NCBI GenBank assembly: GCA_017421125.1
Contig: JAFOMZ010000298.1
Coordinates: forward strand, 1-32,707
Direction of reading: 5' to 3'
DNA from: Solobacterium sp.
GTDB taxonomy: Bacteria; Bacillota_I; Bacilli_A; Erysipelotrichales; Erysipelotrichaceae
DNA length: 32,707 nucleotides
Of the stretch, positions 1 to 32,707 are shown piece by piece. Under the pieces are notes generated by a model. The model worked only from the letters and a program-made list of their open reading frames with translations. It was not told the origin of the DNA and made no database searches. The position numbers were made by a program, and so were the translations under genes. Position 1 is the stretch's first letter. Each line of letters begins with the position of its first letter.

Positions 1-2113
1 AGCCTGAAGTAATTTCTTTTCTTACATCACGATGAGTTTTTTCAAGTAATGCATTAAACCTATCTTCAAAATTATACTTTTCATTTGCTTGTCCAATAAA
101 GTCAAGAACAGTAAGGTATTCTTTGCCTTCACAGAGCCTTAATCCTCTACCTAATTGTTGTAAAAACACAGTTAATGACTCTGTCGGTCTCAAGAAAAGA
201 ATTGTGTTAACTTCGGGAATATCAACACCTTCATTATAAAGATCAACAACAAAAATAAATTTTACTTCACCACTTGAAAGTTTTTTTGCTGCATTATTTC
301 TTGTACTGTCATCAGAATCACCAGTTAATACAACAGATTTAATGCCTTGCTGATTAAAATAATCGCTCATATATTCAGCATGCGCTATAGAAGCACAAAA
401 TCCTAATCCTTTCACATCTCGTAAATCAGCTAAATATCGATCAACTGCATCTACTATAGTTTCTGCACGTTTCTTTGCTTGTTTTTCGTCTCCTATATAA
501 GCTTTTTCCAAATCGGATATAACATATCCTCCATTTTTCCATGTCAATTGACTAAGATCAATAATGTCCGTAACACAAAAATACTGGAATGGTGCTAATA
601 ATTTTCTGTTAATTGCTTCAGGAAGACGAATTTCACTAGCTATCCTTCCATCAAAATACGTCAAAATACTTTTTCCATCCATTCTCTCAGGAGTGGCTGT
701 CATTCCAAGCAATATTTTTGGTTTGTAATAAGTTAACAACTTCTGATATGAAGGGGCAGCATCATGGTGTGATTCATCAACAACAATAAAATCATAGAAA
801 TCAGGTGATGTATGTGCTGTGAGATTGCGCGAATTAAATGAAGCTACCGAAACAAATAAATGATCAAGACTATCAGGATTCTGATATTTTCCAACTAAGA
901 GATCTCCGAAGTTTTGATCATGTAGTACACCTCTATAGCACGCAAGACTTTGCTTTAGTATTTCTTCTCTATGAGCTACAAATAACAATCTATTATTTTT
1001 CCCAGGATTCTTCTGAACAAACCTTTTGTAATCAAAAGCAGAAATAACAGTCTTACCTGTTCCCGTAGCTGCAACAATTAAATTCCTGTAGTAACCTCTT
1101 AATTCTCTTTCTGCAGCCAACTGATCTAGGACTTCTTGTTGATAAGAGTATGGAGTAATTGTGAAATTATAAGTTAACACAGGATCTGGATGGTCTTTAT
1201 ATTTTTCGGAATCTAAGGCTATTTTTAATCTTGCATAATCTTGCTGTTCAAACTTCTCAAACTCTTTAGAATTCCAGTACGTTTCAAATGAAGCATCAAT
1301 TTTCTTAAATGTATCAGGTAGATCCTGTTCAGTTATCTTCATGTTCCACTCTAATCCAGAACTCATTGCTGAATTAGAAAGATTTGATGATCCAACATAG
1401 GCAGTTGTAAAACCAGTTTTTCGATAAAAAACATATGTTTTAGCATGTAATCTCGTTCTTTTTGTATCGTAAGAAATCTTTATCTGTGTATTGGGAAACT
1501 GAGATAATTCATAAATAGCTTTTGCATCTGTAGCACCCATATATGTTGTGCTAATAACTCTCAATTTACCGCCTCGGTAAGTAAACTCCTTCAAGGCATC
1601 GCGAATCAGCGCAAACCCACTCCATTTCACAAAAGAAACCAGCATATCAATACAATCCGCTGTAGCGATTTCTTTGCAAAATTCACTCTGTAAGCTAGGT
1701 TCATTTATTGCACCAGTAAATAATGAACTTTTTGATATAGATGATTCAGGACGTATAGGTTCGGAGTGAGACAAACTATATTTAGAGTTAATATTATTCA
1801 CAACTGCATTAAGAAGTTTTGCTTTATTCTTATCATCTAAAACAATATGCTCCTTTTCTGGATTTACATCAGAATACTCAGAAATAACAGAAAAAATCCT
1901 GTTAACAATTTCTACTTTCTTTTCTATTTTATTCGTGCTTTCTAAAACACTTTCAATCGCACCTGCTGTGTATGCACTTAAAATCTTGGAAGACTCTGCT
2001 TCATCCATATCAACAGTAAAAGAAGTATATTGATCTTTCTTTTCTTTTAATTCATCCCTAATTTCATTATTAATCACTTGTTCGTACAAGCCTTCATATA
2101 AAGTGAATTTCAT
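1..2113 (-). CDS. PLD-nuclease/DEAD-box helicase fusion, 3' end outside window
   Basis: The reading frame is open from an ATG at 2113 to the window edge, about 704 codons, so the C-terminus is missing. Residues 1-130 are helical. Around residue 222 is a phospholipase-D-type HxK motif (LHAKTYVFY) followed by GSSNLSNSA; the usual Asp seven residues after the His is a Tyr. A superfamily 2 helicase follows: Walker A AATGTGKT near residue 348, DESHH (DEAD/H box) near 446, GMTATPERMDG near 470, and QQLGRGLR (motif VI) near 654. This order matches the HKD-nuclease plus SSL2-type helicase fusions that often end in a DUF3427 domain. Such proteins are thought to act on nucleic acid, and several relatives sit in defence islands; a defence role here is inference. 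An AAAAGG ribosome site lies about 10 bases before the ATG. The gene is clearly more AT-rich than everything to its right, suggesting transfer. Confidence 0.85.
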   Translation of the reverse strand, partial: MKFTLYEGLYEQVINNEIRDELKEKKDQYTSFTVDMDEAESSKILSAYTAGAIESVLESTNKIEKKVEIVNRIFSVISEYSDVNPEKEHIVLDDKNKAKLLNAVVNNINSKYSLSHSEPIRPESSISKSSLFTGAINEPSLQSEFCKEIATADCIDMLVSFVKWSGFALIRDALKEFTYRGGKLRVISTTYMGATDAKAIYELSQFPNTQIKISYDTKRTRLHAKTYVFYRKTGFTTAYVGSSNLSNSAMSSGLEWNMKITEQDLPDTFKKIDASFETYWNSKEFEKFEQQDYARLKIALDSEKYKDHPDPVLTYNFTITPYSYQQEVLDQLAAERELRGYYRNLIVAATGTGKTVISAFDYKRFVQKNPGKNNRLLFVAHREEILKQSLACYRGVLHDQNFGDLLVGKYQNPDSLDHLFVSVASFNSRNLTAHTSPDFYDFIVVDESHHDAAPSYQKLLTYYKPKILLGMTATPERMDGKSILTYFDGRIASEIRLPEAINRKLLAPFQYFCVTDIIDLSQLTWKNGGYVISDLEKAYIGDEKQAKKRAETIVDAVDRYLADLRDVKGLGFCASIAHAEYMSDYFNQQGIKSVVLTGDSDDSTRNNAAKKLSSGEVKFIFVVDLYNEGVDIPEVNTILFLRPTESLTVFLQQLGRGLRLCEGKEYLTVLDFIGQANEKYNFEDRFNALLEKTHRDVRKEITSG

Positions 2114-2165
2114 AGTTAAATACCTTTTCTTCATTATTGAAACAACATCACAGTTTATTTTACAA

Positions 2166-2174
2166 ATTATATCA
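2166..2174 (-). promoter_or_regulatory. Extended -10 promoter of the helicase gene
   Basis: Read on the minus strand this is TGATATAAT, a consensus -10 with the TGn extension. It predicts a transcript start near 2159 and a leader of about 46 bases. No good -35 box is seen, as is usual for extended -10 promoters. Confidence 0.5.
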
Positions 2175-2278
2175 TTTCGAAAACACTAAAATAGTATTTC
2201 ATTATCTGAAAAAGGCTTCTCTTCCTAGCATGATCCCTAATACTCTGAAATTGTATTATTCATCTTTGACCAATTAAG

Positions 2279-2320
2279 AAGGAGACATAACTTCTAGACA
2301 GCCGAGTTGTTATGCCTCCT
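2279..2320 (-). terminator. Terminator after the 5'-nucleotidase gene
   Basis: A 12-base inverted repeat (arms 2280-2291 and 2309-2320, AGGAGACATAAC type, one mismatch) with a 17-base loop lies just after the stop codon of the gene ending at 2344. On the minus strand it is followed by TTCTTAATT. It also separates that gene from the AT-rich helicase gene. Confidence 0.6.
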
Positions 2321-2343
2321 AATATGATGATTTATATTTTTGA

Positions 2344-4029
2344 TTACTTAACCGTAATACGCCCTTCTGTCTGTTTGTATGTTTCAGGTATCGCATCATG
2401 TGTCTTGAAGTATTCGATCAGTGCTACCAGGTCTGCAGGACCTGCTTCTACGATTGGTTCACATTCCGCAAGCACTGTATTACCGTCTCCGCCCTGATAG
2501 ATGACATAGTCGACTGATGACAAGGAGTAGACTGCCTCAGGATCGATCGGTACGTATTCTCCGTCTTTCAGTATCTGTACATCACGGACTCTTCGTTCAC
2601 CTTCAAATCCTGCAAACATGTTTTTCTCATTCAGGAGTACAGGTGAGTCGATCGAGGTATCGATCGTATACTTCAGACCTGATACCTGCAGGAATCCGCC
2701 AAATTCCCCTACCGGGTTTCCGTCAAAGCTGGCAATACCCTGCGTCTCTTTAGAGGCATATTCCAGTACATCAATGATCTGCTGACCTGTGCAGTAACAG
2801 GAGGAAAGCAGACTCTGGAACGGCATGACATTCAGCAGGTCTTCCATTGTCACATCACCTTCATCAATGTTTGCACGGACTTCACCGCCATTGACGACAG
2901 CCACGTCCGTATCCATGTATTCCCTGATCGCATCAGCACAGAGATTGCCTAATGGTGCCTCCCTGTTTCTGACTAAACGAAGTCCGTTCTCGTCTTTGAT
3001 CGACAGCGTAAACGGTACTTCTCCTACCTTTTCCGAAAGGATACCATTCAGTTCTTCCTGAGCCTCATCCAGTGCCTTTCTGACTGTTTCATCTTCCCGG
3101 TCATATTCCGATATCAGCATCGATGTCAGTGTACCGTCTTTTCCGATGATCAGTTCTCCGGCATTTTCCATCTTTGTACCGACAGAGGAAAGCAGCACAT
3201 CCTCACCGTCTTTGTTCGGATACATGTCTCCGACGATCACGGAATGGGAATGTCCGTCCAGCACAGCATCGATCCCGGTCGTATTATGGATCAGTGAGAT
3301 GGCATCATACGGCGCAATGGCTTCGATCGATCCAAGGTGTGTTAAAGCTATGACATAGTCCGCTCCGTTTCCGCGCATCTCATCAACGGAATTCTGGATT
3401 TTCTCTGCCAGTTCCTTACCCTCATTGCCGTCATAGAAGTTATATACAAATTCACCGTTTTCCATAAAGTTGGCAGGTGTTGAAGTCGTGATGGATGCCG
3501 GTGTCAGTACACCGATGAAACCGACTCTGACAGAACCGTAATCCTTGATGAAATACTCCGGAACATCCGCAAATACATTTCCTTCTGTTCCTGTATAGCG
3601 GACGTTTGCCGCGACAAACGGGAATTCCGCCATACCGATCAGCCTCTTCAGCTGAGGCATGCCATAGTCAAACTCATGATTTCCGACTGTTGACACATCA
3701 TAACCCATCTTATTCATCAGATTGACAATGATCTCACCGGAAGACAAAGATCCAAGTGTACCGCCTGACGCAAAGTCACCCAGGTCTACCAAAGCAACAT
3801 ATTCATGTTCTTTCCTGGTATCTTCTACAAGTGCCTTCAACGCAGGAAGTGTCAGGTTCTCATCTACTCCGCAGTGAACATCAGATGTATAGAAAATATA
3901 GATGTCATCCGTCTGTTCCGGTTCTGCTGATGGCACCTCAGGTGCTGTTGAAGGCACTGCAGGCGCAGTGCTGTCAGCACACCCGCTCAGCATGAGCAGA
4001 GGCAGCATTATTGCCAATAAACGTTTCAT
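2344..4029 (-). CDS. 5'-nucleotidase / 2',3'-cyclic-nucleotide phosphodiesterase family lipoprotein
   Basis: This 561-residue protein starts with MKRLLAIMLPLLMLSGC, a lipoprotein signal with the lipobox LSGC, so it should be anchored outside the membrane. The N-terminal metallophosphoesterase domain has DVH, DLGDF, GNHEFDYG, THLG and DGHSHS, the usual two-metal ligands. The C-terminal 5'-nucleotidase domain includes APLGNLCADAI and NGGEVRANI. UshA/YfkN-type enzymes of this size hydrolyse extracellular nucleotides to scavenge nucleoside and phosphate; the exact substrate cannot be read from sequence. The start at 4029 is preferred over an in-frame start at 4128 because AAGGAG sits 9 bases upstream and the signal peptide begins there. 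It is transcribed alone, divergently from the operon at 4337. Confidence 0.93.
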   Translation of the reverse strand: MKRLLAIMLPLLMLSGCADSTAPAVPSTAPEVPSAEPEQTDDIYIFYTSDVHCGVDENLTLPALKALVEDTRKEHEYVALVDLGDFASGGTLGSLSSGEIIVNLMNKMGYDVSTVGNHEFDYGMPQLKRLIGMAEFPFVAANVRYTGTEGNVFADVPEYFIKDYGSVRVGFIGVLTPASITTSTPANFMENGEFVYNFYDGNEGKELAEKIQNSVDEMRGNGADYVIALTHLGSIEAIAPYDAISLIHNTTGIDAVLDGHSHSVIVGDMYPNKDGEDVLLSSVGTKMENAGELIIGKDGTLTSMLISEYDREDETVRKALDEAQEELNGILSEKVGEVPFTLSIKDENGLRLVRNREAPLGNLCADAIREYMDTDVAVVNGGEVRANIDEGDVTMEDLLNVMPFQSLLSSCYCTGQQIIDVLEYASKETQGIASFDGNPVGEFGGFLQVSGLKYTIDTSIDSPVLLNEKNMFAGFEGERRVRDVQILKDGEYVPIDPEAVYSLSSVDYVIYQGGDGNTVLAECEPIVEAGPADLVALIEYFKTHDAIPETYKQTEGRITVK

Positions 4030-4123
4030 ACACAAGCTCCTTATTAGTTTCTTTGTCTGTATACCATGTGTTCTTCCTGCATTGCATGCAGTGAAGAACA
4101 CAGTACACACTCTTACGCTACTC

Positions 4124-4129
4124 ATCATA
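4124..4129 (-). promoter_or_regulatory. Possible -10 box for the 5'-nucleotidase gene
   Basis: TATGAT on the minus strand, with a predicted leader of about 90 bases. No convincing -35 box is present, so this is weak. Confidence 0.25.
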
Positions 4130-4300
4130 CTATGCTTTCCGCTCTTCTACAGTTATTCCAAACGTATCTTTTTTCTTTTTCTGCACATGTCGGAAGTATC
4201 AGTCTATGAGGCAGCAGGAAAACATTTTCACAGAAATTGTCAAAGAGAATACAGGAAAATACTTTGCCTGCAGCACCTGCGGCAGTCTGTGATTTCTTTG

Positions 4301-4309
4301 TGGTATGAT
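4301..4309 (+). promoter_or_regulatory. Extended -10 promoter of the 4337 operon
   Basis: TGGTATGAT (TGn plus TATGAT) ends 27 bases before the ATG at 4337. It predicts a start near 4316 and a short leader containing GGAGGA. Confidence 0.5.
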
Positions 4310-4336
4310 GAAAAACAGTTGAACGGAGGATATCAT

Positions 4337-6031
4337 ATGGACTCAATGCATATGATACGGAAACGCTTTGTGTTTCTGTTATTCCTGACCATGTTCTATA
4401 CATGCGTCATTCCGGTCTGTGCCGGAGGCATGGAAGTAAACGGTCCGGAGTATTTCAGTATTTTATCCGGGAAGTATCCGAAAGAAGTGACATTTACCGA
4501 TACGATGACTTCTGACTCGAACGGAAAATGTGCCAGCGTCATGACAGAACTGTCAGGCCCCGGTGTCGGTTCACCGGATGATCATGTATTTACAGCACAT
4601 CCGGGAGAACGCTTTTCCTTTAAACTGGCTTCACCTGCTAAACTGACGACTCCCTTCTTTACCACGCATTTTGAAGAAGGCGGCAGAATGAAAGCTGTCC
4701 ATGCGGACGGAAAAGGCATCTATGAGCTCCAGGTCATCAGCCAGTATCTGGAAGTTACCGACTTCGGGTTTGATGCAGACCTGTCCGACACTTCCGCAAA
4801 TGTCACACTGACATTTACCGGGATCGGAACAAAGATCGCGGATACCGGTCTGGAAAAGAAACCGGACGACGAGATCATTAACAAGAACGTTGAAAAGAAT
4901 GAACGGGCAGTGATCACAGTCACTGCCAAAGCCCGTGCTTCCCTGGTCCTGCTGAATGATCTGTCAGAATACACATGTTCCAGCTGCCAGTATGAAGAGA
5001 AGAATGCTGATCCCCTGGCAGACAGCACCGCATTTGATTTCGTACTGGAAGACACAGTATGGACGATCAGTGTCGGTGAAGACACACAGAATGTCAGTTC
5101 CGCAGTGATCCAGGAATACGAAAACTATAACGGGCCTTCCGGACTGTATTACCATACCCCTGCTGTCGTTCTTGTAGGTTCTGACCTGTATCCGCGTGAT
5201 TCACTGCCGACAGACGGCTTTGATTATACGGAACCCATGCAGCAGAATGATGAACAGCTGGAGAAAAACAATTCGAGGTTAAACAGACTCTTGAACCCCA
5301 GGAACCAGGAAGCGGAAAAAAAGAAGCCTTCTTCAGGAACAGGAAAAACGAAAGTTACCCTGACAAAGGGAAGCCTTGTCAGGAAAGGTCCCGGAAACAT
5401 TCTCAGTGTACTAGGTATTGCGGTGCTTGCGGCACTGACTGCCGCAGGTGCAGCCCTGATCTCTTCAGCTTCATCCGGTGCTGCCTCTGCAGCTTCCGGT
5501 TCAACAAAGGAAACAAAAGCTTCCGGTACACTGACAGTCAATGACGGTGACAGTATCCCCGACATCCTTGCCGGATGCGGCAGACCTGTTTCCGTACCGG
5601 TAACACTGGAAGGAGCGGATGAAGCCATGGTTACATGGCTTGTGACGGTTCTGCCTGACCCCGACAAAGAACTGAACAAGCGGCTGGAGAACCTCATGGC
5701 TGAATGTGCCGGAGGCAATGCCGAAGCCAGACTGAATATCCTCTGCGGACCTGTTTCGGAAGACTTCCACGCGACACTGCGTGTCAGTGCCCTTTCCGTA
5801 AAGGACAAGGCAGTTCTTGCGACAAAGCTCACCAATGTCAAAGTAAGGACACCCGGTATCCATACAAAGAAAGACAACGATAAAACAAAGGTCTTCCTGA
5901 TCAGTGAAGGCGCAGTACCGGGCTCTGCCAAAGAAACAGAACTGAAAGAACATGAATACGAAGTGATCCATGATGAAAGCGGAACAGCTGCTTATCAGCT
6001 GAAGAGCGCCGGAAAGGAGACACTGTCATGA
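4337..6031 (+). CDS. Secreted or membrane-anchored protein of unknown function
   Basis: I do not recognise this 564-residue protein. It begins with a basic start and a hydrophobic stretch ending PVCAGG, a probable signal peptide. Residues about 30-340 look like an extracellular beta-rich region rich in Asp, Thr and Ser, with one CSSC pair. A Lys/Asn-rich linker is followed by one strongly hydrophobic, Ala-rich segment near residues 350-375 and a Ser/Ala stretch, then a tail of about 170 residues that may be another beta domain, probably on the far side of the membrane. The start at 4337 is chosen because GGAGGA lies 7 bases upstream and the signal peptide begins there; a longer in-frame start at 3902 would overlap the opposite gene. 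Its stop overlaps the next start by four bases, so the two are translationally coupled. Confidence 0.8.
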   Translation: MDSMHMIRKRFVFLLFLTMFYTCVIPVCAGGMEVNGPEYFSILSGKYPKEVTFTDTMTSDSNGKCASVMTELSGPGVGSPDDHVFTAHPGERFSFKLASPAKLTTPFFTTHFEEGGRMKAVHADGKGIYELQVISQYLEVTDFGFDADLSDTSANVTLTFTGIGTKIADTGLEKKPDDEIINKNVEKNERAVITVTAKARASLVLLNDLSEYTCSSCQYEEKNADPLADSTAFDFVLEDTVWTISVGEDTQNVSSAVIQEYENYNGPSGLYYHTPAVVLVGSDLYPRDSLPTDGFDYTEPMQQNDEQLEKNNSRLNRLLNPRNQEAEKKKPSSGTGKTKVTLTKGSLVRKGPGNILSVLGIAVLAALTAAGAALISSASSGAASAASGSTKETKASGTLTVNDGDSIPDILAGCGRPVSVPVTLEGADEAMVTWLVTVLPDPDKELNKRLENLMAECAGGNAEARLNILCGPVSEDFHATLRVSALSVKDKAVLATKLTNVKVRTPGIHTKKDNDKTKVFLISEGAVPGSAKETELKEHEYEVIHDESGTAAYQLKSAGKETLS

Positions 6032-6747
6032 CAGCCATCCTTTCCAGATACATGAAAGAGCACTGGAGACCGCTGCTGCTGATGACAGCTATCTGGATCC
6101 TGCTGGAACTGCCTGCAGTATACGGATACCAGCCGGTATTCTTCTATCCCCTGTATTACCTGACAGGTGCCCTGTCCGGTATTACCGGAGGAGGCTTCCT
6201 GGGCATGATCTGCGGGGCTGCCGCAAGAGCGATCATCTATGTATTTTTTGAACAGATGATCATTGTCCTGTTCTTCTCAAAGCTTCCCATGAAAGAACGT
6301 CTCTCCTCATGCGGGACCATTCTCAAAGACAAGCTGATCGGCATTATCCCGTACTTCAAAACACTGAAGGGCCTGATCTCCAATGACTATACCGTGCTCT
6401 CTGCCGAGGCCGCAGGCTTCGGTACAGCACTGATCCTGTCACGTCTGCTGTCAGGTTCAGGACTGTTCAGGCATTCCTTTGTCAGTGTGGTACTGTTCAT
6501 CCAGATCACCAGGGAACTCTCAGCCCGTTCCGGTCTGATCTTTTCACTGACAAAGATGCTGGTCAGGAAGCTTGGCAGGAAAGAACCGGAAACAGATATC
6601 CTGTCCAAGTACCTCAGCACACACGCACTGGGTTATGTCATAGCACCGTTATTGCCGTTCAGGCAGTATATATACTGGATCGGTCTGGCATTCATGGTCA
6701 TTGCTGAAGTACTGAAAGTACTCTCAGCAAAGAAAACAAAACAGTAA
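6028..6747 (+). CDS. Multi-pass membrane protein of unknown function
   Basis: This 239-residue protein has about five or six hydrophobic segments, including one near residues 17-33, a Gly-rich pair at 45-85 and one at the C-terminus, separated by short basic loops such as KLPMKER and RKLGRKEP. I recognise no family motif. Its ATG overlaps the upstream stop (ATGA) and has AAGGAG 10 bases upstream. It therefore appears to be made together with the secreted protein at 4337 and may be its membrane partner; this is inferred from coupling only. A strong terminator follows. Confidence 0.8.
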   Translation: MTAILSRYMKEHWRPLLLMTAIWILLELPAVYGYQPVFFYPLYYLTGALSGITGGGFLGMICGAAARAIIYVFFEQMIIVLFFSKLPMKERLSSCGTILKDKLIGIIPYFKTLKGLISNDYTVLSAEAAGFGTALILSRLLSGSGLFRHSFVSVVLFIQITRELSARSGLIFSLTKMLVRKLGRKEPETDILSKYLSTHALGYVIAPLLPFRQYIYWIGLAFMVIAEVLKVLSAKKTKQ

Positions 6748-6753
6748 CAGCAG

Positions 6754-6785
6754 CGGATCGCTGTATCCATACAGCGGTCCGTTTT
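6754..6785 (+). terminator. Terminator of the 4337-6747 operon
   Basis: A 13-base-pair stem (6754-6766 with 6769-6781, one G-U pair) with a very short loop is followed by TTTT. Confidence 0.75.
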
Positions 6786-6786
6786 C

Positions 6787-6795
6787 TGTCATAAT
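6787..6795 (+). promoter_or_regulatory. Extended -10 promoter of tatD, probably leaderless
   Basis: TGTCATAAT is an extended -10 element. Seven bases after it is position 6802, the A of the tatD start codon. The only ribosome-site-like sequence, AGGA, ends 3 bases before the ATG, too close to work well. Confidence 0.45.
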
Positions 6796-6801
6796 AGGAA
6801 T

Positions 6802-7560
6802 ATGGAATACATTGATGCGCATTGTCATTTGGGAAATAAACAGTTCTCTGAGGACAGAGAAGAAATGATCAAAGATATGCTGGAGACAGGATTGAACAGA
6901 GTGATCCTGATCTGCTGCAGTGAACATGATTACAGAGAAGTGTCTGACCTCAGGGATACGATAACCGGTTTTAAGTTTGCCTGTGCCATCCATCCGCAGG
7001 CTCTGCGAACAACAGATACCCAGGATCGTTTTGATCGGTTCGCGGAACAGATGAAACAGATCAGACCGGATATGATCGGTGAGACAGGACTTGACTATGC
7101 ATCCCACAAACATACAAAAGAGCTTCAGAAACAGTTCTTTGAAAAGCATCTGGAGCTGGCATGTGAAATGCATCTGCCTGTTAACATCCATTCCCGCAAA
7201 GCGGTACTGGATACACAGCTGATCCTGAAGAAATATCCAGTTAAGGGAGTCCTGCACAGCTTCAGCGGATCTCCGGAAACAGCGCACGAATATATCAAAG
7301 CGGGCTGGATGATCTCCTTCGGTGCCAGTGTTCTCTTTTCCAATGCCAAAAGGCCCATGGAAGCAGTCAGGGCTGTTCCGCTGGACCATCTGATGATCGA
7401 GACAGACGCACCATACCAGAGCCCTGTGATCGGCAAACGGCATGACCCCACGGATGTCATTGCGATCTACCGTAAGATTGCAGAACTCAAGGGTGTTACG
7501 ATCGAAGAACTTTCAAAAGCCACAGCTGAAAACTATGACCGCGTATTCTCCGGATCATAA
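6802..7560 (+). CDS. tatD: TatD-family metal-dependent DNase
   Basis: This 252-residue protein matches the usual TatD length. The metal-binding motifs of the amidohydrolase-like TIM barrel are present: DAHCHLG at residues 5-11, GETGLDYA near 93, HSR near 130, HSFSG near 152 and IETDAPY near 199. TatD enzymes are cytoplasmic 3'-5' DNases/RNases linked to DNA repair and turnover. It lies between a strong terminator upstream and a bidirectional terminator downstream, so it is probably a single-gene unit. The region just before the start lacks a good ribosome site. An alternative is a paralogous YcfH-type hydrolase of unknown substrate. Confidence 0.9.
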   Translation: MEYIDAHCHLGNKQFSEDREEMIKDMLETGLNRVILICCSEHDYREVSDLRDTITGFKFACAIHPQALRTTDTQDRFDRFAEQMKQIRPDMIGETGLDYASHKHTKELQKQFFEKHLELACEMHLPVNIHSRKAVLDTQLILKKYPVKGVLHSFSGSPETAHEYIKAGWMISFGASVLFSNAKRPMEAVRAVPLDHLMIETDAPYQSPVIGKRHDPTDVIAIYRKIAELKGVTIEELSKATAENYDRVFSGS

Positions 7561-7567
7561 CGAAAAC

Positions 7568-7609
7568 AGACCTCTGTGCCGGTATTGCATCAGTCCGGTA
7601 CAAAGGTCT
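7568..7609. terminator. Bidirectional terminator between tatD and the symporter gene
   Basis: Arms 7568-7582 and 7595-7609 (AGACCT to CCGG and its complement) pair over 15 positions with one mismatch and one G-U pair, around a 12-base loop. TTTT-type tracts lie on both sides, so it can end both converging transcripts. Confidence 0.7.
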
Positions 7610-7643
7610 TTTACGTTCTGTCTTTTATAGCGTGCTGTATTGG

Positions 7644-8822
7644 TCAGGCAGTCTGTGCTGCCTTGATATTGTGCTTGTCCGCATATCCGCTCAGCATCAG
7701 TGTCAGCGCACCGTCTCCGGTAATATTGCATGCGGTACCGAACGAATCCTGCAGCGCGAATACGGCCAGCACCAGTGCTGTACCGTTGGCGTCAAAACCA
7801 AGAATACCTGTTAACAGTCCGAGTGAAGCCATGACAGTTCCTCCCGGTACACCCGGTGCACCGATGGCGAAGATCCCCAGCAGGAAACAGAACAGCAGCA
7901 TATCCCCCATTGGAGGAAGATGCCCGTACAGTACTCTGGAGATCGCCATTGTAAAGAACATTTCTGTCAGTACCGATCCGCACAGATGGATATTGGCAAA
8001 CAAGGGAATGCCGAAGTTTACAACATCTTTTCTCAGGTTTTTGCTTTTGCCGGCACTCTCCAGCGCTACGGCAAGCGTAGCAGCAGAAGACATGGTTCCT
8101 ACTGCGGTCAGATATGCCGGTCCGTAATTCTTCAGGACTTCCAGTCCGGAATGACCGGCATAAACAGTCGCTGTTCCGTACAGTACGGCAAGCCAGATAA
8201 AGTGACCGATCAGGATGATCAGGATAACGATCGCGAATGTCGGCAGCTGCCTGGTGATCGTTCCTTCCCAGGAAAGTGAAGCGAATGTGACTGCGATAAA
8301 GAACGGCAGGATCGGGATCACTGCCCGTTTCACGATCTCCAGAACGATATTCTGGAATTCCTGAAGTACATCACTGATGACCTTTGCTTTTGTCCATACT
8401 GCCGCAAGACCCAGCAGTACCGAGAATACCAGTGCCGACATGACCGGCATGATCTGGGGAATGTCCAGCTGGAAGGCAGCCTGGGGAAGCTCATGGATCG
8501 CTTCCGAAGTGCCTGCAATATTCAGATGCGGGATGATCAGGTATCCGCTGAGTGCGGACAGCAGTGAAGCCAGCAGGCTGGACATATATGCCATGATCAA
8601 GGCCACCGACAGCATCTTTGTAGCGCTGCTGCCGAGTTTTGTAATGGAAGGCGCAATGAAGCCGATAATGATCAGCGGTACACAGAATGTAATGAACTGG
8701 TTCAGTACATATTTCACAGTCACAACAATGACCATGATATCTTCAGGAACGATCAGTCCTGCGATCATTCCGATGATAATACCCAGTACAAGACGTGCCG
8801 GAAGACTCTTCAGGAACTTCAT
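7644..8822 (-). CDS. Dicarboxylate/amino acid:cation symporter (DAACS family)
   Basis: This 392-residue integral membrane protein has the eight-helix pattern of the GltP/SstT family. The re-entrant hairpin 1 serine motif appears as GTMSSAATLAVA near residue 240, hairpin 2 as GAPGVPGGTVMAS near 320, and the helix 8 substrate-binding stretch as TACNITGDG near 365. These transporters use Na+ or H+ gradients to import glutamate, aspartate, serine, threonine or related acids; the substrate cannot be fixed here. The ATG overlaps the stop of the upstream desulfidase-type gene by four bases, so the two are co-expressed. That partner suggests uptake of serine, cysteine or a similar amino acid for deamination, which is inference. 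Confidence 0.9.
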   Translation of the reverse strand: MKFLKSLPARLVLGIIIGMIAGLIVPEDIMVIVVTVKYVLNQFITFCVPLIIIGFIAPSITKLGSSATKMLSVALIMAYMSSLLASLLSALSGYLIIPHLNIAGTSEAIHELPQAAFQLDIPQIMPVMSALVFSVLLGLAAVWTKAKVISDVLQEFQNIVLEIVKRAVIPILPFFIAVTFASLSWEGTITRQLPTFAIVILIILIGHFIWLAVLYGTATVYAGHSGLEVLKNYGPAYLTAVGTMSSAATLAVALESAGKSKNLRKDVVNFGIPLFANIHLCGSVLTEMFFTMAISRVLYGHLPPMGDMLLFCFLLGIFAIGAPGVPGGTVMASLGLLTGILGFDANGTALVLAVFALQDSFGTACNITGDGALTLMLSGYADKHNIKAAQTA

Positions 8823-10111
8823 GACGCATTCCCGCTTTCTTCCGTCATCATGCGGATGATCTCAAGATCTGTCTCCCGCATGCCGACTCTTGCCAGACGG
8901 GCAAAGTTAGCAACTGAGTTCTCCACGCCCTTGACGACCAGACCGTCTCCGCCATAGAACTGCTGTCCGTTCTGATACATCTCAAATCCGAAGATACCGG
9001 TATCTACTGCTGTAGCGATCTTGGCAGCACAGGAGGACTTTGCCCCGTCACAGACAATCCCCGAAGTAATTGCCAGGGCATTGACCAGTGAATGGGCAAC
9101 GACTTCCTCATCCCCGCCATGCAGGTAGGCAATGGCTGCACCTGCTCCGGCTCCGGCGCTGACTGCGCCGCAGTATGCGGACAGGCGTCCGATACCTGCC
9201 TTGAGATGAAGCGTGATCAGATTTGATATCAGAAGCGCACGGTAAAGCTGCTCCTCTGAAGCATTCAGTCCTTTTGCATAGGTAATAACAGGCAGTGACG
9301 CAGTCAGTCCCTGATTGCCGCTGCCTGAGCAGATCACAACAGGCAGTTCACAGCCGTTCATTCTGGCGTCTGAACCGGCAGCCGCATATGCTTTTGCGTG
9401 TGTCTTCAGATCGTTTCCTGTCTTCAGCAGCACCTTGCCGATATTTGCGCCATAGTCTTTATTCATGCCTGCTTCACTGATAGCGGTATTCTGGGAGATC
9501 TGCCGATCCAGTATTTCCTTTACATCAGCTAAATCGCATGTGCAGGCAAAGTCATAAATGCCTGATACGCTTAACAGTGAATAATCCGGTACATCCTTTT
9601 CTTCAGAAGTGATATCCCCATCCTTCTGCAGAAGCACTTCCCCGTTCTTTTCGATCAGGATAATGTTGGTATGCTCATTGGCTATCCGTACCTTTACATA
9701 GGAGTCTCCGACACTGACCGTAACGATCATATCCAGCAGATAGTCTGACGTAAGAGGCTTCACTTCGATCTCAGTCTGTTCCATGTAAGTACCGAGGCGT
9801 TCTTTATCCTCTTCAGAGACATGTGAAATGACTTCCAGTCCGGCAGTCTCATCACCGGCAAGCACGCCGATGCATGCGGCTGCTGCAATACCTCTTCTTT
9901 GACCGGTATTGGGAACAACAACGCTTTTCACGTTTTTAATGATATTGCCGCTGGCTTCGACCTTGATCTTTTCAGGCAGACAGCCAAGCGCGGAACGGGC
10001 AGAGGCGGCACAGTAAGCTAAAGCAATAGGCTCTGTACAGCCCATAGCGCTGATCAGCTCACGCCGCAGGATCTCGAGATAAGTCTGGTAGACTTTGTCA
10101 TTCCGGTTCAT
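8819..10111 (-). CDS. cyuA: L-cysteine desulfidase / Fe-S serine dehydratase-alpha-like protein (CyuA/YhaM, UPF0597 family)
   Basis: This 430-residue protein has the family's usual length. It begins with the signature SAMGCTEPIALAY (Cys near residue 24) and has YCGAVSAGAGAG near 315 and CDGAKSSC near 355, supplying cysteines thought to hold a [4Fe-4S] cluster. Characterised relatives split L-cysteine to pyruvate, ammonia and sulfide; the fold is shared with iron-sulfur L-serine dehydratase. The enzyme is cytoplasmic and oxygen-sensitive, which fits an anaerobe. It overlaps the downstream symporter gene by four bases, making an import-and-catabolise operon. The ribosome site is weak (GGGGTG). 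The gene symbol rests on family membership; serine or another beta-substituted amino acid could be the true substrate. Confidence 0.85.
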   Translation of the reverse strand: MNRNDKVYQTYLEILRRELISAMGCTEPIALAYCAASARSALGCLPEKIKVEASGNIIKNVKSVVVPNTGQRRGIAAAACIGVLAGDETAGLEVISHVSEEDKERLGTYMEQTEIEVKPLTSDYLLDMIVTVSVGDSYVKVRIANEHTNIILIEKNGEVLLQKDGDITSEEKDVPDYSLLSVSGIYDFACTCDLADVKEILDRQISQNTAISEAGMNKDYGANIGKVLLKTGNDLKTHAKAYAAAGSDARMNGCELPVVICSGSGNQGLTASLPVITYAKGLNASEEQLYRALLISNLITLHLKAGIGRLSAYCGAVSAGAGAGAAIAYLHGGDEEVVAHSLVNALAITSGIVCDGAKSSCAAKIATAVDTGIFGFEMYQNGQQFYGGDGLVVKGVENSVANFARLARVGMRETDLEIIRMMTEESGNAS

Positions 10112-10231
10112 AAAACACCCCGCTTTCGGAATCCTGCATATTTAAGAAATAAAATGAAAGTTTGTACAGAATATTTATACCATTCCTGCTGTATTTAATG
10201 AATACGGTACTGTTTCAACTGATAAAAATAA

Positions 10232-10271
10232 ACGGAAAAAGAAATCAGGCTCCCCGGTCTCCGGAAAGCCT
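10232..10271 (-). terminator. Terminator after the TldE-type gene
   Basis: AGGCT and CCGG arms (10247-10256 with 10261-10271, small internal bulge) form a hairpin just after the stop at 10280. On the minus strand it is followed by a T-rich stretch ending TTTTT. Confidence 0.65.
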
Positions 10272-10279
10272 GTTCATTA

Positions 10280-11572
10280 TCAATGCAGCTTCAGCTGATC
10301 AAAGTACATGTACTTCGGTCCCTTGAATGACATTCTGCCTTTCGCACTGACAGACGCTGTCTCTTCAGAGAACCTTGCAGTATTCACTGCTTCATAGATG
10401 TTTCCGCTGACAGAGAAGCCTGTTACAGGAGTTACCTTGTCTCCTTCCACCAGCAGACCCAGACGCACTTCTCCTCCGAAGTAGCCGCTGGAAGATTCCA
10501 GCTGCGGTGCAGAAAAGTTCATCAGGTACAATACCGGTCTCTTGAGATCTTCCTCAGAGATCACCGGATAGTTCTGTACACAGACGACCGGATAAGAACC
10601 GGTAATATGTTCTTCCTTCAGGTAGTAGCCGAAACGCTGGTCACCCCAGAAAGCAGAAGCCCTGCCCTGGTCAATGACCTTCGTATCCTTCAGAACGATA
10701 CCGTTAGGATCTACAGGTGAAGAACCGCAGATGCCTTCTTCCTGTCCTTTCAGGATCATGTCAAACGGTACAGCGGAGATCTGATCGGACAGTTTGCTGT
10801 GGCTCATCTTGTAGTACTGCCTGCTGTAGGACAGTTCCTGAGCAAAATTCGTCATGATGTTTCTGAGCATGTCACCCTGTACTGCCACCAGGCAGTTTTC
10901 AGGGACCGTGACATCTTCCAGCTTCAACGCTTCATACCTGTAGCGGACATTGGACAATGCCGTACCGACTGTTTCGGTAAATTCAGCAGGATCGGTAATG
11001 TCCGCGTATCTGCTGAAATACAGTTCCACATCTTCCTTCTCACCGTCATAGCTTGGGATCGTCTCACAGAATACGGAATACGTATCATAACTGTGATCGA
11101 TGCCGCTGCTGTTGAGGAAACGGATGGTATTGTGGTCCGCAAAGATCTCCGTTGCGTTCAGCTGGGCATCACTGCCTGCCTGTGCCGCGAATACGGCATC
11201 TGCCGTATTCCTGGCGATCAGGGACAGGTCACATGTACTGTCTGAAACGGTATGGATGTTCTCTGTCTTTTCTGCCAGAGGGTAATACGGATTAGCTGCC
11301 TGACCTGCTTTGCGGACTGCGGCCTTCAGTTTTTCTGTTACGGTATCACGGTCATCCGCGGAAGTAATCACCACTGAGGAAGAACCTCTCTGTCCTTCTG
11401 AGTCTGTATAGACCACTGCCACTGTTTCTTCAGCATTCACGCATCTGTTTGTCTCCAGTTCTTCCATGACATAGAAGAACTGATATGATTCATTGACCGT
11501 ATTCCTGATCTCATAAGCACTGATGTCTTTGTTATTTTCGATCAGTTTTTTCAATTCATTGATCGTCATCAT
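10280..11572 (-). CDS. pmbA: TldE/PmbA-family metalloprotease subunit
   Basis: This 430-residue protein resembles PmbA/TldE: an N-terminal alpha/beta domain (residues 1-200) and a C-terminal beta-rich domain with FWGDQRFGYY, CSSPVDPNGIVLKDTKVI and a late LGLLVEG stretch. It lacks the HExxxH metal site, which lies in the partner TldD. In Escherichia coli the TldD/TldE heterodimer degrades unfolded peptides and matures microcin B17 and CcdA. The ATG overlaps the upstream tldD stop by four bases, so both subunits are made together. No precursor peptide gene is visible nearby, so a general peptide-processing role is the safer guess. The sequence is divergent, hence less than full confidence in the name. 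Confidence 0.85.
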   Translation of the reverse strand: MMTINELKKLIENNKDISAYEIRNTVNESYQFFYVMEELETNRCVNAEETVAVVYTDSEGQRGSSSVVITSADDRDTVTEKLKAAVRKAGQAANPYYPLAEKTENIHTVSDSTCDLSLIARNTADAVFAAQAGSDAQLNATEIFADHNTIRFLNSSGIDHSYDTYSVFCETIPSYDGEKEDVELYFSRYADITDPAEFTETVGTALSNVRYRYEALKLEDVTVPENCLVAVQGDMLRNIMTNFAQELSYSRQYYKMSHSKLSDQISAVPFDMILKGQEEGICGSSPVDPNGIVLKDTKVIDQGRASAFWGDQRFGYYLKEEHITGSYPVVCVQNYPVISEEDLKRPVLYLMNFSAPQLESSSGYFGGEVRLGLLVEGDKVTPVTGFSVSGNIYEAVNTARFSEETASVSAKGRMSFKGPKYMYFDQLKLH

Positions 11573-12954
11573 CCCAGTTTCGCCCTCGCTTTCATAAACG
11601 GACCGCCGTCAGACACAAAAACCCATTCCTTATGTCCCTTGCCGCAGCCGCCTGATCCAATGATCTTATATTCATCGGATACCATGGAAATGGAATTCAG
11701 CAGGTCCAGTACGGAACCGGAAATGACAACAGGAGCGATGATCTTTCCGGTCAGCTCTCCGTCCTTGATCTCCAGACCGTATTCTGCCGTGCACTGGATC
11801 TGCCAGTTCTTGGGATCCTCCATGCCGTTATTCGTATTGCAGAGATAATAACCGTGCTTGATGGAACGGAACATGTCTTCTACCTTGTCTTTGCCCGGTG
11901 AGAAGAATGTATTCGTCATACGGGAATAGGACTTGCGCTGGTATGATTCACGTCTGCCATTTCCGCTCGGTTTCTGTCCGAGTTCCAGCGCAGACAGCGC
12001 GTCACTGATTCCCCGCTTCAGGATACCGTCTTCAATGATGTGCGTATCCTGTGCCAGGACACCGTCATCATCGAAGAAATAGGATGCGGCAGACAGGACT
12101 GCACCTGCACCGTCATGCATGTTCAGCAGTGTACTGCCGACCTGCTTGTTGACATAGTTCGCGGACTTTGCCCTGTGCTTGACGACCATATCCTGCTCAA
12201 CACCATGACCGAATGCCTCATGGCAGATCAGACCGCTGATCGTCGGGTCAGTAATGACGTCATACACACCCGGTTCTACCGGCGTTGCCTTCAGAAGACG
12301 CAGAACAAGATCTGCTTCCGCGTCTTTCCGCTGATCCAGTTCATCCAGTGCCTTGCGGCTGTCGGCTTCACCTTCCACAGTGTAGTGCTGCTGGATGACA
12401 TCTCCCTCCCTTGCCGACAGCATCAGCATCGCATTGACCCATTCATAGTGCTGGTCCAGTACTTTCTTCCCGGACACAAAGATCTTGGAAACGGAACGTT
12501 TGCGGTACATTGCCTGCGCATTGATGATGCGCTCATCCTTCTGCTCGCAATACGTACGGATCGCCTTCAGCTGCTCCATGATCTCTTCATCGCTCATAGG
12601 ATGCGCGTCCTCACGTACAAAGGACTTTACCATCTCCTCTTCTTCCAGCACCGGTGCTTTGACAAACGGCTGCTTCATTTCAGGAAGTTTCACAGACGCA
12701 ATGACTTTCTCCGGAGACAGTCCCCGGATCTCATCAGTCGAATACTCGCTGTAATGCGTTCCGTCAAACAGACGGATGACAAAACCGCACTCATTATCAA
12801 TGTCATCGGCTGCGCTCATGCGTGTCGAAGAAATGATCTGTTTTGTCCTTGTATAAGAACCAAGCACGGATACATACTCAAATGTTTTCCGGAGTTCCTT
12901 TACCAGGACTTCCGCATCCGTGATGCGTTCTTTCAGAAATTTCTCAAGTGCCAT
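11569..12954 (-). CDS. tldD: TldD-family zinc metalloprotease subunit
   Basis: This 461-residue protein carries the TldD active site ICHEAFGHGVEQDMV near residue 235 (HExxxH), with a Gly-rich C-terminal region (GSGGCGKGHKEWVFVSDGG). TldD pairs with the product of the overlapping downstream gene to form a chamber-like peptidase that threads unfolded peptides. The start at 12954 is chosen because GGAGGA lies 7 bases upstream and the homologous N-terminus begins MALEKFLKE; an in-frame start at 13038 would place 28 extra residues across a terminator and a promoter. A TATAAT box lies 19 bases upstream. Anaerobic Firmicutes often carry several TldD/TldE pairs; whether this one matures a specific peptide is unknown. 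Confidence 0.92.
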   Translation of the reverse strand: MALEKFLKERITDAEVLVKELRKTFEYVSVLGSYTRTKQIISSTRMSAADDIDNECGFVIRLFDGTHYSEYSTDEIRGLSPEKVIASVKLPEMKQPFVKAPVLEEEEMVKSFVREDAHPMSDEEIMEQLKAIRTYCEQKDERIINAQAMYRKRSVSKIFVSGKKVLDQHYEWVNAMLMLSAREGDVIQQHYTVEGEADSRKALDELDQRKDAEADLVLRLLKATPVEPGVYDVITDPTISGLICHEAFGHGVEQDMVVKHRAKSANYVNKQVGSTLLNMHDGAGAVLSAASYFFDDDGVLAQDTHIIEDGILKRGISDALSALELGQKPSGNGRRESYQRKSYSRMTNTFFSPGKDKVEDMFRSIKHGYYLCNTNNGMEDPKNWQIQCTAEYGLEIKDGELTGKIIAPVVISGSVLDLLNSISMVSDEYKIIGSGGCGKGHKEWVFVSDGGPFMKARAKLG

Positions 12955-12972
12955 AATTTTCCTCCGTTCTCC

Positions 12973-12978
12973 ATTATA
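12973..12978 (-). promoter_or_regulatory. -10 box of the tldD-pmbA operon
   Basis: A perfect TATAAT on the minus strand ends 18 bases before the tldD start and lies downstream of the preceding operon's terminator. The -35 (TTCTGA at 17-base spacing) is weak. Confidence 0.5.
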
Positions 12979-12998
12979 TACGACTGAACGCACATTCA

Positions 12999-13029
12999 GA
13001 AAAATAACGGTACGGGCTGCCCGTACCGT
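12999..13029 (-). terminator. Terminator of the GH4-sulfatase operon
   Basis: A perfect 10-base-pair stem, ACGGTACGGG (13007-13016) with its complement (13020-13029) and a 3-base loop, is followed on the minus strand by TATTTTT. Confidence 0.85.
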
Positions 13030-13038
13030 CATAGTCAC

Positions 13039-14571
13039 TCAAATACGTTTGTCGATGGTCCTGGGAACGACATCACATGTTTCGATCATCCGTTCCAGCA
13101 GGATGTTCTTCATATCCTGGATGATCCCGGCATATTCCGGATCATCTGCCAGGTTCTCCCGTTCTTCCGGATCATTCTTCAGGTCATACAGTTCATCCTG
13201 TTCATAATAACGGAAGACATATTTGAAGTTATGATCCCTCAGCATGACCGCCTTGGTATGTTCGGGGATCCTGGTCTGTACGCTCGTCCTTGCCCACCAG
13301 AGGGTGTCAGGCGAATGATTGTCATCCTCGCACTGCTTTTCTGTTTCCCTTCTGCCGCCTTCACACAGTACCGTATCACGATGTTCTTCATCACAGGCAA
13401 ACAGGTGGACAAGCGATCTGCCGAACTCATCTTCGGAAAGTTCAAAACCTGCGATCTCAGCAACAGTTGCCGGAATGTCCAGAAGCTCTGCCAGTGCCCT
13501 TCTCTTACCCGGTTTTACCTCATACCTCTTCGGAGGCTTGATGACCAGCGGGACTTTGCTGAGGCAGTCTTCGAATGTGTTCTGGTTGATCTCGGTGATC
13601 TCGTAATCCCCTGCATAGTCGCCATGATCTGAGTACATGAAGACCAGTGTGTCTTCATAGCGTTTTGTATCCTTCAGGGCATCCATGACCTTACCGAAGT
13701 TCTCATCAACATGTCCAATCATTGCATGATATGTCTTCTTCAGAGAAAACAGTTCCTCATCGCTCCACTGATACAGTCGGTGGTTCTCACGGATGCCTTC
13801 CAGGATCGAAGCCTTCCTTGCCCTCTGCTCATCATTCAGGCGGATCGCCGGTCTGACATATTCGTCGTGCACCCGCTCATAGTCTTCCGGGAATGCCGCA
13901 TACCATGGATGCGGGCATACCAGGGAAAGATACATGCAGAGCGGCTGTTCACCCTTATAGTTTCTCAGGTAATTAACCGCATCCGCGATCTGCGCGTCTT
14001 CCGCCCCGAGGCTTCCTGCCGCAAGTGGATTGTCACGGGATACTTCTCCCTGGAAGATCGCATAGTAATACTTACTGTCCGGTTCTTTCCGGGCAGCCTC
14101 CTTCATTGCGGCTGCTTCGGCAGCCTGTGCCTGTGTATAGGCATTCAGGATCGGTGTATAGCCTTCCGGGAGTGCCTGTCCTTTGATCTTTGCGTTCATT
14201 TCCTTATAGGCATCACTGCGATAGTCACAGTATTCCGACAGCGGTACATCTTCCCGGAATACATCGTTCTTTCCGCCGAAGTAGATATGGTATCCCTGCT
14301 TCTTCAGTTCCCTGAGCAGGTTCAGGTCATCCGGTCCCTGCAGATGGTGCATGGTGCGGAATCCTCCGGTATGCGGGTACCTGCCGCTCAGGAAGCTGCA
14401 CCTGCTTGGAACACAGACAGGATTCTGGCAGAACGCGTTGTCAATGGAAATGCCGTCATTCAGCGCAACAGCGTCGATATTCTCCGTCTGAACTGCTTTG
14501 TTTCCGTTTACCGACAGCGCATCGCTGCGGAAATGGTCGGAAATAAACATCAGGATATCAGGTCTCTTCAT
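13039..14571 (-). CDS. Type I sulfatase (formylglycine-dependent), cytoplasmic
   Basis: This 510-residue protein of the alkaline phosphatase superfamily begins at its first metal-binding motif (ILMFISDHFRSD, residues 6-17). It carries the sulfatase signature CVPSRCSFLSGRYPH near residue 53, whose Cys must be oxidised to formylglycine by a separate enzyme that is not in this window. VFMYSDHGD near residue 315 supplies further metal ligands. There is no signal peptide, so it should act inside the cell. Its start lies 3 bases after the stop of the GH4 gene, with AGGTGAGAT as ribosome site, so the two are one operon. This suggests removal of sulfate from an imported glycoside or its phosphorylated form. 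A phosphonate or phosphate-ester hydrolase is the alternative, as the superfamily is promiscuous. Confidence 0.9.
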   Translation of the reverse strand: MKRPDILMFISDHFRSDALSVNGNKAVQTENIDAVALNDGISIDNAFCQNPVCVPSRCSFLSGRYPHTGGFRTMHHLQGPDDLNLLRELKKQGYHIYFGGKNDVFREDVPLSEYCDYRSDAYKEMNAKIKGQALPEGYTPILNAYTQAQAAEAAAMKEAARKEPDSKYYYAIFQGEVSRDNPLAAGSLGAEDAQIADAVNYLRNYKGEQPLCMYLSLVCPHPWYAAFPEDYERVHDEYVRPAIRLNDEQRARKASILEGIRENHRLYQWSDEELFSLKKTYHAMIGHVDENFGKVMDALKDTKRYEDTLVFMYSDHGDYAGDYEITEINQNTFEDCLSKVPLVIKPPKRYEVKPGKRRALAELLDIPATVAEIAGFELSEDEFGRSLVHLFACDEEHRDTVLCEGGRRETEKQCEDDNHSPDTLWWARTSVQTRIPEHTKAVMLRDHNFKYVFRYYEQDELYDLKNDPEERENLADDPEYAGIIQDMKNILLERMIETCDVVPRTIDKRI

Positions 14572-14574
14572 ATC

Positions 14575-15891
14575 TCACCTGAAGAACTGAGGCAGGAACT
14601 CTTTATGTGCCTCCAGCATTTCATCAAGGATCAGTTTTGCCTTATGTTCCGACTGTACCAGCGGATTGATCGTCATTGCCAGCAGCGCGTCATCATAATT
14701 CCCGCTGAGAGCCACATCGGTCGTCAGGATCTCAAATGCCTTCAGCTGCAGGATCAGTCCCACTGCCTGCAGAGGCAGCGGTCCGACATGGAGCGGTACC
14801 GGTCCGTCCTTGGTAATCACACAGCTCACCTCAACAGCCACGTCTCCGGGCAGGTTGTCAATGGCACCGCGGTTCAGTGTATCCACGACCTGGACATCCC
14901 CGGTATCGTTATAGATCGAACAGATCAGATTGCATGCTGCATCAGAGTACAGTGCTCCTCCCCTGAGTTCCAGTTCCTTCGGTTTCTCACAAAGCTGGGG
15001 ATCACTGTATTTGCGGAACAGTTCCTTCTCCACTTCCTTAACGACTCTTGCCCGGTTCCTGCCTGCTGCCGCATCCTGCTTCAGGTGCTCCAGCATCTCC
15101 GGCTTCATGTAATAGTAACGGCAGTAATCGATGCCGAAATATCCCATGCCTCTCAGGAAATGCTCAGACCACGGAATATTCGTAATATTCTTCAGCGTAT
15201 CTTTGTGCTTCTGCTCAATGATCTTTTCGATCAGTTCCTTGTTTTTGTTTTCCCCATTCACATTGACATCCAGCGCAAATACCATGTGATTGAGTCCGCC
15301 GAATTTTGTCTCCAGCACATCTGTTTCACTCAGGCCAAGGTAATCGCGGATGTTTTTGATCATGTTCACCGGTCCGTTGCAAAGACCGACGAATCTCTTC
15401 CAGCCGGTATGACGGAAGACAGCTTCCGCATTGATGCCGCTGGGATTGGTAAAGGAAATGATCCAGGCATCCGGACACAGCTCTTCACAGTCACGGATGA
15501 TGTCAAAGATCACAGGTATCGTCCTGAGTGCCTTGAACATCCCGCCGGGTCCGTTTGTTTCCTGACCGATCACATCATACTTGATGGGGATCAGTTCATC
15601 CTTGTCCCTGGCATCCAGTCCGCCGACACGGAACTGGGTGGTCACAAAGTCAGCGTCCTTCAGTGCTTCCCTGCGGTTCAATGTCGCATGTACTTCAACA
15701 TCCAGACCTGCTTTTCTGAACATCCGCTCAGTCAGTCCGGTGATGATATCGAGCTTCTCTCTGCCTGCTTCTACGTCTACAAGCCATAATTCGCTCAGTG
15801 GAAACTGTTCATACCGTTTGATGAATCCTTCCACCAGTTCAGGGGTATAGCTGCTTCCCCCGCCGATCGTTACTACCTTCAGTTTTCTCAT
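14575..15891 (-). CDS. GH4 family 6-phospho-beta-glucosidase
   Basis: This 438-residue protein has the GH4 NAD-binding start KLKVVTIGGGSSYTPELVEG (residues 3-22), QFRVGGLDAR near 85, IGQETNGPGG near 105, FTNPSG near 140, and the metal-site motifs GLCNGPVN near 165 and GLNHMVFALDV near 195. GH4 enzymes cleave by an NAD+- and Mn2+-dependent oxidation-elimination mechanism, and a Cys-Asn-x-Pro motif is typical of members acting on 6-phospho-beta-glucosides delivered by a PTS. The start at 15891 has GGAGGAAGT directly upstream; an in-frame TTG at 15915 also follows a GGAGGAAA and would add 8 residues. It is the first gene of an operon with the sulfatase, and a glucoside-type PTS permease lies about 2 kb away on the other strand. 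Confidence 0.9.
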   Translation of the reverse strand: MRKLKVVTIGGGSSYTPELVEGFIKRYEQFPLSELWLVDVEAGREKLDIITGLTERMFRKAGLDVEVHATLNRREALKDADFVTTQFRVGGLDARDKDELIPIKYDVIGQETNGPGGMFKALRTIPVIFDIIRDCEELCPDAWIISFTNPSGINAEAVFRHTGWKRFVGLCNGPVNMIKNIRDYLGLSETDVLETKFGGLNHMVFALDVNVNGENKNKELIEKIIEQKHKDTLKNITNIPWSEHFLRGMGYFGIDYCRYYYMKPEMLEHLKQDAAAGRNRARVVKEVEKELFRKYSDPQLCEKPKELELRGGALYSDAACNLICSIYNDTGDVQVVDTLNRGAIDNLPGDVAVEVSCVITKDGPVPLHVGPLPLQAVGLILQLKAFEILTTDVALSGNYDDALLAMTINPLVQSEHKAKLILDEMLEAHKEFLPQFFR

Positions 15892-15924
15892 ACTTCCTCC
15901 GAAAACAATGATCAATGATATATG

Positions 15925-15949
15925 TTTCCTCCGGAACTGCCCGAGGAAA
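15925..15949 (-). promoter_or_regulatory. Leader inverted repeat upstream of the GH4 gene
   Basis: TTTCCTC (15925-15931) and GAGGAAA (15943-15949) are perfect 7-base arms. On the minus strand the second arm to be transcribed forms an extra GGAGGAAA. It could be a leader hairpin or an operator; the role is unknown. The rest of 15950-16067 shows no clear promoter. Confidence 0.3.
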
Positions 15950-16067
15950 GAAAATGATGTCTGCTGATCATATTATTTCATAACCGGAGAACATATCGCC
16001 GTGATACTAGTGTTTTGTAATGAATAACGGCAGATTATTACAGGCTTCTGTCCGGAAGATCTGCATA

Positions 16068-16095
16068 CAAAAACCGCAGAAACTTCATCCTGCGG
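16068..16095 (-). terminator. Terminator after the YczE-type gene
   Basis: CCGCAG (16074-16079) pairs with CTGCGG (16090-16095); on the minus strand TTTTTG follows. It lies 25 bases after the stop codon at 16121. Confidence 0.65.
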
Positions 16096-16120
16096 CAAAA
16101 GTACTGTATCTGTCTGCTGT

Positions 16121-16795
16121 TCAGTGCAGGATCACTGCAAGTGATTCCTTCAGGTTCTGATGCTGAACATGCGCGGCATCAAAGTGTGCCATGTTGAATA
16201 TGACCTGCATGATCGGTCCCGTTCCGAACGCACAGATCAGTGTTCCAACGCCGACCGGTCCGCCCAGCAGCCATCCGGTCAATGTTGCCGTACTCAGCAG
16301 TCCGATACTCACAGCACCGATCGGCAGTCTGTGAAACCGTTTGGCAAGTCCGACAAGCAGTGTGTCACGGGGACCGCAGCCAAGGGATGCCATCATGTAT
16401 GTATAAGCTGTATACGCGATAATGGTAATACCGACGAGCATCATCGGGATCCCTGTAATAAGAGATGTGGCTGTAGGAACAGCATTGATCATGTTGAAGA
16501 AGTCTACGCTCTTGCCGACGACCAGCGCATCGATGAACATTGCGATGCCGATCGGTTCCTTCATCAGGATGTCGATCGCCAGGATCATGTAGGATACCGT
16601 TACGGAAGCTGTACCGTACAGGATGCCGAGTGTCTTTGATATACCGAGATTCAGAACATCCCAGGGAGCTGCCCCGATATTGGCTTTGATCGTCAGATAT
16701 ACGCCGAAACCGTTGAAAAACAGACTGACTGCCGCAATGACCGCATTCAGAAGGATCCCTTTCCAGCTGTTGTTTCTGACTGTTTTGAACGCCAT
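16121..16795 (-). CDS. YczE/YyaS/YitT-family membrane protein
   Basis: This 224-residue integral membrane protein has about five hydrophobic segments and the family-like motifs NGFGVYLTIKANIGAAPWDVLNLGIS near residues 25-50 (shown in part here) and ASLGCGPRDTLLVGLAKR near 135-152. YczE-like proteins are widespread in Firmicutes; the Bacillus member affects lipopeptide production, but the biochemical role is unknown. The start is uncertain: an ATG at 16795 preceded by GGGGGAAACAGG is used here, while an in-frame GTG at 16822 adds nine residues. It is a single-gene unit between two terminators. A TATGAT box lies upstream on the minus strand, without a good -35. Confidence 0.8.
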   Translation of the reverse strand: MAFKTVRNNSWKGILLNAVIAAVSLFFNGFGVYLTIKANIGAAPWDVLNLGISKTLGILYGTASVTVSYMILAIDILMKEPIGIAMFIDALVVGKSVDFFNMINAVPTATSLITGIPMMLVGITIIAYTAYTYMMASLGCGPRDTLLVGLAKRFHRLPIGAVSIGLLSTATLTGWLLGGPVGVGTLICAFGTGPIMQVIFNMAHFDAAHVQHQNLKESLAVILH

Positions 16796-16877
16796 CCTGT
16801 TTCCCCCGCGCTTTCTGTTCACGGAATGCCGTTTCCTATCATACTTCTGATTCTGGCAAAATACAGGTATTTCCTTT

Positions 16878-16906
16878 AAAAAAGTCCTGTTTCATCACAC
16901 AGGACT
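16878..16906 (-). terminator. Terminator after the LysR gene
   Basis: Perfect 8-base arms AGTCCTGT (16883-16890) and ACAGGACT (16899-16906), with an 8-base loop, are followed on the minus strand by TTTTTTAAA. Confidence 0.85.
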
Positions 16907-16937
16907 GAAAATTCATGAAAGAAATACAGACCGTGAT

Positions 16938-17834
16938 CTAATTTTTCTTGATGTATTCCATGACTGTCCTGAGAAATGCTTTTGCGGCAACACTCAGCGG
17001 ATACGTGGAATCATAGATCATGCGGATATTGCGTCTCTGGATCATTTCATCCAGATCCGGTGAAAATGTTTTTCCGGACTCTATGGATTCTTCCGCAATG
17101 AAATCAGGCATAAATGTATATCCGAGGTTGTGCTCGATCATCGGCATGATCAGCGCAAAAGAATCCGTATACATATCGACTTTCATCGGCAGCCCGTTTT
17201 CCAGGAAAAACCGTTCATAAAGATTATAAGTATCATGACCGGGTGTCATGCAGATATAAGAGATACCCGAAAGATCCTGCAAAGAACGGTAAGACGTTCC
17301 CTTCTGATAGCCTCTGCCGAGCAGCGGAACGTCCCTGAAAGAGCGGCAGATGACCTGATGGTACGGTTTCTTGATCACATGGGCAGAAGTAATAAAAGCA
17401 AAATCAGTGACTCCCTGGTTCAGCTCACGAAGAGCAGTCGAAGACGGGGTATTCTTCAGATTGATCGTGATCTTCGGATACTTTCTGTGATAGATATCCA
17501 GGACCTGGTCAACAAAACCGCGCAGTCCAATTTCGTTGGAGCAGATCATCAGATGACCGTTTTCCATACTGGACAGTTCCGTAACTGTAGAGACCCCTTT
17601 TTCAAACTGTTCACAACCAAGGGAAGCATAGCTGTACAGCTGCTGTCCTTCCGGAGTCAGGCTGACGGTATGCCTGTCACGGAAAAACAGCTTGCAGCCA
17701 AGCTGGCCTTCCAGACTGTTGATCAAACGGGTGACAGCCGGCTGGCTGGTCGACAGTTCCACGGCAGCCTGTGTAAAGCTTTTATATCTGGCCACCATGC
17801 AGAACGTTTTCAAATGTTCATAATCAATATTCAT
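16938..17834 (-). CDS. LysR-family transcriptional regulator
   Basis: This 298-residue protein has the standard LysR length. Residues 1-60 form the winged helix-turn-helix (LKTFCMVARYKSFTQAA, then TSQPAVTRLINSLE), and residues about 90-298 form the periplasmic-binding-like effector domain. LysR regulators bind T-N11-A dyads and usually activate a divergent operon in response to a small inducer while repressing themselves. It is divergent from the PTS-enoate reductase operon, with 168 bases between the two starts and a perfect dyad inside its own promoter. The inducer is unknown; a glycoside, aromatic acid or enoate linked to the divergent genes is plausible. Confidence 0.93.
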   Translation of the reverse strand: MNIDYEHLKTFCMVARYKSFTQAAVELSTSQPAVTRLINSLEGQLGCKLFFRDRHTVSLTPEGQQLYSYASLGCEQFEKGVSTVTELSSMENGHLMICSNEIGLRGFVDQVLDIYHRKYPKITINLKNTPSSTALRELNQGVTDFAFITSAHVIKKPYHQVICRSFRDVPLLGRGYQKGTSYRSLQDLSGISYICMTPGHDTYNLYERFFLENGLPMKVDMYTDSFALIMPMIEHNLGYTFMPDFIAEESIESGKTFSPDLDEMIQRRNIRMIYDSTYPLSVAAKAFLRTVMEYIKKN

Positions 17835-17857
17835 AGCTTTGACCCTTCACTGAATAG

Positions 17858-17886
17858 ATCATATCAAATTGATATAACAAAGACAA
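17858..17886 (-). promoter_or_regulatory. Promoter of the lysR gene
   Basis: TTGTCT (minus strand, 17881-17886) and TATGAT (17858-17863) are separated by exactly 17 bases, with a TG extension before the -10. The LysR dyad at 17861-17875 lies within this promoter, which would give self-repression. Confidence 0.7.
17861..17875. promoter_or_regulatory. LysR recognition dyad
   Basis: ATATCAAATTGATAT is a perfect 15-base dyad of the T-N11-A type. Its centre is about 64 bases before the predicted start of the PTS transcript, the usual place for a LysR recognition site. Confidence 0.65.
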
Positions 17887-17889
17887 TTA

Positions 17890-17925
17890 TTGATATTTTT
17901 CTTTTGTTTTATTACAAGTTATAAC
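17890..17925 (+). promoter_or_regulatory. Promoter and activation half-site of the PTS operon
   Basis: TATAAC at 17920-17925 is the likely -10; the -35 region (TTTTCT-like) is poor, as expected for an activator-dependent promoter. TTGATAT at 17890-17896 repeats half of the LysR dyad near position -39, where the activation site normally lies. Confidence 0.5.
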
Positions 17926-17960
17926 ATAGGTGTAAGCAGAAAGGTCCGAATGCTGAAGGA

Positions 17961-17987
17961 CATGCGGAATTCCGGAAACCCCGCATG
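17961..17987 (+). promoter_or_regulatory. Leader hairpin before the PTS gene
   Basis: CATGCGG (17961-17967) pairs with CCGCATG (17981-17987), ending 3 bases before the AAGGAG ribosome site at 17991-17996. There is no U tract, so it is not a terminator. It may affect translation or message stability. Confidence 0.35.
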
Positions 17988-18002
17988 CAGAAGGAGAAGT
18001 TT

Positions 18003-19364
18003 ATGGCAAGGAACTACAGCGAAACAGCAGCGAATATCATTTCCAACATCGGCGGACTGGAAAACATTGAAAGCGTTGTCCATTGTGCAACCAGACTCCG
18101 CTTCGCTCTCAAAGACAGATCCAAAGCAGATACAGATGCAGTGAAAGCAGTTGACGGTGTTCTCGGTGTCATGGATAACGGCGGTCAATATCAGGTGCTG
18201 ATCGGAACGGGTGTCGGCAATGTATTTGACGAGATCGTCAAGGCCGGCGTCCTCAGCGGCGGTACAGTTCCGGATGATGAAGAAGATGTCCGGTCAGAAA
18301 AGCTGAGTCTCACAGACAGGTTTATGAAGATGATCTCTGAGATCATGTCACCGTATATCCCGGTACTTGCGACAGCAAGTATCATCGGCGGTATCATTGC
18401 ACTGCTTTCCAACTTCGGTATTCTCAACAGCGAAGGACTGACATACCAGGCATTCTACGCAGCCGCAAATTCCGTCTTCTATTTCTTCCCGATCCTCCTG
18501 GCGTTTACTGCCGCGAAGCACTTCAGATGCAATCCTTATACAGCAGCCGTTCTCGGAGCTTCACTGGTATATCCCGATCTTGCCGGAATGCTTGCATCTG
18601 GTACAAAAGTCTCCATGTTCGGGATCAATTTCACTGCAGCTGGCTTCAGCGGAACATTTATTCCGATCCTGCTGGCTGTATGGGCAATGAGCGTCCTGGA
18701 AAAATACCTGAAGACACATCTTCCGCAGATACTGCAGTTCACTCTGATCCCCCTGTTCACCCTGGTGCTCATGGTCCCGTTAACGATCATGGTGATCGGT
18801 CCTGTATCGGCAGTTCTGGCCAATGCAATATCCGCACTGTATGGAGTACTCTTCAGACTTCCCGTGATCGGCTGTGTGATCTTCGGCGCATTCTTCATTG
18901 TCATTATCATGCTCGGCCTGCACTGGTCTGTCATTCCTGTTCAGCTGGCTGTACTTGCGGAACAGGGATATGAATACGGTCTGTCTGCCGGCGGTATGGG
19001 CAACTATGCTCTGCTTGGCGTATGTCTCGGCGCGCTGATCGCTTCAAAACAGGCTAAGGTCCGTCAGACTGCAGCATCCGCGGCATTTGTCGACGCGCTT
19101 TCCGGAATTACGGAACCAGGCCTTTACGGTATCGTTATGACTAACAAAAAGTATCTGGTCTCACTGATCGCAGGCGGTGCTGCCGGCGGTCTGGTCATCG
19201 GCCTGTTCAATGCTCCGATCGTACAGTTTGCTTTCACAGGCATCCTCTCCTTCGGCGCATATCTGACCATGCCCAAACTTCCGATCTATATCATTGCTGT
19301 TGCCGTTTCCATTCTGGTCAGCTGTCTGCTGAGCATCCTGATCACCAGGCAGTCAGAAGCATAA
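18003..19364 (+). CDS. PTS EIIBC permease, beta-glucoside/sucrose/trehalose family
   Basis: This 453-residue protein has an EIIB domain at residues 1-85 with the phosphorylated Cys in VVHCATRLRF (Cys28), and an EIIC membrane domain at about 100-453 with many hydrophobic helices and the motif GITEPGLYGIVMTNKKYL near 375. It imports a sugar and phosphorylates it, normally at C6. There is no EIIA domain, unlike BglF-type EIIBCA proteins, and no EIIA gene nearby, so a shared glucose-type EIIA is probably borrowed. The start at 18003 has AAGGAGAAG 7 bases upstream; an in-frame ATG at 17985 lies inside a hairpin. It is the first gene of an operon with the enoate reductase 15 bases downstream, under a LysR-type promoter. 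The sugar is unknown; an aryl or alkyl beta-glucoside is a reasonable guess. Confidence 0.9.
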   Translation: MARNYSETAANIISNIGGLENIESVVHCATRLRFALKDRSKADTDAVKAVDGVLGVMDNGGQYQVLIGTGVGNVFDEIVKAGVLSGGTVPDDEEDVRSEKLSLTDRFMKMISEIMSPYIPVLATASIIGGIIALLSNFGILNSEGLTYQAFYAAANSVFYFFPILLAFTAAKHFRCNPYTAAVLGASLVYPDLAGMLASGTKVSMFGINFTAAGFSGTFIPILLAVWAMSVLEKYLKTHLPQILQFTLIPLFTLVLMVPLTIMVIGPVSAVLANAISALYGVLFRLPVIGCVIFGAFFIVIIMLGLHWSVIPVQLAVLAEQGYEYGLSAGGMGNYALLGVCLGALIASKQAKVRQTAASAAFVDALSGITEPGLYGIVMTNKKYLVSLIAGGAAGGLVIGLFNAPIVQFAFTGILSFGAYLTMPKLPIYIIAVAVSILVSCLLSILITRQSEA

Positions 19365-19379
19365 GCAGCGGAGGTACTT

Positions 19380-21290
19380 ATGATGAACACTGAATATCCC
19401 AATCTCTTCACACCGCTGAAGATCAATCAGACCGTTCTGAAAAACAGGATCGTTTCTACTCCCCTTGGTATGATCGATATCAGTGAACTTCAGGGACCGG
19501 GCTATGTGATCAAGGGCAGTGTGGCGGTGGACGCTCCCAACGCAATGTGGGCAGACATTCCGTACGCGTTCTCAAGACATATGGTGGATGAAACACATGA
19601 CTGGATCATCAAAGCGCACCAAAGAGGTATGAAAGCCGGGATCGAACTGATCCACTGCGGCAATCAGGCAAGAGCTTACAACGGACCGCATGTATACGGA
19701 CCCTGCGATGGTGTCAATGATGAAGGATGGCCCGTTAAGGCTATGGACGAAGCTGATATGAAAATGGTCGCGGCTGCGTATGGCAAAGCGGCGCGTGACG
19801 CTATGATGCTGGGCTTCGACCTCATCTTCCTGCATTTTGCGCACGGCTGGCTGCCGGCAGAATTTCTTTCACCGCTGCACAATCACCGCACCGATGAATA
19901 CGGCGGACCTTTGGAAAACAGGGCAAAATTTCCGCTGCAGATCCTGCAGGCAGTACGCCGGGCAGTTGGTCCCCGCTTTCCAATCGATATGCGTATTTCC
20001 GCGGTAGAACACGTACCGGGATCGATCACCTTTGAGGACACGCTTGCATTTATCGGCATGGCCGAGAAGTACATCGATGCTGTGCAGATCTCCTGCGGAC
20101 TGGATAAGGGCTTTGGCTACAGCGGCAATGTGAAAATGAGCACCACCATCTTCGAACCGCATGAGATCAATGTGGAATACGCTGCCGCTGTAAAAAAAAC
20201 ATATCCTGAACTGATCGTAGGCGTCGTCGGCGGTATTGAGACACCTGAACGCGCAGAATCGATCCTTGTGGAAGGAAAAGCTGATCTGATCGCCATAGGC
20301 AGAGCGCTGCTGGCAGATCCGGAATGGGTATTAAAGGCACAGACCGGCAAAGCAGATCAGATTCGTCCCTGTGTACGCTGCCTTCAGTGCTACCACATTG
20401 CGACAGAATACAGAAACATCGGATGTGCAGTCAATCCCAGATTTCATCATCATGCCTATGTTCCGAAAGACAGCGAGATCATGAAAAACGATCAGCCCAG
20501 AACTGTCGTGGTAGTCGGCGGCGGTCCGGCCGGGATCTCCGCAGCCCTGGCAGCAGATAAAAAAGGAAATCATGTGATCCTTCTGGAAAAAGACTCAGCA
20601 CTGGGAGGCATGATCCGCTATATCATCAAAGAACACTATAAGGAAGACATGAGGTCGTATTACCGGTGGCTGATGGACCAGGTCAGACACTCCGGTATCG
20701 ATGTACGCCTGAACACAGAAGCCACACCGGAATATGTGAAGCGTCTGCATCCGGACTATCTGATCGTAGCTGTCGGTTCTTCCGTGAAAAACCCGCCGGT
20801 AAAAGGTCTGCATCTTCCCAGGGTGCATGACTGTCTCAGCGCGATCGCAGATCAAGAAAAACTCGGGGATCATCTCGTAGTGATCGGCGGAGGATCCATC
20901 GGAAGTGAGATCGCGCTGGGTGCTGCGGAAATGGACGGGAAAACCGTAACAGTGATCGAAATGACGGATGAGATCGCTTCTAACGCAAATATGCTGTACA
21001 GGATCTCTTTAAAACAGCACATGGACCGCTGCAGTGATCTGACTGTATATACCGGTACAGTATGTGAAGAAGTGACAGAATCATACGTTCGTGTACGCCA
21101 TGGAGAAGAACTGATCGATATCCCATATGATGATGTCATAGTGGCAAGCGGTATGGCACCGAAAACGGAACTCGCCAACAGTTTCTTCGGCATTACACCG
21201 GAAACATATATCGTCGGCGACGCTTCTTCTGTACGCCTCATCCAGGAAGCAAATCTGGAAGGGACCATGGCAGGTCTCAGAACGATATGA
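19380..21290 (+). CDS. Old-yellow-enzyme-type enoate / 2,4-dienoyl-CoA reductase-like flavoenzyme
   Basis: This 636-residue protein has the three-part layout of FadH, enoate reductases and BaiCD/BaiH: an FMN TIM barrel at residues 1-330, four cysteines for a [4Fe-4S] cluster (PCVRCLQCYH near 330 and IGCAVNP near 347), an FAD domain (VVVVGGGPAGISAAL near 378) and an NAD(P) site (VVIGGGSIGSE near 500). It should pass electrons from NAD(P)H through FAD and Fe-S to FMN and reduce an activated C=C bond in the cytoplasm. Unusually, the active-site stretch reads HFAHGWLPAEFLSP, with Trp where family members mostly have Tyr (HGYL), and an early motif reads IHCGNQA. It follows the PTS gene by 15 bases with a GGAGG site, so the substrate may be an unsaturated aglycone. 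Bile acid, steroid or amino-acid-derived enoates are alternatives. Confidence 0.88.
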   Translation: MMNTEYPNLFTPLKINQTVLKNRIVSTPLGMIDISELQGPGYVIKGSVAVDAPNAMWADIPYAFSRHMVDETHDWIIKAHQRGMKAGIELIHCGNQARAYNGPHVYGPCDGVNDEGWPVKAMDEADMKMVAAAYGKAARDAMMLGFDLIFLHFAHGWLPAEFLSPLHNHRTDEYGGPLENRAKFPLQILQAVRRAVGPRFPIDMRISAVEHVPGSITFEDTLAFIGMAEKYIDAVQISCGLDKGFGYSGNVKMSTTIFEPHEINVEYAAAVKKTYPELIVGVVGGIETPERAESILVEGKADLIAIGRALLADPEWVLKAQTGKADQIRPCVRCLQCYHIATEYRNIGCAVNPRFHHHAYVPKDSEIMKNDQPRTVVVVGGGPAGISAALAADKKGNHVILLEKDSALGGMIRYIIKEHYKEDMRSYYRWLMDQVRHSGIDVRLNTEATPEYVKRLHPDYLIVAVGSSVKNPPVKGLHLPRVHDCLSAIADQEKLGDHLVVIGGGSIGSEIALGAAEMDGKTVTVIEMTDEIASNANMLYRISLKQHMDRCSDLTVYTGTVCEEVTESYVRVRHGEELIDIPYDDVIVASGMAPKTELANSFFGITPETYIVGDASSVRLIQEANLEGTMAGLRTI

Positions 21291-21300
21291 ATATATAAAA

Positions 21301-21330
21301 AGAAAGCTGCAGAATTGCGGCTTTCTTGTT
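21301..21330. terminator. Terminator of the PTS-reductase operon
   Basis: AGAAAGCTGC (21301-21310) pairs with GCGGCTTTCT (21317-21326, one G-U pair). TTGTT follows on the plus strand and a TTTTATAT run on the minus strand, so it may also serve the converging gene that ends at 21375. Confidence 0.65.
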
Positions 21331-21374
21331 ATGATCCATATCACCTGATCAAAGCAGATCAGAATATCAGCAGT

Positions 21375-21746
21375 TTATGCTTCCTTTCTCACACTGATGC
21401 GCTCGACTGCTTCCATGCGGATCAGTTTTTCCGTAATTCCTTTTGCGCTTTCCGTGCGGACTATCAGCCATTCCGCATCCGCATCCAGTATCGTATTGGA
21501 ACCGTGCTTCGTGTTGCCGTACATCACGATATCCGGATCCTCATAATCTTCTTTCAGATCAATGATCACGCTCTGTCCGATATACGATCTTGCGGCATGC
21601 AGAAGGGATGACCTGGTTTCATGAAAGGAAGTCCCCAACATTCTTGTCAGTTCCCGTTCCAGCGCTGTGATCCTTCCCTTCAGGGAAGACACTTCCATAA
21701 ATGCCATCAGACCGAAGATACCGAATACAAATCCGACATACTCCAT
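21375..21746 (-). CDS. Small membrane-anchored protein with a domain shared with its XRE neighbour
   Basis: This 123-residue protein has one N-terminal hydrophobic segment (VGFVFGIFGLMAFM), a short predicted coiled coil (SSLKGRITALERELTRML) and a C-terminal region of about 70 residues. The C-terminal part (GQSVIIDLKED, then AKGITEKLIRMEAVERIS) resembles the C-terminal half of the adjacent XRE regulator (KKGTVEKLVPVSSVLSL). The pattern of short beta strands with a central Gly looks like a small Sm- or SH3-like barrel, which is inference. The ATG follows the regulator's stop with no gap, and the ribosome site (GGGAGGA) lies inside the regulator gene, so the two are coupled. I do not recognise a named family. 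Confidence 0.75.
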   Translation of the reverse strand: MEYVGFVFGIFGLMAFMEVSSLKGRITALERELTRMLGTSFHETRSSLLHAARSYIGQSVIIDLKEDYEDPDIVMYGNTKHGSNTILDADAEWLIVRTESAKGITEKLIRMEAVERISVRKEA

Positions 21747-22193
21747 TTACGCATCCTCCCTGACAAATTCCAGTGACAATACAGAGGATACCGGGACCAG
21801 TTTTTCTACCGTTCCTTTTTTCGTCTCTGCTTCCACTTTCATCCAGTTTCCTTCAAAGGCAATGATCCTGCAGTCTGTTTTATACAGGTCCGGGTCTGCT
21901 TCTGAATCAAAGAAGCTGAACCTTACGGTTTTTCCTTCCGCGTTCTTCAGCAGTCTGCTGATCCCTGAGACCGCTGCAGGATTTTCTTCCTCCGCTTCAT
22001 CCTTCAGAAGATAATCGCAGCTGACATGCAGGAGCTCCGCAATGTCACTGATCTTATCGATATCCGGATAGACTGTACCTGCTTCCCAGCGGCTGACAGT
22101 CTGTCTTGTAACACACATCTTGTCCGCAAATTCGTTCTGCGTCATACCAAGGTCTTTTCGTTTCCTTGCGATCTTTTCTCCAAGCTGATTCAT
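21747..22193 (-). CDS. XRE-family transcriptional regulator with C-terminal beta domain
   Basis: This 148-residue protein has a Cro/CI-type helix-turn-helix at residues 1-65 (IARKRKDLGMTQNEFADK, then TRQTVSRWEAGTVYPD and SCDYLLKDE). The C-terminal half (about 85-148) is not a standard sensor; it resembles the C-terminus of the coupled membrane protein. Small XRE proteins of this type commonly regulate themselves and a partner gene. AAGGAAG precedes the ATG and a strong promoter lies upstream. A membrane partner with the same domain suggests that the regulator could be held at or released from the membrane; this is inference. Confidence 0.88.
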   Translation of the reverse strand: MNQLGEKIARKRKDLGMTQNEFADKMCVTRQTVSRWEAGTVYPDIDKISDIAELLHVSCDYLLKDEAEEENPAAVSGISRLLKNAEGKTVRFSFFDSEADPDLYKTDCRIIAFEGNWMKVEAETKKGTVEKLVPVSSVLSLEFVREDA

Positions 22194-22218
22194 ATCTGCT
22201 TCCTTTCTTTACGGCTTC

Positions 22219-22247
22219 ATTCTACAAAACGGTACCTGTTCTCACAA
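22219..22247 (-). promoter_or_regulatory. Promoter of the XRE operon
   Basis: On the minus strand TTGTGA (22242-22247) and TAGAAT (22219-22224) are 17 bases apart, and a TG extension precedes the -10. The predicted leader is about 20 bases. Confidence 0.7.
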
Positions 22248-22263
22248 GAAATCTTTATGCGCA

Positions 22264-22288
22264 AAATGTAACATGGTGGTTTACATTT
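22264..22288. repeat. Inverted repeat between the XRE and exported-protein genes
   Basis: AAATGTAAC (22264-22272) and GTTTACATTT (22279-22288) are near-perfect inverted arms around a 6-base spacer. It lies about 40 bases upstream of the XRE promoter and has no U tract. It may be an operator; the role is unknown. Confidence 0.35.
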
Positions 22289-22344
22289 CTGTGTTTTCAT
22301 CCCGATACTGTATGAAATCTACACAATGAATACCGTTATGACTG

Positions 22345-22367
22345 GAAAAAAACCGCTTTGCGCGGTT
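22345..22367 (-). terminator. Terminator after the phosphodiester-glycosidase-like gene
   Basis: AACCGC (22351-22356) pairs with GCGGTT (22362-22367), followed on the minus strand by a run of T. Confidence 0.75.
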
Positions 22368-22392
22368 CTCATAACTGATGTTTTTGTTATAG

Positions 22393-23262
22393 CTATTCAG
22401 CATCCTTGACAACATCTGTTTCGTAGCACATGGATGTGCTGGTTCCGCCATCCAGGCGGATCGCGTTATAGACATCCAGGTCCAGCAGGAAGTCCTGTAC
22501 CTTCTCATCACGCATGCCGTTCCAGAAGCTGATCAGGAAATAGGTACCGTCTTCCTTCTGGGCAAGACAGCTGAAGGCATAATCGTTGTAGTGGTATGCA
22601 TACATTCCTGCTCCGCCGGTCAGGTCTTTCCGCTCACCGTTGACGATATAGGTATAGGAACCGGACAGCGCGTTTTCCGATTCGACCTTCTCACCGATCC
22701 ATCCGCCGCCGTTGATGTCTTCCCCGCTGTAGACAAGCTTCATATTGCCGGTCCTGTCCCAGTACGCTGTGCAGTAGCCGCTGCCGTATTCCGGGATATT
22801 CGGGTCATCCCAGAAATATGTCCACTTGCCTGCCATTCTCAGTCCGCCTACCGGCTGACCGACATTGGGATTCGTATGCCAGGAATAATAGTTGGCGTTG
22901 ATCCCTCCGGCACGGACATATCCTTCACTCAGCAGTCCCCAGTCATAAATGTCGCTGAGCCATTCCGCATGACCCATGTAATCCATTTTGACGAATGTTG
23001 TTTCGGACGGCTTGACTTCCAGCATGTCATAGTTGATGCCGTTGAAGTTTCCGGTATGGTGAACGATATCCCCTTCTGTTCCCGGCAGTGTGTAGATGTT
23101 CACTGCAGAACCGATGGTATTGTTGAAGCCGAGAATAAAGGTGTTGGAATAACCCTGTCCCCAGGCTTTTCTCACCAGTTCGGCTTCCGTATTCAGTGTA
23201 TGTGTTCCTGCAGCGCTCAGCGCAAAGCATAATGCTGCGATCAGTTTGCCTGTCTTTTTCAT
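22393..23262 (-). CDS. Exported phosphodiester-glycosidase (NAGPA) family protein
   Basis: This protein of about 289 residues starts MKKTGKLIAALCFALSAAG, a signal peptide, so it is probably exported. Near residue 115 is GGINANYYSW and near the C-terminus AIRLDGGTSTSMCY; both match the Asn-Gly and Leu-Asp-Gly-Gly-x-Ser motifs of the family named after the enzyme that uncovers mannose-6-phosphate (PF09992). Bacterial members are thought to act on sugar phosphodiesters in cell-wall polymers or exopolysaccharide. The start is taken at the ATG at 23262; an upstream in-frame TTG at 23268 adds two residues. No ribosome site is visible, and a TAATAT box ends about 10 bases before the ATG, so the message may be leaderless. 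It is divergent from the MORN lipoprotein gene. Confidence 0.8.
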   Translation of the reverse strand: MKKTGKLIAALCFALSAAGTHTLNTEAELVRKAWGQGYSNTFILGFNNTIGSAVNIYTLPGTEGDIVHHTGNFNGINYDMLEVKPSETTFVKMDYMGHAEWLSDIYDWGLLSEGYVRAGGINANYYSWHTNPNVGQPVGGLRMAGKWTYFWDDPNIPEYGSGYCTAYWDRTGNMKLVYSGEDINGGGWIGEKVESENALSGSYTYIVNGERKDLTGGAGMYAYHYNDYAFSCLAQKEDGTYFLISFWNGMRDEKVQDFLLDLDVYNAIRLDGGTSTSMCYETDVVKDAE

Positions 23263-23271
23263 ATGCAATCA

Positions 23272-23277
23272 ATATTA
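23272..23277 (-). promoter_or_regulatory. Possible -10 box of the phosphodiester-glycosidase-like gene
   Basis: TAATAT on the minus strand predicts a start near 23265, only about 3 bases before the ATG. The -35 region is poor, so confidence is limited. Confidence 0.35.
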
Positions 23278-23320
23278 AACGATAATTAAATGAAAAGATA
23301 GTCTGAAAATGTGCCTTTAC

Positions 23321-23329
23321 TGTTATACA
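23321..23329 (+). promoter_or_regulatory. Extended -10 promoter of the MORN lipoprotein gene
   Basis: TGTTATACA is an extended -10 element. The predicted start near 23336 is about 3 bases before the ATG at 23339, and no ribosome site lies between them. Confidence 0.4.
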
Positions 23330-23338
23330 ATGGATGAC

Positions 23339-24412
23339 ATGAAAAAAGTGATTATGTTTGTTCTGCCGGCTGTTCTTCTGGCCGGCTGTTCGGTAAAAGA
23401 AAAAGAAATGGAAGTCAATGTATTTCAGAATACCGTCGCATCCGTTTATACCGGTAAAGTGAAGCGGAAGATGCCGGAAGGCGAAGGTACGGCGGTACTG
23501 GAAAACAACGCCATAGCAGAAGGCTTGTTTGAAAAAGGAACATGGATCTCAGGCACAGCGGACAATGTGCCTTACAGCATCTCATTCAATGACGGACTGA
23601 TCAGCGGTACCTATACCGGGGAAGTGCTGGAACAGCTGCCCTCCGGCAGCGGTACGTTCACGTCCGATGAGTTTACATTTGAGGGTACATGGAACAGCGG
23701 TGTTCCCAATGGACCTGGTACTGTCACAGCACAGAATTTCCGGATCTCTCTTCCTTCCGAAACACTCGAAGGCAGCTACACCGGTGCTGTTGACAAAGGA
23801 CTGGCTCAGGGAAACGGTACATTCGTCTACCAGGATGAGGAACATGAGATCACCATGGAAGGAAACTTTGCCGGCAGTATGTTTGACGGAGTGCTGACAA
23901 AGACGATCAGCTATAAGGACACCGAAAAGTCCTACCCTGTCTATTATCAGAAAGGACAGGAACAGGATGACGCGGCTGCGATGATCGCTTACCTGGAAGG
24001 CATGCGCAACGAATCGTACTGTCTGAGTGAATCACAGCTATCATTCATCCGGGATCATTCGGCACTGTTTGAAGGGACCGGTACAGATAAAGACCTCCCC
24101 AAGGAATACGCGGCATTTAACCGTGACACTTTCAAAGAAACAGATACGCCGGCCCTGATCTTGATCAGGAACGCTGCGATCAGGTCCGTACAGCGCTACA
24201 AGCCTTACGAAGGCGCTGATACCGTCACTTCACTGATCGTTGAGAACAATGAAGGATGGTACCATCTCGTATTTGCCTATGGCGTGACCAAGGCAGACAG
24301 AGGCGATATCGTGGATATCTGTGCCCTGCCTTTATGCAAAAGCACATTGACAGCTCCGGAAAAAGACTATCCTGCAGTCGACGCGGCAGGTGCTGTCGTC
24401 TTCGGCGGCTGA
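23339..24412 (+). CDS. MORN-repeat lipoprotein
   Basis: This protein of about 357 residues starts MKKVIMFVLPAVLLAGCS, a lipoprotein signal with lipobox LAGC. At least four MORN-type repeats follow in residues about 35-190: YTGKVKRKMPEGEGT, YTGEVLEQLPSGSGTF, FEGTWNSGVPNGPGTV and YTGAVDKGLAQGNGTF. The C-terminal 150 residues are not recognised. MORN repeats form extended beta sheets that act as binding or spacing surfaces; in bacteria they are common in surface proteins of unknown role. The ATG at 23339 matches the signal peptide; a start at 23330 (MDDMKK) is possible. No ribosome site is seen. A second lipoprotein gene follows 32 bases downstream with no terminator between, so they probably form one operon. 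Confidence 0.8.
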   Translation: MKKVIMFVLPAVLLAGCSVKEKEMEVNVFQNTVASVYTGKVKRKMPEGEGTAVLENNAIAEGLFEKGTWISGTADNVPYSISFNDGLISGTYTGEVLEQLPSGSGTFTSDEFTFEGTWNSGVPNGPGTVTAQNFRISLPSETLEGSYTGAVDKGLAQGNGTFVYQDEEHEITMEGNFAGSMFDGVLTKTISYKDTEKSYPVYYQKGQEQDDAAAMIAYLEGMRNESYCLSESQLSFIRDHSALFEGTGTDKDLPKEYAAFNRDTFKETDTPALILIRNAAIRSVQRYKPYEGADTVTSLIVENNEGWYHLVFAYGVTKADRGDIVDICALPLCKSTLTAPEKDYPAVDAAGAVVFGG

Positions 24413-24444
24413 TATATCTTCATGATATGAAAGGAACACATCAT

Positions 24445-25443
24445 ATGAAGCATTCAAAAACAATGATCTTCCTGCTGTCAGGATTACTGCTGACAGGCTG
24501 CAGTGCAGGTTCAAAGACACCTGCCAGTACACCGGAAACAGGATCTTCAGATCCCGCTCCCACAAAGGAAGCTGAACAGCAGAAGCCTGCTGAGGAAACT
24601 GCTGCCGCCAAGGACAAATACGCCGGTTTCCAGATCGGTCAGACTGTATATGACGAAAATGATGTTGTTATTCAGCTGAAAAAGATCAGCGATGACAAAT
24701 CATATCTGACTGTTGAGTTCGATGTTGAAAACAACATGAGCGGTAAACTGCGCATCAGTGTTCAGAATATATTTGTTGATAACTGTACCGCTGCGAGAAG
24801 AAGAATGCCCGGTAATGATCTGGCCCCGGGTGAAAAAGGAACACTCAAAGAAGAGATCGAGATGAGTTACTTCCCGTTCTACATTGAAGATGCGCCTTCC
24901 GCCATTGATCTGCAGATGGATATCTGGGATCTCGATCAGAACAAAAAGATCGATCAGCGCACAGTTTCCCTAAATTCAGATCCTTCCAGGATACCACATC
25001 CCGAAGAACACATGACACTGCTTGGCGAAATGCATGAGCCGCATGAGATCAGGTACTACAAAGCCAGTGAAGCAGATATGTACGACAGTACATGTTATGC
25101 ACCGCAGGCACTGCCCGCTCGTGCATTGGCACTGCGTCAGATGCCGGAAAAGCTGAGGCAGACCTTCATCCATCCAAGCTGTATGGGCAGGAACTGGGGA
25201 GATCATTTCTACATCATTTACTTTGAAGAAACAGATGATGAGTCTCATACCTATGAAGTGATCAACATTACATTCAACGGAAAGACCGTTGATTACCATC
25301 CTTCCATCGTATCGATCCCCGGCAGAGGTTCATTCATCCGCTTCGGTATACCGGATGACATGGAACAGGAAGATGTCACATCACTCACCTTTACGATCAC
25401 CTGTGACGGCGGGTCCCCTGTTGATATCGACTGGGTATTCTGA
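24445..25443 (+). CDS. Lipoprotein of unknown function
   Basis: This 332-residue protein starts MKHSKTMIFLLSGLLLTGCSAG (in part), a clear lipoprotein signal with lipobox LTGC. A Pro/Glu/Ala/Thr-rich linker (residues 25-60) leads to a beta-rich domain (about 65-150, with VIQLKKISDD and YLTVEFDVENN) resembling the immunoglobulin-like domains of Firmicutes lipoproteins. A C-terminal domain (about 180-332) with four scattered cysteines is not recognised. The start is chosen because AAAGGAAC lies 8 bases upstream and the signal peptide begins there. It follows the MORN lipoprotein gene closely and is probably co-transcribed. Function is unknown. Confidence 0.82.
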   Translation: MKHSKTMIFLLSGLLLTGCSAGSKTPASTPETGSSDPAPTKEAEQQKPAEETAAAKDKYAGFQIGQTVYDENDVVIQLKKISDDKSYLTVEFDVENNMSGKLRISVQNIFVDNCTAARRRMPGNDLAPGEKGTLKEEIEMSYFPFYIEDAPSAIDLQMDIWDLDQNKKIDQRTVSLNSDPSRIPHPEEHMTLLGEMHEPHEIRYYKASEADMYDSTCYAPQALPARALALRQMPEKLRQTFIHPSCMGRNWGDHFYIIYFEETDDESHTYEVINITFNGKTVDYHPSIVSIPGRGSFIRFGIPDDMEQEDVTSLTFTITCDGGSPVDIDWVF

Positions 25444-25552
25444 GCCATAGAGAGAGCAGACACACAACGGACCTTATCACAAATATGAAAAGGTCTCGTG
25501 CTAAAATGTTTCATGGTATATGTCTCCTGATCAAAGACATTTCACCGAATTT

Positions 25553-25583
25553 GGCTCCGGGTTCGATTCCCCGAGCCTTTTTT
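25553..25583 (+). terminator. Hairpin terminator with a tRNA T-arm-like core
   Basis: GGCTC (25553-25557) pairs with GAGCC (25573-25577); inside, GGG and CCC enclose TTCGATT, exactly a tRNA T-loop, with a single C-C mismatch between the stems. Six T follow, then TTGTTTTTT. It can end the lipoprotein operon. The GGGTTCGATTCCC core suggests it may derive from a tRNA 3' end, but no intact acceptor stem or CCA is present. Confidence 0.6.
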
Positions 25584-25606
25584 CTTGTTTTTTACGCCTT
25601 CAAATG

Positions 25607-25664
25607 AAAAGAGGCTGTTTTATTCCTGTTAATTTAACAGAAGTTTTTTAACAGCCCCTTTTTT
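25607..25664. repeat. 58-base nested palindrome
   Basis: Outer arms AAAAGAGGCTGTT (25607-25619) and AACAGCCCCTTTT (25650-25662) enclose inner arms CTGTTAA (25626-25632) and TTAACAG (25634-25640). A T run follows on the plus strand and A/T runs flank both sides. It could be a second terminator, or a miniature palindromic element such as a MITE remnant; the copy number elsewhere in the genome is unknown from this window. Confidence 0.5.
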
Positions 25665-25669
25665 GATTT

Positions 25670-25720
25670 GGAAATATCATATATTTCCATTGATGAAAAC
25701 GATATATTTATAAGTATAAG
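25670..25720 (+). promoter_or_regulatory. Dyad and possible promoter upstream of the 25768 gene
   Basis: GGAAATAT (25670-25677) and ATATTTCC (25681-25688) form a perfect 8-base dyad with a 3-base centre. TTGATG (25690-25695) and TATAAG (25715-25720) are 19 bases apart, a little long for a promoter. The dyad just upstream of the -35 could be an operator. Confidence 0.35.
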
Positions 25721-25767
25721 AGACCGATCACAGATTATCATTGATCAGTATCAGGACAGGAGAATAT

Positions 25768-27588
25768 ATGCAGTACACAAAGATCAAAGCATCATGCATC
25801 CGCGCCAAGGACAGACTGAACAGAACATTTCTTGTAAGACCCGACATCGATCTGGAAACACTGGGCTGTGTGATCTGCACAGGTTTTCACGCAGAGTATG
25901 AACATGCGTTTTTATTCCATGTGCATAAAACCGCTTATGTTCCGGAGTCGTGGCTGGACAGCTTCAACACTGACTTTCTTTCCATGAGGGGCAGGACGCT
26001 CAGTGATCTGGGTCCTTCATTCCGCTTCACATATGATACCGGTGATAACTGGGAGTTTGAGTGCAAGGTATATAAACGTCCTGTTGATTATGCATCCGAT
26101 GAAATTGCGGTCATCATTGACGGAGCAGGAACCGGGATCTGGGAAGACAACGCCTGGGGATTCGATCGCTATCTGGGGGGAGAGATCCCGCCTGATACAA
26201 GTGAAGATCTGGAAGACATCGATTGGTATATGCCGTGGAATCTCGATCTGGATCAGGTCAGTGACACTGATATGTTTGACCTGGAAGACGAGCAGGATCG
26301 TTTCAATACGCTGCTGCCTTTGGATATTGATACTTACCATGAACATAATCCTGTGAGTTCTGTTCCGTATGATCATACTGAAGAAGATTCCATCTGGCAT
26401 ACATTCCATGAATATCTGGATGACTACGCACCAGGTCCGCAGGAGATCAGGGCCATATTTGATGAATTCAGAAGAGTGTGCGGTGTACTGAAAGAAAACG
26501 GAGAACTGCCTGAACGGTTCGACGATCTGGAACAGACCGGCGCTGATTTCAGTGACCTTTATTTCCTGATCTATGACATGCCCTCTCAGCTGTTTATTGA
26601 AGACAATGAAGAAGACATCGTTTCATACGTGAAAGAACTGAAAAGCATGTTCATTTTTGAACGGGAAGAATATGAAGAATTAACTGATTCTCTTGCTGTT
26701 GCATATAACCAGCTGAAAGAAAACAAGAATGCTCAGAAAGAACTCGATGAATGGCGTGAAAAATATCCGGACAGTTTCAACATGTATGCACGTCAGGTCC
26801 ATCTGTACGGGCAGATCAGAAAGCTGAAGGATGCTGAAGCACTCCTGAACAAGCTGGACATCATGCATATGGAGATCAATGACGAAAACTTCAGACTTTT
26901 CCTGTCAGCAGCCGGTTTCTACCGGTTAAAGGGCAGCAACCGGAAAGCAGATCAGCTTGAAGAACAGATCGAACGTTATCGTGAACAGCGGGCAGAAGAC
27001 ACTGATGATGAAGACGATTATGATGACGATGATGACGGCTTTGATGAAGAAGACTATGATGAAGAGGACTTCACTGACCGTCATATGTCAGATATGATGC
27101 GCCGGATCATCATCTCGGACGCTGACAGGATCTTCCGGGAAAACATGGAAAAATACAGAAGCGGCATGACAGAAGAGACAGGACAGGCCTTGCTGGAAGC
27201 TGCCGCCCGTTCCTTCCTGCTGAACAGGAAATACTGGATCAGTACAAAAAAGAACGGTGATCCCAGAGCCAGACGCATAGACGGAAGATCATATATCGTT
27301 TTATATACAGATCCGAAGGCAGCGGAAAAAGACGGTGTCAGTAAACCTGTCATGTCCAGTTCATCAGAAATGATGATGTACTCTGAAAGGCAGCGGAAAC
27401 ATACCGGTTATCTGATCGATCCCCAGCCGGGATCAGACGGCTTTATCTTCCGGGAGGAAGCTCTTATGGATAAACTGTACGATCTGATGACTGTATTCAC
27501 AGACCAGATCATAGAAGAGCGCAAACTTGAATTACAGTATATCGGTATCGATGATCCTGACATTGATGAAGACGATATTCCATTCTGA
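25768..27588 (+). CDS. Multidomain protein: pRiA4b ORF-3-like, helical repeat and SseB-like parts
   Basis: This 606-residue cytoplasmic protein begins with a pRiA4b ORF-3-like domain (residues about 20-140; FRFTYDTGDNWEFECKVY near 85-102 and IIDGAGTGIWED near 116-127, PF07929). Residues about 210-400 are helical and TPR-like. A very acidic run of Asp and Glu follows at about 411-437. The C-terminal 120 residues, with RSYIVLYTDPKAAEKDG near 506 and TGYLIDPQPGSDGFIF near 550, look like an SseB N-terminal domain. No enzyme motif is seen. pRiA4b ORF-3 domains occur in transposon passenger and plasmid genes, but their role is unknown. The start at 25768 has AGGAG 7 bases upstream. It appears to be a single-gene unit closed by a strong terminator. 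The SseB-like and TPR assignments are less certain than the N-terminal one. Confidence 0.78.
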   Translation: MQYTKIKASCIRAKDRLNRTFLVRPDIDLETLGCVICTGFHAEYEHAFLFHVHKTAYVPESWLDSFNTDFLSMRGRTLSDLGPSFRFTYDTGDNWEFECKVYKRPVDYASDEIAVIIDGAGTGIWEDNAWGFDRYLGGEIPPDTSEDLEDIDWYMPWNLDLDQVSDTDMFDLEDEQDRFNTLLPLDIDTYHEHNPVSSVPYDHTEEDSIWHTFHEYLDDYAPGPQEIRAIFDEFRRVCGVLKENGELPERFDDLEQTGADFSDLYFLIYDMPSQLFIEDNEEDIVSYVKELKSMFIFEREEYEELTDSLAVAYNQLKENKNAQKELDEWREKYPDSFNMYARQVHLYGQIRKLKDAEALLNKLDIMHMEINDENFRLFLSAAGFYRLKGSNRKADQLEEQIERYREQRAEDTDDEDDYDDDDDGFDEEDYDEEDFTDRHMSDMMRRIIISDADRIFRENMEKYRSGMTEETGQALLEAAARSFLLNRKYWISTKKNGDPRARRIDGRSYIVLYTDPKAAEKDGVSKPVMSSSSEMMMYSERQRKHTGYLIDPQPGSDGFIFREEALMDKLYDLMTVFTDQIIEERKLELQYIGIDDPDIDEDDIPF

Positions 27589-27600
27589 GAACAACGGATC

Positions 27601-27624
27601 GGGACTGCAGCGCAGTCCCTTTTT
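27601..27624 (+). terminator. Terminator after the 25768 gene
   Basis: A perfect 8-base-pair stem, GGGACTGC (27601-27608) with GCAGTCCC (27612-27619), has a 3-base loop and five T. Confidence 0.88.
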
Positions 27625-27646
27625 CATGATCTGTGTTCATGGTACA

Positions 27647-27691
27647 GAAAAGGAGCAGTATTCAGCGGTTCATCCCGTTCAGACTGCTCCT
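27647..27691 (-). terminator. Terminator after the TIM-barrel protein gene
   Basis: AGGAGCAGT (27651-27659) pairs with ACTGCTCCT (27683-27691), with a smaller internal stem; on the minus strand TTTTCTG follows. Confidence 0.7.
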
Positions 27692-27697
27692 CCTGTT

Positions 27698-28795
27698 TTA
27701 CTCTTTCACTGCCCGGATATGTTCGTCCGGTGCCAGCATGACATCCCATGCCAGCACTGCCCCATCCATTCCACCTGCTTCCAGGATCTTCATGGAAGCA
27801 CGGATATAGGCAGGATCTGTCCGGGCAATGTCTTCCCGGTAATTGACTTCGATGCCGGGATACTTTCTGCATGGCAGATCACGGAACTCCTTCAGCTGCT
27901 GTTCCAGGAATGCTTCATTTGTATCAATATCAGGATAGTTCCGGGTATGCGGCAGGCTCTGCTTCATAAGCCGGTATTCATAACCGATGCCTGCAGGTGC
28001 TTCGGTCTTCCGGTACAGCATCGGTTTGATGAAGTCTGCTTCAGCCGAGATCTCTCTGTAGGACTGTCCGACAAAACGGCTGAGCAGCGGCGCATAAAGA
28101 TCCAGTCCGACTGTCAGTCCTTTGGCATGGAAATATCTGCACAGTTCAGCAATACGCTCTGCAATGAGTTTCCCTTTCAGCTCGAAGAACTGCTCTGCCA
28201 GCGGATCCGTGAATGTGAAGCCTGTGCCCGGAACATAGCCGGCTGTTTCCAGGAATGCATCCCCTTTTTCTGCATATGCTTCAGAAACATGAAAAAGTGA
28301 CAGTCCATGTTCAGCATAGGCTTTCCGGCATGCAGGACACCCGCAGCTCAGTACTCCCGAAATACCTCCGACAAATGACTGTGTGCGGATCTTGTCAAGA
28401 AAGACTCCGTCAAAGCCGCAGTCAGAAAAATATGTCTCATAGATCTGCTGCACGTTATGCATGTTGTTTTCACTCAGCGGACAGCTGAACGCAAAGTTTT
28501 CCCCTTCCTGCAGGGCTAGGCTTCCGACGGGTCTTCCGTTGATATCCAGTGCTTCTTCTGAAGGAAGCAGATCCCCGGTCTCGGAGAATACCGGAAGCCA
28601 CAGGATCATATCAATGGATCTGCTGCGGAGGAAGTCACCGACTGTACGGTACAGCCCGGCATTGAGGTTCCAGCCGATCAGGACTGCCCTGACCGGGACG
28701 ATGTCTGTAATGGTATTCAGACGCTTGATGATATCGTCTGCTGTATAGTTCTGTGTATGCCAGCCGCCGGCAAATACCTGAAGCATGTATTCCAT
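27698..28795 (-). CDS. TIM-barrel glycoside-hydrolase-like protein
   Basis: This 365-residue protein has no signal peptide and looks like an (alpha/beta)8 barrel: strand-like stretches such as VRAVLIGWN near residue 36, MILWLPVF near 64, FDGVFLDKIR near 127, LTVGLDLYAPLL near 225, ADFIKPMLY near 250 and GAVLAWDVM near 347. FDGVFLDKIR followed by CGCPACRKAY is typical of putative glycosyl hydrolases in which the Asp is near the active site and the cysteines mark a conserved loop. The substrate and the exact family cannot be read. AGGGGGAG precedes the ATG. It is a single-gene unit with its own TATAAT box and terminator. Confidence 0.75.
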   Translation of the reverse strand: MEYMLQVFAGGWHTQNYTADDIIKRLNTITDIVPVRAVLIGWNLNAGLYRTVGDFLRSRSIDMILWLPVFSETGDLLPSEEALDINGRPVGSLALQEGENFAFSCPLSENNMHNVQQIYETYFSDCGFDGVFLDKIRTQSFVGGISGVLSCGCPACRKAYAEHGLSLFHVSEAYAEKGDAFLETAGYVPGTGFTFTDPLAEQFFELKGKLIAERIAELCRYFHAKGLTVGLDLYAPLLSRFVGQSYREISAEADFIKPMLYRKTEAPAGIGYEYRLMKQSLPHTRNYPDIDTNEAFLEQQLKEFRDLPCRKYPGIEVNYREDIARTDPAYIRASMKILEAGGMDGAVLAWDVMLAPDEHIRAVKE

Positions 28796-28816
28796 ATGAT
28801 CTCCCCCTTTATGACC

Positions 28817-28831
28817 GAACAGGAACTGTTC
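28817..28831. promoter_or_regulatory. Operator-like dyad in the leader of the TIM-barrel gene
   Basis: GAACAG and CTGTTC (28817-28822 and 28826-28831) form a perfect 6-base dyad with a 3-base centre. It begins about 8 bases downstream of the predicted transcript start, a common place for a repressor site. Confidence 0.4.
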
Positions 28832-28845
28832 TGCTGATATGCACC

Positions 28846-28851
28846 ATTATA
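28846..28851 (-). promoter_or_regulatory. -10 box of the TIM-barrel gene
   Basis: A perfect TATAAT on the minus strand predicts a start near 28839 and a leader of about 44 bases. The -35 position falls inside the neighbouring terminator stem and is weak. Confidence 0.45.
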
Positions 28852-28864
28852 ATATGCTGCCGAT

Positions 28865-28895
28865 AAAAAGACCCCGTTTCATTCATACGGGGTCT
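28865..28895 (-). terminator. Terminator after the large lipoprotein gene
   Basis: Perfect 9-base arms AGACCCCGT (28869-28877) and ACGGGGTCT (28887-28895) are followed on the minus strand by TTTTTAT. Confidence 0.85.
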
Positions 28896-28916
28896 GTGTG
28901 TGTCAGGTATCCGGTA

Positions 28917-30725
28917 TTACTCAGCTTCAAAGTCGAAGTTGACCAGCGCGCCGCCATTCTGTTCAAAAAAGTCAATGCCGACAAGCATTCCGGTATCTTC
29001 ATTGTAGATCGCGGTCGTTTTCAGGCTTCCGACTGAATCAGGGCTGACTCTGCCGTATCCCTGTTCGCTCAGCAGTTCTTCATAGCTGCCGAGGAGATCT
29101 TCAGCTTCCTTTACAGTCGCAAATTCCTGGCTGAGTGCGAGATATAACTTATAATCCAGATTGTTGCGTGTCTTATAGAAGTTTCTCAGGTCACGTGCCG
29201 TGATCGGTGCCTTCAGGTCGATCGCAGGGAAACCTGCATCCTTGATCATTGTTTCAGCTTCTTCAGCAGAGATGTAATGTTCTGCCTTGTAGAGCAATGA
29301 AACTGTATCATCATCCGCGAACTGATAACGGAAGCTGTTGTGTCCTTCTTCAGACTCATAACGCTCCGGATCTTCTTCATCAGCAGCTGTTGATTTGAAT
29401 CCGTTCGATGTGAGGCTTTCCAGATATGCTTTCAGATAGCTTTCTGCTTCTGCCTTGTCATTGAAGTCCATGTCAACGTAGAGCACGTTGTCATAGTTGA
29501 AGAAATACATCCATGATTCTGTCGTTTCATCAGCCAGATCCTTTGCGCTGATATTGCTGAAGTTATCGGACTCAGGCAGTGCTGTGAAGCCTTTCGGAAC
29601 GATCACATTGTTGACTGCTTCAAGACCTTCATATACAGGGATATCATAGTACTTCCGGGCATTCATATTGACGCCGTTGTCATATGATACATCGACCTGG
29701 GAATAGCAGTTGTAGTCTTCTCTCAGGATCCTTCTGTAGCATGTTCTTTCATTGCCGTCTTCATCTGTGAAAGTCGCTTCTGTGAAGCCTTCATCCAGGA
29801 GCAGCTGAATATAATCAGCCATGTCTTTTTCTGTCGCATGGGAATCACGTGTTCTGGCAACTTCCTCGTTGAAGAAGGATTCCTGGTCATTTGTGAATGC
29901 ATATCCTGCATAACGCGGGAACGGTACAGCATCCCTGCCGTACGGCGGCAGGAATACGGAATTGAGAATGAACTCATCCATTTCATTCCAGTCAGTGCGT
30001 GCTTCAGGATAGACGGGTGCTTTCATCCAGGCTTCCGCTGCTCCGTTGCCTTCTGTCTCCCCAAATGTGAGTGTAATGTCGATGTCATCGTAGTTGACGC
30101 GGGCAACCATGTCCTCATCTACTTCAGCCTTCAGGTGCACTGTCTTGGGATCAACATCATCCATGACGATATATACTTCATGCATCAGTCTGACAGCGTT
30201 GTCGCTGTAGCCGACGAATGACTTCATGGTATCCTTGACGGAATCTTCATAGGATACGAATGTCAGCGGTTCATCCTGCTGGTTGTAGAACAGGTTGTAA
30301 ATGTTGCCGTCAGACATCGCGCCTGCCCACTGATTGGGCAGTTTGTTTTCTGCGGCTGTCAGCGCGTCTCCTTCACCGAGGAATGTGACTTCATTGACTT
30401 TGTCACCATCAGGGTATCCCTGGAATGTTTCATTGTTGACGCTCATGACGACGAAGTCTTCATGCAGGTCATCCTGATAGTCAAATGTGATCTGGTCTTT
30501 GGAATGTACCAGTGTCTTCAGGAATTCCGGTGCATCCATTGTGTAGCCGCCTTCGCTGAGTTTTGCCAGGAAGTTGTCCATTGCTGTTTCGGATATTTCG
30601 GCATTGCTCATTTCACTCTGGGGTGTTTCTGTATTCGTTTCAGGTGCCGTATTTCCCGAGCAACCTGCCAGCATCAGACTTAACACGCCTATGAAAGCGC
30701 CTGTTGTTTGATAGATTTTTTTCAT
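28917..30725 (-). CDS. Large lipoprotein of unknown function
   Basis: This 602-residue protein starts MKKIYQTTGAFIGVLSLMLAGC (in part), a lipoprotein signal with lipobox LAGC, followed by a Thr/Glu/Asn-rich linker. The rest is acidic, with several stretches that look like short alpha/beta repeats (for example EAMIQLLLDEGF-like segments near residues 300, 420 and 480, where a helix is followed by a Gly and a strand). No enzyme motif or named domain is recognised. GGAGG lies 6 bases before the ATG at 30725; an in-frame start at 30788 would remove the signal. It is transcribed alone, with a Fur-box-like sequence over its promoter, so a link with metal supply is possible but unproven. Confidence 0.82.
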   Translation of the reverse strand: MKKIYQTTGAFIGVLSLMLAGCSGNTAPETNTETPQSEMSNAEISETAMDNFLAKLSEGGYTMDAPEFLKTLVHSKDQITFDYQDDLHEDFVVMSVNNETFQGYPDGDKVNEVTFLGEGDALTAAENKLPNQWAGAMSDGNIYNLFYNQQDEPLTFVSYEDSVKDTMKSFVGYSDNAVRLMHEVYIVMDDVDPKTVHLKAEVDEDMVARVNYDDIDITLTFGETEGNGAAEAWMKAPVYPEARTDWNEMDEFILNSVFLPPYGRDAVPFPRYAGYAFTNDQESFFNEEVARTRDSHATEKDMADYIQLLLDEGFTEATFTDEDGNERTCYRRILREDYNCYSQVDVSYDNGVNMNARKYYDIPVYEGLEAVNNVIVPKGFTALPESDNFSNISAKDLADETTESWMYFFNYDNVLYVDMDFNDKAEAESYLKAYLESLTSNGFKSTAADEEDPERYESEEGHNSFRYQFADDDTVSLLYKAEHYISAEEAETMIKDAGFPAIDLKAPITARDLRNFYKTRNNLDYKLYLALSQEFATVKEAEDLLGSYEELLSEQGYGRVSPDSVGSLKTTAIYNEDTGMLVGIDFFEQNGGALVNFDFEAE

Positions 30726-30752
30726 AAAACCTCCGTATTCCGGTCTGTCCGG

Positions 30753-30780
30753 ATCATATTTACAATCATTATCATGATTG
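30753..30780 (-). promoter_or_regulatory. Promoter with a Fur-box-like sequence upstream of the large lipoprotein gene
   Basis: TATGAT (minus strand, 30753-30758) is a likely -10. Just upstream, TGATAATGATTGTAA (30760-30774) matches 13 of 15 positions of the Fur-type TGATAATnATTATCA. The same stretch contains the perfect dyad CAATCAT/ATGATTG (30763-30769 and 30774-30780). A repressor bound here would cover the promoter. It could also be the site of another regulator. The remaining 30781-30884 is AT-rich with no clear feature. Confidence 0.45.
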
Positions 30781-30884
30781 GTCGACATTTGTCATCCTAA
30801 TATTAGCGGAGATTTTTTCATTTCTCAATACCAAACCGGAAACACTTATGACATTTTTAAACATTTTCATATATTAAAATTAGC

Positions 30885-30923
30885 GAAATAAAGACCCTCC
30901 CTGCATACTTCACAGGGAAGGTC
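30885..30923 (-). terminator. Terminator after the isomerase-like gene
   Basis: GACCCTCCCTG (30893-30903) pairs with CAGGGAAGGTC (30913-30923) with one mismatch; on the minus strand TTTATTT follows. Confidence 0.75.
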
Positions 30924-30935
30924 CTTCATAGCTGC

Positions 30936-32285
30936 TTAATTGAAACGTCTGACCTCAGCCTTGAACATATGGGCAAGCATTTCCAGTTCATCCGCGACAT
31001 CTTCATAGATGACAGCGTAATGCGGTTCCCAGCCTTCCCTGACTGCTTCATACACCATCGATTCCGCAGGACCGTTCATTTCAAGGACTGTGGATGTACC
31101 GAAGAACTGCTTCGGTCTGTCCAGTGCCTTGCCGGAAGCGATGAAGAAACGGAATGTCCCGTCGGGATTCCTCCCGATCCTGAATACCGTCGCATGGTCG
31201 CTCTGCTCACAGCCGAACTCCATGGTCGGACCGATATGCCTGTTGCAGTGTTCACCGATGCAGGCACCTGTGTCTTTTCTTGCAAGTGAGCATGCGGCTG
31301 TTCCGCAGTGCCAGAATGTCAGGGTGTTTTCCTGTTCATTCAGGGATACCGGATCCCCGAAGAAGACTGCCCTGCCGCTCAGCTGCATGCCGATCCACAT
31401 GGACAGCGCTCCGTACATGTCCGCCTCACAGGCTGCTGCCACGCCAAGGTCATTCAGCATGGCCAGCACCGAGCAGACAGGTGTTCCGAATGAGGTGAAG
31501 AAATCCGGCCAGCATCTCGAAGCGACAGCACCGATCCCGTTCTTTTTGACGAATACATCATATGCTTTATAGATCCTCGCAAAGTCAAGCCTGTTCTTTT
31601 CCGGCGTATCCATCAGCCCGACTGTCCTGTTCAGCGCGTCCTGCAGGTATTCCCTGCATTCTTCATCTGTATAGGACTTTGCCAGATCGATCAGTTCTCT
31701 TGCCTCGATGGCATCCTGGCGGACACCGAATACTTCCAGCATGTCATTGTCAAGCGCACGTCCGAAGCCGAAGCCCTGGGGTGTATGTCCGATTGCGCAT
31801 ACCTTCAGTGACTGCATGGCAAAGCGGACACGCGCTGCGCTGATCATTTTCTTTGCGGCTTCACGCACCTGTTTTTCTTCCGGTCCGCCGTATACATATT
31901 CAAACGGTTCCTGCTTGAACTGACGGATCGTGTTGGCTGCGGAGAACGCGCCGGTCAGGGCATTCAGACGGAGCCTGCCCCCGTCGATCACAGGTTCCCT
32001 CAATGTCCATAACAGCAGCGGTACATTGCGGAAACGGTGCATGACTTCCGAAGTATATGCCGCATTGGCAAATGTCAGGTTCTGCAGGATGATCAGGTCC
32101 GGCTCCAGCGTATCGAGATACGCACTCAGCTGATCTGTACTCAGGATCTTCTCTTCGGGAACGATGATGTCATCGCAGAACTCCCTTAACATGGCAATTG
32201 AAGACTGAAACTGCTCCTCGGCAGAGGGCATATGGAATGTACCTACTCCCATCGGTACATAGACTGCCTGAAAACTTTTATGCAT
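30936..32285 (-). CDS. L-fucose/L-arabinose isomerase-family sugar isomerase
   Basis: This 449-residue protein has the two-part layout of the fucose/arabinose isomerase superfamily: N-terminal Rossmann-like domains (DLIILQNLTFANAA near residue 63, LLLWTLREP near 90) and a catalytic domain with CEADMYGALSM near 287, FFGDPVSL near 308 and FWHCGTAACS near 324. These Glu, Asp and His positions match the divalent metal ligands of the family. It is shorter than classical FucI (about 590 residues). The enzyme should interconvert an aldose and a ketose in the cytoplasm. It lies 11 bases after a DUF4867 gene, with GGGAGTG as ribosome site. As I recall, short members of this family next to DUF4867 occur in Firmicutes clusters for sulfoquinovose use, so a sulfosugar isomerase is possible; this is not proven here. 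Confidence 0.82.
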   Translation of the reverse strand: MHKSFQAVYVPMGVGTFHMPSAEEQFQSSIAMLREFCDDIIVPEEKILSTDQLSAYLDTLEPDLIILQNLTFANAAYTSEVMHRFRNVPLLLWTLREPVIDGGRLRLNALTGAFSAANTIRQFKQEPFEYVYGGPEEKQVREAAKKMISAARVRFAMQSLKVCAIGHTPQGFGFGRALDNDMLEVFGVRQDAIEARELIDLAKSYTDEECREYLQDALNRTVGLMDTPEKNRLDFARIYKAYDVFVKKNGIGAVASRCWPDFFTSFGTPVCSVLAMLNDLGVAAACEADMYGALSMWIGMQLSGRAVFFGDPVSLNEQENTLTFWHCGTAACSLARKDTGACIGEHCNRHIGPTMEFGCEQSDHATVFRIGRNPDGTFRFFIASGKALDRPKQFFGTSTVLEMNGPAESMVYEAVREGWEPHYAVIYEDVADELEMLAHMFKAEVRRFN

Positions 32286-32296
32286 AATTCACTCCC

Positions 32297-32707
32297 TTAA
32301 TACTTCAGTTCCCTGTTTTCCCCAAGCAGACCGGGATGCGCTCCCTGATCCATCAGAGGCTTCCGTTCCGGATGGGAAAGGACCCATTTGTTTTTCTGCA
32401 GAAGCAGGCGCGCTTCCGGATCAGTACATGCATCACGCATCTGTTTTTCTTCATCGCTCAGCGGTGTATTGGTGTCCCTTGGCAGGACAACGATGTCCAT
32501 AAAGCCTGCATCATTTGTACGGCACGGGGACAGGTGCAGCGTTGTTTCATACAGCTCGATCAGTGTTCCCGCAGGCACATAGAACACCTGCGCGTCATCC
32601 ACGTGGATGGTGTTGTTCCGGATCTGCCAGACATGCGCAAGCACCAGCATAAAGTCCGTTACGGCTCCGTTCAGCTCACTGCCTTTATGGTATTCAAAGC
32701 CGTTGTA
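32297..32707 (-). CDS. DUF4867-family protein, 5' end outside window
   Basis: The frame is open to the window edge, so only the last 136 residues are visible; an internal ATG at 32650 is not the start, because the frame continues upstream with FEYHKGSELNGAVTD, a conserved family segment. Other marks are VFYVPAGTLIELYETTLHLS, VVLPRDTNTPL, and LLQKNKWVLSHPE with GLLGENRELKY at the end. The pattern of short strands, Gly turns and a His/Glu pair looks like a cupin barrel. The family has no firmly assigned activity that I know of. It is transcribed just ahead of the isomerase-like gene (11 bases) and probably acts on the same sugar. Confidence 0.78.
   Translation of the reverse strand, partial: YNGFEYHKGSELNGAVTDFMLVLAHVWQIRNNTIHVDDAQVFYVPAGTLIELYETTLHLSPCRTNDAGFMDIVVLPRDTNTPLSDEEKQMRDACTDPEARLLLQKNKWVLSHPERKPLMDQGAHPGLLGENRELKY

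Follow-up and report, generated by a model that had tools for sequence, protein, structure and literature searches.

We found that a sulfatase gene and a GH4 glycosidase gene form a two-gene operon, bounded by hairpins on both sides, in a 32,707-nucleotide stretch of Solobacterium sp. DNA (hereafter the window). We think it fairly likely that this operon is catabolic and serves a sulfated beta-glycoside that would be imported by the phosphotransferase system (PTS), desulfated and then cleaved by the GH4 enzyme. Beyond this pair, a larger group of bacteria appears to import sulfated sugars by PTS and to desulfate them inside the cell.

The two genes share a strand, with GH4 first, and their coordinates (Table 1) confirm that the sulfatase begins 3 bases past GH4, as a preliminary description of this DNA had stated. 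A Shine-Dalgarno sequence, GGAGGAA, precedes the GH4 start codon and is kept in an alignment of three genomes. The operon is tighter than had been described, because a terminator-like hairpin lies at either end. The hairpin after the sulfatase has a folding energy of -22.2 kcal/mol (z -4.24), and 3/3 Solobacterium-like genomes share an identical stem-loop. Over 8.2 kb, we observed 12 terminator-like sites compared with 5.8 expected from shuffles.

Table 1. Coordinates of the operon genes and of the non-coding elements around them (positions in the window).
Feature	Positions	Strand	Remarks
GH4 glycosidase, probable 6-phospho-beta-glucosidase	14575..15891	-	ATG 15891, stop 14575; 438 aa; first operon gene; CNGP variant of metal-site motif
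Formylglycine-type sulfatase, alkaline phosphatase superfamily	13039..14571	-	ATG 14571, stop 13039; 510 aa; CVPSR at residues 53-57; no signal peptide seen
Terminator-like hairpin closing the operon, directly after the sulfatase	13004..13032	-	predicted intrinsic terminator; conserved stem-loop
Terminator-like hairpin that follows YczE and limits the operon upstream	16073..16096	-	similar element in two aligned relatives
Inverted repeat in the GH4 leader	15925..15949	.	from alignment of relatives; pairing counted by eye

The sulfatase matched Pfam Sulfatase PF00884 at 115.7 bits (cut-off 25) and has an intact formylglycine motif, with C53 within the C/S-x-P-S-R signature. It shares this domain and the CxPSR signature with the formylglycine (S1) sulfatases but differs from them in having no close solved relative. 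Its N-terminus (MKRPDILMFISDHF...) bears no signal peptide visible by eye, in line with the preliminary description, and its assignment as a putative cytoplasmic formylglycine-type enzyme is supported. A structure prediction from three near-identical sequences reached a mean pLDDT of 33.4. The GH4 product carries both family domains over its full length (N-domain PF02056, 214.7 bits; C-domain PF11975, 176 bits). Like the GH4 6-phospho-beta-glucosidases of known structure, it aligns full length with its best solved relatives, 5c3m (542.6 bits) and 1s6y (541.2 bits), and it matched BglT of Thermotoga maritima (1up6/1up7) at 243.8 bits (1up7). Judging by its domains and closest solved enzymes, it is probably a 6-phospho-beta-glucosidase, the partner that had been proposed for the sulfatase.

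At E <= 1e-60, relatives of the sulfatase were present in 42/272 genomes of the family and relatives of GH4 in 88/272, with the window genome included in both counts. Sulfatase relatives at E <= 1e-90 occurred in 31/315 genomes of the order and 8/392 sampled from the phylum, and at E <= 1e-50 in 8/395 sampled from the class. A survey of the conservation of the pair, which the preliminary description had suggested, found GH4 and sulfatase adjacent in the window genome (G000), in G050 (Solobacterium sp. RUI216), in G029 (Solobacterium sp. RGIG2523, from goat jejunum) and in G092, which belongs to another genus. A pairing found only here, named in that description as evidence against its own reading, is not what emerged. 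Identities for sulfatase and GH4 were 97% and 98% in G050 and 94% and 97% in G029, both congeners, and 53% and 69% in G092. The G092 operon runs EIIC-Lac (lactose/cellobiose-family PTS), SIS-domain gene, GH4 and sulfatase, with a divergent RpiR regulator. In G097, a sulfatase with 50% identity begins a run that continues with a mannose/sorbose-family EIIABCD, a gene without a seed match, Gfo/Idh, a second sulfatase, a GH4 that differs from the window GH4, and anSME.

The two genes also occur apart. Outside the genus, the most similar sulfatase (G277, 57%) has neither GH4 nor PTS beside it, and the most similar GH4 (G242, 71%) lies with EIIC and EIIB and with no sulfatase in the stretch read. 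A sulfatase lay within 6 kb of 5/26 scored GH4 genes; the remaining 21 had none, some of them with short flanks. Conversely, GH4 was found within 6 kb of 5/6 members of the sulfatase subclade versus 0/40 others in the tree. These five represent three lineages rather than five events, because three of them are congeners. Chance pairing of GH4 and sulfatase is unlikely. The GH4 enzymes themselves differ at the metal-site loop, which reads CNGP in the window GH4 and CNVP, CNLP or CNSP in most others listed. Of 35 listed GH4 genes, only those of the window, G050, G029, G092 and G242 have CNGP, which is a weak lead, and the G097 loop is CDMP. A CN[x]P loop, as in the window GH4, as opposed to CDMP is presumably linked to GH4 specificity.

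We scored neighbors within 6 kb for 47 sulfatase genes, leaving out the 15 weakest of 51 family places from the E <= 1e-60 search, and placed 46 of them in a tree after dropping one short fragment. PTS seeds were checked by Pfam, including one PTS EIIB-EIIC fusion; for ABC transporters, the count used a Pfam-confirmed permease seed and a binding-protein seed that matched no family, with the ATPase seed excluded. The tree has a deep split between 36 sequences, including that of the window, and 10 others (support 100/100). PTS genes lay within 6 kb of 31/36 members of the window clade and 0/10 of the other (Fisher 7e-7, with rows treated as independent despite their relatedness). The window sulfatase counts as PTS-near only through an EIIBC gene at 17985 that is absent in its sisters, and the count is 30/36 without it; the five PTS-negative members are in G050, G029, G277, G172 and G167. 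Other neighbors in the 36-member clade were anSME (12), GH1 (10), GH4 (5), TauE (3) and ChbG (3), with ABC permease or binding-protein genes near none. In the 10-member clade these were ABC (5), anSME (2) and GH1 (1), with no GH4 or TauE. One locus, L156, combines EIIC, sulfatase, TauE, RpiR and anSME. Two more distant genomes were added after the tree. In G391 (0.87 Mb, code 4), PTS EIIABC, sulfatase, GH1, TauE and a formylglycine-generating enzyme (FGE) lie in a row on one strand; this FGE match is the only one in the genome, as is the first-look sulfatase candidate. G455 has no PTS gene near its sulfatase, and its contig ends ~240 bases upstream of the gene. Thus, one of these genomes agrees, whereas the other is uninformative because its sulfatase is at a contig end. 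Collectively, these data support the idea that the whole sulfatase clade is tied to PTS genes.

Within the window clade, D12, C53, P55, S56, R57, D315 and H316 were invariant in 18/18 aligned members. H75 is present in 35/36 members of the PTS-linked clade versus 2/10 in the other, and H419 in 33/36 versus 0/10; C115 and E457 are likewise conserved in the first of these clades but lacking in most members of the second. As a weak lead, H75 and H419 are candidate phosphate contacts.

In the window itself, the operon contains no PTS gene. The EIIBC gene (17985-19364) lies 2 kb upstream of the pair, and we rejected it as a conserved importer because it has no orthologue in G029 or G050 (best match 33%); the sequence read upstream of the G050 pair does not contain it. 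The window genome has seven Lac-family EIIC matches. Four were placed in an EIIC tree, and among these four there is no orthologue of the EIIC in the G092 operon; the best EIIC match of the window genome is not orthologous to it. An EIIC on contig C278 was dismissed as an orthologue of the G092 importer, since it groups with another G092 EIIC.

The preliminary description had proposed a pathway for a sulfated glycoside in which desulfation follows PTS import. That reading is supported in part. The PTS genes in the G092 and G097 operons and the PTS-linked clade argue for it, whereas the absence of PTS genes from the window operon, the EIIBC near the pair, unconserved in the sisters, and the five PTS-negative clade members count against it. 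As a scheme predicted from gene context, desulfation after PTS import is well supported. A PTS permease would import the glycoside and phosphorylate its non-reducing sugar at O6; the sulfate would be taken off by the sulfatase, for which anSME (an anaerobic radical-SAM enzyme) would act as the cytoplasmic maturase; and the NAD/Mn-dependent GH4 would convert the 6-phospho-beta-glycoside into hexose-6-phosphate and an aglycone or second sugar. Sequence and gene context document the two genes, the limits of the operon, the recurring pair, PTS genes within operons of relatives and the maturase genes; we infer that sulfate is what is removed, in which order the steps follow and, for the window genome, that PTS is the importer. 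Because PTS import phosphorylates O6, established chemistry implies that the sulfate could not be on O6 of the phosphorylated sugar. GH4 catalysis proceeds by C3 oxidation, elimination and hydrolysis (extracts of PMC10628242), and because C3 is oxidized, a sulfate on O3 of that sugar would have to leave first. ChbG lies near 5/26 scored GH4 genes. Together with SIS in the G092 operon, ChbG near relatives suggests that an amino-sugar disaccharide is somewhat likelier than an aryl or thio glucoside as the substrate; a host mucin- or keratan-type fragment may be envisaged, as a weak lead.

We extend this reading to the clade only tentatively. It is possible, if rather doubtful, that the 36 members are distinct sulfatases acting on 6-phosphorylated, PTS-imported sulfoglycosides, with interchangeable GH1 or GH4, a TauE/SafE anion exporter and a maturase. 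If true, they would give Gram-positive and mollicute-like bacteria a general equivalent of the routes in which Bacteroides employs periplasmic sulfatases; in Bacteroides thetaiotaomicron, according to extracts of PMC9067506, sulfated glycans in the gut are desulfated before monomers reach the cytoplasm. With a cytoplasmic route coupled to PTS, it would be clear how Firmicutes with smaller genomes and the code-4 mollicute-like bacterium could live on sulfated sugars that others release. Such a route would also predict that these sulfatases fail on generic aryl sulfates, because the 6-phosphate would be needed.

A sulfatase beside PTS genes is already known as a kind of locus, because a pneumococcal example has been in print since 2012. 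The accessory PTS island SPH1922-SPH1930 of Streptococcus pneumoniae encodes a PTS-Lac EII, a sulfatase, a sulfatase-modifying enzyme, TauE and a ROK regulator (extracts of PMC3302838 and PMC3283741). Its combination of lactose/chitobiose-family PTS, sulfatase, maturase and TauE is found for the most part in several relatives, such as the L156 locus. In a comparison by gene content, the island differs from the window in that no GH4 gene is described in those extracts. Island mutants lost fitness in mice, and the pneumococcal analogue gave a negative result in a 4-methylumbelliferyl sulfate assay, which counts against the scheme (extracts of PMC3283741); whether the PTS and the sulfatase act jointly was not decided by the authors (PMC3283741, PMC3302838). 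With the scheme proposed here, the island would gain a testable substrate class. In the hyaluronan and chondroitin routes, streptococci similarly import the disaccharide by PTS and process it in the cytoplasm, and the Proteus vulgaris locus combines a putative sulfatase with putative PTS genes; unlike the window operon, these routes use polysaccharide lyases and an unsaturated glucuronyl hydrolase instead of GH4 (extracts of PMC9067506). Among the matches listed from open-licence PMC text, no title or abstract opening named a GH4 and sulfatase operon. On this coverage, the GH4-partnered form is a new version of a known kind of locus.

A radical-SAM maturase fits an anaerobe with a cytoplasmic sulfatase. 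The window genome, whose 299 contigs total 2.83 Mb, has 12 PF00884 matches and two anSME-type matches, which scored 408.6 and 314.4 bits against TIGR03942 (cut-off 349.45). A profile search found no FGE (PF03781) in this 84.6% complete genome, and we therefore rejected FGE as the maturase of the window sulfatase. The check for a formylglycine-generating enzyme elsewhere in the genome, proposed in the preliminary description, thus yielded a maturase of the anSME type rather than FGE. All 6/6 genomes of the sulfatase subclade had TIGR03942 matches, 4/6 of them over the curated cut-off.

Another ester than sulfate is possible, because some of the profile matches are to PehA and phosphonate monoester hydrolases and no NCBIfam equivalog cut-off was reached. 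The best NCBIfam match, arylsulfatase PRK13759 (NF010322), scored 165.8 bits, below its cut-off of 481; choline-sulfatase TIGR03417 scored 149.7 against 433.45 and PehA, taken for the phosphonate monoester hydrolase group, 126.6 against 900. These matches, which extend to PDB entries, and the second metal pair, an Asp-His pair (D315-H316) that we take to be the pattern of the phosphodiesterase/phosphonate monoester hydrolase group, would fit an enzyme of that group trimming a phospho-substituted glycoside before GH4. We nonetheless consider this unlikely, as sulfatases give the best profile matches to solved structures (176.9 bits for exo-2S-iota-carrageenan sulfatase and 175.9 bits for an entry named choline-sulfatase, compared with 131.5 bits for a phosphonate monoester hydrolase), and anSME genes and TauE/SafE exporters lie within 6 kb of 12/36 and 3/36 clade members. 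Formylglycine maturation alone cannot separate the two enzyme types, because phosphonate monoester hydrolases carry formylglycine too (extracts of PMC5066984).

The substrate and the partnership could also be read differently. With plant feed as the source, a glucosinolate-like or aryl-glucoside sulfate would be imported by PTS and desulfated to a desulfo-6-phospho-thioglucoside for GH4 to cleave. GH4 enzymes can cleave S-glycosides by redox elimination (extracts of PMC10628242), bglA and ascB (6-phospho-beta-glucosidase) are important when E. coli O157:H7 uses sinigrin (extracts of PMC6767122), and one relative comes from goat jejunum. This is, however, quite improbable given two amino-sugar-linked neighbors that point to disaccharides, namely SIS in G092 and ChbG, which lies near 3 sulfatases of the clade and 5/26 GH4 genes; moreover, no thioglucoside-specific gene was recognized on reading the stretches. 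For sinigrin, extracts of the same review (PMC6767122) call the role of a sulfatase unclear, with enzymes awaiting identification. Alternatively, the genes might be neighbors by inheritance only, the sulfatase acting on an ABC- or otherwise imported substrate and GH4 on ordinary cellobiose-type sugars. The transporter-less window operon, the solitary G277 sulfatase, the G242 GH4 with PTS and without sulfatase, and the 21/26 GH4 genes without a sulfatase within 6 kb all fit such an arrangement. We consider it unlikely because the two-gene operon is tight and because another genus also has the pair (53%/69% identity), there sharing an operon with PTS. We favor a sulfated beta-glycoside pathway, in which the two enzymes would act in sequence after PTS import.

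Genes flanking the operon were rejected as parts of this pathway. TldD has its own ATG behind a Shine-Dalgarno sequence beyond the terminator-like hairpin and is therefore probably outside the operon; TldD and PmbA are separated from the pair by that hairpin, and in G092 neither of them lies close to the pair. The sequence read upstream of the G050 pair lacks LysR; it contains YczE, but this gene is followed by a terminator-like hairpin. Finally, the stem of the inverted repeat in the GH4 leader pairs, by eye, at 9/10 positions in the window and 10/10 in G050, and may be an operator or a leader hairpin.

A block in a distant small genome is a candidate for the whole pathway in a single block, holding PTS EIIABC, sulfatase, GH1, TauE and FGE genes. 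In the genome of the window itself, further sulfatase genes lie on two other contigs: the contig carrying the EIIC-Lac pair ends immediately past the sulfatase, and one of the three tandem sulfatase-family genes falls in the ABC-linked clade of the sulfatase tree.

Locations of the features in the window and in other stretches
Feature	Location	Arrangement
PmbA and TldD, metalloprotease-like pair	window 10280-12954	immediately past the operon's terminator-like hairpin
Inverted repeat, GH4 leader	window 15925-15949	
LysR, PTS EIIBC, BaiCD-like FMN/FAD oxidoreductase	window 16938-21290	LysR divergent from EIIBC; oxidoreductase after EIIBC
623-aa open frame	window 28917-30788	minus strand
Second EIIC-Lac and sulfatase pair, window genome	L099 (G000:C138), 5524-8416	RpiR regulator divergent
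Three sulfatase-family genes, window genome	L048 (G000:C195)	tandem, adjoining ABC transporter genes
PTS EIIABC, sulfatase, GH1, TauE, FGE	L183 (G391:C1:418000-436000), 5748-13244	same strand, contiguous; small code-4 genome

The inverted repeat is also present in one sister genome (G050) and almost so in the other (G029), and is possibly an operator. The PmbA/TldD pair follows the sulfatase in all three Solobacterium-like genomes. The 623-residue frame had no Pfam match.

No orthologue of the window EIIBC was found in either of the two sister genomes examined. The oxidoreductase beside it belongs to the OYE family, scoring under the BaiCD cut-off; a beta-glucoside-type PTS with an OYE neighbour is an unusual combination.
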